From contig JAIYAE010000005.1 of assembly GCA_027489175.1 (NCBI GenBank), positions 62,001 to 126,000 on the forward strand: DNA of 64,000 bases. The letters run 5' to 3'. This document shows, piece by piece, positions 1 to 64,000 of this stretch. Each line of letters begins with the position of its first letter. The stretch's first letter is position 1. The notes under the pieces were generated by a model, which was given only the letters and a program-made list of their open reading frames with translations, ran no database searches and had not been told where the DNA came from. A program made the position numbers and the translations under genes. The stretch comes from Rhodobacter sp. (GTDB lineage Bacteria; Pseudomonadota; Alphaproteobacteria; Rhodobacterales; Rhodobacteraceae).

Positions 1-1
1 T

Positions 2-553
2 GCGATGATCCCGGCGGTGGCGGAAGGCCAGTTTGATCTGGGGATGACCGGGATCACCATCCGCGATGACCGGAAAGAGCAGGTCGATTTCTCGGACAGC
101 TACATGACCAGCGAGATGGTGATGATGGTGCGCGGGGATGAGACGCGGTTTACGGATGCCGCGTCGTTTGCCGCGAATGCTGATCTTCTGATGGCCGCGC
201 AGCCCGGCACGACGCCGTTCTACGTGGGCGTCTATGAGGTGCTGGACGGCAATGAGGCGAACCCGCGGATCAAGCTCTTTGAGACGTTCGGGGCCACGGT
301 CGAGGCGCTGAAGGCGGGCGATGTGGACCTTGTGCTGACCGATGGCACGGCGGGCGCGGGCTATGTCGACGCCAGCGCCGGGGGGCTGAAGATCATCGGC
401 GAGAAGCTGGGGACCGAGGATTTCGGCTTTATCTTCCCGAAAGGGTCCGACCTTGTGGCACCGATGAACGCGGCGATTGCCAGCATGAAAGCGGATGGCA
501 CCATCGATGCGCTGAACAAGAAGTGGTTCCTTGACTACAAGATGGGCGGCTGA
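2..553 (+). CDS. Amino-acid ABC transporter substrate-binding protein, C-terminal part
   Basis: The 5' end lies outside the window, so signal peptide and N-terminal lobe are missing; the frame is already open at the left edge. The visible ~183 residues match the family-3 periplasmic solute-binding proteins (SBP_bac_3): [20 protein letters not shown] is the typical lobe-crossing segment, and the protein ends with the usual helix ([20 protein letters not shown]). It would capture a polar amino acid or related small solute in the periplasm and deliver it to the permease encoded 41 bases downstream. A GC-rich hairpin lies between the two genes. The ligand cannot be told from the sequence. No ATPase gene follows the permease, so it must lie upstream or elsewhere. 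Confidence 0.9.
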
Positions 554-562
554 GGTTTGCAT

Positions 563-590
563 GGCCCCGGGTCTGACGGCCCGGGCCTTC
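563..590 (+). terminator. GC-rich hairpin between binding protein and permease
   Basis: GGCC at 563-566 pairs with GGCC at 584-587, and the stem extends inward through CCGGG/CCCGG with one bulge. Only two T residues follow. In many ABC operons such a hairpin lowers expression of the permease relative to the binding protein; that role is inferred here. Confidence 0.4.
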
Positions 591-594
591 GCAC

Positions 595-1392
595 ATGACC
601 CCCAACCCTGAGCCCGACAAGGACTTTCCCTGGTGGCTGGTGATCGTGACGATCACCGGCCTCTGGCTGTTTTATGAGGTCTGGGCGAGCGAGGTCTATT
701 CCGCCGCGCTGGCGACCTTGGCGAAGGGCATCTGGATCACGGTGCTGGTGACGCTGGTGGCCTATTTCGGCGCCTGTGTCATCGGGCTGGGCCTGGCGCT
801 GGCGGGGCTGTCGCGGTTCGTGGTCCTGCGGCAGGCGGCGCGGCTTTACATCGAGGTGATGCGGGGGGTGCCGATCATCGTGCTCCTTCTGTACGTCGCA
901 TTCGTGGTGGCGCCGGGGCTGGTGGCGGCGTGGAACTGGATCGGCATGCCGCTGGGGTTTGACGAGGTGCGGGGGCGGGATTTCCCCTTGCTGTGGCGGG
1001 CGGTGATCGCGCTGATGCTGGCCTATTCGGCCTTCCTGGCCGAGATTTTCCGGGCGGGCCTGCAGGCGGTGGACAAGGGCCAGATCGAGGCGGCGAAGGC
1101 CTTGGGTCTGTCAGGCTGGCAGCGGTTCCGCCACATCGTCTTTCCGCAGGCATTCCGGATGGTGCTGCCGCCCTTGGGCAATGATTTCGTGGCGATGGTG
1201 AAGGATTCGTCTTTGGTGTCCGTGCTGGGGGTGAGCGACATCACCCAGTTGGCCAAGGTCACGGCGGCGGGGAATTTTCGGTATTTCGAGACCTATAACG
1301 TGGCGGCGCTGCTTTATCTGACGATGACGATTGGCTTGAGCCTTTTGTTGCGGCGGCTGGAAGCACGGTTGCGGGGGCAGGACGGGCGGTAA
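595..1392 (+). CDS. Amino-acid ABC transporter permease (HisM/GlnP type)
   Basis: A 265-residue inner-membrane permease with about five hydrophobic segments. Near residues 160-190 it carries the cytoplasmic EAA loop (EAAKALGLSGWQRFRHIVFP), which docks onto the ATPase, and the family segment LPPLGNDFVAMVKDSSLVS. It belongs to the His/Glu/Gln/Arg opine subfamily and would form the channel for the solute bound by the preceding protein. The ATG at 595 gives a short hydrophilic N-terminus before the first membrane helix. A hairpin with a T-run follows the stop, so this looks like the last gene of the transport operon. Substrate unknown. Confidence 0.9.
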   Translation: MTPNPEPDKDFPWWLVIVTITGLWLFYEVWASEVYSAALATLAKGIWITVLVTLVAYFGACVIGLGLALAGLSRFVVLRQAARLYIEVMRGVPIIVLLLYVAFVVAPGLVAAWNWIGMPLGFDEVRGRDFPLLWRAVIALMLAYSAFLAEIFRAGLQAVDKGQIEAAKALGLSGWQRFRHIVFPQAFRMVLPPLGNDFVAMVKDSSLVSVLGVSDITQLAKVTAAGNFRYFETYNVAALLYLTMTIGLSLLLRRLEARLRGQDGR

Positions 1393-1395
1393 GGT

Positions 1396-1424
1396 AAAGG
1401 AGCGCGTTCCGCGCACGCCTTTTG
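1396..1424 (+). terminator. Probable intrinsic terminator of the ABC operon
   Basis: An imperfect hairpin, AAAGGAGCGCG - TTC - CGCGCACGCCTTTT, starts four bases after the permease stop and ends in a T-run. Confidence 0.5.
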
Positions 1425-1516
1425 TCTCGCCTCTGCGCGCAGGCGCGCAACCGGCTCGGGCAAATGGGGGCATTCTGCCCCCAAACCCCCTGAGAGTATT
1501 TGTCAAAAGAGCAAGC
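1425..1516 (+). repeat. Dispersed hairpin-tail element, copy G (variant tail)
   Basis: A palindromic GCGC-rich stretch after CTCGCCTCTGCGCGC is followed by a perfect 8-bp hairpin TGGGGGCA-ttc-TGCCCCCA (1465-1483). The tail is CCCCCTGAGAGTATTT with AAAAGAGCAAG. It has the same architecture as the copy at 50.65 kb and shares its tail with 16.03 kb. It fills the gap before the M3 peptidase gene. Confidence 0.6.
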
Positions 1517-1573
1517 CCATGGGTGGACCTTGGGGGTGGGCGGCCTTAGGTTTTCAGGCAAAGGAGATTTGCC

Positions 1574-3583
1574 ATGAATGTTCTCTTGCAGCCTTGGGAC
1601 ACGCCCTTCGGAATGCCGCCTTTCGCGCTGGTGCGGGATGAGGATTTCGGGCCGGCCTTTGACGAGGCCCTGGCGCGGGCGCGGGCCAATATCGCGGCAA
1701 TTGCCGAGGGGCCAGGAGCGTCGTTTGCCGAGGTGATCGAGGCGCTGGAGCTGGCGGAGGGGGACCTCGACCGGGTGGCGGGGCTGTTTTACAATCTGGC
1801 CGGGGCCGACAGCACCGAGGCGCGTGAGGCGTTGATGCGGGAGCTTGCGCCGAAGATGTCGGCGTTTTCGTCTGAGGTCACCAACAACAAGGCGCTTTGG
1901 GCCAAGATCGAGGCGCTATGGGCGGGGCGTGACGGTCTGGGGCTGACGGCCGAACAGGCGCGGGTGCTGGAGCTTTACCGGCAGATGTTCGTGCGGTCCG
2001 GCGCAGCGCTGGAAGGGGCGGCGGCGGAGCGGTTGACGGCGGTGAAGTCGCGGCTGGCAGTGCTGGGCACAGCGTTTGGGCAGAACCTGCTGGCCGATGA
2101 GCGGGCCTGGTTCATGGAGATTTCGGACGCTGATCTGGCGGCCTTGCCAGGCTTTGTGCAGGACGCGGCAAGGGCGGCGGGGGCTGAGCGGGGCTTGGGT
2201 GCGGTGGTGACGCTGAACCGGTCGCTGATCGTGCCGTTCCTGCAGTTTTCGCCCAACCGCGCCTTGCGGCAACGGGCCTATGAGGCCTGGGTTGCGCGTG
2301 GGGCGAATGGGGGTGAGACGGATAACCGGGGCGTTGCCGCCGAGATTCTGGCGCTGCGGGCCGAGCGGGCGGCGCTGCTGGGCTATGCGGACTTTGCCAG
2401 CTTCAAGCTTGAGCCGGAGATGGCGAAGACGCCAGCGGCGGTGCGCGAGCTTTTGATGCGGGTTTGGGAGCCGGCGAAAGCCAAGGCCTTTGGCGATGCG
2501 GCGGTGCTGGAGGCAATGCTGGTGGCGGACGGGTTCGCCGCCCCGCTGGAGGCCTGGGACTGGCGCTATTACAGCGAAAAGCGCCGGAAGGCGGAGCATG
2601 ATCTGGATGAGGCGGCGTTGAAGCCCTACCTTTCCTTGGAGGCCATGCTGGGGGCACAGTTCGATTGTGCCAACCGCCTGTTCGGCCTTGAGTTCCGTGA
2701 GATCGAGGGGCCGTTCTATCACCCGGATGTGCGGGGGTGGGAAGTGACCCGCAAGGGCGCGCATGTCGCGGTGTTCCTGGGGGATTACTTCGCGCGGGGA
2801 TCGAAACGGTCGGGGGCCTGGTGTTCGGCGATGCGGTCGCAGCGGAAACTGGGCGGTGATCAGCGGCCCATCGTGGTGAACGTCTGCAACTTCGCCAAGG
2901 GAACGCCTTCGCTCTTGTCCTATGACGACGCGCGGACGCTGTTTCATGAGTTCGGCCATGCGCTGCATCAGATGCTGTCGGATGTGACCTATGGGTTCAT
3001 CTCTGGCACCTCGGTCGCGCGGGATTTCGTCGAATTGCCAAGCCAGCTTTATGAGCATTGGCTGGAGGTGCCCTCAGTCCTGGAAGCGCATGCGCGGCAC
3101 CATGAGACCGGAGAGCCGATGCCAGCTGACATGCTGGAGCGGCTCTTGGCGGCGGGGACCTATGACCAGGGGTTTGCGACGGTGGAGTTTGTAAGCTCGG
3201 CCTTGGTGGATCTGGAGTTTCACACGGGTGCGGCCCCGGCGGACCCGATGCAGCGGCAGGCCGAGGTGCTGGAGGGCCTGGGGATGCCGCGCGCGATCAG
3301 GATGCGGCATGCGACGCCGCATTTCGCGCATGTGTTCAGCGGTGACGGCTATTCGGCCGGGTATTATTCCTACATGTGGTCGGAAGTGATGGACGCTGAT
3401 GCCTTTGCGGCCTTCGAGGAGACGGGCGATCCGTTTGACCCCGCAACAGCGGCGCGGTTGGAGAAGTTCATCCTGTCCGCCGGTGGGTCCGAGGATGCCG
3501 AGGCGCTGTACCTGAAATTCCGCGGCAAGATGCCCGGCGTGGAACCGCTGCTGCAGGGCCGGGGTTTGCTGGAGCCCGCATGA
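1574..3583 (+). CDS. dcp: M3 family zinc peptidase, peptidyl-dipeptidase Dcp type
   Basis: A 669-residue cytoplasmic metallopeptidase of the thimet-oligopeptidase family, which removes C-terminal dipeptides or cleaves short peptides. The zinc site HEFGH is at residues 458-462 and the third ligand is E487 in SVARDFVELPSQ. The length fits Dcp (~680) rather than PepF (~600). ATG 1574 is preceded by AAAGGAG at a normal distance. The C-terminal DGYSAGYYSYMWSEV is the substrate-binding Tyr loop conserved in M3A enzymes. It appears monocistronic, with MgtC 28 bases downstream. Oligopeptidase A is the alternative name within the same family. Confidence 0.9.
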   Translation: MNVLLQPWDTPFGMPPFALVRDEDFGPAFDEALARARANIAAIAEGPGASFAEVIEALELAEGDLDRVAGLFYNLAGADSTEAREALMRELAPKMSAFSSEVTNNKALWAKIEALWAGRDGLGLTAEQARVLELYRQMFVRSGAALEGAAAERLTAVKSRLAVLGTAFGQNLLADERAWFMEISDADLAALPGFVQDAARAAGAERGLGAVVTLNRSLIVPFLQFSPNRALRQRAYEAWVARGANGGETDNRGVAAEILALRAERAALLGYADFASFKLEPEMAKTPAAVRELLMRVWEPAKAKAFGDAAVLEAMLVADGFAAPLEAWDWRYYSEKRRKAEHDLDEAALKPYLSLEAMLGAQFDCANRLFGLEFREIEGPFYHPDVRGWEVTRKGAHVAVFLGDYFARGSKRSGAWCSAMRSQRKLGGDQRPIVVNVCNFAKGTPSLLSYDDARTLFHEFGHALHQMLSDVTYGFISGTSVARDFVELPSQLYEHWLEVPSVLEAHARHHETGEPMPADMLERLLAAGTYDQGFATVEFVSSALVDLEFHTGAAPADPMQRQAEVLEGLGMPRAIRMRHATPHFAHVFSGDGYSAGYYSYMWSEVMDADAFAAFEETGDPFDPATAARLEKFILSAGGSEDAEALYLKFRGKMPGVEPLLQGRGLLEPA

Positions 3584-3611
3584 CGCGCGGCGTGTAACAC
3601 CGAGGGGCAAG

Positions 3612-4079
3612 ATGGAACTGTTTCAGACCTGGAATGCGGAGGAAGCCCTTTCGCATCTGATCCATCTGGCCGTGGCCTATGCGCTGGCCCTGCCGATCGG
3701 CTGGAACCGCGAACGGGAAGAGCGGAGCGCAGGTCTGCGGACCTTTCCCATCGTGTCGATGGCGGCCTGCGGTTTTGTGATGATCGCGATCGAAGTCTTG
3801 GGGATTGAGTCTGAAGGCCAGGCGCGGATTCTTGAGGGGCTGATGACCGGCATCGGGTTCATCGGCGGCGGGGCGATCCTGAAGCAGGGCGACCGGGCGC
3901 GGGGCACGGCGACGGCGGCAAGTCTTTGGGCCACGGGGGCGATGGGGGCGGCGGTGGGCTACGGTCAGCTGGACATTGCCGTGATCCTGAGCGGGGTGAT
4001 TTTCCTGACGCTGAGCCTTTTGTCGCCCATCGTGAAGGCTGTGCAGGAAAAGTCTGATACCGCTGGCGAGGATGTCTAA
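3612..4079 (+). CDS. MgtC/SapB family membrane protein
   Basis: A 155-residue protein with about four transmembrane helices. It carries the family hallmarks LPIGWNREREERSAGLRTFP near residue 27 and GIGFIGGGAILK near residue 80. It is the short form, lacking the C-terminal ACT-like domain of MgtC. Members are linked to magnesium limitation and intracellular survival, but the molecular role is unsettled. ATG 3612 follows GAGGGGCAAG. The gene ends three bases before the convergent GlxA-type regulator. No Mg-responsive leader is recognisable in the 28-base gap upstream. Confidence 0.85.
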   Translation: MELFQTWNAEEALSHLIHLAVAYALALPIGWNREREERSAGLRTFPIVSMAACGFVMIAIEVLGIESEGQARILEGLMTGIGFIGGGAILKQGDRARGTATAASLWATGAMGAAVGYGQLDIAVILSGVIFLTLSLLSPIVKAVQEKSDTAGEDV

Positions 4080-4082
4080 GCC

Positions 4083-5045
4083 TTAGCGCCGCAGCGCACC
4101 GGGGGGGTGGCCGAACCTTGCCTTGAAGGCGCGCGACAAGGTGGCCGGGCTGGAAAAGCCGGTGCGGAGCGCAATCTCGGCCAGAGGGTGCGCCGTGTCG
4201 GTCAGCATTCTGCGCGCGGCGGACAGGCGCAGGCCAAGGGCGTAGGCGCCGGGGGTCAGGCCAAGGGCCTGGCGGAAGAGGGATTCGAGGCGGCGGGGGG
4301 AGAGGTTCACCTGTGCCGCAAGGCTGGCGATGGGGGCGGGGGCGTCCAGCGTCGCCTCCATCAGCGCGACGGCGCGGGCGACGCGGGGGTCGAGGGCGGG
4401 GTCCTGGCCTTCGGGGGCGATCTGGGGTTCCTGGCCTTTGCGGACGGTGGCGAGGAAGCTGGCGGCGACTTGCCTTGCAAGGGCCGCGCCATGCCGGGCG
4501 CGGATCAGGTGGAGCATGAAATCGGTTGCCGCCGCGGCCCCGCCGATGGTGGCGCGGTTGCGGTCGATCACGTAGCGGTCAGGCAGGACGGTCGTTTCGG
4601 GGTGGGCGGCGGCGAGGTCCTCCAGATCCTCCCAATGCACGGTGGCGCGGTAGCCGGTCAGGAGGCCTGCGCGGGCCATGACCCAGGGGGCGGCGTCGAT
4701 CCCGGCAACAAGCTGAAAGCGCGGGGCGATGCGGCGGAGGTCACGGATCAGGGGGCGGGTGGCGACTTCGTTCAGGCGGTAGCCTGCGATGACGATCAGG
4801 GCGTCGGCGCCGGTGGCGGCGGTCAGGTCCCCCGTTGAGGGGAGTTCAATACCGCAGGTCAGGGGGACGGGCTGGCCGTCGGGTGTGACGACGCGCCAGC
4901 GGTAAGCCTCAGACCCGAGGTGACGGTTGGCGTTTCGGAGGGGGTCGAGGGCGGAGGCGACCTCAAGGATGGACGCCTGGGGCAGCACGAAGAAGGCGAT
5001 GGTCAGGGGGCCGGTCGCAGGGGCGAAGAGTGCGTTTTCCGTCAT
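4083..5045 (-). CDS. GlxA-family AraC-type regulator, probable carnitine-catabolism activator (CdhR-like)
   Basis: 320 residues. The N-terminal DJ-1/PfpI-like domain (about 15-185) acts as a ligand-sensing module and lacks an obvious catalytic triad. A C-terminal AraC-type double helix-turn-helix follows (about 215-318; ASLAAQVNLSPRRLESLFRQ, then FSSPATLSRAFKARFGHPPG). The start at 5045 is chosen because the domain begins immediately after it; longer readings would run into the divergent gene. It is transcribed away from the BKACE gene with 67 bases between starts. In Pseudomonas the GlxA-family CdhR activates carnitine genes; the same role here rests on gene order. Confidence 0.85.
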   Translation of the reverse strand: MTENALFAPATGPLTIAFFVLPQASILEVASALDPLRNANRHLGSEAYRWRVVTPDGQPVPLTCGIELPSTGDLTAATGADALIVIAGYRLNEVATRPLIRDLRRIAPRFQLVAGIDAAPWVMARAGLLTGYRATVHWEDLEDLAAAHPETTVLPDRYVIDRNRATIGGAAAATDFMLHLIRARHGAALARQVAASFLATVRKGQEPQIAPEGQDPALDPRVARAVALMEATLDAPAPIASLAAQVNLSPRRLESLFRQALGLTPGAYALGLRLSAARRMLTDTAHPLAEIALRTGFSSPATLSRAFKARFGHPPGALRR

Positions 5046-5112
5046 GGGGATTTCGTAAAGCGCAAAGCTTGGCTTCGCAAGCGGGGTATGGTGGGGGCAA
5101 AGGGAGATTGCC
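5046..5112. promoter_or_regulatory. Divergent control region between GlxA regulator and carnitine operon
   Basis: These 67 bases must hold both promoters. A GCTTG-N6-CAAGC inverted repeat lies at 5067-5082 and could be the regulator's operator. AAAGGGAGA just before 5113 is the ribosome site for the BKACE gene. Confidence 0.4.
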
Positions 5113-6024
5113 ATGCCGCTGACCATGAACCGTGAGGTTTTCATCACTTGTGCCGTGACGGGGTCCGGGGGGACGCAGGACCGCAGCCCCCATGTGCCAC
5201 GGTCCCCGAAGCAGATTGCCGAAAGCGCGATTGCGGCGGCGAAGGCGGGGGCGGCTGTGGTGCATTGCCATGTGAGGGACCCGGAAACGGGCAAGCCGTC
5301 GCGGAAGCTGGAATACTACCGCGAGGTGACGGAGCGGATCCGGGACAGCGACACGGATGTGGTCTTGAACCTGACGGCGGGGATGGGCGGCGACATCTAC
5401 TTTGAGGGGACCGAGGATATGGTCGCCGGGCCGCGCAGCGACATGGCAGGGGCAGAGGAGCGGGTGGCGCATGTGGTGGAGTGCCGGCCGGAAATCTGCA
5501 CGCTGGACTGCGGGACGATGAACTTCAACGAGGCTGACTATGTGATGGTCAACACCCCCGGCATGCTGCGCGACATGGCGCGGCGGATGACGGCGGCGGG
5601 GGTGCGGATCGAGATCGAGGCGTTTGACACCGGGCACCTGTGGCTGGCGAAGGAGCTGGTGAAAGAGGGGGTGATCCCCGATCCGGTTTTGGTGCAGCTG
5701 TGCATGGGGGTGCCGTGGGGCGCGCCGGATGATCTGAACACCTACATGGCGATGGTCAACAACGTGCCTGCGGGCTGGCACTGGTCGGCCTTTGCCCTTG
5801 GCCGTCACCAGATGCCCTATGTCGCGGCGGCGGTGATCGGTGGCGGCAATGTGCGGGTGGGGCTGGAGGATAATCTTTGGCTCGACAAGGGCGTGCTCGC
5901 GACCAACGCGCAGCTGGTGGAACGCGCCGCGACGATCATCGAAAACCTTGGCGCGCGGGTGATCACCCCGGCCGAAGTGCGGGCACGGCTGCGCTTGGAA
6001 AAGCGGGCGCCGGTGGCGAAGTGA
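5113..6024 (+). CDS. BKACE-family beta-keto acid cleavage enzyme, probably 3-dehydrocarnitine:acetyl-CoA cleavage
   Basis: A 303-residue DUF849/Kce-type TIM-barrel enzyme. These enzymes condense a beta-keto acid with acetyl-CoA and release acetoacetate. H51-C-H53 in [16 protein letters not shown] supplies two zinc ligands, and [10 protein letters not shown] is another family motif. The position beside carnitine dehydrogenase points to 3-dehydrocarnitine as substrate, giving betainyl-CoA plus acetoacetate; the thioesterase half of the gene at 7318 would then free glycine betaine. This is the role of Pseudomonas CdhC. It starts at ATG 5113, and ATG 5125 is possible. The stop overlaps the GTG of the next small gene. 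Confidence 0.85.
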
Positions 6025-6458
6025 GGGGATTGGCCGCCTGCCTTTGCCTGATCGGCCAGTCGGTTGCCGCCGAAACCTGCGCGACGCTGGGCAGCACAGG
6101 CCTCGCCTTGCCGATAAGTGAGGCCCATGAGGTGGTGGAGCAGGGCAAGGGCGTGGTCATCTTTTTCGAGCCAGAGGGCCGGTCGCCCCGGCTGATCGGG
6201 ATCCAGCGGGCCGAGGGGGTGGACCCATCTGGGGGTGTCGTCCTGGCGAACGGGATGACGCTTGACTATGAGGCACGGACCGAAGGCGCCGTTGGCAGCG
6301 GCGGGGCAGTCGCGGGGCTTGTGGGAATCCTCAGCGGCACGTCGGTCTTTGGGGTGACATGCTCCATGCAGGCTGAGGTCCCGGATGCCGAATGGTGCCT
6401 GCCGGTTCTGGGCGCGCTTCGTCCGGCTGCGGACGGCTGTGGCGGAGAAAAGGGCTGA
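6021..6458 (+). CDS. Small exported protein of unknown function
   Basis: 145 residues starting at GTG 6021, which overlaps the BKACE stop (GTGA), so translation is probably coupled. The N-terminus [18 protein letters not shown] looks like a signal peptide with cleavage after AVAA-type residues (SVAA|ET). The mature part has four Cys and a Gly/Val-rich centre that could be a short hydrophobic helix ([15 protein letters not shown]). I recognise no family. Its place inside the carnitine operon suggests an envelope role tied to that substrate, but nothing in the sequence shows this. A longer reading starting inside the BKACE gene is unlikely. Confidence 0.6.
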
Positions 6459-6506
6459 GATGGCAGGGAAAGCGCCAATCTTCGCTGGCAGCTTGGCGGC
6501 ACCGAG

Positions 6507-6866
6507 ATGATGGCCGCCGTGATTGCCGCCGTCTTTGCCCTGTCGGCCTACAACCAGGCTGCCGAGCCGCGATCCCGGCTTTGGCTTGGCGCTTTGCTGC
6601 TGGCGGCCTTGGCCTACGGCTATCTGGAATTTGCGATGCCGGCGGAGCTTTCAGGCAATGACGCGGCAGCGGACCGTCATCCGGATGCAATGAAGTTCAA
6701 GGCCGCAGGCTATGTCATGGTGGCCGCAGGACTGAGTTTTCTGGGCGCCTTGGCCGGGGGGTTGTTCCGGACGCGGGCCCCGGCGGCCAGGATCGGCGGT
6801 TATGCCTTTGTTGCCGCCTTTGTCGGGCTTTATGTCCTTGGCTTCTTTCTGGTGACGCCAAGATGA
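6507..6866 (+). CDS. Small integral membrane protein, unknown
   Basis: 119 residues with about four hydrophobic segments: residues 2-14, 24-38, 68-85 and 98-114. No motif I recognise. Start ATG 6507 or the adjacent ATG 6510. It lies between the exported protein and another membrane protein within the carnitine operon, all on the same strand. Confidence 0.55.
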   Translation: MMAAVIAAVFALSAYNQAAEPRSRLWLGALLLAALAYGYLEFAMPAELSGNDAAADRHPDAMKFKAAGYVMVAAGLSFLGALAGGLFRTRAPAARIGGYAFVAAFVGLYVLGFFLVTPR

Positions 6867-6950
6867 CCGCTTGGCCGATGGGATCAGCTGGCTCGGTGCG
6901 AGACAGGATGCGGGCGCGGCCCGATGGCGCCAGGCGTTGCGGGGACTTTA

Positions 6951-7286
6951 ATGGAAACACTTCTGACCCTCCTTTTGGTGATGCTGGGCCTGTACCTCGC
7001 ACCTCAGGCAGCGGTGAACCTGCGCTGGCTGGCCGCTGTGGCAGCGGTTCTGGCAGTGGCTGGGCTGGTCGCGTGGTTTGGCTGGGTGGCGCGGCAACCC
7101 TCCTCCATCGGGTCGGGGGTGGCGGGGTTGCTGGTCCTTCTGGCCGCAGGGGCGGCGGGGCTGGGCGTTCTGGTGCGGGCGCTGGTGCTGTGGCGGGGCT
7201 GGCACGGTGGGTGGACGGCAACGGCGGTGATACTTGGGGCGGGCCTGATCGGGGCGGCGCTGGTCTGGATTTTCGAGGCGGTGTGA
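6951..7286 (+). CDS. Small integral membrane protein, unknown
   Basis: 111 residues starting at METLLTLLLVML, preceded by GGGGAC; a start 27 bases upstream is possible but lacks a ribosome site. About four hydrophobic helices, with the conserved-looking loop FGWVARQPSSIGSG between helices two and three. No family recognised. It ends 31 bases before the carnitine dehydrogenase gene and is probably co-transcribed. Confidence 0.55.
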   Translation: METLLTLLLVMLGLYLAPQAAVNLRWLAAVAAVLAVAGLVAWFGWVARQPSSIGSGVAGLLVLLAAGAAGLGVLVRALVLWRGWHGGWTATAVILGAGLIGAALVWIFEAV

Positions 7287-7317
7287 CGCCCGACCACGGC
7301 ATGAGGGGATGACGAAC

Positions 7318-8775
7318 ATGGCACGGAAAGCGGCAATCATCGGGGGCGGGGTTATCGGCGGCGGTTGGGCCGCGCGGTTCTTGCTGAACGGCTGGGACGT
7401 GGCGGTGTTCGACCCGGACCCGGAGGCGGAGCGGAAAATCGGCGAGGTGCTGGCAAATGCGCGGGCGGCCCTTCCGGCGCTGTCGGATGTGCCGATGCCG
7501 GCCGAGGGGCGCTTGAGTTTTTCGGGCACCATGGCCGAGGCCGTGGAGGGCGCGGAATATGTGCAGGAGAGCGTGTCGGAGCGGATCGAGCTGAAGCACA
7601 AGGTCTATGCCCAGTTGCAGCAATCGAACCCCGGGGTGCTGATCGGGTCCTCAACCAGCGGCTTCAAGGCCAGCGACTTGCAGAAATCCAGCCCCGCGCC
7701 GGAAAACATCATCGTCGCTCACCCGTTCAACCCGGTTTATCTGCTGCCTTTGTCCGAGATTTCAGGCAGCCCAGCCAACCCGCCCGAGGTGGTGGAGCGG
7801 ACGGTGCAGATCATGAAGGACATCGGGATGTTCCCCCTGGTGATCCGCAAGGAGATTGACGCCTTCATCGGCAACCGGTTCCTTGAGGCGGTCTGGCGGG
7901 AGGCCCTGTGGATGCTGGTCGATGGCGTGGCCACGACTGGCGAGATTGACGATGCGATCCGCATGGGATTTGGCCTGCGCTGGGGGCAGATGGGCCTGTT
8001 CGAGACCTACCGCGTGGCCGGGGGCGAGGCCGGGATGCGCCACTTCATGGCCCAGTTCGGCCCGGCGCTGAAATGGCCCTGGACCAAGCTGATGGACGTG
8101 CCGGAGTTCAACGATGCGCTGGTGGACCTTGTGGCAGACCAGTCGGACGCGCAGTCGGGGGCCTATTCCATCCGCGAGTTGGAGCGGATCCGCGACCAGA
8201 ACCTGGTGGGGTTCCTGCGGTCGTTGAAGGACCGGAACTGGGGCGCGGGCAAGGTCTTGCGCGACCATGACGAGCGGCGGCGCGAGGCGTTCCATGCGGG
8301 CGAGGCGACGGGTGCGCCCCTGCAGATGGCCGAGTTGCAGGTTTTGCCATCCTGGATCGACTACAACGGGCATATGACGGAAAGCCGCTACCTGTTCTGC
8401 GCGTCGGAAGTGGCCGATGCCTTCCTGCGGCTGATCGGGGCGGACATGGATTATGTGGCTGGCGGCCACAGCTACTACACCGCCGAAAGCCACATCCTGC
8501 ACAAGGGCGAGGCGAAGCTGGGCGACCGGCTGACCGGGACGCTGCAGGTGATCCATGCCGATGCCAAGCGGCTGCACCACTTCATCACCTTGACGCGCGG
8601 CGAGACTGTTGTGGCGACCATCGAACAGATGTGCCTGCATGTGGACATGAAGGCAGGCAAGACTTGTCCGGCGCTGCCTGCGGTGCTGGAGAGGCTGATG
8701 CCGATTGCGGCGGCGCATGCAGGCCTGCCCCGGCCTGAGGGGCTCGGCCGCGCGATTGGTCAGGGGAGGGTGTGA
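7318..8775 (+). CDS. lcdH: L-carnitine dehydrogenase fused to betainyl-CoA thioesterase
   Basis: 485 residues in two parts. Residues 1-~315 are a 3-hydroxyacyl-CoA-dehydrogenase-type NAD enzyme (AAIIGGGVIGGGWAARFL nucleotide fold; AHPFNPVYLLPLSEI active-site region). It oxidises L-carnitine to 3-dehydrocarnitine. Residues ~335-485 are a hotdog thioesterase with WIDYNGHM at 346-353. Carnitine dehydrogenases of rhizobia and rhodobacters are known in this fused form; in Pseudomonas the two activities are separate (CdhA, CdhB). With the BKACE enzyme it converts carnitine to glycine betaine. I prefer ATG 7318 because GAGGGG (7303-7308) is correctly spaced for it; ATG 7309 would touch that site. 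Confidence 0.92.
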   Translation: MARKAAIIGGGVIGGGWAARFLLNGWDVAVFDPDPEAERKIGEVLANARAALPALSDVPMPAEGRLSFSGTMAEAVEGAEYVQESVSERIELKHKVYAQLQQSNPGVLIGSSTSGFKASDLQKSSPAPENIIVAHPFNPVYLLPLSEISGSPANPPEVVERTVQIMKDIGMFPLVIRKEIDAFIGNRFLEAVWREALWMLVDGVATTGEIDDAIRMGFGLRWGQMGLFETYRVAGGEAGMRHFMAQFGPALKWPWTKLMDVPEFNDALVDLVADQSDAQSGAYSIRELERIRDQNLVGFLRSLKDRNWGAGKVLRDHDERRREAFHAGEATGAPLQMAELQVLPSWIDYNGHMTESRYLFCASEVADAFLRLIGADMDYVAGGHSYYTAESHILHKGEAKLGDRLTGTLQVIHADAKRLHHFITLTRGETVVATIEQMCLHVDMKAGKTCPALPAVLERLMPIAAAHAGLPRPEGLGRAIGQGRV

Positions 8776-9938
8776 TGGATTTCGGACTGTCCGAAGAACA
8801 GCGGATGATCGTGGATACCACGCGCGCTTTCGTGGAGGCGGAGTTGTATCCGCACGAGGCCGAGGTGGAGCGGTCGGGCGTCCTGCCGCTGGAGCTGATC
8901 CGCGAGGTGCAGCAAAAGGCGATGGCGGCGGGGCTTTATGCCGCCAACATGCCGGTGGAGGTGGGGGGCGCGGGCCTCGATACGCTGTCCTGGCTTTTGT
9001 ATGAAAAGGAACTGGGGCGGGCGAATTACGCGCTCCATTGGGCCTGCGTGGCGCGGCCGTCGAACATCCTGCTCGCCGGGAATGCCGAGCAGCGGGAGCG
9101 GTATCTGATGCCGTGCATCCGGGGCGAGACCTGGGATTGCCTGGCGATGACCGAACCCGGCGCGGGGTCGGACTTGCGGGGGATGAAGGCCAGCGCCCGG
9201 CAGGACTGCGGCGATTGGGTGCTGAACGGGACGAAGCATTTCATCAGCCATGCCGACCTTGCGGGCTTTGCCATCGTGTTCATGGCGAGCGGTGAGGAGG
9301 ACACCCCGCGCGGGCCGAAAAAGCTGATCACGGCCTTCTTTGTGGACAAGGGGACGCCCGGGTTCACGGTGCGCGACGGCTACCGCAACGTCAGCCACCG
9401 CGGCTACACCAACGCGGTGCTGGAGTTCGATGACTGCCGGGTGCCGGCGGCGAATGTGCTGGGCGAAGTGCACAGGGGGTTTGAGGTCGCAAACTCCTGG
9501 CTGGGGGCGACGCGGTTGCAGGTGGCAAGCACCTGCCTTGGCCGGGCCGAGCGGGCTTTGGGACACGCGATCAGCTATGCGGCGGAGAGGAAGCAGTTCG
9601 GTCAAGCCATCGGCAAGTTCCAGGGGGTCAGCTTCAAGCTGGCCGACATGGCGATGGAGTTGAAGGCGGCGGAGTTGCTGACGCGAGAGGCCGCGTGGAA
9701 ATACGACCAGGGCACGGTGACCGAAGCCGACATGGCGATGGCCAAGCTGAAGGCGACCGAAGTGCTGGCGATGGTCGCGGATGAGGCGATCCAGATCCAC
9801 GGCGGCATGGGGCTGATGGAAGAACTGCCGCTGGAGCGCATCTGGCGCGATGCGCGGGTGGAGCGGATCTGGGAGGGGACGAGCGAGATCCAGCGCCACA
9901 TCATCAGCCGCGAATTGCTACGGGCAGTGGGTGGCTGA
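8775..9938 (+). CDS. Acyl-CoA dehydrogenase, probably gamma-butyrobetainyl-CoA dehydrogenase / CaiA-like
   Basis: 387 residues, a complete FAD acyl-CoA dehydrogenase. The FAD/substrate loop CLAMTEPGAGSDLRGMKAS is near residue 125. The C-terminal IWEGTSEIQRHIIS (365-378) carries E367 at the usual catalytic-base position of short-chain members. ATG 8775 overlaps the stop of the dehydrogenase-thioesterase and is preceded by AGGGGAGGG. Beside a CaiD-like hydratase and a CoA ligase, the likely reaction is gamma-butyrobetainyl-CoA to crotonobetainyl-CoA, or the reverse as in CaiA. Other short branched acyl-CoAs cannot be excluded from sequence alone. Confidence 0.85.
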   Translation: MDFGLSEEQRMIVDTTRAFVEAELYPHEAEVERSGVLPLELIREVQQKAMAAGLYAANMPVEVGGAGLDTLSWLLYEKELGRANYALHWACVARPSNILLAGNAEQRERYLMPCIRGETWDCLAMTEPGAGSDLRGMKASARQDCGDWVLNGTKHFISHADLAGFAIVFMASGEEDTPRGPKKLITAFFVDKGTPGFTVRDGYRNVSHRGYTNAVLEFDDCRVPAANVLGEVHRGFEVANSWLGATRLQVASTCLGRAERALGHAISYAAERKQFGQAIGKFQGVSFKLADMAMELKAAELLTREAAWKYDQGTVTEADMAMAKLKATEVLAMVADEAIQIHGGMGLMEELPLERIWRDARVERIWEGTSEIQRHIISRELLRAVGG

Positions 9939-9947
9939 AGCGTCGGA

Positions 9948-10006
9948 GCGAGGGGTTTCACACCCCTCGCGCTCCCCGTGGGATATTTGAGGACAGAAAA
10001 TGCAAG
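9948..10006 (+). repeat. Dispersed hairpin-tail element, copy A
   Basis: The 9-bp hairpin GCGAGGGGT-ttcac-ACCCCTCGC (9948-9970) is followed by the tail CTCCCCGTGGGATATTTG and GGACAGAAAATG. It is almost identical over about 45 bases to the copy at 39.99 kb. Confidence 0.8.
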
Positions 10007-10155
10007 CTTTCTACGCTTCTGATAACCGAGCGTTAAGGTTAATCGGCGAATCTGGCTGCACGGTACAGGCGGGGACGCCGATGACCGTGACGGGAAATGG
10101 CACCTCGCTTCGTTCATCGGGGCGAGGTGTTCTCATTTTCTGTCCCCAAATATCC
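9981..10155. repeat. Inverted pair of element tails inside the carnitine cluster
   Basis: GGATATTTGAGGACAGAAAATG at 9981-10002 (22 bases; quoted in part elsewhere) is matched by its reverse complement at 10134-10155 with one mismatch. The arms enclose 131 bases without a gene; inside is an 8-bp hairpin CACCTCGC/GCGAGGTG (10101-10129). Together with the outer hairpins the unit spans 9948-10184 and resembles a small non-autonomous insertion. Confidence 0.6.
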
Positions 10156-10184
10156 TCGGGGGTCCGGGGGCAGACAGCCCCCGG
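10134..10184 (-). repeat. Dispersed hairpin-tail element, copy B
   Basis: Reverse orientation: the hairpin CCGGGGGC-agaca-GCCCCCGG (10164-10184) with the tail on its left, CATTTTCTGTCCCCAAATAT. It faces copy A. Confidence 0.75.
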
Positions 10185-10211
10185 CGGGTTCAGCTGGGCC
10201 GGAGGCCGGAA

Positions 10212-12197
10212 ATGAGTCGCCTCGACCGTCTCCTCCGCCCGCGCCATATCGCTGTCCTTGGCGCTGGCTGGGCGCAGAACGTCATAGAGCAATGCCAGAA
10301 GATGGGCTTTCAGGGCCCGGTCTGGCCAGTGCATCCAACCAAGACCGAGATCGGGGGACTGAAAACCTATGCCAGCCTCGCCGATCTGCCCGAACCGCCC
10401 GATGCGACGTTCATCGGGGTCAACCGTTTCGCTACCATTGACGTCGTGGCCGAGCTTGCGGCGATGGGGGCGGGGGGAGCGATCTCATTCGCCTCTGGCT
10501 GGGAAGAGGCGGGGGAAGCGGGGTTGCAGGACCGGCTGGTCGCGGCGGCGGGGGAAATGCCGATCCTTGGGCCGAATTGCTATGGGGTGATCAACTACCT
10601 TGACGGCGCGCTCCTCTGGCCGGACCAGCATGGTGGGGTGCGGGTCGGAAGCGGGGTTGCGCTGGTCAGCCAGTCCTCCAACATCGTCATCAACATGGGG
10701 ATGCAGGCGCGGGGCCTGCCGGTGGCTTATGTCGCCTGTCTGGGGAACGCTGCCGTTGTCGGGCTGGCTGAATTGACCGGCGCGCTGCTGGATGATCCGC
10801 GCGTCACGGCTGTGGGCCTTTACATCGAGGGGATCGATGATGCGCCCGCCTTTGCCGCCCTGGCGGAAAAGGCGCGCCGCATGGGCAAAGGGGTGGTGGC
10901 GATCAAGTCGGGGAAGACGGAGCTGAGCCGGACGGCGGCGGCCAGCCACACCGCCTCGCTGGCCGGGGGCGGGGCGGCCTCCAGCGCTTTCTTGCGGCAG
11001 ATCGGGGTGGCGGAAGTGAATTCGCCCAGTGAGTTGATCGAAACCCTGAAGATCTTTCACGTCCACGGGCCGCAGATCGGGACGCGGATCTGTTCGCTCT
11101 CATGCTCCGGCGGTGAGGCGGGGCTGGTCGCCGATCTGGGCGAGCCTTATGGGATCGACTTCCCCCCGGTGCCGCAAGCCACCCATGACCGGCTGTTTGC
11201 CGTGCTGGGGGAAATCCCCACAATCTCCAACCCACTGGACTATCACACCTTCATCTGGGGTGATGGGCCGAAGACGACGGAAGTTTTCAGCGCCATGCTG
11301 GAGGCCTATGACGGAGGGCTTTACATCATCGATACGCCTCGGACCGACCGCTGCGATCCGTCCAGCTATCAGCCCGCGCTGGATGCTATTGTGGCGGCGC
11401 AAAAGGCGACGGGGAAGATCGCCTTCCCGGTCGCCTCGATGGTGGAGAACTTTGGTGAGCCTCGGGTGCAGGCAATGATGGCTGAGGGGGTGTGCACCTT
11501 GCTGGGGCTGGAGACGGCCTTGGCGGCGGTGAAGGCGGCGCAGACGCCGGCGGGGGTGGCGGGCTGGCGGCCGGTCCGGGCGCTGCCCGAGCGTGACACG
11601 CGGCTTTTGAGTGAGGCGGAGGGAAAGGCGCTGATCTCCTCGGCCGGGGTTCCGGTGCCGGGGTCGGTGACGGGGGCGACCTTGGCTGACCTCGACGTGT
11701 CGGGCTTGCGCCCGCCGTTCGCGGTCAAGGGCCTTGGGTTTGCGCACAAGACCGAAGCGGGGGCGGTGCGGTTGGGGGTGACCTCGCTGGACGGCCAGGC
11801 GCCGATGCCGGGGGCGACGGGTTATCTGGTGGAAGAGATGGTGACCGGGGCGGTGGCAGAGGTGCTGGTCGGCCTGCGGCGCGACCCGGTTTACGGTGTG
11901 ACGCTGACCTTGGGCCTGGGGGGCGTGACGGCGGAGGTGCTCGCGGATACGGTGACGCTGGTGCTGCCGGTGACCGAGGCGCAGGTGCTGGAGGCAGTGA
12001 AGCGCCTGCGGCTTTGGCCCTTGCTGGACGGCTACCGCGGGCGGCCCCGTGCGGACATGGCTGCGGTGGCGGGTATCGCGGTGCGGCTTGGGGCGCTGAT
12101 GCTGGGCGACGGAAGCCTTGAGGAGATTGAGATCAACCCGGTCATGGTGCGCGAAACGGGTGCCGTGGCGGTGGATGCATTGGTGAGGAGAGCATGA
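10212..12197 (+). CDS. ADP-forming acyl-CoA synthetase family protein (CoA ligase)
   Basis: 661 residues in the single-chain NDP-forming order: CoA-binding Rossmann domain (about 1-130), succinyl-CoA-ligase-like domains (about 140-430) with the phosphohistidine loop ASHTASLAGG (H246), and a C-terminal ATP-grasp domain (about 440-655; FAVKGLGFAHKTEAGAVRLG; EEIEINPVMV). ATG 10212 follows GGAGG. It would activate a carboxylic acid with CoA at the cost of ATP to ADP. Next to the acyl-CoA dehydrogenase and CaiD-like genes, gamma-butyrobetaine, crotonobetaine or carnitine is the likely substrate. The textbook CaiC ligase belongs to the unrelated AMP-forming family. The stop overlaps the next start by four bases. 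Confidence 0.85.
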   Translation: MSRLDRLLRPRHIAVLGAGWAQNVIEQCQKMGFQGPVWPVHPTKTEIGGLKTYASLADLPEPPDATFIGVNRFATIDVVAELAAMGAGGAISFASGWEEAGEAGLQDRLVAAAGEMPILGPNCYGVINYLDGALLWPDQHGGVRVGSGVALVSQSSNIVINMGMQARGLPVAYVACLGNAAVVGLAELTGALLDDPRVTAVGLYIEGIDDAPAFAALAEKARRMGKGVVAIKSGKTELSRTAAASHTASLAGGGAASSAFLRQIGVAEVNSPSELIETLKIFHVHGPQIGTRICSLSCSGGEAGLVADLGEPYGIDFPPVPQATHDRLFAVLGEIPTISNPLDYHTFIWGDGPKTTEVFSAMLEAYDGGLYIIDTPRTDRCDPSSYQPALDAIVAAQKATGKIAFPVASMVENFGEPRVQAMMAEGVCTLLGLETALAAVKAAQTPAGVAGWRPVRALPERDTRLLSEAEGKALISSAGVPVPGSVTGATLADLDVSGLRPPFAVKGLGFAHKTEAGAVRLGVTSLDGQAPMPGATGYLVEEMVTGAVAEVLVGLRRDPVYGVTLTLGLGGVTAEVLADTVTLVLPVTEAQVLEAVKRLRLWPLLDGYRGRPRADMAAVAGIAVRLGALMLGDGSLEEIEINPVMVRETGAVAVDALVRRA

Positions 12198-12991
12198 TGG
12201 AAATGCGGACCGAAGGCCCGATCAAGACCCGGCGGGAAGGGGCTATCCTTGAGGTCACGCTGGACGCGCCCAAGGCCAATGCGATCAGCCTGAAAACCAG
12301 CCGGATCATGGGATTGGTGTTCCGCGACTTTCGAGATGATGACAGCCTTCGCGTCTGCATCATCCGCGCGGCGGGGGAGAAGTTCTTCTGCCCCGGCTGG
12401 GACCTGAAGGCCGCGGCCGAGGGCGATGCGGTGGATGGCGACTATGGGGTTGGGGGCTTTGCGGGGCTGCAGGAGCTGCCGAACCTCAACAAGCCGGTGA
12501 TCGCAGCGGTGCAGGGCATCTGCTGTGGCGGGGGGGTGGAGTTTGCGCTCAGCGCTGACCTGATCCTGTGTTCGACGAATGCGACCTTCGCGTTGCCGGA
12601 GATCCGGTCGGGCACGGTGGCGGACGCGGCCAGCATCAAGCTGCCAAAGCGGATCCCTTATCATGTGGCGATGGACCTTCTCTTGACCGGGCGCTGGTTT
12701 GACGCCGAGGAAGCGCATCGCTGGGGGATCGTGAAGGAAATCTGCTCGCCCGAGGAGTTGCTGCCGAAGGCGTGGGACCTGGCGCGCCTGCTGGAATCTG
12801 GCCCGCCGCTTGTCTACGCCGCGATCAAGGAAGTGGTGCGCGAGGCTGAAAACATGCGCTTTCAGGACGCGCTGAACCGGATCACCAAGCGGCAGATGCC
12901 GACGGTGGACCGGCTGTATTCCAGCGAGGATCAGCTGGAGGGGGCGAAGGCCTTTGCCGAAAAGCGCGATCCGGTGTGGAAGGGGCGCTAG
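12194..12991 (+). CDS. caiD: CaiD-like crotonobetainyl-CoA hydratase / carnitinyl-CoA dehydratase
   Basis: A 265-residue crotonase-fold enzyme. GWDLKAAAEGDA, GGFAGLQEL and the C-terminal AFAEKRDPVWKGR closely resemble E. coli CaiD as I remember it. Two acidic residues, E116 (GGGVE) and E136 (ALPEIRSG), sit 20 apart like CaiD's catalytic pair. It would interconvert crotonobetainyl-CoA and carnitinyl-CoA. It starts at ATG 12194 (or 12197), overlapping the ligase stop, so the two are translationally coupled. It ends tail-to-tail with the DHFR-like gene (stops overlap). A thioesterase or transferase to free carnitine from CoA is not separately encoded here. Confidence 0.85.
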   Translation: MMEMRTEGPIKTRREGAILEVTLDAPKANAISLKTSRIMGLVFRDFRDDDSLRVCIIRAAGEKFFCPGWDLKAAAEGDAVDGDYGVGGFAGLQELPNLNKPVIAAVQGICCGGGVEFALSADLILCSTNATFALPEIRSGTVADAASIKLPKRIPYHVAMDLLLTGRWFDAEEAHRWGIVKEICSPEELLPKAWDLARLLESGPPLVYAAIKEVVREAENMRFQDALNRITKRQMPTVDRLYSSEDQLEGAKAFAEKRDPVWKGR

Positions 12992-13524
12992 GGGCGCACA
13001 AGGTAGCGTGACTGGACGAGGCCCGACAGAAAGGCGGTGGTCGCCTGATGCGTCAGCTCAAGATCGCCGTCCAGTGCGCCGAAAAGGCTGCGCCCCGTGC
13101 CAAGCAGCACCGGGATGCGCGACAGGATCAGGTCATGGACCAAACCCTCGCGCAGGAAGGCCTGCACGATCTGCCCGCCGTCGACATAGACCCTTGCGGC
13201 CCCTTGCGCGCCCAGATGATCCATCGCCGCCTGCGGGGTAAGGTCGGCGAACGTGACCTTGCCGCGCAGGGCGTCGGGCACCGGCGTTGCTGCAAGGCTG
13301 CGCGACAGCACCAGCACAGGTTTGTCATAGGGCCAGGCGTCAAAGCCCAGCACGGCCTGGTACGTGCCGCGCCCCATCACGATGGCGTCTATGTCCGACA
13401 TGAAGGCGTCATAGCCGTGATCTTCGCCTTCGTGTTCCGGGCGGATCAGCCAGTCCAGGCTGCCATCGGTGCGGGCAATGAAACCGTCAAGGCTGGTGGC
13501 GATGAAGACATGTCCGGTGGGCAT
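12988..13524 (-). CDS. Dihydrofolate reductase / RibD C-terminal family protein
   Basis: 178 residues. N-terminal VFIATSLDGFIARTDGSLDW and central IDAIVMGRGTYQAV place it in the RibD_C/DHFR-like NADPH reductase superfamily (YyaP/YwjB type). Members are usually uncharacterised, and real DHFR activity should not be assumed. ATG 13524 is preceded by AAGGAG. It is a single gene, convergent with the CaiD-like gene. Confidence 0.85.
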   Translation of the reverse strand: MPTGHVFIATSLDGFIARTDGSLDWLIRPEHEGEDHGYDAFMSDIDAIVMGRGTYQAVLGFDAWPYDKPVLVLSRSLAATPVPDALRGKVTFADLTPQAAMDHLGAQGAARVYVDGGQIVQAFLREGLVHDLILSRIPVLLGTGRSLFGALDGDLELTHQATTAFLSGLVQSRYLVRP

Positions 13525-13665
13525 CGGGGCGCTCCTTCAGCGAGTCGGGGGGCGTTTGATGTCATGCCGCGCCGGATTTTCCAAGAGGATGTTTTTCCTT
13601 TGTTCCAAGCTGGCCCTCTGACGGCAATCGCACTAGCCTGGCCCTGAAGAGAAGGAGGCCGATGC

Positions 13666-14136
13666 ATGCCCACCCATGATTATACCTCCCGCATCCTGTG
13701 GACCGGCAACCGGGGTGAGGGGACGGCGCATTACAAGGCTTATGACCGGACCTGGGATATTGCGGTGCCGGGGAAGGCTGTGGTGCATTGTTCAAACGAT
13801 CCGCTCTTGGGCGGGGACCCGGGGAAGATGAACCCGGAGGACTTGCTGCTCAGCGCCCTCTCGGCCTGTCACATGCTGTGGTATCTGCATTATGCGAGTG
13901 ATGCGGGAATTGTGGTGACATCGTATTCCGACAGCCCCCTCGGGGTGGGCGAGGTGGGGCGGGGTGGTGCGGGGCGGTTCGCGAAGGTGACCTTGCGGCC
14001 GCATGTCATTGTGAAGCCGGGGACAGACCTCAAGGCTGCCGAGGCGATACATCACCGCATCCACGACGTGTGCTTCATCGCCAGGTCGGTCAACTTTCCG
14101 GTGGACTATGCGCCGAGTTTTGATGTGGTTGCCTGA
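13666..14136 (+). CDS. OsmC family peroxiredoxin-like protein
   Basis: 156 residues. The first half has DPLLGGDPGKMNPEDLLLSALSACHML, which contains the Cys (C66-type position) of the OsmC fold. The second catalytic Cys lies in HDVCFIARS near the C-terminus. OsmC/Ohr proteins reduce organic hydroperoxides in the cytoplasm with thiols. The start at 13666 is set by AAGGAGG at 13652-13658; ATG 13662 is out of frame. It stands alone between the DHFR-like gene and the GMC oxidoreductase. Confidence 0.88.
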   Translation: MPTHDYTSRILWTGNRGEGTAHYKAYDRTWDIAVPGKAVVHCSNDPLLGGDPGKMNPEDLLLSALSACHMLWYLHYASDAGIVVTSYSDSPLGVGEVGRGGAGRFAKVTLRPHVIVKPGTDLKAAEAIHHRIHDVCFIARSVNFPVDYAPSFDVVA

Positions 14137-14220
14137 CCGGACCGCTGAAGGCTGACCGCGTCGCTCCTTGCTGGACCGTCGCGGCGCGGCGACGGCGTCG
14201 CAGGAGAGGCCGCCCTGAGC

Positions 14221-14237
14221 GCGACATTTGATGTCGC
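14221..14237. promoter_or_regulatory. Perfect palindrome upstream of GMC oxidoreductase
   Basis: GCGACAT-TTG-ATGTCGC, with 7-bp arms, lies 61 bases before the start of the oxidoreductase. Its size and AT-rich centre suit an operator for a dimeric regulator. No adjacent regulator gene is an obvious owner. Confidence 0.45.
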
Positions 14238-14297
14238 AAAGCGGACGGTCCGAGGGCCCACCCCCCGCTAGGGTGCCGCAAGGTGCCGGGGGGCAAC

Positions 14298-15911
14298 ATG
14301 GACGAGACCGATTACATCATCGTGGGCGCAGGCTCGGCGGGCTGTGTGCTGGCCGAACGGCTGTCGGCCAACGGCAAGCATCGGGTGACAGTGCTGGAAG
14401 CGGGCGGGTCCGACCGGCGGTTCTATGTCCATCTGCCGCTGGGCTATGGCAAGCTGTTCTACGACCCCGCCGTCAACTGGCTGTACAAGACCGAACCCGA
14501 CCCGGGCCTTGCCGGCGCGCGGGATCACTGGCCACGGGGGCGGGTGCTGGGCGGGTCCTCCAGCATCAACGCGATGGTCTACATCCGGGGGCACCGGGCG
14601 GATTATGACGACTGGGGCCGCGACAATCCTGGCTGGGGCTGGGATGACTGCCTGGCCGCCTACAAGGCGATGGAGCATAACGAGGCCGGGGCGGATGCCT
14701 GGCGCGGACAGGGCGGGCCCTTGTTCGTCTCGGCCAACCAAAGCGGGCTGCACCCCCTGGTGCCGCAGTTCATCGCGGCCTGCGGGCAGGGCGGGCTGGC
14801 CCCCACGCCGGATTTCAACGGCGCAAGTCAGGAAGGTGCTGGCGTCTATCAGATGACCATCAAGGGCGGGCGCAGAAATTCCGCCGCGCGGGCCTTCCTG
14901 CGCCCGGCGATGAAGCGGGCCAATGTGCGGGTCATCACCAATGCTTTGGCGACGCGGGTGCTGATGGAAGGCGGTCGCGCCGTCGGGGTGGAATACCGCA
15001 AGGGCGGCGCAGTGCAGGTTCTGCGCGCGCGGGCCGAGGTGATCCTGTCGGGCGGGGCCATCAATTCCCCCCAATTGCTGCAACTGTCGGGGATCGGGCC
15101 GGGGGGGCTGCTGCAGGGTCTGGGCATTCCGGTCGTGCGGGACAACCCGAACGTAGGCGACCATCTGAGCGATCATCAGGGCATCAACTACACCTGGTCG
15201 ATGAACGTGCCGACCTACAATGACGAGCTGCGCCCCTGGTGGGGCAAGCTGCGCGCCGGCATGCAATATGTCCTGACCCGGAGCGGCCCCCTGGCCAAGT
15301 CGATCAACCATGCGGGCGGGTTCTTCCGGACAAGGCCCGACCTCGACCGGCCGAACATGCAGCTGTATTTCCAGGCATTCTCAACCCTCATCCCGCGCGA
15401 GGGGGAGCGGCCGGTGCTGAACCCGGACCCCTGGTCGGGGATGAGCATCGGGCTGTCGAATTGCCGGCCCACCAGCCAAGGGCATATCCGGCTGCGGTCT
15501 GCCGATCCCGGGGCGCATCCGGTGATCACGGCGAATGCGTTTTCCACCAATCACGACGTCGAAGAGATGCTGGCGGCGGTGAAATACCTGCGCCACATCG
15601 CGGCACAACCAGCGCTGGCACGGCTGATCAAGGAAGAGCTGCGCCCGGGGCCGGCGGCGGTGACGGATGAAGACCTGATCGCCGATTTCCGCGCCCGGTC
15701 CGGGACGGTCTACCACCCAAGCTGCACCTGCCGGATGGGGCCGGATGCGGGCACAAGCGTGGTGGATGCGCGGCTGCGAGTACATGGTGTGGACGCGCTG
15801 CGGGTGATCGACGCCAGCGCCTTTCCGACGCTGATCGCGGGAAACACCAACGCGCCTGCGATGCTGATGGGCTGGAAGGGTGCCGAGGCGGTGCTGGCCG
15901 ACGCACGTTGA
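14298..15911 (+). CDS. GMC-family FAD oxidoreductase, choline-dehydrogenase-like
   Basis: 537 residues. The FAD-binding dinucleotide fold is at the extreme N-terminus ([17 protein letters not shown]), with GMC signature 1 ([20 protein letters not shown]) near 80-100 and signature 2 ([17 protein letters not shown]) near 253-270. The C-terminal catalytic region [10 protein letters not shown] has the active-site His, and [11 protein letters not shown] follows. ATG 14298 is preferred to GTG 14283 because it directly precedes the FAD fold. It oxidises a primary alcohol. Choline is one possible substrate given BetC three genes on, but sequence from the wider family (alkanol, PEG, glucoside dehydrogenases) is too similar to decide. 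Confidence 0.85.
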
Positions 15912-15924
15912 CCTTGAACGGGCC

Positions 15925-15959
15925 GCCGTTGCCAGGGGCATCGAGCCCCTGGCAACGGC
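15925..15959. terminator. Perfect 15-bp-stem hairpin after the GMC gene
   Basis: GCCGTTGCCAGGGGC (15925-15939), loop ATCGA, then the exact complement at 15945-15959. It lies 13 bases after the stop. There is no T-run on either side, so it may be a transcript stabiliser or Rho-dependent 3' end rather than an intrinsic terminator. Confidence 0.5.
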
Positions 15960-16026
15960 ATTGCCATCGCAGGCCCGGGCCGGTCACTTTTGCCTGCAAG
16001 GTGGAGCGGCGGGCCAGGGTGCAGAT

Positions 16027-16049
16027 GAGTTTTTTTGAAAAGAGCAAGT
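16027..16049 (+). repeat. Degenerate element tail, copy H
   Basis: GAGTTTTTTTG then AAAAGAGCAAG matches the tail at 1493-1514 in both blocks. It lies just beyond the 3' end of the YafY-type regulator gene. Confidence 0.4.
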
Positions 16050-16073
16050 GCCGGGCCGGGGCCGGGTCTGGGG

Positions 16074-16793
16074 TCAGCGCTTGAGGTCGCGGTAGGGGCA
16101 GACGTCAGCGGCAAAGGGGACGTGGCGACGGCGAAAGCTGGTGCCGTTCAGCGGTTCGGGGGTGGTGATCCGGTCCATGCGGAAATGGCGAAAGTCGTCG
16201 CGGGCCGGGTCCCAGGCGACAAGGTACCAGAGCGGCGGCAGGATCAGCATCGCCTGCGGTTCAACGGTGCGGAGGGTCTGCGTGCCCTTGGCATCCAGGT
16301 AGCGAAACCGCAGGAGGAGGCCGGTCAGGAAGGCCGTCTCGAACGCGGGCAGGAGGGCGGCGTCCATCGGGCGCAGGTCTGACAGGTCTTGCTGGGGCGC
16401 AAGCTGGCCGACATGCAGGCAATCCAGAAACCGCCGCAGGTCACGCAGCTTGTCGGGCGGCAGGGCGCGTTCGATCTTGGCAAGGCCCGCATCGGCAAGG
16501 CTGGCAAAGGGCAGGTTGCCCGCCGCGCGCATCGCGGCGACGCTGATCAGGAGGGCAAACACCTCAGCCACCGTCAGGCGGGGGGTGGTCTGCACCGATT
16601 GCGGGTCAAGCTGCAGCCCGCCGCCACGCCCGGGGTCAGAGTGGATGACAAAGCCCTGATCCCGAAGCGCGCCGATGTCGCGCAGGATGGTGCGGCGTGA
16701 GGCGCCGACCTCGGCCGCAAGTTCGGCCACGGTGGTGGTGCCACTGCGGCGGAGGTGGCGGGCGAGGACGTCCTGGCGGGTGCGGCTGTTCAT
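16074..16793 (-). CDS. YafY-type WYL-domain transcriptional regulator
   Basis: 239 residues. An N-terminal DeoR/HTH_11 winged helix (residues 1-60; [20 protein letters not shown]) is followed by a WYL-like domain (about 130-220; [20 protein letters not shown]). Such proteins usually bind a small or nucleic-acid ligand and repress neighbouring genes. ATG 16793 starts right before the winged helix. Transcribed divergently from a RidA-family gene 84 bases away, it may control that gene. Confidence 0.88.
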
Positions 16794-16877
16794 GCGGCAA
16801 GGATAGCAGTTTTGGTGACAGAATTTGGCACCGTTTGATCCTACCTCGCCCCGGCAACTGTCAGCAAGGAGTGAGAC

Positions 16878-17273
16878 ATGCAACGTACTGCTGTAAATCC
16901 GTGGGATTGGTCGCTGGCGCTGGGCTACAATCAGGGCGAGGTTCTGGAAGGGGTCAGCCGCCAGCTGATCTGTGCCGGGCAGACCGCTGTGGATGGGTCG
17001 GGCGCGCCGCAGTTTCTGGGTGACATGCGCGGCCAGATCGGGCTCGCCTTGGACAATCTGGAAGCGGTGCTGGCAAAGGCCGGGATGGGCCTTGGCCATG
17101 TCGTGCGGCTGGTGGTCTATGCCACCGATGTCGACGCGGCGCTGCGGAACTTTGACCTGATGGGCATGCGGTTTGGCCCGGCAGGGGTGCGCCCGCCGAT
17201 GACGCTTGTGGGCGTGACCCGGCTGGCCGTGCCGGGGTTGATGTTCGAGATCGAGGCGACGGCGGCGGCCTAA
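16878..17273 (+). CDS. RidA/YjgF/YER057c family protein
   Basis: 131 residues. It aligns with enamine/imine deaminases that hydrolyse reactive 2-aminoacrylate-type intermediates in the cytoplasm. GDMRGQIGLALDNLEAVLAK and the C-terminal GVRPPMTLVGVTRLAVPGLM, with the conserved Arg of the RPP loop, support this. AAGGAG sits 6 bases before ATG 16878. Convergent with betC, sharing a terminator hairpin. Confidence 0.88.
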   Translation: MQRTAVNPWDWSLALGYNQGEVLEGVSRQLICAGQTAVDGSGAPQFLGDMRGQIGLALDNLEAVLAKAGMGLGHVVRLVVYATDVDAALRNFDLMGMRFGPAGVRPPMTLVGVTRLAVPGLMFEIEATAAA

Positions 17274-17280
17274 GCGCTGA

Positions 17281-17308
17281 AAGGGCGGGTGCCCCGCCCG
17301 CCCTTATT
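17281..17308. terminator. Bidirectional terminator between ridA-like gene and betC
   Basis: AAGGGCGGG (17281-17289) pairs with CCCGCCCTT (17297-17305), with a 7-base loop. It overlaps the betC stop codon at 17304-17306. Confidence 0.6.
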
Positions 17309-18809
17309 CCCCCCTTGGGAAGCGTTTGCTTTCTTCCAGCACGTTCAGGTCCATGTGGTTGCGCATGTAGCGTTCCGATGCGGCGCGCAGGGGTTGGTGG
17401 TCCCAAGGGTAGTAGGCACCGTTCCGCAAAGCCTCATACACCACCCAGCGGCGGGCCTGGCTTTCGCGGACGGCGGCGTCATAGGCGGCGAGGTCCCAAC
17501 GCTGGTCAGCGAGGGCGCGGAGGTGCGCAAGGGTTTCGGCGGCGGTGGGGTCGGCGGCGAGGTTGTGGCGTTCCTGCGGATCGGCCGCCAGGTTGAAAAG
17601 CTGTTCGGGGTCGGCCGGGCAGCGGATGTATTTCCAATCGCCTTCACGCAGGGCGACCATTGGGGTGATCGTGCCTTCGGCGGCGTATTCCATTGCGACG
17701 GGGGGGCGTGGCGCGCCGTTTGCCACGGGGATCAGGTTGACGCCTTCGGTCCAGGGGGCGACCTCTTCCATCGAAATCCCGGCCAATGCCGCAAGGGTGG
17801 GGGCAAGGTCGATCGAGGAGACCGGCGTGTTGATGCGGCCTGCCGGCATGTCAGGCGCGGCGATCATCAGCGGCACGCGGGCGGAGCCTTCGAAGAAGTT
17901 CATCTTGAACCACAGGCCCTTTTCTCCAAGCATCTCGCCATGGTCGGAGAGGAAGACGATGTGGGCATCCTGCCGGGTGGCGTCCAGCACTGCGAGGATC
18001 TCGCCGATCTTGTCGTCGACATAGCTGATATTGGCGAAGTAGGCCTGTTTGGCGCGGCGGATGTGGTCGGGGGTGATCTCCATGCCGCGCCAGTCGCAGG
18101 CGTCCATCAGGCGCTGGGAATGGGGGTCCATGTCGTCGTAGGCGAGGGGTTCGGGCGGCTCACATTCGGGGGCGCCGTCGTAGAGGTCCCAGTATTTGCG
18201 GCGGGCGACGAAGGGATCATGCGGGTGGGTGAAGCTGACGGTCAGGCACCAGGGGCGGGGGTCTGCGCCGCGTGAGAGGTCATAGAGTTTCTGGACAGCC
18301 TGATGGGCGACGTCATCGTCATATTCCAGCTGGTTGGTGATCTCGGCCACGCCCGCGCCGGTGACGGAGCCGAGGTTGTGATACCACCAGTCGATCCGTT
18401 CGCCCGGCTTGCGGTAGTCTGGGGTCCAGCCGAAATCGGCGGGGTAGATGTCGGTGGTCAGGCGTTCTTCAAACCCGTGCAGCTGGTCTGGGCCGACAAA
18501 ATGCATCTTGCCACTGAGGGCGGTCTGGTATCCGGCGCGGCGCAGGTGGTGGGCGTAGGTGGGGATGGCCGACGCAAACTCGGCCGCGTTGTCATAAACG
18601 CCGGTCCGGCTGGGCAGTTGGCCTGACATGAAACTGGCACGGGCGGGTGCGCAAAGCGGCGAGGCGGTGTAGCAATTGGCGAAGCGGGCCGACCGGGCGG
18701 CCAGCGCGCGCAGGTTTGGCGTGTGCAGGAAAGCGGCAGGTCCGTCGGGAAACAGCGTGCCATTCAGCTGGTCCACCATGATGACAAGGATATTTGGGCG
18801 GGGGGTCAT
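17304..18809 (-). CDS. betC: Choline-sulfatase
   Basis: A 501-residue type-I sulfatase that hydrolyses choline-O-sulfate to choline and sulfate. The formylglycine motif C53-A-P-A-R57 is intact. NILVIMVDQLNG supplies N-terminal metal ligands, GKMHFVGPDQLHGFEERLTT follows, and the C-terminal choline-sulfatase tail ESQARRWVVYEALRNGAYYP is closely like Sinorhizobium BetC, as is the ending PRGE. No signal peptide, so it acts in the cytoplasm and the sulfate ester must be imported. It is not linked to betA, betB or betI as in rhizobia; the only choline-related neighbour is the GMC oxidoreductase. Confidence 0.95.
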   Translation of the reverse strand: MTPRPNILVIMVDQLNGTLFPDGPAAFLHTPNLRALAARSARFANCYTASPLCAPARASFMSGQLPSRTGVYDNAAEFASAIPTYAHHLRRAGYQTALSGKMHFVGPDQLHGFEERLTTDIYPADFGWTPDYRKPGERIDWWYHNLGSVTGAGVAEITNQLEYDDDVAHQAVQKLYDLSRGADPRPWCLTVSFTHPHDPFVARRKYWDLYDGAPECEPPEPLAYDDMDPHSQRLMDACDWRGMEITPDHIRRAKQAYFANISYVDDKIGEILAVLDATRQDAHIVFLSDHGEMLGEKGLWFKMNFFEGSARVPLMIAAPDMPAGRINTPVSSIDLAPTLAALAGISMEEVAPWTEGVNLIPVANGAPRPPVAMEYAAEGTITPMVALREGDWKYIRCPADPEQLFNLAADPQERHNLAADPTAAETLAHLRALADQRWDLAAYDAAVRESQARRWVVYEALRNGAYYPWDHQPLRAASERYMRNHMDLNVLEESKRFPRGE

Positions 18810-18929
18810 CGTCGGCCTTTCCGGCTAAGAATTGCGATGGCAGACTGTGCGCAGCGGGCCGGTCGGTCTGGTTCCGAAACGACGCGGCGCGGTCATATTC
18901 GCCGCGGATCCGTCAATCAAGGGCGCGCC

Positions 18930-20885
18930 ATGCCGACAGTGAAGGAAGTGCCGGACCAGCGGATCGCCATGCCGGATGGCGTCCTGTTGTCGGCGCGGCT
19001 TTGGCGGCCCGTGGGCAGTGGCCGGGTGCCCGCGATTGTCGAGATGATCCCCTACCGCAAGCGCGATGGCACGGCGGCCCGGGATGAGGCGATTCACCCT
19101 TGGATCGCCGCGCAGGGTTATGCCTGCCTGCGGGTCGATCTGCGCGGAACCGGCGACAGCGATGGGCTTCTGACCGACGAATACACGCCTCAGGAGCTTG
19201 AGGACGCCTGCGCGGTCATCGCGTGGGTCGCAGCGCAGGGATGGTGCACGGGTGCTGTGGGGATGATGGGCAAAAGTTGGGGGGCGTTCAACGCGCTGCA
19301 GGTGGCGGCGCTGCAGCCCCCGGCCCTGAAGGCAGTGATCGCGGTTTGCGGCACGGTGGACCGGTTTGGCGAGGATATCCACTTCAAGGGTGGCTGCCTG
19401 TTGGCCGAGAATTTCGGTTGGGCGTCGGTGATGCTGTCCTATTCCTCACGCCCGGCGGACCCGGTCTTGCGGGCCGATTGGCGCGAGGATTGGCTGGCCC
19501 GGCTGGAGGCGAACCCCTGGCTTGCCCCCCGCTGGGCTGGGCACCAGACCCGCGACGGCTATTGGCGGCACGGGTCGGTTTGCGAGGACTGGTCAAAGCT
19601 GACGGTGCCGATCCTTGCCATCGGCGGTTGGGCGGATGGCTACATGAACATGGTCGGTGCCCTGGTCCGCAACGCGGCGGGGCCGGTGAAGGGGATCGTC
19701 GGGCCTTGGGTGCATCTTTACCCGCATATGGCGGTTCCCAGCCCCCGCATTGGCTTTCTGACCGAAAGCTTGCGCTGGTGGGACCGCTGGTTGAAGGACG
19801 AGGAGACGGGGGTGGAGGCTGACCCTGCCTTGCGCCTCTTCCTGCAGGAGGCGGACGCACCCGACCCCTCGGCGCAAAGCCGGGCGGGCCGTTGGATCGG
19901 CCTGCCTGACCGACCTGCCCTTGCCACGCTGACGCTGGCGCTGGGGCCGGGCGGCCTTCGGCCCGAGGTGCGGTTGCCGGCGCACATCGCTACTGCCCAG
20001 ACGCTGGGCGCTGCGGCGGGGGAATATTTCCCGACGGGGGACCATGCCGAGATGGCGGGCGATCAGTCCGCCGACGACGCGTTGTCGCTGTGCTTTGACG
20101 GGTTGCCGGTGACAAAGCCGATGGCGTTGGTCGGGCGGGCCAATCTGCGGCTGACGCTGACCTCAGACCAGCCGACGGGCTTTGTGGTGGCGCGACTGTG
20201 CGACGTGGCGCCGGATGGCACATCGACCCGGATCGCGCATGGGATGCTGAACCTGTGCCACCGCGCGGGCAGTGCCGACCCTGTGCTGCTGGAGCCGGGC
20301 CAGCCGATGCTGGTGCTGTTGACGCTGGACGCGATGGCGCATCGGCTGGCACCGGGGCATCGGCTGCGGCTGGCGCTGTCAAACAGCTATTGGCCGTTCC
20401 TCTGGCCTTCGGCCCGCGCTGGGGTGCTGATGCTGTCGGCGGGTGCCGTGGGCCTGCCGATCCTGCCCGAACCCGCGCCGGACTGGCAGCCGCCGCCGCC
20501 CGAACCCCTGCCCGCCCCCCGCCAGCGCATGCTGCGTCCCGGGGCGTGGTCACGCCAGACGGTGGTTGACCCGGACACTGGCCGCCAGACCCTGACGATC
20601 ACCGAAGACAGCGGCGACACGGTCGAACCGCATGGGTTGACCCATGGCGAGACAATGGAAGAGGTCTGGCAGATCACCCCTGACGACCCCCTGTCTGCTG
20701 TAGGCTCCATCCGTTGGGAACAGCGCCTGTCGCGGGGCGATTGGCGGGTGAGGACACTGGTGGAAACCGAAATGACCGCCACGGAAACCGATCTGCGGAT
20801 GCAGGCCCGGCTGACGGCTTGGGAGGGGGACGTGCAGATTTTCCAGCGCGACTGGGATGATCTGGTGCCGCGCCGCTATGTCTGA
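18930..20885 (+). CDS. CocE/NonD family alpha/beta hydrolase (S15-type)
   Basis: 651 residues. A peptidase-S15/CocE catalytic domain comes first (about 1-300), with the nucleophile elbow GMMGKSWGAFNALQ, then a C-terminal jelly-roll X-Pro dipeptidyl-peptidase domain (about 320-560). Residues 560-651 form an extra C-terminal region found in longer bacterial homologues. Members cleave esters or amides; cocaine esterase and glutaryl-7-ACA acylase are relatives, so the natural substrate is open. ATG 18930 is chosen as the start of the conserved MPDGVLLSARLWRP region. Divergent from betC, 120 bases apart. Confidence 0.85.
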   Translation: MPTVKEVPDQRIAMPDGVLLSARLWRPVGSGRVPAIVEMIPYRKRDGTAARDEAIHPWIAAQGYACLRVDLRGTGDSDGLLTDEYTPQELEDACAVIAWVAAQGWCTGAVGMMGKSWGAFNALQVAALQPPALKAVIAVCGTVDRFGEDIHFKGGCLLAENFGWASVMLSYSSRPADPVLRADWREDWLARLEANPWLAPRWAGHQTRDGYWRHGSVCEDWSKLTVPILAIGGWADGYMNMVGALVRNAAGPVKGIVGPWVHLYPHMAVPSPRIGFLTESLRWWDRWLKDEETGVEADPALRLFLQEADAPDPSAQSRAGRWIGLPDRPALATLTLALGPGGLRPEVRLPAHIATAQTLGAAAGEYFPTGDHAEMAGDQSADDALSLCFDGLPVTKPMALVGRANLRLTLTSDQPTGFVVARLCDVAPDGTSTRIAHGMLNLCHRAGSADPVLLEPGQPMLVLLTLDAMAHRLAPGHRLRLALSNSYWPFLWPSARAGVLMLSAGAVGLPILPEPAPDWQPPPPEPLPAPRQRMLRPGAWSRQTVVDPDTGRQTLTITEDSGDTVEPHGLTHGETMEEVWQITPDDPLSAVGSIRWEQRLSRGDWRVRTLVETEMTATETDLRMQARLTAWEGDVQIFQRDWDDLVPRRYV

Positions 20886-20894
20886 CCACCCGCC

Positions 20895-21641
20895 TTAGTT
20901 GGCGTAACCTGGGTCTTCGGCGTCAAGGATCGCGCGCAGTTCGGCCAGATGGGCGTCGGCAAAGCCGGGGTAGGCCTCCCATTCGCGCGCTGTCTTCTCG
21001 GCGATGGCGTCGGGCAGGACACGAAGGGGCCGGCCGGTCTGCAGGGCGCGGATGTAAGTCTCAGCCGAGCGTTCGAAGTAGTAAAGGCGGTTGAACGTCT
21101 CAGCCACTGTCCGGCCGATCACAAGGACGCCGTGGTTGCCCATCACCATGGTGGTGATCTTCGGGTCGGCCAGCAGGGTGGCGCAGCGGGCACCCTCCTC
21201 CTCAAACGCCATGCCGCCGTAATGGTCATCGACGACCACGCGGTTGTAGAACATGGCCGAGTTCTGGTCGATCGCGGGCAGGCGGCTGTCAGCCAGGCTG
21301 GCGAGGACGGTCGCGTGAATCGAATGGACATGCATCACGCACACCGCATGCGGGCAGGCGCGGTGGATGGCACCATGCAGGCCCCAGGCTGTGGGGTCGG
21401 GCGCATCGGGGCGGGACATGGTGGTGGGGTCGTTGGCGTCAATCTCGACCAGCGAGGTCGCGGTGATCCGGCTGAAATGCCGCCCGTTCGGGTTGATCAG
21501 AAAGCGCGTGCCCTCCGGATTCACCGCCAGTGAGAAGTGATTGGCGACCGCCTCATGCAGGTTGAGACGCGCGGTCCAGCGGAAGGCGGCCGCCATGTCC
21601 AGCCGTTCCGACAGATGCGACATGTTGGCGTGCTGGTTCAT
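20895..21641 (-). CDS. Class II aldolase/adducin family protein
   Basis: 248 residues. The zinc-binding VMHVHSIHATVLASL (about residue 100) and GNHGVLVIGRTVAETFNRLYYFERSAE segment mark the FucA/AraD-like fold. Bacterial single-domain members act as aldolases, epimerases or decarboxylases on sugar phosphates; substrate unknown. GAGGGACG precedes ATG 21641. Convergent with the hydrolase gene, 9 bases apart. Confidence 0.88.
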   Translation of the reverse strand: MNQHANMSHLSERLDMAAAFRWTARLNLHEAVANHFSLAVNPEGTRFLINPNGRHFSRITATSLVEIDANDPTTMSRPDAPDPTAWGLHGAIHRACPHAVCVMHVHSIHATVLASLADSRLPAIDQNSAMFYNRVVVDDHYGGMAFEEEGARCATLLADPKITTMVMGNHGVLVIGRTVAETFNRLYYFERSAETYIRALQTGRPLRVLPDAIAEKTAREWEAYPGFADAHLAELRAILDAEDPGYAN

Positions 21642-21909
21642 TTTCGTCCCTCAACCGCTGATAGAACTGCACGGCGCTGCAAATCAGCGGCTGCAATTTC
21701 GTTCAAAATAGGTTAACACCTTTCTCGGAACCATCCCAGATGCCTTGGGATCCGTGCCGCGCTGGGGGAGCGTGGCGGGCCTTGGGCAGACCTTGCACCC
21801 TTATTGAATGTGGCGGGCGTCCTGAATTTAACCTGTAAGTTTCCTTTTTTCCGGCGAATGCTGACCGCAATGCTGGCAAAGACTGATCACTCGGTGAAGG
21901 AGGTATTGC

Positions 21910-22341
21910 GTGCAGATTTCAGCCAGACCTGACCAGTTTCCCCCCAAGCGCCAGCCGATGGGCGTGCGCGTGATGCTGCTGACCAACCAGCCCGAGGGCC
22001 AGATTGCCACCCGCCTTGCCAGCTATGGCAGCCTTGTTGAAACCGAAGCCGCGCTGCCTGCCGCCCTGTCCAGCCTTTTGGAAGACCGGATCGGCTATGA
22101 TCTTTTCGTGATGGATTGCGATGCCTTTGGCGGCATCAGTGCCGCTGAACGGGCGATTGCCACCCTGATCGCGGCTGATGCGCGGATGCGGGTGATGCTG
22201 GTCAGCGCCGAGTTTGACACCCCGGCCTATCCCTTGGGGCGGCGGTCGGCGGTCTGTCTGCCCGATGCGGTGCCGGAAGGCGATTTCCGCTACGGCTTTG
22301 ACCATGTGCTGCGCGACCGCACGACAGCGCAGATGATGTAG
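21910..22341 (+). CDS. Degenerate receiver-like protein, unknown
   Basis: 143 residues from GTG 21910, set by the strong ribosome site AAGGAGGT (21897-21904). The fold resembles a response-regulator receiver: VRVMLLTNQ as strand 1, DLFVMDCDAFGG as strand 3 with an Asp at the phosphoacceptor position, and RVMLVSAEF as strand 4. It lacks the acidic pair after strand 1 and the conserved Lys after strand 5 (CLPDAVP instead of LxKP). No output domain. Probably a phosphorylation-independent pseudo-receiver. The 268 bases upstream hold no gene I can see. Confidence 0.6.
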   Translation: MQISARPDQFPPKRQPMGVRVMLLTNQPEGQIATRLASYGSLVETEAALPAALSSLLEDRIGYDLFVMDCDAFGGISAAERAIATLIAADARMRVMLVSAEFDTPAYPLGRRSAVCLPDAVPEGDFRYGFDHVLRDRTTAQMM

Positions 22342-22383
22342 CGGGTTTGGGGGGCGGCGCACCGCCCGCCCAAGCATCCAGGG

Positions 22384-22590
22384 TCAGGCGAGCGCGAGGT
22401 TCGTCGCCGACTCACGTCCGTCACGGCCGGCTTCGATGTCGAAGGTGACCGGCTGGCCATCCTTCAGGCTGCGCAAGCCAGCGCGTTCCAGCGCGGTGAT
22501 GTGAACGAACACGTCCTTCTTGCCGCCTTCCGGGGCAATGAAGCCGTAACCCTTGGTTTCATTGAACCATTTCACGGTGCCCTTGGCCAT
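22384..22590 (-). CDS. Cold-shock protein, CspA family
   Basis: 68 residues forming one cold-shock domain. RNP1 (KGYGFIAPE) and RNP2 (DVFVHI) are intact, and it starts [14 protein letters not shown]. It binds single-stranded RNA/DNA and melts secondary structure. It is very similar to the second copy at 37.6 kb. It ends with LALA and is convergent with the receiver-like gene; a GGGCGG/CCGCCC hairpin (22352-22367) lies between them. Confidence 0.95.
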   Translation of the reverse strand: MAKGTVKWFNETKGYGFIAPEGGKKDVFVHITALERAGLRSLKDGQPVTFDIEAGRDGRESATNLALA

Positions 22591-22857
22591 CGTGATGTCT
22601 CCTGTCGCATAACCCGCCCGCGAGATTGCGGCGGTTTGGCCCCGTCAGCTTAGTGTCGATTGCTGTGGCCGATGGTCGGAGACAGTGGTCGAAAAGTTAA
22701 CGTCGCTAGGAAACAATCGCACATTCTGGCGTTGATTCCAAGGGATTCGGGCGTTTTGGGGCCTGCGCCGGGTGCGCTCAGGGCTGGTCCGCTTTCAGGC
22801 TGTGCTGTCCCGCCAAATAGGTTTATGCTGCGCTGCAGCAAAAGTGAGGGAATCGCG

Positions 22858-23481
22858 ATGGGCAAGGTTGTGACCGTGGCACAGCAGAAGGGCGGGTCAG
22901 GCAAAACCACGCTGGCGGTGAACCTTGCGGTGGAACTGCACGGCCGCGGGCTGAAGGTCGCCCTTCTGGACACCGACCCGCAAGGCAGCCTCGGCCGCTG
23001 GTTCATGGCCCGGCGGGCAGTCATGGCCACCGACGGGATGGAGTTTTCCACCGCTTCGGCCTGGGGGGTGGGGTATGAGTGTGAAAAGCTGAAGAAGGTC
23101 GCCGATGTCGTCATCATCGACACGCCGCCCAAGGTGGACGCTGACCTGCGCCCCGCCCTGCGGGAGGCGGATCTGGTGCTGGTGCCGGTCTCGGCCTCGA
23201 TGATGGACCTTTGGGCCACCGATGGGGTCTTTGACCTGATCGGGCGCGAAGGGCGGCGCGCGGTCATCGTGCTGAACCGGGTCAAGGCGGGCACGCGGCT
23301 GGGCCTGCAGGTGGCAGATGCGGCGGCGGCGGTTGGTGGCGTGGCGGTGGCAACACTCGGCCAGCGGGTGGTCTATGCCGAAAGCCTTGGCGAAGGGCGT
23401 GGTGCCGCGGAAACCCGTGGACCGGCAAAGGCCGAAGTGCGCGCCCTGGCTGATGAGGTGCTGGCGCTGCTGGAGGGCTGA
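22858..23481 (+). CDS. Orphan ParA/MinD-family ATPase
   Basis: 207 residues. The deviant Walker A motif KGGSGKTT is at residues 11-18 with Lys K11, switch I is DTDPQGSLGRWF, and Walker B is VVIIDTPPKVD. This short form without an N-terminal HTH is typical of small ParA proteins that position cargo on the nucleoid. GTGAGGG precedes ATG 22858. No ParB, parS-like cluster or chemotaxis gene is adjacent, so the cargo is unknown. A longer start at 22660 is unlikely because the conserved region begins at the chosen Met. Confidence 0.85.
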   Translation: MGKVVTVAQQKGGSGKTTLAVNLAVELHGRGLKVALLDTDPQGSLGRWFMARRAVMATDGMEFSTASAWGVGYECEKLKKVADVVIIDTPPKVDADLRPALREADLVLVPVSASMMDLWATDGVFDLIGREGRRAVIVLNRVKAGTRLGLQVADAAAAVGGVAVATLGQRVVYAESLGEGRGAAETRGPAKAEVRALADEVLALLEG

Positions 23482-23535
23482 GGCTTTCCCCCCCTTCGGC
23501 CCTGCTTTAGGGTGAGCCTGCAACAGGGGGGCGGG

Positions 23536-26500
23536 ATGGCCTGGGAATTCTGGATCGACCGGGGCGGCACCTTTACCGATGTCGTCGGCCGCGCCCCTGA
23601 CGGGCGGCTGGTCACGGCCAAGCTCTTGTCGGAAAACCCCGAACGCTATGCCGATGCGGCCGTGCAAGGCATCCGGGATTGCCTTGGGCTGTCGGTTGGC
23701 CAGCCAATCCCCGATGGCGCGATTGCGGCGGTCAAGATGGGCACCACGGTTGCCACCAATGCCCTCTTGGAGCGGAAGGGCGAGCGGGTTCTGCTGCTGG
23801 TGACCGAGGGCTTCGCTGACCTTCTGCGTATCGGCACCCAGGCGCGACCGGCGCTGTTTGACCTAAACATCCGCCGCCCAGACCTGCTTTATGAGCGGGT
23901 GGTGGAGGTTCCGGGGCGGCTGGATGCCGAGGGGGCGGAGGTACGCCCGCTGGATGAGGGGGCGTTGCAGGCGGCGCTGGCTGCGGCGCGGGCCGAGGGG
24001 ATTGCCGCAGTTGCCGTGGCGCTGATGCATGGCCATGTGAACCCCGCGCACGAGGCGCGCGTGGGGGTGCTGGCGGCTGAAGCGGGGTTTGCGCAGGTGT
24101 CACTATCGCATCAGGTCTCGCGTTTGGCCAAGATCGTGCCGCGCGGGGATACGACGGTGGTCGACGCTTACCTCTCGCCCATCCTGCGGCGCTATGTGGC
24201 GCAGGTTGAAGGGGCGCTGGACATGGGCCGCGCGACGGGGCGATTGCTGTTCATGCAATCGAATGGTGGGTTGACCGAGGCGGGGCGCTTTCAGGGCAAG
24301 GACGCCATCCTGTCCGGCCCTGCCGGGGGTATTGTCGGCATGGTGCAGACTGCTCAGGCGGCGGGGTTTGACCGGCTGATCGGGTTCGACATGGGCGGGA
24401 CCTCGACCGATGTCAGCCACTACGCCGGTGTTTATGAACGATCGTTCGAGACGGAGGTGGCGGGTGTCCGCATGCGGGCGCCGATGATGGACATCCACAC
24501 GGTGGCGGCAGGCGGCGGGTCGATCTGCAGCTTTCGCGACGGGCGCTTTCAGGTCGGGCCGGAAAGTGCTGGCGCAAACCCGGGGCCGGCCAGCTATCGC
24601 CGGGGCGGGCCGCTGACGATCACCGATTGCAACGTGATGCTGGGGCGGCTGTCGCCGGAGCATTTCCCCGCCGTCTTCGGTCCCGGTGGGGACCAACCTT
24701 TGGACGCTGACGTAGTGCGGGCAAAGTTCGCGGCCTTGGCGGCTCAAGTAGCTGCCGTGACCGGCAGGCTGGACCCGCCAGAGGTGGTGGCCGAAGGGTT
24801 CCTGCGCATTGCCATCGACAATATGGCCAATGCGATCAAGAAGATAAGCGTCCAGCGCGGGCATGATGTGACGGGTTACACCCTGCAATGCTTTGGCGGA
24901 GCAGGGGGGCAGCATGCCTGTGGCGTGGCCGATGCCTTGGGGATGCGCTCAGTCTTCCTGCATCCGCAGGCGGGGGTGCTGTCGGCCTTCGGCATGGGCC
25001 TTGCCGACCTGCGCGCGTTGCGCGAGGTGCAGTTTGATGCGCCGGTGACAGAGCCATCTGCCGCCAGCCGGATTGCGGCACTTGGGGCTGAAGCGGTGGC
25101 GGAGTTGGAGGCGCAGGGGATCACGGACCCCCGCCTGATCCTGACTGCGCATCTGCGTTACGAAGGCTCACACCAGCCTTTGCCGGTACCCTTCGGAACC
25201 GAGGCCGCGATGCGTCTGGCCTTCGCTGAAGCGCATCAGGCGCGGTTCGGCTTCACCTCGCCCGAGCGGGCCGTCCTGTTCGAAATGCTGTCGGCCGAGG
25301 CTGTCGGAGGGGGCGGGGCGTTGCCGAGGATGAACGTGCATTCACATTCCGGCCAGCCCGTGGCCACCCTGCGCCTTTGGGCGGGCGGCTGGCGGGACGT
25401 GCCGCTTTATCGGCGGGAGGACTGCGGCACCGCCACCCGCATTTCCGGCCCCGCTGTCATAGCTGAGGCGACCGGCACCGTCATCATCGAGCCCGGCTGG
25501 CAGGCCGAGGTCGATGCCCAGGCCAATCTGATCTTGACCCGGGTTGAAACAATGGCCCGACCCGCCGCCGCTGGGACCAAGGCCGATCCGGTGCTGCTGG
25601 AGGTTTTCAACAACCTTTTCATGTCAGTTGCCGATCAGATGGGCGCCACGCTGGCCAACACCGCCTGGTCGGTGAACATCAAGGAACGCTTCGACTTTTC
25701 CTGTGCCATCTTTGATGCGGCAGGCGACCTGGTGGCCAATGCCCCGCATGTGCCGGTGCATCTGGGGTCTATGTCGCATGCGGTGAAAACCGTCATCGCA
25801 GCGGTTGGTGCCACGGCGCGGGAGGGGGATGCGTGGATGCTGAACTCACCCTGGAACGGCGGCACGCATTTGCCGGATGTGACTGTAATCACACCGGTTT
25901 TCGTGGGCGGTCAGGCGGCGTTTTGGCTGGGGTCGCGCGGGCACCATGCCGATATCGGCGGGCGGACCCCAGGTTCTGGCCCGCCGGACAGCACGACGAT
26001 TGAGGAAGAGGGGGTGGTGATCGACCTTTTCCCTCTCGTGGTCGAAGGTCAACTGCGCGAGGGCGAGACGCGCGCCCTTCTCGCCTCGGGCCGCTGGCCC
26101 TGCCGGTCGATTGACCAGAACATGGCAGACCTCAAGGCCCAGATCGCCGCGAATGAGACGGGGCGGCGGGAACTTCTTGGCGTCGTGGCCCGGCACGGCG
26201 CAGAGACGGTGGCGACCTATATGGCGCATGTCCAGAAGAACGCCGAAGAATGCGTGCGCGCGGTAATCGACCGGATACATGACGGTGCGTTCACTTATCC
26301 GATGGATATCGGCACGACCATTCAGGTCGAGGTTACCGTGGACCATGCCAAACGGTCAGCGGTGATTGATTTCTCCGGCACCAGCCCGCAGCACCGTGGC
26401 AATTACAATGCCCCCCAGGCGGTAACGCGGGCGGTGGTGCTGTATGTCTTCCGCACGCTGGTGGGCAAGCCGATCCCGCTGAATGAGGGCTGCCTTGCGC

Positions 26501-27102
26501 CGCTGACGATCATCGTGCCGGAGGGGACCATGCTGAACCCGCGCGCCCTGGCGGCGGTGATCGCGGGGAATACCGAGGTCAGCCAATCCGCCTGCAACGC
26601 GCTTTATGGCGCCTTGGGAGTGGTCGCTGCAGCGCAGGGCACGATGAACAACTTCATCTGGGGCAATGACCGGTTCCAGAACTATGAAACCATTGCCGGG
26701 GGCACGGGGGCCGGACCGGGGTTCGCGGGCTGTGATGCGGTGCAAAGCCACATGACCAACACGCGGATGACTGACCCGGAGGTGCTGGAAAAGCGCTTTC
26801 CCGTTCGGTTGGATTCCTTCGGAATCCGTCAGAACTCGGGTGGCAAGGGACAGTGGCCCGGTGGCAACGGCGCTATCCGCCGCTTGCGGTTTCTGGAGCC
26901 GGTGACCGTCACCACCCTGTGCGGCAGCCGGAAGGTCGCGCCATTTGGCGTGCTGGGCGGCGGGCCGGGGGCGGTGGGGGAAAACCTTGTCCACTGGCCT
27001 GACGGGCGGGTGGAAATCCTGCAAGGCAATGATGAGCGTGACCTGCCCGCCGGTGCGGTCTTTGAAATGCGCACCCCGGGCGGTGGTGGCTGGGGCGTTT
27101 GA
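23536..27102 (+). CDS. Fused HyuA-HyuB hydantoinase / 5-oxoprolinase family protein
   Basis: 1188 residues. HyuA half at 1-~680: N-terminal [19 protein letters not shown], then the actin-like ATP site [16 protein letters not shown] near 285. HyuB half at ~690-1188: [40 protein letters not shown], and C-terminal [12 protein letters not shown]. The A-B order and length match ATP-dependent 5-oxoprolinases, which open 5-oxoproline to glutamate in the cytoplasm. Hydantoin or N-methylhydantoin (a creatinine product) are alternative substrates. ATG 23536 follows GGGGGGCGGG. Next to a DUF533 gene without functional link. Confidence 0.88.
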
Positions 27103-27167
27103 TCCCGGTCATTGCGCTGTGCCTTTTGGGTGCTCATATGACCGCCAGACAGCCAAAGGAGGCGACA

Positions 27168-27869
27168 ATGCTGAACGCGAAATCCCTGCTGGACAGCCTG
27201 ACAAACGGCCTTGGTCAAGTGACCGGCGGCCAAGGGGCCAAAGGCCTGACGGAAAAGGCAAAAGAGACGTGGAACGCGCAATCCACCCTGGGCAAGGGGG
27301 CGATTGCCGGGGGGCTTTTGGGCGTGCTTTTGACGCAAGGCGGGCGCCGGCTTCTGGGCACGGGCCTGCGGGTGGGCGGCATGGCGGCCATCGGGGGGCT
27401 AGCTTACAAGGCCTATGAAGATTGGAAGGCCGGCAAGAACGCGGATGACAGGGAGGGGCCGATTGGTCTGCCCTCACCCGAGGGCACCGCGTTTCTGCCT
27501 GATGACCCGGAGGCCGCCGATGACCTTGCCACCCGTATCCTGCAGGCGATGATCGCCGCCGCGAAGGCCGACGGGCACGTCACGCCCGATGAACGCGCCC
27601 GCATCGACGGGCAGTTGGCCAACCTTGGCCTTGAAGATGAAGCGGCCGCCCTGATCGCCGCCGAGCTTGATGCGCCGCTGGACGTGGGCCGCGTGGCAGC
27701 CCTTGCCCGCAATGAGCGGGAGGCGACGGAGATCTACGCCGCCTCGCTTCTGGTGGTGGATGAGGAGGCGCCGGCCGAGAAGGGCTATCTTGCCATGCTG
27801 GCGGCGCGGCTGGGGCTGGACCCGGCGCTGGTGGCGCACCTGCACGTCAAGGCGGCGCAGCTGGTCTGA
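27168..27869 (+). CDS. DUF533 / TerB-like family protein
   Basis: 233 residues. The N-terminal third contains a Gly/Leu-rich probable membrane segment (LGKGAIAGGLLGVLLTQGG and onward to AAIGGLAYKAYEDWK). The C-terminal half is a helical TerB-like domain (ILQAMIAAAKADGHVTPDE) with acidic residues that may bind metal. AAAGGAGG at 27155-27162 fixes ATG 27168. Function of the family is unknown; many Proteobacteria have one inner-membrane copy. Confidence 0.8.
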   Translation: MLNAKSLLDSLTNGLGQVTGGQGAKGLTEKAKETWNAQSTLGKGAIAGGLLGVLLTQGGRRLLGTGLRVGGMAAIGGLAYKAYEDWKAGKNADDREGPIGLPSPEGTAFLPDDPEAADDLATRILQAMIAAAKADGHVTPDERARIDGQLANLGLEDEAAALIAAELDAPLDVGRVAALARNEREATEIYAASLLVVDEEAPAEKGYLAMLAARLGLDPALVAHLHVKAAQLV

Positions 27870-27871
27870 CC

Positions 27872-28681
27872 TTAAGGCCGGGTGCCGCCGGTCGCCTCGG
27901 TCACCCGGTCTGCGGCGGCGCGGACCAGCGCGCCGATCCTGTTGGCATCCGACAGGCCGACGCGGAAGGCGGGGCCAGAGACGGAGAGGCCCGCAACCGG
28001 CTCGCCGTAGGCGTTGAAGATCGGGGCGGCGATGCAGCGCATGCCTTCGGCGCGTTCCTGATCGTCGATGGCAAATCCGCGTTCCCGCGTCCGCGCCAGA
28101 TCACGGATCAGCGCGCTGTCGCTGGTGATCGTCAGCGAGGTGAATTTCTGCAGGCCCTGCCGGGCAATGATGTCGCGCACCCGATCTTCAGGATACCAGG
28201 CCAAAAGCGCCTTGCCGATGCCGCTGGAATGCATCGGGCCTTTGGTGCCGGGGGGGAAGAAGGCGCGGATGGCTTCACTGGTTTCGACCTGGGCGAGGAA
28301 CAGCACCTCACCCCGCACCTCGACTCCCAAATTGGCGGTCTCGCCCGTTTCGCGCATCAGCGCGTCCATCGGCTGGCGGGCGCGTTCCACGACCTTGGTC
28401 CGGCGCAGGAAGGCGGTGCCGATCCGGAAGGCGCCTGCGCCGATGTGCCAAAGCTGGCCCGGTTCCTCAACCTCAACCATCCCGTGCCCTTGCAGGGTCT
28501 GCAGCGCACGGAAGGTGGTGGCGACGGCCTGGCCCGTCTCCTCGGCAAGGTCCGAAAGCGTGCGGCCGGGGCCTTGGGCGAGGTGTTCCAGCAGGAATAG
28601 CGCCCGGTCCAGCGCCTGCACGGTGTTCTGGTCGGTCTTGTCGTTGAAGGCCTTCGGCCGGCCGCGCGGTTTTTGTGCCAT
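27872..28681 (-). CDS. bhcR: IclR-family regulator of the beta-hydroxyaspartate cycle, BhcR
   Basis: 269 residues. The N-terminal winged helix is at about 20-80 (LSDLAEETGQAVATTFRALQ), and the IclR effector domain follows (GMRCIAAPIFNAYGEPVAGL). It is divergent from bhcA with 151 bases between starts. In Paracoccus the regulator in this position binds the bhc promoter and responds to glyoxylate. The assignment rests on the neighbouring complete bhcABCD set rather than on unique residues. Confidence 0.9.
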   Translation of the reverse strand: MAQKPRGRPKAFNDKTDQNTVQALDRALFLLEHLAQGPGRTLSDLAEETGQAVATTFRALQTLQGHGMVEVEEPGQLWHIGAGAFRIGTAFLRRTKVVERARQPMDALMRETGETANLGVEVRGEVLFLAQVETSEAIRAFFPPGTKGPMHSSGIGKALLAWYPEDRVRDIIARQGLQKFTSLTITSDSALIRDLARTRERGFAIDDQERAEGMRCIAAPIFNAYGEPVAGLSVSGPAFRVGLSDANRIGALVRAAADRVTEATGGTRP

Positions 28682-28832
28682 CCCTGTTGCCCTTCCCAGC
28701 GCTGAAAAAGCGCAAGCCCTTGCTTGGGATAAGAAATAGCATGAGATGCGTGTTTTGAAAAATCTTTTCGAAAAAATTGTGAATGGGGGTTGGAGGGCCT
28801 AGAAGAGGGGACATTCAGTGGAGAGAACCCCG
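28682..28832. promoter_or_regulatory. bhcR-bhcA divergent control region
   Basis: Three inverted repeats stand out: GCGCT-gaaaa-AGCGC (28699-28713), GCAT-gag-ATGC (28739-28749) and TTTTCGAAAA (28765-28774). Any could be a BhcR site. The local AT richness around 28750-28782 (tgttttgaaaaatc onward) marks a likely promoter. GGAGAG at 28820-28825 serves bhcA. Confidence 0.5.
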
Positions 28833-30017
28833 ATGTCCTTCCAGAACCCCGTCTTCATCCCCGGTCCGACCAACCTCCCGGAAAGCATCCGCAAGGCTTG
28901 CGACATGCCGACGCTGGACCACCGCAGCCCCGCCTTTGCGCGGATCTTCAAGCCTGCGGTCGAAGGTGTGCGGCGGGTCCTGAAGATGGACGCGGGCGAG
29001 GTCATCCTGATCCCCTCCACCGGCACCGGCGGGTGGGAGGCGGCGGTGTCCAACACCCTGTCGCCCGGCGATACGGTTCTGGCCGCGCGGTTCGGCATGT
29101 TCAGCCACCGCTGGATCGACCTTTGCCAGCGCCACGGGCTGAACGTCCAGATCATCGAGACGCCTTGGGGGCAGGGTGCACCTTTGGCGGCGATCGAGGC
29201 GGCGTTGAAGGCCGACAAGTCGATCAAGGCGGTCCTCGCCACGCATAATGAGACGGCAACCGGCGTGAAGTCCGACATCGCAGGCATCCGCCGCGCGATG
29301 GATGCGGCGGGGCATGGGGCGATGCTGATGGTCGACGGCGTGTCCTCCATCGGGTCGATGCCGTTTGAGTTCAGCGCCTGGGGCGTCGATATTGCGGTGG
29401 CGGGCAGCCAGAAGGGTTTCATGCTGCCGGCGGGTCTGGCGATCCTTGGGATCAGCCCCAAGGCCATTTCGGCGATGGAGACGGCGACCCTGCCGCGCAC
29501 CTTCTTTGATTTCAAGGACATGCTGACCAGCTATGCGCGCGGCGGGTTTCCTTACACGCCTCCGGTTGGCCTGATTGCGGGGCTTGCCCATGCCATCGAG
29601 CTGCTGGAATCCGAATGCCTCGACAATGTCTATGCCCGCCACCACCGCCTTGCGGAAGGCGTGCGCCGAGCGATCACTGCCTGGGGGATGACGCCCTATG
29701 CCGCGACCCCGGACCTTTATTCCGACACCGTGACGGCGGTGAAGGTGCCTGCGGGCTGCGACGGCACGGCTTTGGTGCAGCTTGCGGCCAGCAAGTATGG
29801 CGTCGCCTTTGGGGTGGGTCTGGGGGAAGTGGCCGGCAAGGTCTTCCGCATTGGCCACTTGGGAATGCTGACCGATGTCATGGTCCTCTCTGGCCTTGCC
29901 ACGGCCGAGATGTGCATGGCGGATCTGGGTTGGCCAATCACACTCGGCTCCGGCGTGGCGGCGGCGCAAGACTATTACCGTGGCACCGTGCCCGCCCTGG
30001 CGATGGCCGCAGAATGA
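28833..30017 (+). CDS. bhcA: Aspartate-glyoxylate aminotransferase, BhcA
   Basis: 394 residues, a class-V PLP aminotransferase. PGPTNLPESIRKA opens the protein. The active-site Lys is K194 in VAGSQKGFMLPAG, and PSTGTGGWEAAV and VDGVSSIGSMPF are further family motifs. BhcA transfers an amino group from aspartate to glyoxylate, making glycine and oxaloacetate, the first and regenerating step of the cycle. ATG 28833 is preferred over GTG 28818 because GGAGAG is spaced for it. It leads the bhcABC block; bhcB begins 11 bases after its stop. Confidence 0.95.
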   Translation: MSFQNPVFIPGPTNLPESIRKACDMPTLDHRSPAFARIFKPAVEGVRRVLKMDAGEVILIPSTGTGGWEAAVSNTLSPGDTVLAARFGMFSHRWIDLCQRHGLNVQIIETPWGQGAPLAAIEAALKADKSIKAVLATHNETATGVKSDIAGIRRAMDAAGHGAMLMVDGVSSIGSMPFEFSAWGVDIAVAGSQKGFMLPAGLAILGISPKAISAMETATLPRTFFDFKDMLTSYARGGFPYTPPVGLIAGLAHAIELLESECLDNVYARHHRLAEGVRRAITAWGMTPYAATPDLYSDTVTAVKVPAGCDGTALVQLAASKYGVAFGVGLGEVAGKVFRIGHLGMLTDVMVLSGLATAEMCMADLGWPITLGSGVAAAQDYYRGTVPALAMAAE

Positions 30018-30028
30018 AGGACTTTGCC

Positions 30029-30982
30029 ATGCAGATCCCCACCTTCGAAGATGTGCTGGCCGCCCATGCCCGCATCGCCCCCCATATCCACCGCACGCCG
30101 GTCCTGACCTCCAGCTACCTGAATGACCTGACCGGGGCTGAGCTATTCTTCAAATGCGAGAACTTCCAGAAGGCCGGGGCCTTCAAGGCGCGCGGCGCCT
30201 GCAATGCGGTCTTTGGGCTAAGCGACGAGATGGCTGCCAAAGGCGTTTGCACCCATTCCAGCGGCAACCATGCGCTCAGCCTCAGCTACGCCGCTGGTCG
30301 GCGGGGCATTCCTTGCAACGTCGTGATGCCCCGCACCGCCCCGCAGGCCAAGAAGGATGCTGTGCGCGGCTATGGCGGCGTCATCACCGAATGTGAACCG
30401 TCAACCACCAGCCGTGAGGCGGTCTTCGCCGAGGTCCAGGCCCGCACTGGGGGCGAATTCGTCCACCCCTACAACGACCCCCGCGTGATTGCCGGGCAGG
30501 CCACCTGCTCGCGTGAGCTTCTGGATCAGGTTGACGGGCTGGATGCCCTGATCGCCCCGATCGGCGGCGGCGGCATGATCTCGGGCACCTGCCTGACCGT
30601 GCGCTCCACCGCGCCCGGCGTGCAGGTCTATGCGGCAGAACCGAAGAACGCCGACGACGCCTACCGCAGCTTCAAGGCGGGCCATATCATCGCTGACGAC
30701 GCGCCGGAAACGATTGCTGACGGGCTGAAAGTCCCGCTCAAGGATCTGACCTGGCATTTCGTGCAGTCGACCGTCACCGACATCTTCACCGCGACCGAGG
30801 ATCAGATCATCGACGCAATGAAGCTGACCTGGAAGCGGATGAAGATCGTGATGGAGCCGTCTTGCGCCGTCCCCCTCGCCGCGATCCTGGCCAACCCGGA
30901 GGTGTTCCGTGGCCGCCGTGTTGGCGTCATCATCACCGGCGGCAACGTCGATCTGGACAACCTGCCTTGGATGAAAGGGTAA
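30029..30982 (+). CDS. bhcB: beta-hydroxyaspartate dehydratase, BhcB
   Basis: 317 residues, a fold-type II PLP enzyme related to serine/threonine dehydratase and serine racemase. The PLP Lys is K53 in KAGAFKARGACN, the phosphate loop IGGGGMISG is near residue 180, and SSGNHALSLSY is conserved. It removes water from erythro-beta-hydroxyaspartate to give iminosuccinate. The start MQIPTFEDVLAAH at 30029 has GAAGGAC upstream. An alternative in-frame ATG at 30014 overlaps the bhcA stop. Gene order and similarity to Paracoccus BhcB make the identification firm. Confidence 0.95.
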   Translation: MQIPTFEDVLAAHARIAPHIHRTPVLTSSYLNDLTGAELFFKCENFQKAGAFKARGACNAVFGLSDEMAAKGVCTHSSGNHALSLSYAAGRRGIPCNVVMPRTAPQAKKDAVRGYGGVITECEPSTTSREAVFAEVQARTGGEFVHPYNDPRVIAGQATCSRELLDQVDGLDALIAPIGGGGMISGTCLTVRSTAPGVQVYAAEPKNADDAYRSFKAGHIIADDAPETIADGLKVPLKDLTWHFVQSTVTDIFTATEDQIIDAMKLTWKRMKIVMEPSCAVPLAAILANPEVFRGRRVGVIITGGNVDLDNLPWMKG

Positions 30983-30986
30983 CATC

Positions 30987-32150
30987 ATGAACACGCATCC
31001 GAAATTCGAAGGCCTTGAAGTCGGCTATGACATCCCCGCCCTGCCGGGGATGGCCGAGGCCGATATCCAGACCCCCTGTCTGGTGCTGGACCTTGATGCG
31101 CTGGAGCGGAACATCAAGAAGATGGGCGACTATGCCAAGGCGCACGGCATGCGCCACCGGGTACATGGCAAGATGCACAAATCGGTCGACGTGGCGCTGT
31201 TGCAGGAACGGCTGGGCGGTTCGGTCGGCGTCTGCTGCCAGAAGGTGTCAGAGGCCGAGGTTTTCGCCCGTGGCGGTATAAAGGATGTGCTGGTCAGCAA
31301 TCAGGTCCGCGATCTGGCCAAGATCGACCGTCTGGCGCGCATCCCGAAGCTGGGAGCCCGTGCGATCTGCTGCGTCGACATGCTGGACAACGTGGCCGAT
31401 CTTTCGGCAGCGGCGGTGAAGCATGGCACGACCATCGAATGCCTGGTGGAAATCGACTGCGGCGCGGGGCGCTGCGGGGTGAAGACCACGGCTGAGGTTG
31501 TGGCGCTGGCCAAGGCGATTGATGCCGCCCCTGGCCTGAAGTTTGCCGGCATCCAGGCCTATCAGGGCGCGATGCAGCACATGGACAGCTATGACGACCG
31601 CAAGGCCAAGATCGCCATAGCCGTGGCGCAGGTGAAGGACGCGGTGGATACGCTGAAGGCCGATGGCATCGCCTGCGACATCGTCGGTGGCGGTGGCACA
31701 GGCAGCTACTATTTTGAAAGCACTTCAGGGGTTTACAACGAGCTGCAGTGCGGCAGCTATGCCTTCATGGACGCGGACTACGGCCGTATCCTTGACAAGG
31801 ATGGCAAGCGGATCGACCAGGGCGAATGGGAGAACGCGCTGTTCATCCTGACCTCGGTGATGAGCCACGCGAAGGCCGACAAGGCGATCGTCGATGCGGG
31901 CCTGAAGGCGCAGTCGGTCGACAGCGGCCTGCCGGTGATCTTCGGCCGGACGGATGTCAAATACGTCAAATGCAGCGATGAACATGGCGTGGTCGAAGAC
32001 CCGCAGGGCGTGCTGAAGGTGAACGACAAGCTGAAGCTGGTGCCCGGCCACTGTGACCCGACCTGCAACGTGCATGACTGGTATGTCGGCGTGCGCAATG
32101 GCGTGGTCGAGGTGGTCTGGCCCGTCTCGGCCCGCGGCAAGGCCTACTAG
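30987..32150 (+). CDS. bhcC: beta-hydroxyaspartate aldolase, BhcC
   Basis: 387 residues. A fold-type III PLP enzyme of the D-threonine aldolase/DSD family: an alanine-racemase-like N-terminal barrel with RVHGKMHKSVD (K62 the likely PLP Lys), then a C-terminal metal-binding domain (VPGHCDPTCNVHDWYVG). It condenses glycine with glyoxylate to erythro-beta-hydroxyaspartate, the carbon-carbon bond-forming step. It starts 4 bases after the bhcB stop. A dispersed repeat separates it from bhcD. Confidence 0.95.
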   Translation: MNTHPKFEGLEVGYDIPALPGMAEADIQTPCLVLDLDALERNIKKMGDYAKAHGMRHRVHGKMHKSVDVALLQERLGGSVGVCCQKVSEAEVFARGGIKDVLVSNQVRDLAKIDRLARIPKLGARAICCVDMLDNVADLSAAAVKHGTTIECLVEIDCGAGRCGVKTTAEVVALAKAIDAAPGLKFAGIQAYQGAMQHMDSYDDRKAKIAIAVAQVKDAVDTLKADGIACDIVGGGGTGSYYFESTSGVYNELQCGSYAFMDADYGRILDKDGKRIDQGEWENALFILTSVMSHAKADKAIVDAGLKAQSVDSGLPVIFGRTDVKYVKCSDEHGVVEDPQGVLKVNDKLKLVPGHCDPTCNVHDWYVGVRNGVVEVVWPVSARGKAY

Positions 32151-32153
32151 CCT

Positions 32154-32206
32154 TTCATTCTGGCCCAAATATCCCACGGGGGTGCGGGGGTGTGAAACCC
32201 CCGCTC
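32154..32206 (-). repeat. Dispersed hairpin-tail element, copy C
   Basis: Reverse orientation. The hairpin is GCGGGGGT-gtgaa-ACCCCCGC (32184-32204), which reads TTCAC in the loop on the other strand. The tail to the left is TTCATTCTGGCCCAAATATC and CCACGGG. It occupies nearly the whole bhcC-bhcD gap. Confidence 0.8.
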
Positions 32207-32231
32207 CTGCGCCTGCAACAGGAGCCCACCC

Positions 32232-33191
32232 ATGCTGATCGTCCCCGAGGCGCTGATTGCGTCGCTTGTATCCCCCGAAGACGCCTTCGCGGCCGTGGAG
32301 GCAACCTTTGCCGCCATGGCCCGGGGTGAAGCGTACAACTTCCCCGTCGTGCGTGAGGCGCTGGGGGAAGGCCGCCAATATGGCTTCAAGTCGGGGCTGG
32401 ACCGGTCGGGGCACATGCTGGGCGTCAAGGCGGGGGGGTATTTCCCCGGCAATGCGGCCAAGGGGATCATCAACCACCAGTCCACGGTGTTTCTCTTTGA
32501 CCCCGACACCGGGCGCCCGACCGCGATGGTCGGCGGGGGGCTTCTGACGGCGCTGCGGACAGCGGCGGCGAGTGCCATTTCCATCGATCGGCTGGCGCGG
32601 CAGGATGCGCGCGTGCTGGGGATGGTCGGCGCGGGGCATCAGGCGGGGTTCCAGCTGCGGGCGGCGGCGCGGGTGCGGCGGTTCGAGAAAGTCATCGCCT
32701 GGAACCTGCACCCGGACATGCTGCCCAAGCTGGGCGCGATTGCCGCCGAACTTGGCCTGCCATTTGAAGCGGTTCCGCTGGAGCGGATGGTCGAGGCGGA
32801 TGTGATCGTGACCATCACCTCGTCGCCCGCCGCCAGTCTGATGGCGGCCCATATCAGCCCGGGCACACATCTGGCCTGCATGGGCACGGATACCAAGGGC
32901 AAGCAAGAGGTTGAGGCGACGCTGGTCGCCGCCGCCTCGGTCTTTACCGATGAGGTGGCGCAGTCGGTCAGCATCGGCGAAGCGCAACATGCCGTGGCCG
33001 ATGCATCGCTGGACGCTGCCAGCATCACACCCTTGGGCGATGTGCTGATCGGCCGGCATCCGGGGCGGCGGACGGCGAGCGAGATCACGCTCTTTGACGG
33101 GACCGGGGTGGGTCTGCAAGACCTTGCCGTGGCTGCGGTTGCGGTGCAGCGGGCGCATGAGCGGAGCCTCGGGACCAGGGTTGAGGTCTGA
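32232..33191 (+). CDS. bhcD: Iminosuccinate reductase, BhcD
   Basis: 319 residues of the ornithine cyclodeaminase/mu-crystallin family. Substrate-binding GRQYGFKSGLDRSGHMLGVK lies in the N-terminal domain. A nucleotide-binding segment follows (RVLGMVGAGHQAGFQLRAAA), and SITPLGDVLIGRHPGR lies near the C-terminus. It reduces iminosuccinate to L-aspartate, closing the cycle. CAGGAG precedes ATG 32232. The 81-base gap from bhcC is filled by a hairpin element, which may set bhcD expression apart from bhcABC. Confidence 0.95.
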   Translation: MLIVPEALIASLVSPEDAFAAVEATFAAMARGEAYNFPVVREALGEGRQYGFKSGLDRSGHMLGVKAGGYFPGNAAKGIINHQSTVFLFDPDTGRPTAMVGGGLLTALRTAAASAISIDRLARQDARVLGMVGAGHQAGFQLRAAARVRRFEKVIAWNLHPDMLPKLGAIAAELGLPFEAVPLERMVEADVIVTITSSPAASLMAAHISPGTHLACMGTDTKGKQEVEATLVAAASVFTDEVAQSVSIGEAQHAVADASLDAASITPLGDVLIGRHPGRRTASEITLFDGTGVGLQDLAVAAVAVQRAHERSLGTRVEV

Positions 33192-33195
33192 GGCC

Positions 33196-33244
33196 CAAAA
33201 TCCTTGCGCAAGGATTTTGACAAATTTCTTACTCAAGAAACTTG
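33196..33244 (+). repeat. Double AT-rich hairpin element, copy 1
   Basis: CAAAATCCTT-gcgc-AAGGATTTTG (33196-33219), one base, then CAAATTTCTT-actc-AAGAAACTTG (33221-33244, one mismatch). It starts five bases after the bhcD stop and is well placed to terminate the bhc operon. Confidence 0.75.
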
Positions 33245-33336
33245 GGCCGAGGTGGATTGTGACGGGCACAAGAACCGCTGTTGCTGTGGCGCCCTGGTCG
33301 TGCTGAGACTGCCGCGACGGCAAGGGAGTGCGGGCG

Positions 33337-34311
33337 ATGCGGGTCTTCATCAACGGCTTCGGGCGGATCGGGCGGTCGGTCCTGCGCGCCTGGGCTGAGC
33401 GGCCCGAGGCCTGGCCGGGGCTGGAGATCACCGGCATCAACGACATCGCGGCGCCCGAGATGTGCGCTTACCTCTTCAGCTATGACAGCACCTTCGGGCC
33501 CTGGCGCGGCACGGCCGAGTTGCGCGAGGGGGCGCTGGTGGTCAATGGCCGCGCGCTTCCCTTGCACCGGGTGGCCGATATCTCGACCCTCGATCTGGCG
33601 GGGGTGGATGTGGTGCTGGAATGCACCGGGCGGGCGGACAGGGTGGAGGTTGCAGGGCGGGGGCTGCAGGCGGGGGCGCGGCGGGTGCTGGTGTCGGGGC
33701 CTTCGGCGGCGGCGGAGGTGACGGTGGTCCTTGGCGCGAATGAGGGCGTGCTTGCGGGTCAGCGGATCGTGTCGAACGCGAGCTGCACCACGAACGCACT
33801 GGCCCCTTTGGTGCGGCTTCTGGACCGGGAGTGGGGGGTGGAAACCGGGTCGATGACCACGATCCACTGCTACACCGGCAGCCAGCCCACGGTGGACGCC
33901 CCGGCCGCCGACTTTGCCCGGAGCCGGGCGGCGGCCTTGTCGATGGTGCCGACCACGACCAGCGCCCAGCGGTTGCTTGATGTGGTCTTGCCCGAGGTGG
34001 CGGGGCGGATCATGGGGGCGGCGGTGCGGGTGCCGGTGGCGAGCGTCTCTTGCGTCGACCTGACGGTGGTCACCCGGCGGCCGGCGACGGCTGAGGCGGT
34101 GAATGCGGCCTTTCGGGCGGCGGGGGGGGTGATTGGGGCGACGGATCTGCCGCTCGTCTCCACAGACCTGCGGGCGCGGGGGGAGAGCATTGTGATGGCT
34201 TGCCCGGAGACCAGGGTCACGCCGCAGGGGCTGCTGCGGGTGTTTGGGTGGTATGACAATGAGTGGGGCTTTTCCAACCGGATGCTGGATGTGGCGCGGT
34301 TGATGGCGTGA
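33337..34311 (+). CDS. Glyceraldehyde-3-phosphate dehydrogenase family (Gap/Epd)
   Basis: 324 residues. The N-terminal NAD fold is MRVFINGFGRIGRSVLRAW, the catalytic Cys is C150 in SNASCTTNALAPL with H177 in TIHCYTGSQP, and the ending WYDNEWGFSNRM is typical. The usual SCTTNCLAP carries Ala at the second Cys position. It is either a second GAPDH or an erythrose-4-phosphate dehydrogenase-like enzyme. ATG 33337 has CAAGGGA upstream. It follows the bhc locus but is separated by a terminator-like double hairpin, so co-regulation is doubtful. Confidence 0.85.
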   Translation: MRVFINGFGRIGRSVLRAWAERPEAWPGLEITGINDIAAPEMCAYLFSYDSTFGPWRGTAELREGALVVNGRALPLHRVADISTLDLAGVDVVLECTGRADRVEVAGRGLQAGARRVLVSGPSAAAEVTVVLGANEGVLAGQRIVSNASCTTNALAPLVRLLDREWGVETGSMTTIHCYTGSQPTVDAPAADFARSRAAALSMVPTTTSAQRLLDVVLPEVAGRIMGAAVRVPVASVSCVDLTVVTRRPATAEAVNAAFRAAGGVIGATDLPLVSTDLRARGESIVMACPETRVTPQGLLRVFGWYDNEWGFSNRMLDVARLMA

Positions 34312-34421
34312 TGCGTCCACCGTGGACAGCGCGCAGATCCTGAGCCAATTCAATGGCTTGGCTCTGGAGATTCAGAAACAGTTAAGACTTGGAGCGGCAG
34401 CGAAGGCGGCCGCTTTCGGGA

Positions 34422-34478
34422 CTGGAGGGTTTCACACCCTCCAGACCTCCCGTGGGATATTTGGGCCAGAATGAAAGT
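34422..34478 (+). repeat. Dispersed hairpin-tail element, copy D
   Basis: The 9-bp hairpin CTGGAGGGT-ttcac-ACCCTCCAG (34422-34444) is followed by CCTCCCGTGGGATATTTGGG and CCAGAATGAAAG. It lies in the 280-base gap after the GAPDH-family gene; the rest of that gap holds only the ECF promoter candidate. Confidence 0.8.
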
Positions 34479-34513
34479 GTTTTTGAGGAAAATGCAGAAA
34501 AATCGGTAGGGCG

Positions 34514-34540
34514 TGTCGATTGGGGGCAGGGACAGGTGTC
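34514..34540 (+). promoter_or_regulatory. Candidate ECF42 promoter
   Basis: TGTCGA (34514-34519), a 17-base spacer, then TGTC (34537-34540). From memory, ECF42 targets have TGTCGA at -35 and a CGWC-like -10; one base differs here. It lies 52 bases before the first gene of a transcription unit that ends in an ECF42-type sigma gene, as expected for autoregulation. Confidence 0.45.
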
Positions 34541-34591
34541 ATGGGGGCAGAGGATGTCATCCCGGCATCGTCGTGAACCGATGGAGACCCC

Positions 34592-35038
34592 ATGATGTCT
34601 GTTTCTTCCCCAACCGAAAGACCCACCCGCGCGCCGGTCTGGTTTCTGGCCGCAGCTTTGGGCGGCATTGCCTGGAATGTGTTCGGCGTGGTGCAGTTTG
34701 CCGGATCGGTGACGGCCACAGCGGAGAGCCTGGTCGCCAGCGGTCTGACGTCAGAGCAGGCGGCGGTGATGACCGGTTACCCCGTCTGGATGACGCTGGC
34801 CTTTGGCCTTGGGGTGGCGGGGGGGCTGGTGGGCAGTGTTCTTTTGCTGTTGCGCAAGGGGTTGGCGCGGGGGGTGCTGCTGACTTCGCTTCTGGCTTAC
34901 GTCGCCTTGTGGATTGGCGATGCCGTCTATGGCGTGTTTGCCGCGATGGGCGCGCCGCAGGTGGTGATTCTGACGCTGGTCGTGGCAATTGCCGCGGCCC
35001 TTTACTGGGTCAGCCGGCTGCCCGCTGCAGAAGCCTGA
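34592..35038 (+). CDS. Four-helix membrane protein in the ECF42 operon, unknown
   Basis: 148 residues, hydrophobic helices at about 17-38, 64-84, 92-112 and 120-140. No signature I recognise. ATG 34592 or the next codon, with GGAGAC upstream. It lies downstream of a candidate ECF42 promoter and 48 bases before the DGPF protein gene, so it probably belongs to the same regulon. Confidence 0.6.
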   Translation: MMSVSSPTERPTRAPVWFLAAALGGIAWNVFGVVQFAGSVTATAESLVASGLTSEQAAVMTGYPVWMTLAFGLGVAGGLVGSVLLLLRKGLARGVLLTSLLAYVALWIGDAVYGVFAAMGAPQVVILTLVVAIAAALYWVSRLPAAEA

Positions 35039-35086
35039 GACCCGCCCGCAAAACCCATGTTACCTTTCAGCAAACGGAGAGACCCG

Positions 35087-35446
35087 ATGCAATTCATGTT
35101 GATTCTGAACGAGACGCCCGAAGACTTTGCCCGCCGCGCCAACCCGGACGAGGCAGGGGCCTATTGGGGCGGCTGGAATGCCTTTATTGGCGCGATGGCG
35201 CAGGCGGGCGTGATCGTAAAGGGTGACGGGCTGCAGGCCCCGCAGATGGCCACGACGTTGCGGGTCCGCGACGGCAAGCGGCAGGTGGAGGATGGCCCCT
35301 TTGCCGACACCAAGGAACAGCTTGGCGGGTATTTCGTGATCGAGGTGCCCGATCTGGACGCGGCGCTTGACTGGGCGGCGCAGGCGCCGTCGGCGCTGAC
35401 CGCGTCGGTCGAGGTGCGGCCTGTGCTTGTCATGCCCCCGACGTGA
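35087..35446 (+). CDS. YciI-like DGPF-domain protein
   Basis: 119 residues. The motif DGPFADTKEQLGGYFVIEV gives the DGPF subgroup its name. The ferredoxin-like fold (MQFMLILNE, then the His/Asp pocket) is typical of YCII proteins. These are the constant genomic partners of ECF42 sigma factors, and their biochemical role is unknown. CGGAGAG precedes ATG 35087. The stop overlaps the GTG of the sigma gene by four bases. Confidence 0.9.
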   Translation: MQFMLILNETPEDFARRANPDEAGAYWGGWNAFIGAMAQAGVIVKGDGLQAPQMATTLRVRDGKRQVEDGPFADTKEQLGGYFVIEVPDLDAALDWAAQAPSALTASVEVRPVLVMPPT

Positions 35447-36651
35447 GGGCGGGGGACGATCCAGCCCGGGCGGCAGAAGCGGCGGCCCGGGCCAGCTATG
35501 GCAAGTTGGTGGCGATCCTGGCGGTGCAGGGCCGGGACATTGCGGCGGCGGAGGATGCGCTGTCTGAGGCGCTGGTGTCGGCGCTGACCGTCTGGCCCCA
35601 GCGCGGGGTGCCGGAAAACCCCGAGGGCTGGCTGGTGACCGCGGCGCGCAACCGGTTGAAGAACGCAGCGCGGGCCGGGCGGGTGCGGGCCGAGGGCGCG
35701 GCGGAGGTGGAGCGGCGGCTGGTCCTGCCGGAAGAGGACGCGACCCTGCCGGACTACCGGCTGCGGCTGCTGTTCGTCTGTGCCCATCCTTCGATTGACC
35801 CTGCCGCGCGCACGCCCCTGATGCTGCAGGCGGTGCTGGGGATTGACGCGGCCCGGGTGGCGCGGGCCTTTCTGGTAGAGCCTGCAGCAATGGCGCAGCG
35901 CCTGGTGCGGGCTAAGCTGCGCATCCGCGATGCGGGCCTGCGCTTTGCCGTGCCCGAGCCGGAGGAGATGGCTGACCGGCTGGGTGCCGTGCTGGACGCG
36001 ATCTATGCCGCCTTCGGGCAGGGCTGGGACGGGCTGGACCACCCGGAGGCCGAAGGGTCCCTGACCGGCGAGGCGATCTGGCTGGCGCGGCTTTTGGTGC
36101 ATCTGATGCCGAGCGAGCCTGAGCCGAAGGGGTTGCTGGCGCTGATGCTCTATTGCGCATCACGGCGCAGGGCGCGGCGTGATGCGGCGGGGGCCTTTGT
36201 GCCCTTGGCACAGCAGGACGCGCGGCTTTGGGACCGGACCATGGTGATCGAGGCCGAAGGGCTGTTGACCCACGCCGCGCAGGCCGGGCGCTTTGGCCGC
36301 TATCAATGCGAAGCGGCAATCCAGTCGGTGCATGTGCAGCGCCCGGTGACGGGCCAGCTGAACCTGGGCGCGCTGCGGGTGCTCTATGACCTTCTGGTCC
36401 GGCAGACCGACAGCATTGGCGCGCGGATTGGGCAGGCGGTGGTCATGGCAGAGGCGGGAGAGGCCTTGGCGGCGCTGGAGGCGCTGGACGCATTGGGGCA
36501 GCGCGCAGCGGGGCATCAGCCCTGGTGGGTCGCCCGGGCGCATGTGGCAGGGCTGGCGGGGCTGGACGGCGAGGCCGCGGCAGCCCGCGCGCGCGCTGTG
36601 GAGCTGACGGAAGATGTGGCGGTGCGGGACTGGCTTTTGCGGCAGGGTTAG
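35443..36651 (+). CDS. ECF42-type RNA polymerase sigma factor with C-terminal extension
   Basis: 402 residues from GTG 35443. Region 2 is at about 10-75 (AEDALSEALVSALTVWPQRG, then PEGWLVTAARNRLKN) and region 4 at about 105-165. The long DUF6596/TPR-like extension (about 170-402) contains YAAFGQGWDGL and the ending VRDWLLRQG. There is no anti-sigma gene; in this group the extension itself is thought to control activity. The preceding DGPF protein overlaps by four bases. Regulon likely includes its own operon. Confidence 0.9.
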   Translation: MRAGDDPARAAEAAARASYGKLVAILAVQGRDIAAAEDALSEALVSALTVWPQRGVPENPEGWLVTAARNRLKNAARAGRVRAEGAAEVERRLVLPEEDATLPDYRLRLLFVCAHPSIDPAARTPLMLQAVLGIDAARVARAFLVEPAAMAQRLVRAKLRIRDAGLRFAVPEPEEMADRLGAVLDAIYAAFGQGWDGLDHPEAEGSLTGEAIWLARLLVHLMPSEPEPKGLLALMLYCASRRRARRDAAGAFVPLAQQDARLWDRTMVIEAEGLLTHAAQAGRFGRYQCEAAIQSVHVQRPVTGQLNLGALRVLYDLLVRQTDSIGARIGQAVVMAEAGEALAALEALDALGQRAAGHQPWWVARAHVAGLAGLDGEAAAARARAVELTEDVAVRDWLLRQG

Positions 36652-37430
36652 TCGGCGCCGTCGTCGGGGATGTTCAGGATCGTGCCGCAGGCCTTGCAGT
36701 GGACGGCGTCGTGGTCGTGCCGCCGCAGGCCGCAAGTCGGGCAGGGGAAATGCGCCTTTACCGGACGCAAGAGCACCTGGATCAGGCGCAGGAACAGCGA
36801 GATGCCGAAGATCATGATCCCGACCGACAGAAGCTTGCCGGAATTGCCGACCAGCGTGACGTCGCCGAAGCCGGTGGTCGAAAGCGTGGTCACGGTGAAG
36901 TAAAGCGCGTCGAGGTAGGTTGTGATCTTGTCGTTCACCGTGCGCTGCGTCTCATAGACCAGGGCGGTCATCAGGAAGACGAAGATCAGAAGGTTCAGCG
37001 CCGCGCGGATCGTGGTCTGGTTGCGGTTGAAAACCGGCCAATCCTGCCGCAACTGCCGCAGGGTCTGGGGCGAGTGAAAGACGCGGTAAAGCCGAAGGAC
37101 GCGGAGGAAGGCCAGCCCCTCGCCATCGCCGACGAAGGGGGCGATGAGCGACAGGATCACAGCGAGATCGGCGATGAAGTAGACGCTGAACACATCCCGC
37201 CGCGGGTCAGCCGAGGACCAGATGCGCAAGATCACCTCGGTCAAAAGGATAAGGCCGATGGCGAGGTCGGCAGCCTCGATCACCGGGGTGCGGTTGAAGA
37301 ACGAGGTCGCGATCAGGAAGGTGATGGTCAGAAGGTCGAAGGCCAGAAGCGCGTAGCGAAAGCGGTCGGCCGCCTCGCTTGGGCCGTCGTAAAGCGCGCG
37401 GAGGCGGGAGCGGAGACTGAACCTGGACAT
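36648..37430 (-). CDS. Voltage-gated-like potassium channel with C-terminal zinc ribbon
   Basis: 260 residues, six-helix topology. S4-like stretch at 108-129 with Arg every third residue (FLRVLRLYRVF), pore helix then selectivity filter TTGFGD at 185-190. The C-terminus is unusual: C230-P-T-C233 and C245-K-A-C248 form a rubredoxin-like zinc ribbon instead of an RCK or cyclic-nucleotide domain. Such a tail could sense metal or redox state, or serve assembly. The start at 37430 gives a short cytoplasmic head; longer readings add low-complexity sequence. Convergent with the sigma gene (four-base overlap). Confidence 0.85.
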   Translation of the reverse strand: MSRFSLRSRLRALYDGPSEAADRFRYALLAFDLLTITFLIATSFFNRTPVIEAADLAIGLILLTEVILRIWSSADPRRDVFSVYFIADLAVILSLIAPFVGDGEGLAFLRVLRLYRVFHSPQTLRQLRQDWPVFNRNQTTIRAALNLLIFVFLMTALVYETQRTVNDKITTYLDALYFTVTTLSTTGFGDVTLVGNSGKLLSVGIMIFGISLFLRLIQVLLRPVKAHFPCPTCGLRRHDHDAVHCKACGTILNIPDDGAD

Positions 37431-37642
37431 CGGGCGCCTTGGGGTTTGGGGAGGTGACTGTGGGTTGACGGGCGGGTTCGCGTCAAGGGTGTGGCTATTT
37501 GTTGAAAAGGGGTGCATAAGAGCGGGGCGAAAACACCTGCTGTCGACTTCTCTGTTTCCTTTTCGGCTTCAGACACTCGATCTAACGGATGAAAGCCAGG
37601 CCATCGCGTGTTGCGGATGGCGCTATGAGAAGGAATATCACG

Positions 37643-37849
37643 ATGGCCAAGGGCACCGTGAAATGGTTCAACGCCACCAAAGGTTTCGGCTTTATTGCTC
37701 CGGAATCCGGCGGCAAGGACGTTTTTGTTCACGTGACCGCGCTGGAACGCGCTGGCATCCGTGGGCTGGACGACGGCCAGGCCGTGACGTTTGACGTGGA
37801 ATCGGGCCGTGATGGCCGCGAATCGGCGATCAACCTCGCGCTGGCGTAA
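37643..37849 (+). CDS. Cold-shock protein, CspA family
   Basis: 68 residues, one cold-shock domain with RNP1 (KGFGFIAPE) and RNP2 (DVFVHV). It is highly similar to the copy at 22.4 kb. ATG 37643 follows GAGAAGGA. The gene is preceded by about 210 bases without other genes, enough for the long structured leader usual in csp mRNAs. A strong terminator follows. Confidence 0.95.
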
Positions 37850-37873
37850 GTCTTACGCATCAGAAATAGCGAA

Positions 37874-37903
37874 GGGGGCGGCCTGAGGGCCGCCCCCTTT
37901 GTC
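37874..37903 (+). terminator. Intrinsic terminator after cspA copy
   Basis: GGGGGCGGCC (from 37874), short loop, GGCCGCCCCC, then TTTGT. It lies in the 64-base gap between the csp gene and the convergent permease gene and may work in both directions. Confidence 0.8.
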
Positions 37904-37913
37904 ATTGGCGGGC

Positions 37914-39398
37914 CTAGTGGTCGGCCATCGCGGCGGCGGCCTTGGCATCGTCGACCGATCCGCGGGCGCCGTTGAAGAAGGCGTTCAGTGCGACGGCCGT
38001 GATTGACGCAAGGAGAATGCCGCTTTCGATCAGCGGGTGAATCTCGTGCGGCATCCACTGTTTGAAGTTGGGCGCGACGAGCGGGATCATGCCCATCCCG
38101 ATCGACACCGCGACGACGAACAGGTTGTTGCGATTCCGCGCGAAGTCCACCCCCGCAAGGATGCGGATGCCGGTGGCCGCGACCATGCCGAACATCACAA
38201 GGCCCGCTCCGCCCAACACCATCGTCGGCACGGATTCAACCAGCGCGCCCATCTTCGGCACGAGGCCAAGGACGACCATGATCAGCCCGCCTGCGACGCA
38301 GACAAAGCGGCTTTTGATCCCCGTCACCCCCACAAGGCCCACGTTCTGGCTGAAGGAGGTGTAGGGGAAGGTGTTGAAGATCCCGCCGATCAGGGTGCCA
38401 AGGCCATCGGTCCGCAGGCCTGCGGACAGCATCGGCCGGGTGACGGGTTTGCCGGTGATGTCACCCAGGGCCAGGAACATGCCGGTGCTTTCGATCATCA
38501 CGACGATCATCACCAGAACCATCGTCACGATCATCACAAGGTCAAAGGTCGGCGTGCCGAAGTGGAAGGGCGTGATAAGGCCGAACCAGTCCGCCTCGGC
38601 CACCTTGGAAAAGCCCATCTTGCCAAGGGCCACCGCGATGACGGCACCGATCACGATGCCGAGGAGAACCGAGATGTTGGCGACAAAGCCCTTGCCGAAG
38701 CGCGCGATCAGAAGGATCGCCACCAGCACGATCGCCGAGATGGCGATGTTGCCCAAGGGCGCGTAGCCGGGGTTCATCTGGGTGGCGGCAAGGCCAAGCT
38801 TTGGCGGCAGTTCCGGCACGCCGGTGATGGTGCCGGCGGCGACGCCCTCGGTCACGGCTTTCAGCCAGTCGGCATGGGCGGGGTCGACGACCATGGGTGC
38901 TGTCGGGCCGACGGGGTTGCCGAAGATCCAGTTGATGCCGATCCGCATCAGGCTGACCCCGATGACCAGGATGATCGTCCCGGTCACGACCGGCGGGAAA
39001 AAGCGCAGCATCCGGCTGACCAGCGGCGCGATCAGGATCGAGATGATTCCGGCGGCGATGATGGCGCCGAAGATCGCGCGCGCGCCCTCGGCCCCCGGGG
39101 TGGCGTTGGCCATGGCAACCATCGGGCCGACGGCGGCGAAGGTCACGCCCATCATCACCGGCAGCTTGATGCCGAACCACTGGGTGGCCCCCATCGACTG
39201 GATCAGCGTGACGATGCCGCAGACAAAAAGGTCAGCCGAGATCAGAAAGGCGACATCGGCAGGGTCAAGTTTCAGCGCGCGGCCGACGATCAGCGGCACG
39301 GCGACGGCACCGGCATACATCACCAGCACATGTTGCAGCCCCAGCGTGAACAGCTTTGGGGGTGCAAGAATTTCGTCCACCGGATGGGTGGTTGTCAT
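37914..39398 (-). CDS. NCS2 purine/urate:cation symporter
   Basis: 494 residues, about 12-14 membrane helices of the nucleobase-ascorbate transporter fold. The family signature is present as SFSQNVGLVGVTG, and a second pore segment is ALGDITGKPVTRP. It imports xanthine, urate or a similar nucleobase with a cation. Position at the end of the puuE-allE-allA group makes a purine-pathway substrate, most likely urate or xanthine, more probable than uracil. GAAAGGACAG precedes ATG 39398. Confidence 0.88.
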   Translation of the reverse strand: MTTTHPVDEILAPPKLFTLGLQHVLVMYAGAVAVPLIVGRALKLDPADVAFLISADLFVCGIVTLIQSMGATQWFGIKLPVMMGVTFAAVGPMVAMANATPGAEGARAIFGAIIAAGIISILIAPLVSRMLRFFPPVVTGTIILVIGVSLMRIGINWIFGNPVGPTAPMVVDPAHADWLKAVTEGVAAGTITGVPELPPKLGLAATQMNPGYAPLGNIAISAIVLVAILLIARFGKGFVANISVLLGIVIGAVIAVALGKMGFSKVAEADWFGLITPFHFGTPTFDLVMIVTMVLVMIVVMIESTGMFLALGDITGKPVTRPMLSAGLRTDGLGTLIGGIFNTFPYTSFSQNVGLVGVTGIKSRFVCVAGGLIMVVLGLVPKMGALVESVPTMVLGGAGLVMFGMVAATGIRILAGVDFARNRNNLFVVAVSIGMGMIPLVAPNFKQWMPHEIHPLIESGILLASITAVALNAFFNGARGSVDDAKAAAAMADH

Positions 39399-39482
39399 GG
39401 ATCTGTCCTTTCCCTCGGGGCGTTTATGTTCGCGCCGTCTTCGCACTGCCCCAGGGGTGCGATCCGGTTAGGGGGCCCTGCT

Positions 39483-39959
39483 TTACGGGGCCAGAACCGT
39501 CCACGGTTGGGTGTAACGGTGTTCCTCAAGGTTCGGCGTGGGGCCGATCCGGTCGACCACGGCAAAGATGCCCGGCGCGTGGAGCGGAGTCAGCACGCCA
39601 TGCCAGGTGCCGCGGTGCAGGTTTATCCCCTGCGCGCCGTTTGTAAGGAAAGCGCGGGGCTGTGCCTGCGGATCGGGCGCCACGATGACGAGGAACGGGT
39701 GTTCCGTCATCGGGATGAAAGCCTGGCTGCCCTCGGGGTGGCGTTCGATCAGGTCGAAGGCATAGGGCAGCGCGCGGGTTTCAGCGTGGAAGACGGACAG
39801 GCCCGGGCGCGCATCGGGGCCAAAGTCCAGCCGGGCGCGGTCATGGTGACGGTGGCAGAGGCCGTCGTTGATCAGGCGGAAATCACCGGTCGCGTCGAGC
39901 ACATCGCCGAAGGGGGCGAAGGCGGCGGCGGTCAGGGGTTCGGGCTTCAGCGTCTTCAT
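39483..39959 (-). CDS. allA: Ureidoglycolate lyase
   Basis: 158 residues, an AllA-type cupin. VFHAETRALPYAFDLIERHP and NLHRGTWHGVLTPLH hold the conserved His/Glu region. It splits (S)-ureidoglycolate into glyoxylate and urea in the cytoplasm. The glyoxylate product is the substrate of the beta-hydroxyaspartate cycle encoded about 7 kb away. It lies between the aminohydrolase gene and the permease gene on the same strand. A dispersed hairpin element separates it from the aminohydrolase gene. Confidence 0.92.
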   Translation of the reverse strand: MKTLKPEPLTAAAFAPFGDVLDATGDFRLINDGLCHRHHDRARLDFGPDARPGLSVFHAETRALPYAFDLIERHPEGSQAFIPMTEHPFLVIVAPDPQAQPRAFLTNGAQGINLHRGTWHGVLTPLHAPGIFAVVDRIGPTPNLEEHRYTQPWTVLAP

Positions 39960-39987
39960 GGGTCGGCGCCTTTCGCTGGCGGCGGAA

Positions 39988-40044
39988 GCGAGGGGTTTCA
40001 CACCCCTCGCGCTCCCCGTGGGATATTTGGAGACATAGAATGCT
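39988..40044 (+). repeat. Dispersed hairpin-tail element, copy F
   Basis: GCGAGGGGT-ttcac-ACCCCTCGC (39988-40010), then GCTCCCCGTGGGATATTTGG. Almost identical to copy A. It sits between allE and allA, in the orientation opposite to the genes. Confidence 0.8.
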
Positions 40045-40873
40045 AGCGAGAGAAGGGGCCGCGCAGGGCGGCGTGGCGGTTCACGTCCTTGTAGAGAAGG
40101 TAGCGGAAGGGGCCGGGGCCGGCGGCGATGCAGGCCTGCGGGCAGTAGGCGCGGAGCCACATGAAATCCCCCGCCTCAACCTCAACCCAGTCCTGGTTCA
40201 GCTTGTAGGCGGCGCGGCCTTCGAGGACGTAGAGGCCATGCTCCATCACATGGGTTTCCTCAAACGGGATGCGGCCGCCGGGCTGGAAGGTGACGATGTT
40301 GACATGGGCGTCATGGGCAAGGTTATCGGGGTCAACAAAGCGGGTGGTTCCCCAGGTCTGGTTGGTGTCGGGCATCCAGCGGACGGGCACGTCGCGTTCG
40401 TTGATGACGAAGGGGGCAGGGGTCGGTGTGCCGGGGGCAGGGGCGTAGAGCTTGCGGAGCCAGTGGAAGCGCGCGGGGGTGCCGCCTTCGGCGTGCAGCG
40501 TCCATTGGGTGGCGGGGGGGATGTAGGCGTAGGAACCCGCCTCCATCTCATACCCCACTCCCGCGATGGTCACGGTGGCAAGGCCATCGGTGAAGAAGAG
40601 CCAATGTTCCGCGCCGGTGTCGGGGTCGGGGGTGTCAGAGCCGCCGCCGGGGGCGACCTCCATCACGTATTGGCTGAAGGTTTCGGCAAAGCCGGACATG
40701 GGGCGGGCGATCAGCCAGAGGCGGGTCTTGGTCCAGCCGGGCAGGTTGCTGGTGACGATGTCGGAAAAGCAGCCCCGGGGGATGAAGCAATAGGCCGGGG
40801 TGAAGGTGGCGCGGGCGGTCATCAGGGTGGTCTGTGACGGCAGGCCGCCGGTGGGGAAGTGGTAACCGGTCAT
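40043..40873 (-). CDS. allE: (S)-ureidoglycine aminohydrolase
   Basis: 276 residues, a two-domain bicupin. GGRIPFEETHVMEHGLYVLEG in the C-terminal cupin carries the Mn ligands (Glu, His, His), and MEVAPGGGSDTPDPDTGAEH is the N-terminal counterpart. It releases ammonia from (S)-ureidoglycine to form (S)-ureidoglycolate for AllA. The start codon overlaps the stop of the allantoinase fusion by four bases, so expression is coupled. Its presence implies allantoate amidohydrolase rather than allantoicase; that gene is not in the window. Confidence 0.92.
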   Translation of the reverse strand: MTGYHFPTGGLPSQTTLMTARATFTPAYCFIPRGCFSDIVTSNLPGWTKTRLWLIARPMSGFAETFSQYVMEVAPGGGSDTPDPDTGAEHWLFFTDGLATVTIAGVGYEMEAGSYAYIPPATQWTLHAEGGTPARFHWLRKLYAPAPGTPTPAPFVINERDVPVRWMPDTNQTWGTTRFVDPDNLAHDAHVNIVTFQPGGRIPFEETHVMEHGLYVLEGRAAYKLNQDWVEVEAGDFMWLRAYCPQACIAAGPGPFRYLLYKDVNRHAALRGPFSR

Positions 40874-42285
40874 GGAAGCTGGTCCTTTAGGCGCAGTTCG
40901 GCGATGCGTTCAACCTGCGCGCAGGCCATTGTGAATTCCTGTTCGCTATCGTTGGCGAGCCGGGTCTGGAAGGCCTGCAGGATGCTGGCCTTGGTGTTGT
41001 CGCGGACGGCGATGATGAAGGGAAAGCCATGCTTGGCGACATACTCTTCGTTCAGCCGCTGGAAGCGGCTACGTTCATCGTCGGTCAGGGCGTCAAGGGC
41101 GGCGGAGGCCTGTTCGGCGGTGCTTTCCGGGGTCAGGCGTTTGGCGGCGGCCAGCTTTCCGGCAAGGTCGGGGTGGGCGTTGAGGACGCTAAGGCGCTCG
41201 GCGTGCGAGGCGCTGCGGAAGATGCGGGCCAGCGCGTTGTGGAGGCCCGTGGCGCTGTCATGGGCGGGGCCGAGTTCGAGGTCAAAGGCGCGGTCGGCGA
41301 TCCAGGGGGAGTGTTCGAAGATGCCACCGAAGCGTTGGATGAACCGTTCGCGCGTCATCTGGCTGGGGCGTTCGATGCGGGTGTGGGGGTGGTTGGCGGC
41401 CCAATGGGCGGCGATCTGGCTGCGGGTGGCAAACCAGACGCCGTCATGCTTTTGCGCGTGATCAAGGAAGCGGATCAGGCCCGCGATCTTGCCCGGGCGG
41501 CCGATCAGGCGGCAGTGGAGGCCGATGGAGAACATCTTCGGCGCCCCAGCTGCGCCTTCGGCATAGAGCGTATCGAAGCTGTCGCGCAGGTATGTGAAGA
41601 ACTGTTCACCTTCGATGTAGCCGGGTGCGGTGGCAAAGCGCATGTCGTTGGCTTCAAGGGTGTAGGGGATGACCAGCTGGTCCCGCGCCCCTACTTCTGC
41701 CCAATAGGGCAGGTCGTCGTCATAGGTGTCGGAAATCCAGTCAAGCGCCCCGGTTTCCGCCGTCAGCCGCACGGTGTTGAGCGAGCAGCGTCCGGTGTAC
41801 CAGCCGCGCGGGGGGGTGCCCACAACCTCGGTATGGAGGCGGATCGCCTCGGCGATCTGGGCGCGTTCGACCTCTTCGGGCATGTCGCGGTGATCGACCC
41901 ATTTCAACCCGTGGCTGGCAATGTCCCAACCCGCGGATTTCATCGCGGCGACCTGTTCGGGGTTGCGGGCGAGCGCGGTGGCGACGCCGTAGATCGTGAC
42001 CGGCAAGGCGCGGTCGGTGAACAGGCGGTGCAGCCGCCAGAACCCGGCGCGGGCGCCGTAGTCGTAGAGCGACTCCATGTTCCAGTGGCGCATGCCGGGC
42101 CAGGGTTGCGCGCCAGCGATGTCGGAGAGGAACGCCTCGGACTGGGCGTCGCCGTGGAGGAGGTTGTTTTCGCCGCCCTCCTCATAGTTCAGGACCAGGC
42201 TGATCGCGACCTTCGCGCCCCCCGGCCAGCGGGGATTGGGGGGGGTGGGGCCATGGCCATGGAAATCACGGGGGTAGCGGTTCAC
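40870..42285 (-). CDS. puuE: Allantoinase PuuE fused to OHCU decarboxylase
   Basis: 471 residues. Residues 1-~305 are a cofactor-independent polysaccharide-deacetylase-like allantoinase (LNYEEGGENNLLHGD; HGLKWVDHRDMPEE; IGLHCRLIGRPGK). Residues ~310-471 are the 2-oxo-4-hydroxy-4-carboxy-5-ureidoimidazoline decarboxylase (UraD) domain, with ILNAHPDLAGKLA-type sequence LSVLNAHPDLAGKLAAAKRL and the ending RIAELRLKDQLP. The fusion joins the step that makes S-allantoin to the step that opens it. GTG 42285 is preferred because AGGAGAG lies just upstream. An ATG at 42300 would add five residues. Confidence 0.9.
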   Translation of the reverse strand: MNRYPRDFHGHGPTPPNPRWPGGAKVAISLVLNYEEGGENNLLHGDAQSEAFLSDIAGAQPWPGMRHWNMESLYDYGARAGFWRLHRLFTDRALPVTIYGVATALARNPEQVAAMKSAGWDIASHGLKWVDHRDMPEEVERAQIAEAIRLHTEVVGTPPRGWYTGRCSLNTVRLTAETGALDWISDTYDDDLPYWAEVGARDQLVIPYTLEANDMRFATAPGYIEGEQFFTYLRDSFDTLYAEGAAGAPKMFSIGLHCRLIGRPGKIAGLIRFLDHAQKHDGVWFATRSQIAAHWAANHPHTRIERPSQMTRERFIQRFGGIFEHSPWIADRAFDLELGPAHDSATGLHNALARIFRSASHAERLSVLNAHPDLAGKLAAAKRLTPESTAEQASAALDALTDDERSRFQRLNEEYVAKHGFPFIIAVRDNTKASILQAFQTRLANDSEQEFTMACAQVERIAELRLKDQLP

Positions 42286-42423
42286 GGGTCTCTCCTGCAT
42301 CAGGGCAGATTAGGGGCAAATGGCAGCAGATATTTTCAGGATTTCACGAAAGGTCATATGCGCGCAATGCGGGGTCGCGGCCTTTGGGGTTTCGTGGTCT
42401 GATGCCGGAAAATGGAGGGTCGG

Positions 42424-42780
42424 ATGGGACGGTTGTCAACGCATGTGCTGGATACCGCGCTGGGCAAGCCCGCAGCGGGGGTGAAGATCATGCTTTACCG
42501 GATTTCCGGGCAAAGTCACCGCAAGATCAAGGAGATGGTGACCAATGCCGATGGCCGCACCGATGGGCCGATGCTGGAGGGCAAGGACCTGACCGAAGGC
42601 CGGTATGAGCTGGTGTTCTGCGCCGGCGATTATCTGCGGGCGACGGGACAGGCAGGCGACGGCGAGGTCCTGTTCCTGGACGAGATCCCGATCCGCTTTG
42701 GCGTGCCCGATGCGGGCCAGCATTACCATGTGCCGCTGCTGCTTTCGCCCTTCGCCTACTCAACCTATCGCGGGTCATGA
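42424..42780 (+). CDS. hiuH: 5-hydroxyisourate hydrolase (transthyretin-like)
   Basis: 118 residues. MGRLSTHVLDTALGKPAAGV at the N-terminus and YRGS at residues 115-118 are the diagnostic HIU-hydrolase ends. The enzyme opens 5-hydroxyisourate, made from urate, to OHCU, which the fused UraD domain then decarboxylates. GGAGGG (42414-42419) sets ATG 42424. It is divergent from puuE with about 138 bases between starts; that gap probably holds both promoters, but no clear operator is visible. Confidence 0.95.
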   Translation: MGRLSTHVLDTALGKPAAGVKIMLYRISGQSHRKIKEMVTNADGRTDGPMLEGKDLTEGRYELVFCAGDYLRATGQAGDGEVLFLDEIPIRFGVPDAGQHYHVPLLLSPFAYSTYRGS

Positions 42781-42902
42781 ACTTGCAGTGAAAATATCGC
42801 GAAAACAGGCTACTCTTCCCGAAGCTTGCAAAACGGTCCCTTGCGGTTGAACGCAAGAGAGGGTTTTGTGGCGCGGTAAAAAATTCCTTATAGGAGAATC
42901 GC

Positions 42903-44402
42903 ATGTTTCGGATGACGTCTTGCTTGGCTGCGCCCGCTTTTGTTCTGTTGATGGGTGGCACCGCCCATGCGGCACTGACGGCGGATCAGATCTGGCAGTC
43001 CTGGAAGGACGCCGGAACGATGATCGGCCTCGAAATCACGGCTGCTACGGAAAACAATGATGGCGGCGTGCTGACGTTGAACGGCGTGTCGATCGCGCCG
43101 GCGGGCCTGCCGGGTGTCACAATCTCGGACATGGTGATGACCGAGGAGTCGGACGGGTCGGTGACCATCGTTCCGGGCGCGGACATCAATCTTGGCCTTT
43201 CGGGCGAGACCAAAGGCACTGCCAAGGTGCAGCATGAGGGTCTGACCCTGACCGCGCGCGAAGCTGACGGCGGCGTGGCCTATGACTATGCGGCGACCAA
43301 GCTGGACGTCGTGTATGACACGACCGCACCGGGCATGTCGTTTGACGGATCGCCCGCGCCGGACGTGGCGTCGAAAGGCACCGTTTCCTTGGGCGAGCTG
43401 TCGGGCACCTATTCCGACACTCCCGGTGCGAACCGGACCTTCGGGCTGGACATGACGGCTGGCCTTCTGGCCTATACCACCAGCCTTGACGACCCGAGCC
43501 TTGAGATCAAGCAGGAGACCACCAGCGAGACCGCCGATATCGCGGTGTCGTTCGATCTGGCGCTGCCGTCGTCGATGTCGGCCGAGGGTGGCGTGATGCC
43601 GACCGATTTCGGCGTGGCGTTGAACGAGGGGCTGAGCCTGACCTTCACCTCGACCCAAGGGGCGACGGCGGGGACGGTCAAGCAGGAAAGCCCCTACTTC
43701 CCGATGGACATGGCGATTGCGGCAGGGGGTGGCGAATCCTCGGGCGTGTTCAACAAGGACCTGTTCAGCATCAAGTCGACCGGTACCGGTCTGGACGTCG
43801 AAAGCACCTCGGCGATGATGCCGGCACCGATCAAGGTGACGATGGGCGCGATCGAGTTCGAGATGACCTCGCCCATCGTGGCGACCGATGCGGCGGGTGA
43901 CTTCGCGCTGGTGATGAAGCTGAACCAGCTGAGCGTGAACGAAGAGGCCTGGGCGATGGTCGACCCGGCCGGTACGCTGCCGCGCGATCCGGCTGACCTG
44001 GCCATCGACATTTCCGGCAAGACGATCATCGACGTGCCGGCGATGATTGCGGCGGGTGACGCAGGCGGCATGCCGGTGTTCCCGGCGCCGGAAAGCCTGG
44101 ACATCACGGAACTGACGCTGAAAGTCGCGGGCGCCGCCCTGGCTGGTTCCGGGGCCTTCACCTTCGACAACTCCATGGGGATGCCGATGCCCTTGGGCGA
44201 GGCGAACGTCACGCTGACCGGCGGCAACGCGCTGATCGACGGGCTGATCGCCATCGGCATCATCACCGAGGAAGACGCGATGGGCGCGCGGATGATGATG
44301 GGCGCCTTCATGTCGCCGGGTGCCAACCCGGATGAGCTGACCTCGAAGATCGAAGCCAAGCCGGGGTTCGAGATCTATGTGAACGGCCAGCGCGTCCAGT
44401 AA
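42903..44402 (+). CDS. DUF2125 family secreted/periplasmic protein
   Basis: 499 residues with a signal peptide ending GGTAHA|ALT. The mature part is a long beta-rich, acidic sequence of repeated amphipathic strands (LTLTAREADGGVAYDYAATK; GAIEFEMTSPIVATDAAGDF), typical of DUF2125 proteins of alphaproteobacteria. No catalytic motif. Function unknown; a lipid- or envelope-associated role is guesswork. TAGGAGAAT precedes ATG 42903. It splits the purine locus physically but shows no metabolic link to it. A terminator follows. Confidence 0.85.
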   Translation: MFRMTSCLAAPAFVLLMGGTAHAALTADQIWQSWKDAGTMIGLEITAATENNDGGVLTLNGVSIAPAGLPGVTISDMVMTEESDGSVTIVPGADINLGLSGETKGTAKVQHEGLTLTAREADGGVAYDYAATKLDVVYDTTAPGMSFDGSPAPDVASKGTVSLGELSGTYSDTPGANRTFGLDMTAGLLAYTTSLDDPSLEIKQETTSETADIAVSFDLALPSSMSAEGGVMPTDFGVALNEGLSLTFTSTQGATAGTVKQESPYFPMDMAIAAGGGESSGVFNKDLFSIKSTGTGLDVESTSAMMPAPIKVTMGAIEFEMTSPIVATDAAGDFALVMKLNQLSVNEEAWAMVDPAGTLPRDPADLAIDISGKTIIDVPAMIAAGDAGGMPVFPAPESLDITELTLKVAGAALAGSGAFTFDNSMGMPMPLGEANVTLTGGNALIDGLIAIGIITEEDAMGARMMMGAFMSPGANPDELTSKIEAKPGFEIYVNGQRVQ

Positions 44403-44422
44403 GCACTGCGGCCAAGGATGGG

Positions 44423-44453
44423 AAAGGGCGGGGCTTCGGTCCCGCCCTTTGTC
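44423..44453. terminator. Bidirectional intrinsic terminator
   Basis: AAAGGGCGGG (44423-44432), loop, CCCGCCCTTT (44441-44450), then GTC. It serves the DUF2125 gene and, read from the other side, the LysR-type gene. Confidence 0.75.
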
Positions 44454-44462
44454 ATTTGCGGG

Positions 44463-45383
44463 CTAGGCCAAAGCCATCGCGCGGCGCAGGTCTTCGCGGA
44501 TGTGCTGCGCCATGTAATCGGCGAAAAGCTGGACCTTGGGGTCTTTCAGCCGCCGATGCTGGCTGAGGGTGGAAAGTTGCACCGCAAGCGGCGGCGTGGC
44601 GGTGGCGACGGGCACCAGCGCGCCGCTGCGCAGGTGGTCGGCAACCTCGAACAATGGTTTCAGGACGATGCCGCGGCCGTCGAGCGCCCAGCCGGTCAGC
44701 ACGTCCCCGTCATCGGATTCGAAGGGGCCGGTGATTTCGAACCGACGCGGGCCGTCCGGGGTGGCAAGCGTCCACTGGAATTCCTTGGCACCGGGAAAGC
44801 GCAGGTTCAGGCAGTCGTGGCGGTCGCGGACCAGCGCCTCGCCATCTGCGGGCATGCCCCGGCGGGCGATGTAGGCGGGGGCGGCGCAGAGGGTGCGCGG
44901 GCAGTCGGCGATGGTGCGGACCTTGAGGGTCGAATCCTCAAGCGTGCCAAGGTGAAAGGCCACATCGATGCCTTCGGTGACCACGTCGATCCCCCGGTCG
45001 GACAGGCGCAGGCGCACGTCGATCTGGGGATAAAGGTCCTTGAAGGCGGGCACACGCGGCGCGATCAGGCGGCGGCCAAGGCCCAAGGGGGCGGCAACAA
45101 AGATCGTGCCGCGCGGGTTTTGCGTGGCGTCCATCACGGCCGCCTCAGCCTCATCAATCGCTTCCAGCACGCGGCGCGCGCCGTCATAGAAGATGCGGCC
45201 ATTCTCGGTCGGCTGCAGGCTGCGGGTGGTGCGGCTGAAAAGGCGGACGCCAAGGTGTTTCTCAAGGTCCGAAATCCGGGCCGAGGCAACCGCGGGCGAG
45301 GTGCGCTGATCGCGGGCAGCAGCGGACATGCTGCCCAATTCATAGACACGGACGAACATGCGGATGGTGTTGACGTAAGACAT
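44463..45383 (-). CDS. LysR-family regulator, probably of purine catabolism
   Basis: 306 residues. The N-terminal winged HTH is at 1-60 (MSAAARDQRTSPAVASARIS), with the periplasmic-binding-protein-like effector domain after about residue 90. Divergent from puuD with 97 bases between starts, it is the only regulator in the purine locus and its likely controller. The inducer cannot be read from sequence; urate or a ureide would fit. Confidence 0.88.
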   Translation of the reverse strand: MSYVNTIRMFVRVYELGSMSAAARDQRTSPAVASARISDLEKHLGVRLFSRTTRSLQPTENGRIFYDGARRVLEAIDEAEAAVMDATQNPRGTIFVAAPLGLGRRLIAPRVPAFKDLYPQIDVRLRLSDRGIDVVTEGIDVAFHLGTLEDSTLKVRTIADCPRTLCAAPAYIARRGMPADGEALVRDRHDCLNLRFPGAKEFQWTLATPDGPRRFEITGPFESDDGDVLTGWALDGRGIVLKPLFEVADHLRSGALVPVATATPPLAVQLSTLSQHRRLKDPKVQLFADYMAQHIREDLRRAMALA

Positions 45384-45412
45384 TCTTCGGCAGGTCTTGA
45401 AAGTGATGCGGG

Positions 45413-45434
45413 CTTTCTATGGATTAACAGAAAG
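45413..45434. promoter_or_regulatory. Inverted repeat in the LysR-puuD gap
   Basis: CTTTCT, 10 bases, AGAAAG. It is 30 bases from the LysR start and 47 from the puuD start, and its size is compatible with a LysR recognition site. Confidence 0.45.
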
Positions 45435-45480
45435 GTGAGCGGCAGGATAGCCTTTCGGCAAAGCCAGGGGAGGGACGCGG

Positions 45481-46713
45481 ATGTATGACGTGGTGCTGAT
45501 GTGGGAATGGGTCGAGATCGCGGTGCGCTGGCTGCATGTGATCACGGCGATTGCCTGGATCGGGTCGAGCTTCTACTTCATCGCGCTGGACCTTGGCCTG
45601 CACCGCGACCGCAACCTGGCCAGTGGCGCCGATGGCGAGGAATGGCAGGTCCACGGTGGGGGGTTCTACCACATCCAGAAATACCTGGTGGCGCCGGGGT
45701 CGATGCCGGATCACCTGGTGTGGTTCAAGTGGGAAAGCTATGCGACCTGGCTGTCGGGGGCCGCACTTCTGGTCTTGGTCTACTACATGGGGGCCGAGCT
45801 TTACCTGATCGACCCGACGGTGCTGGAGCTGACAACGTGGCAGGCCATCGGCATCTCGGTCGCGTCGCTGGCCTTTGGCTGGGTGGCCTATACCACGCTG
45901 TGCAGGGTCTTCGTGAACGCCAACCAGACGGTGCTGATGGTGGCCTTGTTCGCGGTGCTGGTGGGGATGAGCCTGTTCTACACCAGCGTCTTCAGCGGGC
46001 GGGCGGCGCTTTTGCATCTGGGGGCGTTTACCGCCACGATCATGAGCGCGAATGTGTTCATGGTCATCATGCCGAACCAGCGGGTCGTGGTGGCTGACTT
46101 GAAGGCGGGCCGGAAGCCGGACCCGAAATATGGAAAGATCGCCAAGCAGCGGAGCACGCATAACAATTATCTGACGCTGCCGGTGGTGTTTCTGATGCTG
46201 TCGAACCATTACCCCTTGGTCTTTGCGACCCAGTGGAATTGGCTGATCGCGAGCCTTGTGTTCCTGATGGGCGTGACGATCCGGCACTGGTTCAACACCC
46301 GCCACGCGCGCAAGGGCAGCCCGTGGTGGACCTGGGGCCTGACGGCGGCGTTGTTTGTGGCCATCGCCTGGTTGTCGAGCGCACCGATGAAAACGGTCGA
46401 AGGCGAAGCAGCGTTGCAGGGCGACGCGCTGCGCCTGGCCAGCGCCGAAGGGTTCGAGGACGTGGTGGGCATCGTGCAGGGCCGCTGCAGCATGTGCCAT
46501 GCGGCCGAGCCCGGTTGGGACGGCATCGCCTGGCCGCCGAAGGGCGTGGTGCTGGAGACGGAAGCCCAGATCGCGCATGAGGCGCGGCGGATCTACCTGC
46601 AATCGGGCGTCAGCCACGCCATGCCGCCCGGCAACCTGAGCTATATGGAGCCCGAAGAGCGGGAGGCCATCGTGCGCTGGTTCCGGGGGATTGGCGCGGA
46701 CGATCCGGTCTAG
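45481..46713 (+). CDS. puuD: Membrane urate hydroxylase PuuD with cytochrome c domain
   Basis: 410 residues. About eight membrane helices at residues 1-~305 (DUF989; ITAIAWIGSSFYFIALD) are followed by a periplasmic c-type heme domain with C336-S-M-C339-H340 and distal Met in SHAMPPGNLSYME. It oxidises urate to 5-hydroxyisourate and passes electrons to the respiratory chain instead of to oxygen, so no H2O2 forms. HiuH and UraD then act. GGGAGGGAC precedes ATG 45481. A double-hairpin repeat follows the stop. Confidence 0.93.
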   Translation: MYDVVLMWEWVEIAVRWLHVITAIAWIGSSFYFIALDLGLHRDRNLASGADGEEWQVHGGGFYHIQKYLVAPGSMPDHLVWFKWESYATWLSGAALLVLVYYMGAELYLIDPTVLELTTWQAIGISVASLAFGWVAYTTLCRVFVNANQTVLMVALFAVLVGMSLFYTSVFSGRAALLHLGAFTATIMSANVFMVIMPNQRVVVADLKAGRKPDPKYGKIAKQRSTHNNYLTLPVVFLMLSNHYPLVFATQWNWLIASLVFLMGVTIRHWFNTRHARKGSPWWTWGLTAALFVAIAWLSSAPMKTVEGEAALQGDALRLASAEGFEDVVGIVQGRCSMCHAAEPGWDGIAWPPKGVVLETEAQIAHEARRIYLQSGVSHAMPPGNLSYMEPEEREAIVRWFRGIGADDPV

Positions 46714-46718
46714 GGCGC

Positions 46719-46763
46719 GCAAAACTTTTCGAAAAGTTTTGCAAATTCCTTCGAAGGAATTTG
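46719..46763. repeat. Double hairpin element, copy 2
   Basis: Two perfect palindromes in tandem: GCAAAACTTTTC/GAAAAGTTTTGC (46719-46742), then CAAATTCCTTC/GAAGGAATTTG (46742-46763). It fills the gap between convergent puuD and the GFA gene and can terminate both. Confidence 0.75.
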
Positions 46764-46764
46764 G

Positions 46765-47157
46765 TCACCCCTCGGTCCGGCCGTCGCTTTCGCGGTTCTT
46801 TTCGTAATGCCGGATGCCATCAAATTCCGGCAGCCAGCCTTCGCGCCGGATCGTCCACAGCTCGTAAGTCGGGCGGAACTGGTCGGGGGCGTCGAAGGCA
46901 CCAAGGTTGATCCCGATCTCGTCGTCGATATGGGCAAAAACCGGCGAGCCGCAGGTCGGGCAGAAGCTGCGGTCGCGGTAGGTTTGCACCTCGCCGGTGA
47001 TGGTCACGGCGGTTTCGGGAAAGATTGCCGAGGCGTGGAACAAGGCGCCGTGGTTCTTGCGGCAGTCCATGCAATGGCAGAGGCCGACGCGGTAGGGCTG
47101 GCCGGTTGCCGTGAACCGCAGCGCGCCGCAAAGACAGCCGCCGGTGACCGTATCCAT
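46765..47157 (-). CDS. GFA family zinc-binding protein
   Basis: 130 residues. Zinc-binding Cys clusters GGCLCGALRF (residues 6-15), CHCMDCRK and FCPTCGSPVF define the glutathione-dependent formaldehyde-activating enzyme/centromere V fold. Most members, including this, have no proven substrate. The start at 47157 directly precedes the first Cys pair. It begins two bases after the end of the sulfotransferase gene, so the two may form one transcript. Confidence 0.9.
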   Translation of the reverse strand: MDTVTGGCLCGALRFTATGQPYRVGLCHCMDCRKNHGALFHASAIFPETAVTITGEVQTYRDRSFCPTCGSPVFAHIDDEIGINLGAFDAPDQFRPTYELWTIRREGWLPEFDGIRHYEKNRESDGRTEG

Positions 47158-47158
47158 C

Positions 47159-47977
47159 CTAGTCCCCCAGCTTGGCGTGCACTTCGTCCAGATCAACCGG
47201 GCCCTTTGGCAGCTTGTTCGCCGGGTTGTCGAAGTCATAGCGGAAGAGCTGGAAGTCGCGTTTGTAGATTTCCCACATCAGGTGCATCGAAAGATCGTCG
47301 AAATAGGCTTCAACCGGATGCGCCCGCTTTGGCCCGTGGCCTTCGCTTTCGTTGAAGCGCGGGATCTTCGCCAGATCAATCGGGTGCTTCACGGTGATCC
47401 GGTCCAGCACCGTCTGCATGCCGGGATTGAAATCTTCGGTGAAGAAGATGTGGTTGTAGCGCCCGCCATTGACGATGAAGGTCGAAACATGGCCCGCCAT
47501 TGCTGACCAATGGATGTCCGGCTCCATCGGCTTTTTCCAGCGGATGGTGTCGCGGACAAAGAGGAGGAACCGGCGGAAGCTGGCGATCTGGTCAAAATCC
47601 TGCTTGCCATCGTCGCCGCCGACCTCGACCCCGTATTTCTGGATCAGAAGCGGCACCATGTTGCCGCGGTAGCGTTTGCCGTTGCGCTGGATGCCGCAGA
47701 TCTTGTCGAAGAACGACGACAGGATGCGGGTATAGGGGTTGCGCACGCAGGTGAAGGCAAAGGTCTTGTGCCCGCGCACGGCGGCCTCGATCCGGGGCTG
47801 GCTGCCTTCCAGCGCCCATTTGTGCAGGCCGGTCTGCGCATCATGGATGTCGCCATCGAAAAACCGGCCATGGTCGGAATAGAACATGATCTGCCCGATG
47901 GTCGAACAGGCGCATTTCGGCACGACCCGGTAGACGACGCTTTCGCTTTCGGTCATCCAAGTACCGGGGAAACCCAT
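47159..47977 (-). CDS. Sulfotransferase family protein
   Basis: 272 residues. The PAPS 5'-phosphosulfate loop is VPKCACSTIGQIMFY near residue 20, and the 3'-phosphate region is FAFTCVRNPYTRILSSFFDK near residue 75, as in carbohydrate sulfotransferases (family 2). No signal peptide. Divergent from a GT14-type glycosyltransferase 148 bases away, a pairing that suggests a sulfated surface glycan. Acceptor unknown. Confidence 0.85.
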   Translation of the reverse strand: MGFPGTWMTESESVVYRVVPKCACSTIGQIMFYSDHGRFFDGDIHDAQTGLHKWALEGSQPRIEAAVRGHKTFAFTCVRNPYTRILSSFFDKICGIQRNGKRYRGNMVPLLIQKYGVEVGGDDGKQDFDQIASFRRFLLFVRDTIRWKKPMEPDIHWSAMAGHVSTFIVNGGRYNHIFFTEDFNPGMQTVLDRITVKHPIDLAKIPRFNESEGHGPKRAHPVEAYFDDLSMHLMWEIYKRDFQLFRYDFDNPANKLPKGPVDLDEVHAKLGD

Positions 47978-48124
47978 ACGTGACGTCCTTCCAAGAGTCA
48001 GTTTCAGCAAAAGCGACACAATGCCAAGATTGCGGCAATCAAGCAGACAAGTTCGGCCTTTTCAAGGAAGCTTGCCGCAGTTTACGAGGACGGCCATGAC
48101 CCCCAGCCCGAAACCGCGTGCCCG

Positions 48125-49702
48125 ATGACGACGATTGCCTTCATCCTCCTGTGCCACAAGGACCCGGAGGGGGTCATCGCGCAGGCGCTGCGCTTGACGG
48201 CGGCGGGGGACTGCATAGCCATCCATTTCGACGCCCGCGCCCGCGCGGCGGATTTTGACCGCATCCGGCAAGCCCTGTCCGGCAACCCGCAGATCACCTT
48301 TGCCGCACGCCGGGTCAAATGCGGCTGGGGCGAGTGGAGCCTGGTCGCCGCCACGCTGGAGGCCCTGCGGGCGGCGGCCGAGGCGTTTCCTGCGGCCACG
48401 CATTTCTACATGCTGTCCGGCGACTGCATGCCGATCAAGACGGCCGAGCATGTGCATCAGCGGCTGGAGGCGGAAGAAGCGGATTTCATCGAGAGCTTCG
48501 ATTTTTTCACCTCGGACTGGATCAAGACCGGGATCAAGGAAGAACGGCTGATCTATCGGCACTGGTTCAACGAACGGCAGCGCAAGGCGTGGTTCTACCG
48601 GTCGATGGAGTGGCAAAAGCGGCTGGGACTGGCGCGCAAGGTCCCCTCTGACCTGCGCATCCGCATCGGTAGCCAGTGGTGGTGCCTGCGGCGGCGCACG
48701 GTGGAGGCGGTGCTTTCCTTCATTGACCGGCGGGCCGATGTGGTGCGCTTTTTCCGCACGACCTGGATCCCGGACGAGACGTTCTTTCAGACCATCGTCG
48801 CCCATCTGACGCCCGAGCGTGAGATCCGCTCACGCACGCTGACGTTCCTCATGTTCACCGATTACGGGATGCCGGCGACGTTCTATGACGACCACCATGA
48901 CCTTTTGCTGGCGCAGGAATACCTGTTTGCGCGCAAGATCAGCCCGGATGCGCTGACGCTGAAGGCACGGCTGGGCGCGCTTTACATTGAAACCGGGCGC
49001 AGCTTTCAGACCACGGGCGACGGGCGGCGGCAGTTTGAGTTTCTGACCGCGCGCGGGCGGCAAGGCCGGCGGTTTGCACCACGGTTCTGGGAAACTGAAA
49101 CCCGGCTGGGCCGCGACCGCACCCTCTTGTTGGTGACCTGCAAGAAGTGGCATGTCGCCAAGCGTCTGGTGCAGCGTCTGCGCGAGGTGACGCAGGTCCC
49201 GGCGGTGGACTATCTCTTCAACGAAGAGGCCGCTGCCTTGCCGGACCTTGGCGGTATCCAGACCACGCTGGACAAGCGCATGCGCCACCGTCGCGCGCTG
49301 GTCCGGATGCTGTTTGACTTCTGGGAGACGGATCGGCTGATCCTCTGCGTTGATCCGGCCAGCACGGAACTGATCCAGGACCTTTACAACGACCGCGCCG
49401 AAGTGCGCCTACTGGAAATCGACTGCGCGTTTTCGGATGAATACCTCGTGGGCCATGCGCGCCGGGTGGGGCTTGCCGGGCCGCACACGCCGCCTGCCGC
49501 GATTGACCGGCTGTTGCCGACGATCCGGTATGACGTGCGGTTTGAAATCGAGCGCTTGCGCGACCTGGGCTTGCCGGGCCACCATCGGATGCGCGAACTG
49601 GGCGACCTGAGCGAGAATGCGCGGGCGCTGGCGGCGTTTCTGGATATTCCTGCCGAAACCGCGCGCGACATTGCGGCAACCGATTACCTATTCGTGGATT
49701 GA
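48125..49702 (+). CDS. GT14 core-2/I-branching-type glycosyltransferase with DUF5928
   Basis: 525 residues. The N-terminal ~270 residues match beta-1,6-N-acetylglucosaminyl/xylosyltransferases of GT14: FILLCHKDPEGVIAQALRL, AIHFDARA, LSGDCMPIKTAEHVH, IGSQWWCLRRRTVEAVL and WIPDETFFQTI. The C-terminal ~250 residues (RTLLLVTCKKWHVAKRLVQR onward) are the DUF5928 extension with no known activity. No membrane helix, so it works in the cytoplasm on an activated sugar. ATG 48125 follows a GC-rich leader without a strong ribosome site. Partner sulfotransferase is divergent; HIT gene follows after 5 bases. Confidence 0.85.
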   Translation: MTTIAFILLCHKDPEGVIAQALRLTAAGDCIAIHFDARARAADFDRIRQALSGNPQITFAARRVKCGWGEWSLVAATLEALRAAAEAFPAATHFYMLSGDCMPIKTAEHVHQRLEAEEADFIESFDFFTSDWIKTGIKEERLIYRHWFNERQRKAWFYRSMEWQKRLGLARKVPSDLRIRIGSQWWCLRRRTVEAVLSFIDRRADVVRFFRTTWIPDETFFQTIVAHLTPEREIRSRTLTFLMFTDYGMPATFYDDHHDLLLAQEYLFARKISPDALTLKARLGALYIETGRSFQTTGDGRRQFEFLTARGRQGRRFAPRFWETETRLGRDRTLLLVTCKKWHVAKRLVQRLREVTQVPAVDYLFNEEAAALPDLGGIQTTLDKRMRHRRALVRMLFDFWETDRLILCVDPASTELIQDLYNDRAEVRLLEIDCAFSDEYLVGHARRVGLAGPHTPPAAIDRLLPTIRYDVRFEIERLRDLGLPGHHRMRELGDLSENARALAAFLDIPAETARDIAATDYLFVD

Positions 49703-49707
49703 GAAGC

Positions 49708-50079
49708 ATGACCTGGACCTATGACCCCACCAACATCTTCGCCCGCATCCTGCGTGGCGAGATTCCGAACCGGACGGTGATGGACACGCCCCACACGCTG
49801 GTGTTCCACGACATTCGCCCCTTGGCACCGGTGCATGTGCTGGCAATCCCGAAAGGGGCCTATGTGGCGCTGGATCATTTCGCGGCCGAGGCGTCGGAGG
49901 CCGAGATCATGGATTTCCACCGCACGGTCGCCAAGACCTGTGCGATCCTGGGCCTCAGCGGCCCGGACGGCTATCGGGGCATCACCAATGCTGGGGTGCA
50001 CGGGATGCAAGAGGTGCCGCATTACCATCTGCATATCCTTGGCGGCCGCGTTCTGGGCCGACTGGTAGAGCCGGAGTGA
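49708..50079 (+). CDS. HIT-family nucleotide hydrolase (HINT-like)
   Basis: 123 residues. IFARILRGEIPN at the N-terminus and the histidine triad HYHLHILGG near residue 105 are typical of HINT purine-nucleoside phosphoramidases. Cytoplasmic. ATG 49708 follows the glycosyltransferase stop by five bases. Confidence 0.93.
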   Translation: MTWTYDPTNIFARILRGEIPNRTVMDTPHTLVFHDIRPLAPVHVLAIPKGAYVALDHFAAEASEAEIMDFHRTVAKTCAILGLSGPDGYRGITNAGVHGMQEVPHYHLHILGGRVLGRLVEPE

Positions 50080-50159
50080 CGCGGTAGCCCAATGCGCAAG
50101 CTTCGGGTCGCCCGGGGCGCGCGGTCGGGGCATCTTCCGGTAAAAACACGGAGGATGCG

Positions 50160-50615
50160 ATGCGATTTGTGGCGATACCGACGGATGTGGTGCGGGCCTA
50201 TCAGGCCGGGGGGCCTGATGCGAACGGGCAGGTGCCCGAGCGGCAGATCTCGGAAGGGGGCGGTACCCCGTGCCGGCACTGTCTGGGGATGATCCCGAAA
50301 GGGGCGGAGATGCTGGTTCTGGCGCACCGACCCTTCCCCGCGCCGCAGCCCTATGCCGAGGTTGGCCCGATTTTCCTTTGCGCCGATCCTTGTGATGCGG
50401 GGGGTGGCGAGGGGGTGCCGGACATGCTCGCCTCGCCCGACTATATCGTTCGGGGGTATGGGGCGGGGGACCGGATCGTCTATGGCACCGGCGGGGTGGT
50501 GGCGACCGGGGCCATCACGGCGCGGGCGGCAGAGCTTTTTGCCGATCCGCGGGTGGCCTATGTGCATGTGCGGTCCGCCCGGAACAACTGCTATCAGGTC
50601 CGCATCGAGCGGTGA
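50160..50615 (+). CDS. DUF1203 family protein
   Basis: 151 residues. FVAIPTDVVRAYQAGGPDAN, PCRHCLGMIPKGAEMLVLAH and RPFPAPQPYAEVGPIFLCA match the conserved body of DUF1203, and RSARNNCYQVRIER is the usual C-terminus. Two Cys-x-x-Cys-like residues could bind metal. Function unknown. Confidence 0.85.
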   Translation: MRFVAIPTDVVRAYQAGGPDANGQVPERQISEGGGTPCRHCLGMIPKGAEMLVLAHRPFPAPQPYAEVGPIFLCADPCDAGGGEGVPDMLASPDYIVRGYGAGDRIVYGTGGVVATGAITARAAELFADPRVAYVHVRSARNNCYQVRIER

Positions 50616-50652
50616 CCTTGCGGAGCGGCGTGCCGCCGCGAAGACCTGTTCT

Positions 50653-50737
50653 CTCGTCTCTGCGCGAAGATGCGCAGAGACGAGGCTGACGAGGGGCGCT
50701 GCCCCTCGAGCTCCCCGGGATATTTGGGCCAAAGTGA
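50653..50737 (+). repeat. Dispersed hairpin-tail element, copy E (long form)
   Basis: The outer hairpin CTCGTCTCTGCGC-gaagat-GCGCAGAGACGAG (50653-50684; perfect 13-bp arms) is followed by CGAGGGGC-gct-GCCCCTCG (50690-50708) and the tail CTCCCCGGGATATTTGGGCC. It lies between the DUF1203 gene and the convergent YdeI gene. Confidence 0.8.
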
Positions 50738-50743
50738 AAGGGC

Positions 50744-51325
50744 TTAGCGGCGGAAGGGGCTGGGGCGAAGGCCTTGCGCTGCGCTGTCGGTGACGTCGGC
50801 GATACGTTTGGCGCGGGTTTCGGCGGTCTTGGCGGTCTTGATCCATTCCAGCGTGCCGCGCCTTATGCTGCGCGGCAGGGCGGCCCAGAAGTCTTTGGTG
50901 CCGGTATCAGCCAACGCCTGGGTCAGGTCAGGTGGGTCGATCAGCGCGTCGACGTCGTTCAGGAAATCCCACATGCCGCTGGCTTGCGCGATGGCGATCT
51001 TCGCCTCACCCGCCGGGGTCATGGCGCCGCTGGAGCGGGCCCGGTCGACATGGGCCTTGTTGACGGCCGACCAGGCGGATTTCGGGTTGCGCGGCGCGAT
51101 CAGGATCATAGAACGGTCGGCGTCCAGCGCGCGGGTGACGCTGTCGATCCAGCCCCAGCAGAGAAGCTCCTCCACCTGGGGCTCATAGGCGAGGTAGTCG
51201 GGGTGGTGCTTTTTGTAGCTGGCCAGCCAGATGGCCTTGGAGGTGGCGTGGTTTTCGGCCAGCCAGGCGCGGAGGTCGGCACGGCTGCGGACCGTCAGGA
51301 TCGGGGCTGCGTCAGCTGCGGGCAT
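50744..51325 (-). CDS. YdeI/OmpD-associated family protein
   Basis: 193 residues. The N-terminal DUF1801-like part is RSRADLRAWLAENHATSKAI, with the core LLCWGWIDSVTRALDADRSM and the C-terminal helical IRRGTLEWIKTAKTAETRAK. Poorly characterised cytoplasmic family. It starts inside the end of the MmcQ/YjbR gene (14-base overlap), suggesting a coupled pair. Confidence 0.88.
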   Translation of the reverse strand: MPAADAAPILTVRSRADLRAWLAENHATSKAIWLASYKKHHPDYLAYEPQVEELLCWGWIDSVTRALDADRSMILIAPRNPKSAWSAVNKAHVDRARSSGAMTPAGEAKIAIAQASGMWDFLNDVDALIDPPDLTQALADTGTKDFWAALPRSIRRGTLEWIKTAKTAETRAKRIADVTDSAAQGLRPSPFRR

Positions 51326-51665
51326 CGTCCCAGGCCTTGAGCCAGCGTTTCGGGGCAGCGTCGCGCCATTGTTGGGTGAGGCGGGCGCGGGCCCAGCCTT
51401 CGTCGATGCGCCCCGCGCGGACGAGGATCAGGTTATGGGGCGCGCAATGGGGGTGGAGGGTGAAGGTGTCAGGGTCGGCGGCCATGAGCATCTCGCGTTC
51501 CTCCTTGCCGCATTTGAAGACGGCGGCATCAACGTAAGGCGACCACCAGCACCACATCTTGCCGTGGGCCTTGAGGCATTCGTTCCCCCAGGGGAAGTCC
51601 ACGGTCACCTCTGGCAGGTCCAGGGACAGGGCGTGGGCTTTGAGCTGGGGCCAGGTGTGGATCAT
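51312..51665 (-). CDS. MmcQ/YjbR family DNA-binding-like protein
   Basis: 117 residues with the CyaY-like YjbR fold: DFPWGNECLKAHGKMWCWWS and the C-terminal DEGWARARLTQQWRDAAPKR. Biological role not established. Overlaps both flanking genes by a few bases (51312-51325 and 51662-51665), forming a tight string with the YdeI and DUF6985-like genes. Confidence 0.88.
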   Translation of the reverse strand: MIHTWPQLKAHALSLDLPEVTVDFPWGNECLKAHGKMWCWWSPYVDAAVFKCGKEEREMLMAADPDTFTLHPHCAPHNLILVRAGRIDEGWARARLTQQWRDAAPKRWLKAWDDARS

Positions 51666-52153
51666 GGGTCGCGACGGGTGGTGAATTTTGGATCAAGCGC
51701 GCTGTAGACGACGTTGGCCATGCGCTCGTCATCAAAGGCGTTGCTGTTCGTCAGATGACCGTCGTACCCGCCGCACTTGGTCAGTGTCCGCCCGCCTTCA
51801 AAACAAAGCATCAAGCCGTGCTCGGGTTCCCAGTCGCAGTCGGCCTCGACGATGACATAGGCCTCGTTCGCGGGGCTGAGGCTTTCATCGTCGATGAAGA
51901 GACCTTTGGGATGGACCTGGGTCCAGATCGCGTCCGCTGTGGGGATATCCACGGTACCGTCGCCGGTCCACTCGATGAAATCGCGGCAATAGGCTTCGAC
52001 ATGCCGTGTCATGGTCTGCCGATCCTTTTGCGTCAAGGCAAGGAACCTGTCCAGGGCAGCTTGCGCTTCGGCTGTCTCAGGCGGGTCGAAGAGCGTGACT
52101 TCCTTCTCGTCGAAGAGGGGGACCCGAAGCGCGGTCAATGTGCTTCTGCCCAA
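51662..52153 (-). CDS. DUF6985-like protein, unknown
   Basis: 163 residues. The C-terminal IVEADCDWEPEHGLMLCFEG followed by TKCGGYDGHLTN resembles DUF6985, a family often found near immunity-type proteins; this match is from memory. The start ATG 52153 overlaps the polA 3' end by 19 bases; a start nearer 52138 (TTG) is possible. It overlaps the next gene by four bases (ATGA). No toxin gene is visible nearby. Confidence 0.7.
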   Translation of the reverse strand: MGRSTLTALRVPLFDEKEVTLFDPPETAEAQAALDRFLALTQKDRQTMTRHVEAYCRDFIEWTGDGTVDIPTADAIWTQVHPKGLFIDDESLSPANEAYVIVEADCDWEPEHGLMLCFEGGRTLTKCGGYDGHLTNSNAFDDERMANVVYSALDPKFTTRRDP

Positions 52154-54963
52154 GTCTTGCCCTGGCCACCCTCCACCGCGAGGTGGACGTTCAGGGTGAC
52201 GGCGGGGTGGGAGGCGTTCTCCATGATCTCTTTCGCGATAGGGATCAGTTTGGGGGCGTCGGCTTCGCTGACTTCGAACAGGAGTTCGTCATGGACTTGC
52301 AGGAGCATCCTGGCGTCCAGCCCGGCGATGGCCTTTGGCATGCGGATCATCGCGCGGCGGATGACGTCGGCGGCGGTGCCTTGAATGGGGGCGTTGATCG
52401 CGGCGCGTTTGGCGAAGCCGGCGCCGGGGCCCTTGGCGTTGATCTCGGGTGTGTTGATCTTCCGACCAAACAGGGTTTGCACGTAGCCGTTTGATTGCGC
52501 GAACTTGACGGTATCGGACATGTAGGTCTTGATGCCAGGGAAACGCTCGAAATAGCGGTCGATGAAGCCTTGGGCTTCCGCGCGGGGAATCCGCAGGTTG
52601 CGGGCAAGGCCGAAGCCGGAAATGCCGTAAATCACGCCGAAGTTGATCGCCTTGGCCTTGCGGCGGATGTCGGAGGTCATCTCGGACAGGGGCACGTTGA
52701 ACATCTCGGACGCGGTGAGGGCGTGGATATCGATGCCGTCCTGAAACGCCTGTCGCAGTTCGGGGATGTCGGCGATGTGGGCAAGGATGCGCAGTTCGAT
52801 CTGGGAGTAGTCGAGCGACACCAGCACCCGGCCTTCGGGGGCGACGAACGCCTCACGTATCCGGCGGCCTTCTTCGGTGCGGACGGGGATGTTCTGCAGG
52901 TTCGGGTCGGTCGAGGACAAGCGCCCCGTGACTGCCCCGCTGAGCGAGTAGGAGGTGTGGACGCGCCCCGTATCCGGGTTGATCGCCTCTTGCAGGGCGT
53001 CGGTGTAGGTGGATTTCAGCTTGGCGATCTGGCGCCAGTCCAGAATACGCGCGGCCAGTTGCGCGGCCTGCGGGTGGTCTTCCAGTGTGGTGATATCCTC
53101 AAGAATATCCGCGCCGGTGGTGTAGGCGCCGGTCTTGCCCTTTTCGCCGCCGGGAACCTGAAGGCGATCAAAGAGGACCTCGCCCAGCTGTTTGGGAGAG
53201 CCCACGTTGAATTTCTCACCGGCGACTTCGTGGATCTCTTCCTCAAGCTGGACCAGCTTTTGCGCGAAGGCGTTGGACATGGCGCGCAGGGTGTCTCGGT
53301 CGACCTTGATCCCGGCCATCTCCATCTCGGCCAGGACGGGAACGAGGGGGCGTTCGAGGGTCTCGTAGACGGTGGTCACGTGGGCGCGGTGCAGTTGCGG
53401 CTTCAGGTGCTGCCAAAGGCGCAAGGTTACATCGGCGTCTTCGGCGGCGTATTTCACCGCGTCGTCGATGGCCACCTTGTCGAAGGTGATCTGGGTTTTG
53501 CCTGACCCGAGCAGGGATTTGATCGGGATCGGCGTATGGCCGAGGATGCGGTCAGAGAGTTCATCCATGCCGTGGTTATGCAGGCCCGCGTGCATGGCGT
53601 AGGACATCAGCATCGTGTCATCGAAGGGGGTGATGCGGATGCCGTGGCGGGCGAAGATCTTCCAGTCGTATTTCATGTTCTGCCCGATCTTCAGGATCGC
53701 CGGATCCTCAAGCACCGGTTTCAGGGCGGCAAGGGTGGCGGTCAGGTCAAGCTGACCATCGGCCAGCGCGGTGGCGCCGAAGAGATCACCGCCGCCGGTG
53801 GTGTGGCCAAGGGGGATATAGGCGGCTTTGCCGGGATCAACGCAAAGCGAGATGCCGACGAGATCGGCCTGCATTTCATCAAGGCTGGTGGTTTCGGTGT
53901 CGACGGCCACATGGCCGATGTCGCGGATATGGGCGATCCAGCGGGTCAGGGCCTCCATGTCGCGGATGCATTCATAGGCGGCGTGGTCGAAGGGGGGCTG
54001 CTCTTCCTGCGCCTGCGGCTTCTCATCGCTGGTGGCAACCTGCAGTTGCGAGGTTTCGGGCAAGGTGGGGGCACTGATGCCCAGCTTGTCGGCCACGCGC
54101 TTGGTCAGGGTGCGGAATTCCATCTTGGTGAGGAAATCCATCACCGTCGTCGGTTCCGGCAGCTGGATCGCCAGATCGTCCAGCGTCACGTCGAGGGGCG
54201 TGTCGTCCTTCAGCGTCACAAGGTCACGGCTGAGGCGGATCTTGTCGGCGTTGTCCACCAGCGCCTCACGCCGCTTGGGCTGCTTGATCTCGCCTGCGCG
54301 GGCGAGAAGGGTATCAAGGTCGCCGTATTCATTGATCAGAAGGGCGGCGGTCTTCAGGCCGATGCCGGGCGCGCCGGGGACGTTGTCGACAGAGTCGCCG
54401 GCCAGCGACTGCACGTCGATCACCCGTTCGGGGCCGACGCCGAACTTCTCCATCACCTCATCGGGGCCGATGGATTTGGTCTTCATCGGGTCGAACATGT
54501 CGATGCCGGGGCCGATCAGCTGCATCAGGTCCTTGTCGGAGGAGATGATGGTGCAGCTGCCGCCTGCCTTTACGGCTTCGCGGGCCAGGGTGGCGATGAT
54601 GTCGTCGGCCTCATACCCCTCGGTCTCAAGGCAGGCGACGTTGAAGGCGCGGGTGGCTTCGCGGGTCAGCGGGAACTGCGGGCGGAGGTCTTCCGGCAGC
54701 TCGGGCCGGTTGGCCTTGTATTCCGGGTAAAGCGTGTTGCGGAAGGTGAGGGAGGAGTGGTCGAAGACCACGGCAAGGTGCGTTGCGGCCTTGCCGGCGC
54801 TGGCGCGCGAAAGCTCATTCCACAGGATGTTGCAGAAGCCTGCCACAGCGCCCACGGGCAGGCCGTCGGACTTGCGCGTCAGAGGGGGCAGCGCGTGGTA
54901 GGCGCGGAAGATGTAGGCCGATCCGTCGATAAGATGAAGGTGGTGGCCCTTGCCGAAAGTCAT
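52135..54963 (-). CDS. polA: DNA polymerase I
   Basis: 942 residues, all three domains present. The 5'-3' exonuclease (1-~300; HLIDGSAYIFRAYHALPPLT; GYEADDIIATLA), the 3'-5' proofreading domain (~340-540; VAVDTETTSLDEMQADLVGI), and the polymerase domain (~560-942; motif A LVSLDYSQIELRILAHI; motif B RRKAKAINFGVIYG; motif C LLQVHDELLFEV). It fills gaps after Okazaki-fragment removal and repair. ATG 54963 starts the conserved region; ATG 55005 would add 14 residues. Confidence 0.97.
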   Translation of the reverse strand: MTFGKGHHLHLIDGSAYIFRAYHALPPLTRKSDGLPVGAVAGFCNILWNELSRASAGKAATHLAVVFDHSSLTFRNTLYPEYKANRPELPEDLRPQFPLTREATRAFNVACLETEGYEADDIIATLAREAVKAGGSCTIISSDKDLMQLIGPGIDMFDPMKTKSIGPDEVMEKFGVGPERVIDVQSLAGDSVDNVPGAPGIGLKTAALLINEYGDLDTLLARAGEIKQPKRREALVDNADKIRLSRDLVTLKDDTPLDVTLDDLAIQLPEPTTVMDFLTKMEFRTLTKRVADKLGISAPTLPETSQLQVATSDEKPQAQEEQPPFDHAAYECIRDMEALTRWIAHIRDIGHVAVDTETTSLDEMQADLVGISLCVDPGKAAYIPLGHTTGGGDLFGATALADGQLDLTATLAALKPVLEDPAILKIGQNMKYDWKIFARHGIRITPFDDTMLMSYAMHAGLHNHGMDELSDRILGHTPIPIKSLLGSGKTQITFDKVAIDDAVKYAAEDADVTLRLWQHLKPQLHRAHVTTVYETLERPLVPVLAEMEMAGIKVDRDTLRAMSNAFAQKLVQLEEEIHEVAGEKFNVGSPKQLGEVLFDRLQVPGGEKGKTGAYTTGADILEDITTLEDHPQAAQLAARILDWRQIAKLKSTYTDALQEAINPDTGRVHTSYSLSGAVTGRLSSTDPNLQNIPVRTEEGRRIREAFVAPEGRVLVSLDYSQIELRILAHIADIPELRQAFQDGIDIHALTASEMFNVPLSEMTSDIRRKAKAINFGVIYGISGFGLARNLRIPRAEAQGFIDRYFERFPGIKTYMSDTVKFAQSNGYVQTLFGRKINTPEINAKGPGAGFAKRAAINAPIQGTAADVIRRAMIRMPKAIAGLDARMLLQVHDELLFEVSEADAPKLIPIAKEIMENASHPAVTLNVHLAVEGGQGKTWAEAH

Positions 54964-55072
54964 GTCATGCGCCCCCTGCGGTTCCGACGGGGTCAGTATT
55001 GTCATGAAGCCCGGCCGCGTGCCACCCGGTCGTTGCGCTAAGAGGATCGTCGCACCGGGGAGAGCGTGAAAT

Positions 55073-55103
55073 CGGGCGGCGCGTCACCGCGCCGCCCGTT
55101 TGT
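55073..55103 (-). terminator. Terminator between the low-complexity secreted protein gene and polA
   Basis: CGGGCGGCGCG (55073-55083), loop TCAC, CGCGCCGCCCG (55088-55098), with a short T-run after it on the + strand and ATTTC on the - strand. Located downstream of the minus-strand gene ending at 55126. Confidence 0.65.
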
Positions 55104-55125
55104 CAGTCCCGGACCTTCAAAATGA

Positions 55126-55716
55126 TCAGAGGCCCTGGATCGCAGCGCAGATCGGCTGCATCCGGACGTCGTCATCGATGAAGTTGGCATCAGCCATCAT
55201 CGAAGGGGCCGACCCCGTTTCCGCAGCGCCGTCACCAGTGGCCGGACCAGTCGATTCATCGGACGAGCCGGAATCGACCGTGGCCCCGGCTTCTGCGCCG
55301 GTCGAGGGTTCGACACCTGCCGCATCGGCAGCGTCGTCTGCAGCGCCGTCACCGGTTGCAGGCCCGGTGGAGTCGTCGGACGAGCCGGTATCGGCGGTCG
55401 TGGCAGTGCCGTCCGAAGGAACGGCATCGGCAACAGCACCGTCGCCGGTGGCCGGGCCGGTCGATTCGCCTGACGCGCCGGTGTCGACAGCCGCGTTCAC
55501 GATTTCGCAGCGCGCGCGGATCGCGGCCTGATCTTCGGCGCTGATCGTGGGCCACTGGGTCTGGATGTCAGCGGTGTCGCGCAGGGTCATCATCGTGTCA
55601 TCGCTGTAAAAGCTGGTGCCCACGCGGGACGACAGGTCGCTGTTGTCCATTGCGGTCGTCTGAGCGAACACCGGTGCAGCAAGCAGGGTGACAAAGAGGG
55701 GAGCGTAGAGTTTCAT
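55126..55716 (-). CDS. Secreted acidic low-complexity protein with internal repeats
   Basis: 196 residues. Signal peptide MKLYAPLFVTLLAAPVFAQ. The N-terminal domain (20-75) contains SFYSDDTMMTLRDTADI and WPTISAEDQAAIRARCEIVN. Three copies of an STGPATGDGA-centred unit follow at about 76-94, 107-125 and 144-164. The Ala/Asp/Gly/Thr-rich linker has no aromatic residues. A Cys-containing end (RMQPICAAIQGL) closes it; the Cys here and near residue 70 could form a disulfide. Function unknown. The start at 55716 is set by the signal peptide. Confidence 0.75.
   Translation of the reverse strand: MKLYAPLFVTLLAAPVFAQTTAMDNSDLSSRVGTSFYSDDTMMTLRDTADIQTQWPTISAEDQAAIRARCEIVNAAVDTGASGESTGPATGDGAVADAVPSDGTATTADTGSSDDSTGPATGDGAADDAADAAGVEPSTGAEAGATVDSGSSDESTGPATGDGAAETGSAPSMMADANFIDDDVRMQPICAAIQGL
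55226..55490. repeat. Three imperfect 55-60 bp direct repeats inside a secreted-protein gene
   Basis: Units begin at 55226, 55343 and 55436 and share GCGCCGTCACCGGT-like and CCGGTCGATTC-like blocks. They encode the STGPATGDGA peptide repeats. The coding frame is kept in all three, so copy number could vary without frameshift. Confidence 0.7.
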
Positions 55717-55856
55717 CTGAAGTCTCCGGATCATCGGTTTGCGTTTCAAAACCCGGACCGTGAAGCAGGTTGCACCACGGCAAGTTTCACGGAGCAAACC
55801 CGGTGACGAGACGGACGTTCCGCATGATTTCCGGCCGTCGGCGTGATTGCGCCGGC

Positions 55857-56525
55857 CTAGTCGGCCAAGCCCGCAAGATGCCAGTCAAGCGACAGGGTGA
55901 CCGACCAGTTGGCCGGTGTCCAAAGGCCGAAGGGGATGCCTGAGGCGCGCAAGGTCTCGCCCAGCCAGACGTTGCAGGTGCGAAAGGCGTGAAAGCGGCC
56001 GGTGGCGGGAAAGAAGGCGTCAAGCCCGGTAAAGCCGGGGTGGTCAAGCGCGGTCTGGCTGGCAAAGGCCGCAAGGACCTGTGTCAGCAAGGCCTGATAC
56101 TGCGCCTCGGAAAGGGTCAAGAAGCGCAGGTTTTCCAGCGCGGGCAGGGGGCCGGTCACGTCCAGCCGGATCACCGCCGCATCGCCGGTGGCGGCGGTCA
56201 GAACGGCGCTGGGGGTGATGTCGGCGTAGGTGCCCGCGGTGGTGTAGAAGGCGGCCGATCCCCATCCGAACATCAGCCACTGCGCATCCGGGTGGGTGAC
56301 GGGCACGCCTGCGGCCTCGGCAAAGACAAAGCGGGCGCGGGTATCTGGGGTCAGGGGAAAGAGGATGTCGGTGTGGATCGGGCCTTGCAGAAGGCCGATG
56401 GTATGGGCAGGCGGGCCGGAGAGGTCAGGCCCGGGGCCGGGGATTAGCGGCAGCCCAAAGGACGCCGCAAGGTAGAGGATCGGCACGGCAAGCGCCGCCG
56501 CCAGAAGGCGCAGGGCCTTGCGCAT
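55857..56525 (-). CDS. TIGR02117/DUF2459 family protein
   Basis: 222 residues. One N-terminal membrane anchor (LLAAALAVPILYLAASFGLP), then the family segments GLLQGPIHTDILFPLTPDTR, WLMFGWGSAAFYTTAGTYAD and RTCNVWLGETLRASGIP, with a conserved Cys. Probably faces the periplasm. Function unknown; no operon partner is obvious, and the zinc-finger gene 22 bases upstream is on the same strand. Confidence 0.88.
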   Translation of the reverse strand: MRKALRLLAAALAVPILYLAASFGLPLIPGPGPDLSGPPAHTIGLLQGPIHTDILFPLTPDTRARFVFAEAAGVPVTHPDAQWLMFGWGSAAFYTTAGTYADITPSAVLTAATGDAAVIRLDVTGPLPALENLRFLTLSEAQYQALLTQVLAAFASQTALDHPGFTGLDAFFPATGRFHAFRTCNVWLGETLRASGIPFGLWTPANWSVTLSLDWHLAGLAD

Positions 56526-56547
56526 GGGTCAGGGGGCCGGACGCGGA

Positions 56548-56733
56548 TCAGTGATCGTCGTGGGCGTGGTCACGGTCGATCACATAGCGCTTGTCACAGT
56601 AGCCGCATTCGACAAAGCCCGTGTCCTGCGGGATCGTCAGCCAGACGCGCGGATGGCCAAGGGCGCCTTCACCCCCGTCGCAGGCCACTTTCCAGGTGGT
56701 GACAACTTGGGTTTCCGGCGCGTCAATCGGCAT
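56548..56733 (-). CDS. Small zinc-finger protein (zf-CHCC, NDUFS6-like)
   Basis: 61 residues. [15 protein letters not shown] then [12 protein letters not shown] supply the Cys-His-Cys-Cys set found in the mitochondrial complex I accessory subunit NDUFS6 and its alphaproteobacterial relatives. A His-rich tail HDDH could add metal binding. Possible complex I accessory role, by family. Confidence 0.85.
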
Positions 56734-56884
56734 GGGCAGGCGTCCTTGTGGTGGCTGGCGTCATTCTAGCGGTTGCGGCCCGGCGGGCACAAGGGGCGGA
56801 GCTTTGGTCTGGCGCGACTGGCACGGGTCTTGCGCCGGCAGCGCGGGCGCGTCCCCCAAGGGTGGGGGGCAAGCCCGCAGCCCC

Positions 56885-57661
56885 TTACCCGCCGATGGGC
56901 GTGCCGCGCGATTTCAGCGCTGTCAGCCAGCCCAGACCCTGCGCGGTGCCCTTGGCGGGGCGATACTCGGCCGAAATCCAGGTGCCGGGCAAATGGGCGT
57001 CAATCTCGTCGCACAGGTCAGGCAGGGAAAAGCCGCCGCCGCCCGGTTCATTGCGGGCCGGAAAGCCCGCGATCTGGACGTGGTTGATCCGGTGGCGATG
57101 GTCAGCCCAGACGGCCGCGGCATCCCCATGCAGGCGCGCTGCATGCCAGAGGTCAAACTGCAGGCCGATACGGGGGTGGGCGAGGTCATCCAGGATCCGG
57201 GCGGCCTGATCGTAGTCGTTCAGGAAGTAGCCCGGCATGTCATCGGGGTTCAAAGGCTCAATCGTCAGGGTCAGGTCCGGGGCCTCGGCCAGGGCCCAGG
57301 TCAGGTTTTCCGTGTAGCACTGTTCGGCCTGCGGCCCCTTGGCCACGCCCGCCATCACATGCAGCCGCCCTGCCTGCAGCCGGGTGGCATAGTCGGCGGC
57401 GCGCAGGAAACTTTCGCGAAAGCGCAGCTCCATCCCCGGGACGGCGGCGAAACCGCGGTCGCCACTGGCCCAGTCCCCCGGGGGTGTGTTGATCAGGGCA
57501 AGGGGTTGGCCCGCCAGCGCACGTTCCCAGTCGGCCATGGGAAAGTCATAGGGAAACAGCACCTCCACCCCGTCAAACCCGCAGCGCGCGGCCCAATCGG
57601 GGCGGTCCAGCATCGGCACTTCGGTGAAGAGCAGCGTCAGGTTCGCGGCGTATCGGGGCAT
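56885..57661 (-). CDS. Hydroxypyruvate isomerase-like TIM-barrel protein
   Basis: 258 residues of the AP-endonuclease-2/xylose-isomerase-like fold. PRYAANLTLLFTEVPMLDRP at the start, LTIEPLNPDDMPGYFLNDYD and IGLQFDLWHA hold the metal ligands, and ISAEYRPAKGT is conserved in Hyi. Hyi interconverts hydroxypyruvate and tartronate semialdehyde, which touches glyoxylate metabolism; other members of the fold have different substrates, so the link to the BHAC is only suggestive. It lies 16 bases downstream of the DUF1285 gene. Confidence 0.85.
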   Translation of the reverse strand: MPRYAANLTLLFTEVPMLDRPDWAARCGFDGVEVLFPYDFPMADWERALAGQPLALINTPPGDWASGDRGFAAVPGMELRFRESFLRAADYATRLQAGRLHVMAGVAKGPQAEQCYTENLTWALAEAPDLTLTIEPLNPDDMPGYFLNDYDQAARILDDLAHPRIGLQFDLWHAARLHGDAAAVWADHRHRINHVQIAGFPARNEPGGGGFSLPDLCDEIDAHLPGTWISAEYRPAKGTAQGLGWLTALKSRGTPIGG

Positions 57662-57677
57662 GAAGGGCAGTGGCCTT

Positions 57678-58262
57678 TCAGGGCAAGTCGGGCGGCAGTT
57701 CAGACGACAGGATGACCGGAAAGAACTGACCCGAGGACCAGAGACCAAACCAATCCTGCCCCGCATAGGCGTGATGGCCCCCAAGATCAACCAGCCGGTA
57801 AAAGGATTTCCGGTCGATCAGCGCCCAGAGATTGGCGCGGATCAGGACATAAGGGGAAGGTTCGCCCGTGGTCGGGTCCCGCTCCACCCGCAAGGGATGG
57901 TCGGGGCCAAGGGTCGCGGTATCCTCGGTCAGGGTGGTGAAGGTGATGGTCTGGTCCGCGCCAGTACCCGTCACGGTGAAGTCGGTGGCCAGGAGGGGCG
58001 CATCATCAACGTTAATCCCCACCTTCTCGACCGGGGTGACGAGGAAGTAGGCATCGCCTTCGCGCTTGAGGATGTTGGAGAACAGTTTGACCAGCGGCGC
58101 GCGACCAATCGGCGTGCCAAGGTAATACCAGGTGCCGTCGCGGGCGATCCGCATGTCGATGTCGCCGCAGAAGGGCGGGTTCCACAGATGGACCGGCGGC
58201 GGGCCCTTCCGGGCGAAGGTCGTGGCGGCGGCGGCCAGCGTATCGGCGGTGGGCTTGGTCAT
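57678..58262 (-). CDS. DUF1285 family protein
   Basis: 194 residues. LWNPPFCGDIDMRIARDGTW, YYLGTPIGRAPLVKLFSNIL and REGDAYFLVTPVEKVGINVD form the conserved core of this proteobacterial family; function unknown. Start ATG 58262. It is divergent from the MoxR operon, with 234 bases between starts that contain a double-hairpin repeat. Confidence 0.9.
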   Translation of the reverse strand: MTKPTADTLAAAATTFARKGPPPVHLWNPPFCGDIDMRIARDGTWYYLGTPIGRAPLVKLFSNILKREGDAYFLVTPVEKVGINVDDAPLLATDFTVTGTGADQTITFTTLTEDTATLGPDHPLRVERDPTTGEPSPYVLIRANLWALIDRKSFYRLVDLGGHHAYAGQDWFGLWSSGQFFPVILSSELPPDLP

Positions 58263-58312
58263 CGGGCCAATGTAACGGTGTTGGGGCGGGGTGCAACGGG
58301 CAGGCGCGGGGC

Positions 58313-58361
58313 CAAATTTCTTGAGGAAGAAATCTGTCAAAATCCTTTCTTAAGGATTTTG
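58313..58361 (-). repeat. Double AT-rich hairpin element, copy 3
   Basis: CAAATTTCTT-gagg-AAGAAATCTG (one mismatch), one base, CAAAATCCTT-tctt-AAGGATTTTG. It is the reverse complement of the layout at 33.2 kb, with the same one-base spacer. Here it lies upstream of two divergent genes, not after a stop codon. Confidence 0.75.
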
Positions 58362-58496
58362 GGCCCATGGGACAGGCGTTCAGCCCCCTGGAGAACCGGT
58401 TTCACGAGGAATTGTGTCAAGTCGCCTTTTGCCATTTGTGCCGGGCGGCATAGTTGGGTCTAATAACCACCGGACCTTTCTGAACGGAGCATTGCC

Positions 58497-59498
58497 ATGG
58501 CCGATACCGCAGCCCTTGTTGCCGAGATCGAGGCGCTGGGGGCGACCCTGGGCGAGGCGAAGGCCTCGATCAACCGTCGTTTCATCGGGCAGGAAAAGGT
58601 GGTGGACCTGGTCCTTGCCTCCATGCTGTGTGGCGGGCATGCGCTTTTGGTCGGTCTGCCTGGCCTTGGCAAGACGCGGCTGGTCGATACGCTTGGCACG
58701 GTCATGGGCCTGAAGGCCAACCGCATCCAGTTCACGCCCGACCTGATGCCTGCCGATATTCTGGGCTCCGAGGTGCTGGACGGCGATGCCACGGCGCGGG
58801 CGTTCCGGTTCATTGAAGGGCCGATCTTCTGCCAACTGCTGATGGCGGATGAGATCAACCGCGCCTCGCCCCGGACCCAGTCGGCGCTTTTGCAGGCGAT
58901 GCAGGAGAAAGAAGTGACGATTGCGGGCCAGCACCGGCCCTTGGGCAAGCCGTTCCACGTGCTGGCAACGCAAAACCCGATCGAGCAGGAAGGGACCTAT
59001 CCCCTGCCCGAAGCCCAGCTGGACCGCTTCCTGGTGCAGGTCGATGTCGAATACCCGACCCGCGCGACCGAGCGGGACATCCTGATCGCCACCACCGGTG
59101 CCGAAGAGGCCGAGGCGCATCAGGTCTTCACCGCCGAAGGGCTGATCAAGGCACAAGGCGTGATCCGCCGGATGCCGGTCGGCGATCAGGTGGTCGAGGC
59201 GATCCTTGACCTGGTTCGCGCCTGCCGCCCGGGTGAGGCGGAGGGGCGCGATCTGGCGGATTCGCTTTCCTGGGGCCCCGGCCCCCGTGCCGCGCAGGCG
59301 CTGATGCTGACCGTCCGCGCGCGGGCGCTCCTGGACGGGCGGCTCGCACCGTCGATCAGCGACGTGGCCGACCTGGCGCAGGCGGTGCTGGTTCACCGGA
59401 TGGCGCTGTCCTTTGCGGCGCGCGCCCGGGGTGAGACGCTGTCAGGCATCATCTCCCGCGTCACGGGCCGCGTCCTTGGCCTTGAGGCCGCCGCGTGA
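58497..59498 (+). CDS. MoxR-type AAA ATPase
   Basis: 333 residues. Walker A GLPGLGKT is at 53-60, and Walker B is LLMADEINRASP. The loop with QNPIEQEGTYPLPEAQLDRF and sensor residues follows. MoxR ATPases act as chaperones for assembling or metallating enzyme complexes and are encoded with von Willebrand-type or DUF58 proteins. ATG 58497 is preceded by GAACGGAG. The stop overlaps the DUF58 start by four bases. Confidence 0.95.
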   Translation: MADTAALVAEIEALGATLGEAKASINRRFIGQEKVVDLVLASMLCGGHALLVGLPGLGKTRLVDTLGTVMGLKANRIQFTPDLMPADILGSEVLDGDATARAFRFIEGPIFCQLLMADEINRASPRTQSALLQAMQEKEVTIAGQHRPLGKPFHVLATQNPIEQEGTYPLPEAQLDRFLVQVDVEYPTRATERDILIATTGAEEAEAHQVFTAEGLIKAQGVIRRMPVGDQVVEAILDLVRACRPGEAEGRDLADSLSWGPGPRAAQALMLTVRARALLDGRLAPSISDVADLAQAVLVHRMALSFAARARGETLSGIISRVTGRVLGLEAAA

Positions 59499-60367
59499 GT
59501 GCAGCGCCCGATCTTCGCGCCCGGGCCGAAGCCTTAGGCCAGACGCTGCCCCCGCTTTTGGCCGAGGCCGAGATGCTGGCGGCAACCGTCATGCTGGGCG
59601 AACACGGGCGCAGGCGGGCGGGGTTGGGCGATGAATTCTGGCAATACCGCCCCGCGCATCAGGGAGACAGCGCCCGGATGATCGACTGGCGCCGATCCGC
59701 CCGCAGCGATTCGCACTTTGTTCGGGAACGCGAATGGCAGGCGGCGCAGTCGGTGACGCTGTGGGTTGATCCGTCGAAGTCGATGACCTTCACCGGCGAC
59801 AAATCCCGCGCGCCGAAGGGTGACCGGGCCAAGCTGCTGGCGCTGGCTTTGGCGGTTCTCCTGTTGCGCGGCGGGGAACGGGTGGGCATCGCCGGCATGG
59901 CCAGCCCCCGCGCTGGGCGGACACAGATGCTGCGCCTTGCCGCACGGCTGGCGGGTGAGGATGCGGGCGAAGACTACGGCGCGCCGGAGACCGACGGCAT
60001 GGTCAGCCATGGCCGCGCGGTCTTCCTGTCGGACTTCCTGGGCGATCTGACAGCGGTTGAGGCGGGGCTGGCCCGCGCGTCAGACCGGGGGGTCAAGGGC
60101 GTGCTGATCCAGATCCTTGACCCAGCCGAGGAAGAGTTTCCCTTTGACGGCCGCACGATCTTTGAATCGATGGGCGGCACGATGCGCCATGAAACCCAGC
60201 GCGCGGGTGATCTGCGGGCGCGGTATCTTTCCAGGCTTGCAGAACGGAAGGACCGGCTGACCGGGCTGGCGCGCGCGGTGGGCTGGCATTTCACCACGCA
60301 TCACACCGGGCATCCGGCGCAATCGGCGCTGCTTTGGGCCTACGCCGCGCTTCAAGGGGGCCGCTAG
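59495..60367 (+). CDS. DUF58 domain protein
   Basis: 290 residues from GTG 59495. The diagnostic core is GDEFWQYRPAHQGDSARMID followed by WRRSARSDSHFVREREWQ, and VTLWVDPSKSMTF is a von Willebrand-like MIDAS strand. Partner of MoxR in the conserved MoxR-DUF58 module, probably cytoplasmic at the membrane. Overlap with MoxR suggests coupled translation. Directly followed (no gap) by the DUF4159 gene. Confidence 0.92.
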   Translation: MSAAPDLRARAEALGQTLPPLLAEAEMLAATVMLGEHGRRRAGLGDEFWQYRPAHQGDSARMIDWRRSARSDSHFVREREWQAAQSVTLWVDPSKSMTFTGDKSRAPKGDRAKLLALALAVLLLRGGERVGIAGMASPRAGRTQMLRLAARLAGEDAGEDYGAPETDGMVSHGRAVFLSDFLGDLTAVEAGLARASDRGVKGVLIQILDPAEEEFPFDGRTIFESMGGTMRHETQRAGDLRARYLSRLAERKDRLTGLARAVGWHFTTHHTGHPAQSALLWAYAALQGGR

Positions 60368-63139
60368 ATGTTCATGATCGGCCCCATCGGTTTTGCAGTT
60401 CCGTGGCTGCTTCTGGCGCTGATCGCGCTGCCGATCCTGTGGTTCCTGCTGCGCGCCGTGCCGCCCGCGCCGATCCGGCGGCGGTTTCCCGGCGTGGCGC
60501 TTCTGCTGGGCCTGAAGGATGAAGAGACCGAGACGGACAAGACGCCCTGGTGGCTCCTCCTTTTGCGGATGCTGGCGGTGGCGGCGGCGATCATCGCCTT
60601 TGCCGGGCCGATCCTGAACCCCGATGTGCGGGCGGCGGGGTCGGGGCCGCTGATGGTGGTGGTGGATGGCTCTTGGGCCGATGCGCGCGACTGGCCGCGC
60701 CGGGCCGAAAAGGCCAGCGCCTTGGTGGCCGAGGCCGGGGCCGAAGGGCGCCCTGTGGCGCTGATCCGCCTGACCGACGCGCCCGAACGAGTGGAGTTCC
60801 AGACGGCCGAGGCTTGGGCCGGCCGCGCCGCGGGCCTGCAGCCGCAGGCCTGGGCCCCCGGCATGGACGGCTGGGCCGAAGTGCTGCCGGATGGCAGCTT
60901 TGAGACGGTCTGGCTGTCGGACGGTCTGGCCTATCCGGGGCGTGACGGTCTGTTGGAGGCCTTGGAAGCCAAAGGCCCGGTTCGCGTGATCGAAAGCCCC
61001 CGCCCGGTGCTGGCCCTGCACCCCGCGGGGTTTGAGGATGGCAAGGTCGTCGTCGCCGCCAGTCGGATGCCGGTGGGCGATGCGGTGTCGGTCGAAGTGA
61101 TCGCGCGCGGGCCAGACCCTGCGGGCATTGAACGCGAACTGGCCCGCGTGACGCTTGGCTTTGCCGCCGGAATGGAACGCGGCGAGGCCCTCTTGGACGT
61201 GCCGCCCGAACTGCGCAACCGCATCACCCGGTTTGAGCTTGAGGCCGCGCGGACGGCTGGTGCGGTCAGCCTGACCGATGACAGCCTGAAACGCCGCAAG
61301 ATCGCGCTGATCGGCGCGGGGCCGGACCAGGAGGGGCTGCAGCTACTCTCGCCCCTCCACTACCTGCGCCAGGCGCTGGAGCCGGTGGCCGAAATCATCG
61401 ACGGCACCCTGACCGAGGTTCTGCTGGCCAATCCCGATGTAGTCATTCTGGCCGATGTCGCCCGCCTGACACAGTCGGAAACCGATGCGACGCTGGACTG
61501 GCTGGAGGAGGGGGGGCTTCTCCTCCGCTTCGCCGGGCCGCGTCTGGCGGCCAGTGATGTCAGCCGCTTTGACGAAGACCCGCTGTTGCCAGTGCGCCTG
61601 CGCGAAGGCGGTCGTAGTGTCGGCGGCACGATGAGCTGGGGGGAGCCGAAGGCGCTGGCGCCGTTCACCGAAGGGTCGCCCTTCTTCGGGCTGGTGGCGC
61701 CGGATGACGTGGTGGTGCGCGCGCAGGTGCTGGCACAGCCGGACCCGAACCTGACCGAACGCACGATTGCCGCGCTGGATGATGGCACGCCCTTGGTCAC
61801 CCGCAAGATCGTGGGCGACGGCCAGGTGGTGCTGGTCCATGTGACGGCGAATGCGGAATGGTCGTCCTTGCCGCTGTCAGGCCTTTTCGTGCAGATGCTG
61901 GAGCGGCTGGCCGTCTCCACCCGCCCGGCCTTGCCAGAGGCGACGGATCTGGCGGGGCAGACCTGGTCGCCCGAAGTGGTGCTGGACGCCTATGGCCAAC
62001 TGTCCGACGCGGGTGAGTTGCCGGGGGCCGAGGGCGAGGCGCTGGCGGGGGCGATCACGACCGGGCCGACGCTGGCGATGCCGCCCGGGCTTTACGCCGG
62101 GGCGGATCGTCGCGTGGCGCTGAACATCATGTCGCCCGAGGCTGAGCTTCTGCCCGCCGTCTGGCCTGCGAGCGTCCCGGTTGAGGGGCTTGAGGGGCGC
62201 GAGGCGCAGGCCTTGAAGGGGGCTTTCCTGACCGGCGGCCTTGCGCTGTTGTTGATCGACGTGCTGGCGGCGCTTTGGGTGGCGGGCCGGCTGTCCGGCT
62301 TGCGGCGTGGGGTGGCGGTGTTGCTGGTGGCCCTCTTGCCGATGCAGGAGGCAAAGGCGCAAGACACCTCGCTTCCTGATGACGCGCTGGCGCTTGAGGC
62401 GACAACGGCGGTGGTTCTGGCCCATGTGCTGACCGGCGATCCTCAGGTCGATGAGGTGGCGGCGGCGGGCCTCTTGGGTCTGGGCGACCGGCTGTGGCAG
62501 CGCACCTCGATCGAGCCTGCCTTGCCGATCGGGGTTGACCTGGAACGCGATGAGCTGGCGTTCTTCCCTTTCCTTTACTGGCCGATCACCGCAGGGCAGG
62601 CGCAGCCCTCGGCTGAGGCTTATGGAAAACTGAACCAGTATCTGCGCACCGGGGGGATGATCCTTTTCGACACCCGCGATGCGGATGTCGCGGGCTTTGG
62701 CGGATCGACGCCCGAAGGGCAGCGCCTGCAACTCATCGCCTCGGGCTTGGATATCCCGCCGTTGGAGCAGATGCCGGGGGACCATGTCCTGACGCGGACC
62801 TTCTACCTTTTGCAGGAGTTCCCCGGCCGCCATGCACGCGGCGCGGTCTGGGTTGAGGCCGCCCCCTTGGCCGAGGCGGAAGCGGCTGAGGGTATGCCGT
62901 TCCGCAACCTTAACGACGGGGTGACGCCGGTGGTGATTGGCGGCAATGACTGGGCGGCAGCCTGGGCAGTGGATGACATCGGCGTGCCGCTGTTGCCGGT
63001 CGGCCGGGGCTTTGCGGGCGAGCGCCAGCGCGAGATTGCTTATCGCTTCGGGATCAACCTGATCATGCATGTGCTGACGGGCAACTATAAGTCGGATCAG
63101 GTGCACGTGCCTGCCCTTCTGGAAAGGCTGGGGCAATGA
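60368..63139 (+). CDS. BatA-like N-terminus, DUF4159 membrane protein
   Basis: 923 residues. The N-terminal double membrane region of the aerotolerance/BatA type is GFAVPWLLLALIALPILWFL plus a second helix near 65-80 (WWLLLLRMLAVAAAIIAF). A long periplasmic middle follows, with a third helix near 615-650 (GGLALLLIDVLAALWVAG). The C-terminal DUF4159 domain (about 690-915) starts after that and has YWPITAGQAQPSAEAYGKLN and GGMILFDTRDAD. Its fold is related to glutamine-amidotransferase-like domains. Predicted to be an envelope component handled by MoxR. The stop overlaps the next ATG. Confidence 0.85.
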   Translation: MFMIGPIGFAVPWLLLALIALPILWFLLRAVPPAPIRRRFPGVALLLGLKDEETETDKTPWWLLLLRMLAVAAAIIAFAGPILNPDVRAAGSGPLMVVVDGSWADARDWPRRAEKASALVAEAGAEGRPVALIRLTDAPERVEFQTAEAWAGRAAGLQPQAWAPGMDGWAEVLPDGSFETVWLSDGLAYPGRDGLLEALEAKGPVRVIESPRPVLALHPAGFEDGKVVVAASRMPVGDAVSVEVIARGPDPAGIERELARVTLGFAAGMERGEALLDVPPELRNRITRFELEAARTAGAVSLTDDSLKRRKIALIGAGPDQEGLQLLSPLHYLRQALEPVAEIIDGTLTEVLLANPDVVILADVARLTQSETDATLDWLEEGGLLLRFAGPRLAASDVSRFDEDPLLPVRLREGGRSVGGTMSWGEPKALAPFTEGSPFFGLVAPDDVVVRAQVLAQPDPNLTERTIAALDDGTPLVTRKIVGDGQVVLVHVTANAEWSSLPLSGLFVQMLERLAVSTRPALPEATDLAGQTWSPEVVLDAYGQLSDAGELPGAEGEALAGAITTGPTLAMPPGLYAGADRRVALNIMSPEAELLPAVWPASVPVEGLEGREAQALKGAFLTGGLALLLIDVLAALWVAGRLSGLRRGVAVLLVALLPMQEAKAQDTSLPDDALALEATTAVVLAHVLTGDPQVDEVAAAGLLGLGDRLWQRTSIEPALPIGVDLERDELAFFPFLYWPITAGQAQPSAEAYGKLNQYLRTGGMILFDTRDADVAGFGGSTPEGQRLQLIASGLDIPPLEQMPGDHVLTRTFYLLQEFPGRHARGAVWVEAAPLAEAEAAEGMPFRNLNDGVTPVVIGGNDWAAAWAVDDIGVPLLPVGRGFAGERQREIAYRFGINLIMHVLTGNYKSDQVHVPALLERLGQ

Positions 63140-64000
63140 CGCAGTCCATCGTCTTCGCACCGCTGGTCAACTGGCTGGTGATCTACGGGCTGGCCGCCGT
63201 TGCCGTGGCGCTGGTCGCCCTCGCGCTGTGGCGGGGTCTTGGCGGTTGGTGGCTGCGTGCACTGGCGCTGGGGGCGGTCCTGCTGGCACTGGCCAACCCG
63301 GCCTTGCAGGAAGAAGAGCGCGCGCCGCTGAACGACATCGTGCTTCTGGTGGTGGACGAAAGCGCCAGCCAAGGCCTGGGCGACCGGGCCGAACAAGTGG
63401 CCGACGCCGTGGCGGCGGTCGAGGCTGAGGTGGCGGCGCTGCCGAACACGGAACTCCGCATCCATCGCGTCGGCGATGGCGAGGAAGACGCCGGCACCCT
63501 TGCCCTGACTGTTCTGGCCGAGGCGCTGGCCGAAGAACCCCGCGCGCGGGTGGCCGGCGCGATCATGATCACTGATGGCCGGGTGCATGACCTTGGGCTG
63601 GTCCCCAACCTCCCCGCGCCGCTGCAGGTTCTGCTGACCGGGGAAGAGGCCGACTGGGACCGGCGATTGGTGGTCAAGGACGCCCCCGCCTTTGCCATCA
63701 TCGGTGAGGAATTCAGCCTGACCCTGCGGATCGAGGATATCGGCGCGGTTCCCGCCAGCGCCGGGCAAGAGGTGGAGCTGACGATCTCCATCGATGCCGA
63801 GGAACCGGCGACCTACACGGTGCCGATCAACGAAGACCTTGATCTGCCCGTCACCCTGCCACATGGCGGGATGAACGTGCTGCAGTTTTCAGTGGCCCCG
63901 GTGGATGGGGAACTGACCGACCGCAACAACGCCAGCGCCATCCAGATCAACGGCGTGCGGGACCGTTTGCGCGTGCTGCTGGTGTCGGGTGAACCCCACG
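63136..64000 (+). CDS. Large membrane protein of the MoxR operon, N-terminal part (cut by window end)
   Basis: Open frame from ATG 63136, overlapping the DUF4159 stop (ATGA), to the window end: 288 complete residues. Two hydrophobic segments lie at about 10-32 and 38-55, then IVLLVVDESASQGLGDRAEQ resembles a von Willebrand MIDAS start (DxSxS altered to DESAS). A beta-rich domain follows. This fits the large fourth gene of MoxR-DUF58-DUF4159 operons in rhodobacters; the remainder lies outside. Confidence 0.75.
   Translation, partial: MTQSIVFAPLVNWLVIYGLAAVAVALVALALWRGLGGWWLRALALGAVLLALANPALQEEERAPLNDIVLLVVDESASQGLGDRAEQVADAVAAVEAEVAALPNTELRIHRVGDGEEDAGTLALTVLAEALAEEPRARVAGAIMITDGRVHDLGLVPNLPAPLQVLLTGEEADWDRRLVVKDAPAFAIIGEEFSLTLRIEDIGAVPASAGQEVELTISIDAEEPATYTVPINEDLDLPVTLPHGGMNVLQFSVAPVDGELTDRNNASAIQINGVRDRLRVLLVSGEPH

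Follow-up and report, generated by a model that had tools for sequence, protein, structure and literature searches.

Gene content of the cluster

The window (the whole stretch of 64,000 nucleotides of Rhodobacter sp. DNA analysed here) contains at positions 4083-12991 the genes of a regulator, a BKACE, a carnitine dehydrogenase (CDH), an acyl-CoA dehydrogenase (ACAD), an acyl-CoA ligase (LIG) and a CaiD-type hydratase (ECH) (Table 1). A sequence-only reading had placed this gene set at the same coordinates, and profile matches supported all six genes. The start/stop overlaps in the sequence are of 1 base between CDH and ACAD and of 4 bases between LIG and ECH. The list of the sequence-only reading had lacked three small ORFs that lie between BKACE and CDH, as well as a structured element in the gap from ACAD to LIG. 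The protein encoded at 6021-6458 had no relative in the fetched loci of any other genome.

Table 1. Features of the cluster and its surroundings (positions in the window).
Feature	Position	Strand	Basis or remark
GlxA/GbdR-type AraC-family regulator (DJ-1/PfpI + HTH_18)	4083..5045	-	profile matches
BKACE, predicted 3-dehydrocarnitine:acetyl-CoA cleavage enzyme	5113..6024	+	PF05853
Small secreted-type protein, Tsi3-like domain	6021..6458	+	GTG start overlaps BKACE stop
Small membrane-protein-like ORF, without Pfam family	6507..6866	+	
Small membrane-protein-like ORF, without Pfam family	6951..7286	+	
CDH, carnitine 3-dehydrogenase with fused 4HBT-type thioesterase domain	7309..8775	+	NF005716, PF02737, PF00725, PF13279
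ACAD, acyl-CoA dehydrogenase, predicted gamma-butyrobetainyl-CoA dehydrogenase	8775..9938	+	
ACAD-LIG gap, inverted arms 9974-10002 / 10134-10162	9939..10211		
Small-RNA-like element: conserved 5' part with two stems (10058-10099), then a terminator-like hairpin (10099-10131)	10058..10131	+	
LIG, acyl-CoA ligase of the ADP-forming (NDP-forming) type, with gamma-butyrobetaine/crotonobetaine as predicted substrate and possible release of carnitine	10212..12197	+	
ECH, CaiD-type crotonobetainyl-CoA hydratase	12194..12991	+	similarity to CaiD
Choline-sulfatase, neighbouring quaternary-amine gene, outside the pathway	17304..18809	-	TIGR03417, 864 bits vs. cut-off 433
CocE/NonD (S15) family hydrolase	18930..20885	+	TIGR00976, 242 bits vs. 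cut-off 66.3; start by alignment

The best NCBIfam match of the regulator was GbdR (194.7 bits, below the cut-off of 480); its start was set at the in-frame ATG at 5045, and the ORF continues to a TTG at 5294. BKACE matched its family with an E-value of 6.8e-102 and neighbours CDH, as in HK4/Sinorhizobium-type clusters. CDH scored 741.9 bits against NF005716, above the curated cut-off of 592, and the fused thioesterase domain corresponds to the PF13279 match. None of the NCBIfam families listed for ACAD, LIG or ECH (for ECH, the best 25 of 72 matches) was matched above its curated cut-off.

ACAD and ECH compared with CaiA and CaiD

ACAD had been called CaiA-like, a label that was not sustained. 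Its identity to E. coli CaiA is 33%, it scored 183.7 bits against the CaiA family NF002885 (cut-off 540), and its usual catalytic position is Asp or Glu in 126 of 126 aligned sequences, whereas CaiA has Gly there; on these grounds ACAD was rejected as a CaiA orthologue. The top NCBIfam match of ACAD was acryloyl-CoA reductase (294 bits vs. a cut-off of 640). By contrast, the description of ECH as CaiD-like held. Over 257 aligned columns ECH and E. coli CaiD share 54% identity, and for ECH crotonobetainyl-CoA hydratase (NF002936) was the top family among the best 25 of 72 NCBIfam matches (306.8 bits, under the cut-off of 500; runner-up 208.4 bits). The two crotonase Glu positions were retained in 131 of 131 aligned ECH sequences and in CaiD. 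ECH is thus predicted from its sequence to function like CaiD, a prediction that does not extend to strict membership of the CaiD family.

The ligase

LIG has CoA_binding_2, Succ_CoA_lig and ATP-grasp_5 domains. The CoA ligase proposed by the sequence-only reading proved to be an ADP-forming acyl-CoA ligase, but not a CaiC-like one: LIG and CaiC showed no similarity, and CaiC was rejected as its counterpart. Compared with the E. coli cai proteins, the cluster proteins included no relative of CaiB, CaiC, CaiT or CaiE.

The top solved chain for LIG was DddX (7cm9, E 1.5e-64), a member of the same ADP-forming acyl-CoA synthetase family, with 182 identical residues among 638 aligned (28.5%). The phospho-histidine (His292 in DddX), the ATP-grasp His and both cation-pi aromatic positions (Trp391 and the aromatic residue at 435) were retained in 131 of 131 aligned LIGs. 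DddX has Glu432 as its lyase base, but this position is Glu in none of the 131 LIGs (A in 71, P in 29, G in 18, D in 5 and others in 8); it is P in the window's LIG. The residue preceding position 432 is Asp or Glu in 107 of the 131, and the portion of the DddX paper used here writes D432 once (PMC8163506).

Linkage and co-occurrence across genomes

Of 40 LIG loci fetched (20 CDH-linked and 20 not), 39 kept ACAD, LIG and ECH as a group; the exception (L084) was without ACAD. Within the window's family, 16 of the 20 linked loci fetched had the order BKACE-CDH-ACAD-LIG-ECH. The six-gene order including the regulator was present in 70 of another 80 loci, almost all of them titled as rhizobia, Sinorhizobium medicae included. 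These 80 loci were found with a Sinorhizobium ligase as query, and no S. meliloti genome was among the 80 kept. As the order recurs in both sets, the cluster is not a chance arrangement.

In a set of 149 genomes, one per genus, 112 had CDH, 103 had LIG and 98 had the two; Fisher's test gave an odds ratio of 45 (p 1.5e-16), uncorrected for relatedness. CDH occurred without LIG in 14 of 112 genomes and LIG without CDH in 5 of 103. Of the 98 genera having both, 38, the window's genome included, had LIG at most 12 kb from CDH; in the other 60 the two did not lie this close on a single contig, to which fragmented contigs contribute. The gene set is widespread and mostly ordinary, and ACAD-LIG-ECH is a unit.

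The ACAD-LIG gap

The gap holds a conserved, covarying small-RNA-like element. No family of Rfam 15 fitted it, the best match (26.2 bits vs. a gathering score of 58.6) lying outside the core. Terminator-like sites were not in excess across the gap region (5 found vs. 6.0 expected from shuffles). No copy of the element was detected outside the cluster in 182 kb of this genome (ten stretches) or in the rest of the window, nor in viral contigs (exact-pattern scan) or in a phage search, and a literature text search with three stretches of its sequence matched no paper.

Transport and neighbouring genes

The sequence-only reading had called the gene set complete while noting the lack of a transporter. 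Completeness applies to the catabolic enzymes; no transporter gene was seen within the cluster, and no carnitine-type transporter was identified in the genome, where a BCCT search found nothing. A peptide-type ABC binding protein lies near 67 of 80 rhizobial clusters, but within the window's family near only 4 of the 20 linked loci, and is a frequent rhizobial companion rather than a defining feature of the cluster type. Unlike in Sinorhizobium, this protein had no match in the window's genome, in a search run without a positive control. The amino-acid-type ABC genes upstream (a permease at 595-1392 and, at the very start of the window, a binding protein) were rejected as the missing transporter; both matched amino-acid transport families below cut-off, and no relative of either turned up among the loci fetched from other genomes. 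The CocE/NonD hydrolase is a recurrent neighbour of the cluster (25 fetched loci of other genomes) and might, speculatively, be an acyl-ester hydrolase.

Discussion

Many bacteria use carnitine and gamma-butyrobetaine, both of them methylated nitrogen compounds. The cluster very probably serves to break down gamma-butyrobetaine, crotonobetaine and carnitine aerobically to glycine betaine, with the substrates in this organism inferred. Gene identities, linkage, co-occurrence and residue conservation were computed here; the cited work on relatives supplies the HK4 reaction order, the activity of S. meliloti BcoAB as a ligase and (as cited by others) the dual-role S. meliloti dehydrogenase.

LIG would use ATP, via its phospho-histidine, to form gamma-butyrobetainyl-CoA (or crotonobetainyl-CoA). 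ACAD would oxidise gamma-butyrobetainyl-CoA to crotonobetainyl-CoA, with electrons presumably passing to ETF, and ECH would add water to give L-carnitinyl-CoA. Carnitine would most likely be freed by reversal of LIG (carnitinyl-CoA + ADP + Pi to carnitine + ATP + CoA) or, alternatively, by the thioesterase domain of CDH. Since reversal would return ATP, the CoA loop would carry no net ATP cost. CDH is predicted from its domains to convert carnitine into 3-dehydrocarnitine, which BKACE, judging by the neighbouring CDH and the published pathway, would convert with acetyl-CoA into betainyl-CoA and acetoacetate; the thioesterase domain of CDH would then release glycine betaine from betainyl-CoA. 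In Neorhizobium the cluster lies beside a gene annotated 'dioxygenase alpha subunit' and one annotated as dimethylglycine dehydrogenase, in line with glycine betaine as product.

Such a route has long been known from soil rhizobia, and this cluster is most likely another case of a known pathway type. In Lonza patents on strain HK4 the genes are reportedly named bcoA/B, bcoC and bcoD. HK4, placed between Agrobacterium and Rhizobium, thioesterifies, dehydrogenates and hydrates gamma-butyrobetaine to L-carnitine and then degrades it (PMC3546705, PMC2131755). The route predicted for the window shares all of these steps: a CoA thioester is formed, dehydrogenated between the alpha and beta carbons and hydrated to L-carnitine, after which come carnitine dehydrogenase and complete degradation. 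The sequence-only reading had contrasted the cluster with the reductive use of Cai proteins in enterobacteria. The oxidative side of that contrast is supported, but the contrast itself is nothing new, as older work already describes the HK4 route. S. meliloti, in the parts of the sources cited, shares with the window a dual-role dehydrogenase in carnitine catabolism (Bazire 2019, as cited in PMC12482172) and a gamma-butyrobetaine:CoA ligase, BcoAB having been employed as such with ATP (PMC8364193). From the sister species S. medicae and from the name, we infer that BcoAB corresponds to LIG. S. medicae (L125) has the same six-gene order, and the ACAD-LIG-ECH order of the window is that of Sinorhizobium; identity between the window's proteins and their S. 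medicae counterparts is 39-78%, and the window has in addition the three small ORFs and the small-RNA-like element.

Other systems share less with the window. The E. coli cai operon has a hydratase in common with it, but its CaiA is distant from ACAD, and the oxidative downstream enzymes are a feature of the window. The bbu cluster of Emergencia timonensis likewise begins by forming gamma-butyrobetainyl-CoA, but is described in the text cited as anaerobic, with CoA transferases and a TMA-lyase (PMC8364193). The Arctic SAR11 carnitine island has CDH and BKACE, and the cited portion names gamma-butyrobetaine dioxygenase genes instead of a CoA route (PMC12421898). The gamma-butyrobetaine dioxygenase family (BBOX, TIGR02409) had no match in the window's genome, in a search whose positive control matched nowhere either. 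A literature search for 'butyrobetainyl-CoA synthetase' found none.

The proposal that Cai-type genes feed crotonobetaine or gamma-butyrobetaine into carnitine oxidation is the best reading: ECH is CaiD-type, ACAD, LIG and ECH are linked, CDH is present in 98 of 103 LIG genomes, and the excerpts on HK4 and the S. meliloti ligase agree with it. ACAD-LIG-ECH might instead be a DMSP-CoA module, with LIG a DddX-type ATP-dependent DMSP lyase and with ACAD reducing and ECH hydrating acryloyl-CoA. DddX is indeed the top solved chain for LIG and acryloyl-CoA reductase the top NCBIfam match of ACAD, and DddX occurs in Alphaproteobacteria according to the cited part of its description (PMC8163506). This is nevertheless very improbable: the lyase base is absent (with the caveats of the acidic residue one position earlier and of the D432 spelling), the identity of 28.5% is below the 30% rule which that paper, in the portion cited, applies with BLASTP (PMC8163506), ECH is CaiD-type and LIG co-occurs with CDH. 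It is equally improbable that the upper module handles crotonobetaine or D-carnitine (with racemisation via CoA esters) instead of oxidising gamma-butyrobetaine. LIG and a CaiD-type hydratase would be enough for crotonobetaine hydration, and the same enzymes would handle crotonobetaine anyway, HK4 using both substrates in the account cited (PMC3546705); but the acidic catalytic residue of ACAD, in place of the Gly of CaiA, and the retention of ACAD in 39 of 40 loci indicate oxidation of a saturated substrate.

The release of carnitine from CoA is more evenly contested. We propose that LIG may both load and unload CoA, so that no separate releasing enzyme would be needed. A serious competitor, to which we give somewhat less than an even chance, is that LIG works forward only and carnitinyl-CoA is split by the thioesterase domain present in CDH or by a CoA-transferase encoded elsewhere. 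Two type III CoA-transferases are encoded at full length in the genome, sharing 27% and 24% identity with CaiB, and there is one partial match besides. However, these sit on other contigs, and L112 (one of the two, scanned) scored higher as CoA:oxalate than as L-carnitine CoA-transferase (389.5 vs. 119.3 bits, both below cut-off). Strain HK13, blocked by frameshift mutagenesis and without carnitine dehydrogenase, gives L-carnitine in quantitative yield in the cited excerpts (PMC3546705, PMC2131755), which argues that release is possible without CDH activity and speaks against the thioesterase; the mutagenesis may also have removed a fused thioesterase. We regard as rather unlikely a wider scheme in which one onium-acid-specific ADP-forming ligase, a DddX relative without the lyase base, replaces CaiC and CaiB at no net ATP and, in addition, an Rfam-unmatched small RNA gene between the dehydrogenase and the ligase in relatives may tune the expression of both genes.

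A reversible ligase, if true, would close a gap named by the sequence-only reading, the enzyme freeing carnitine from CoA. The kinship of LIG and DddX offers a testable account of how ligation or cleavage is chosen within one family. Proteins annotated 'acetate--CoA ligase family protein' in such settings probably act on quaternary ammonium acids, and the ACAD-LIG-ECH unit, joined to CDH or apart from it, allows gamma-butyrobetaine use to be predicted from genomes, beyond carnitine alone.

Gene content of the cluster

The sequence-only reading had placed a gamma-butyrobetaine/carnitine to glycine betaine gene set at 4083-12991, and all of its genes were located there (see the table below). An NCBIfam cut-off fixed the function for CDH only (NF005716, 741.9 bits vs. 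592). The first of the three small ORFs encodes a Tsi3-like domain (type VI immunity), and none of these ORFs had a relative among the loci fetched from other genomes.

Features of the carnitine cluster and its neighbourhood
Feature	Positions	Strand	Remarks
Regulator (GlxA/GbdR-type, AraC family)	4083-5045	-	
BKACE (predicted 3-dehydrocarnitine:acetyl-CoA cleavage enzyme)	5113-6024		
Three small ORFs	6021-7286 (span)	+	between BKACE and CDH
CDH (carnitine 3-dehydrogenase-thioesterase)	7309-8775		
ACAD (acyl-CoA dehydrogenase)	8775-9938		
Small-RNA-like element	10058-10131	+	conserved, covarying, between ACAD and LIG
LIG (ADP-forming CoA ligase)	10212-12197		
ECH (CaiD-type hydratase)	12194-12991		
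Choline-sulfatase	17304-18809	-	above curated cut-off
CocE/NonD (S15) hydrolase	18930-20885	+	44% identity to a CocE/NonD hydrolase next to the R. leguminosarum cluster

Comparison with the cai proteins of E. coli K-12 showed 54% identity between CaiD and ECH (257 aligned columns), and the two crotonase glutamates examined, invariant across 131 ECHs, are also present in CaiD. LIG, CDH and BKACE matched none of the cai proteins. ACAD was aligned with 125 others from 131 loci searched. At residue 367 of the ATG-started protein, taken here as the catalytic base typical of acyl-CoA dehydrogenases, the window's ACAD has Glu; 111 of the 126 proteins have Asp and 15 have Glu, whereas E. coli CaiA has Gly at the aligned position. 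Because of this acidic residue, ACAD looks suited to oxidation. The label "CaiA-like" thus holds as a functional analogy but not beyond it, given Gly at this position in CaiA and 33% identity.

Distribution and linkage

The family survey covered 149 Rhodobacteraceae genomes (one per genus, the window's genome included). Of these, 112 had CDH (E up to 1e-100) and 103 had LIG (E up to 1e-60); 98 genomes harboured both, 14 CDH without LIG, and five LIG without CDH, one of these by a mere 37% relative. Fisher's test gave an odds ratio of 45 for co-occurrence (p 1.5e-16, kinship of the genomes ignored). The two genes lay on the same contig at a distance of up to 12 kb in 38 of the 98 genomes. We fetched 20 of these CDH-linked loci and 20 of the remaining 60 LIG loci: ECH adjoined LIG in all 40 and ACAD in 39. 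BKACE and CDH were both present in every linked locus, in the order BKACE-CDH-ACAD-LIG-ECH in 16 and with ACAD-LIG-ECH placed first in the other four. In the 20 unlinked loci, a regulator of the same type adjoined in 11 and BKACE was present in two. Of 190 genomes surveyed at class level, 19 had LIG (E up to 1e-80) and 52 had CDH-like proteins (E up to 1e-30), many of which lack the thioesterase. In two loci without CDH (L091 and L094), ACAD was 84-86% identical to that of the window and LIG merely 47-48%, suggesting that gene replacement may have occurred within the ACAD-LIG-ECH module.

The nearest named record was a Pseudorhodobacter turbinis plasmid with identical gene order (LIG 69%, CDH 74%). 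LIG was found in 158 and CDH in 214 of the plasmid records searched, with Rhizobium predominating. The order of the window also occurs in Rhizobium etli, R. leguminosarum, R. tropici, Sinorhizobium sp. K101 and Neorhizobium, where the cluster runs on into genes annotated as dioxygenase alpha subunit and dimethylglycine dehydrogenase; ACAD-LIG-ECH is placed first in Thioclava, Palleronia and Paracoccus methylovorus. The Ruegeria pomeroyi DSS-3 megaplasmid has ACAD, LIG and ECH (annotated carnitinyl-CoA dehydratase), with CDH and BKACE not nearby; a DJ-1/PfpI-family gene sits between its ligase and hydratase (L102, 11017-11622). In Agrobacterium fabrum C58, BKACE and CDH are interleaved with a transporter, and there was no LIG within the 19 kb read.

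The exact order regulator-BKACE-CDH-ACAD-LIG-ECH was found in 70 of the best 80 of a larger number of loci obtained from a Sinorhizobium ligase, nearly all Rhizobiaceae/Rhizobiales by title. S. medicae is among these 70; S. meliloti was not among the best 80. Of the ten deviating loci, six end near a contig edge, two have an extra ACAD, one has a CDH split in two, and in one no regulator was detected. A record titled Pantoea MAG (L191) has a cluster of the rhizobial type whose CDH is in two pieces; it is probably a mislabelled bin.

Ligase and release of carnitine

The best-scoring solved chain for LIG was DddX, an ATP-dependent DMSP lyase. Together with DddX, we aligned 131 LIGs (the window's and those of 130 of 131 loci; A. 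fabrum, where LIG is absent, was left out). All retain phospho-His 292, the onium-binding Trp391 and the ATP-grasp His of DddX, as well as an aromatic residue at position 435 (W 114, F 9, Y 8). They differ at Glu432, the lyase base proposed in PMC8163506: none has Glu there (A 71, P 29, G 18, D 5, S 3, five single letters), with some alignment doubt left by Asp in 101 and Glu in six one residue earlier. The simplest reading is that LIG would be a ligase for a trimethylammonium acid, without cleaving it.

As the sequence-only reading had noted, no gene of the cluster was recognised as encoding a separate enzyme for releasing carnitine, and no such enzyme emerged among the families common to several loci without CDH. 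ADP-forming ligases, such as the archaeal enzymes, are reversible, so LIG in reverse could free carnitine and regain ATP. A real alternative is that the thioesterase domain of CDH frees it. Papers on strain HK4, placed between Agrobacterium and Rhizobium, describe gamma-butyrobetaine being converted to its CoA thioester, dehydrogenated and hydrated to L-carnitine, which is further degraded; its mutant HK13, obtained by frameshift mutagenesis and lacking the dehydrogenase, gives L-carnitine in quantitative yield (PMC3546705, PMC2131755). On this account, release can proceed without active carnitine dehydrogenase. Should the HK13 frameshift be within a fused CDH gene, the thioesterase would be lost with it, which would favour LIG. 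The S. meliloti dehydrogenase is described as having a dual action, carnitine oxidation and conversion of betainyl-CoA to glycine betaine (PMC12482172, citing Bazire 2019).

Transport and neighbouring genes

As also noted from the sequence, the cluster itself shows no transporter gene. No BCCT was found in the window's genome (assembly 94% complete, 39 contigs; control positive in 4 of 14 genomes), and the peptide-type ABC binding protein had no match there in a search without positive control. Such a transporter accompanies the cluster in 67 of the 80 rhizobial loci, and its binding protein is near 4/20 linked and 0/20 unlinked family loci. Three OpuAC matches were found in the window's genome, one weak and one a choline-binding protein above cut-off, adjoining choline dehydrogenase. 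Four MTTB-family proteins, all above cut-off, could demethylate glycine betaine by analogy with R. pomeroyi MtgB (PMC12478193).

The CocE/NonD hydrolase, possibly acting on acylcarnitine or other esters, is near the cluster in 20/80 rhizobial, 3/20 linked and 0/20 unlinked loci; it occurs in 71 of the 149 genomes, judged by eye mostly not near CDH. The choline-sulfatase, a second quaternary-amine gene of the neighbourhood, is near the cluster in 4/20 linked loci. A second BKACE lies apart from the cluster (contig C31, 175583-176392, L002). Farther along, the stretch 23512-42300 includes genes for a 5-oxoprolinase-like protein, for a PALP-family enzyme with a D-serine dehydratase-like protein next after it, and for a fusion of an OHCU decarboxylase with a polysaccharide deacetylase domain.

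Element between ACAD and LIG

The 273-base ACAD-LIG gap contains a 42-base core folding as two stems, with a terminator-like hairpin after it (folding z-scores -4.2 to -6.9 across five copies folded). A covariance model trained on 22 copies (16 chromosomal, 6 plasmid) scored at least 58.8 bits in 14 of 62 sources, one copy apiece; all 14 were training copies and sit in the ACAD-LIG gap, 11 oriented like the genes and three on the other strand. Two further matches were weak (E 0.15 and 0.35), and none was found in the 80 rhizobial loci. Both sides change at 4 of 10 base pairs, and 94.5% of cells in the alignment pair, a value reached by 0 of 500 shuffles (slid versions at most 56%); 11 of the 22 copies do not form the outermost pair. 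Stretches resembling the element, 32-47 bases long, were found in 20 plasmid records; of six fetched, four are near replication/mobilisation genes, one is near a transposase and one is unannotated. No Rfam 15 family matched. We take the element for a putative small RNA gene.

Significance

The observation was sound and the interpretation of the cluster as a gamma-butyrobetaine/carnitine pathway largely right; in view of the literature on HK4, S. meliloti and R. pomeroyi, the pathway itself is not new. S. meliloti BcoAB, provided by A. Perret, has served to prepare gamma-butyrobetainyl-CoA from ATP, CoA and gamma-butyrobetaine (PMC8364193), and in R. pomeroyi the carnitine proteins CdhABC were more abundant on N-osmolytes (PMC12478193). 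The novelty of the window is the arrangement of this pathway in one more genome, and the interest of the case is moderate, resting on LIG and the ACAD-LIG gap element.
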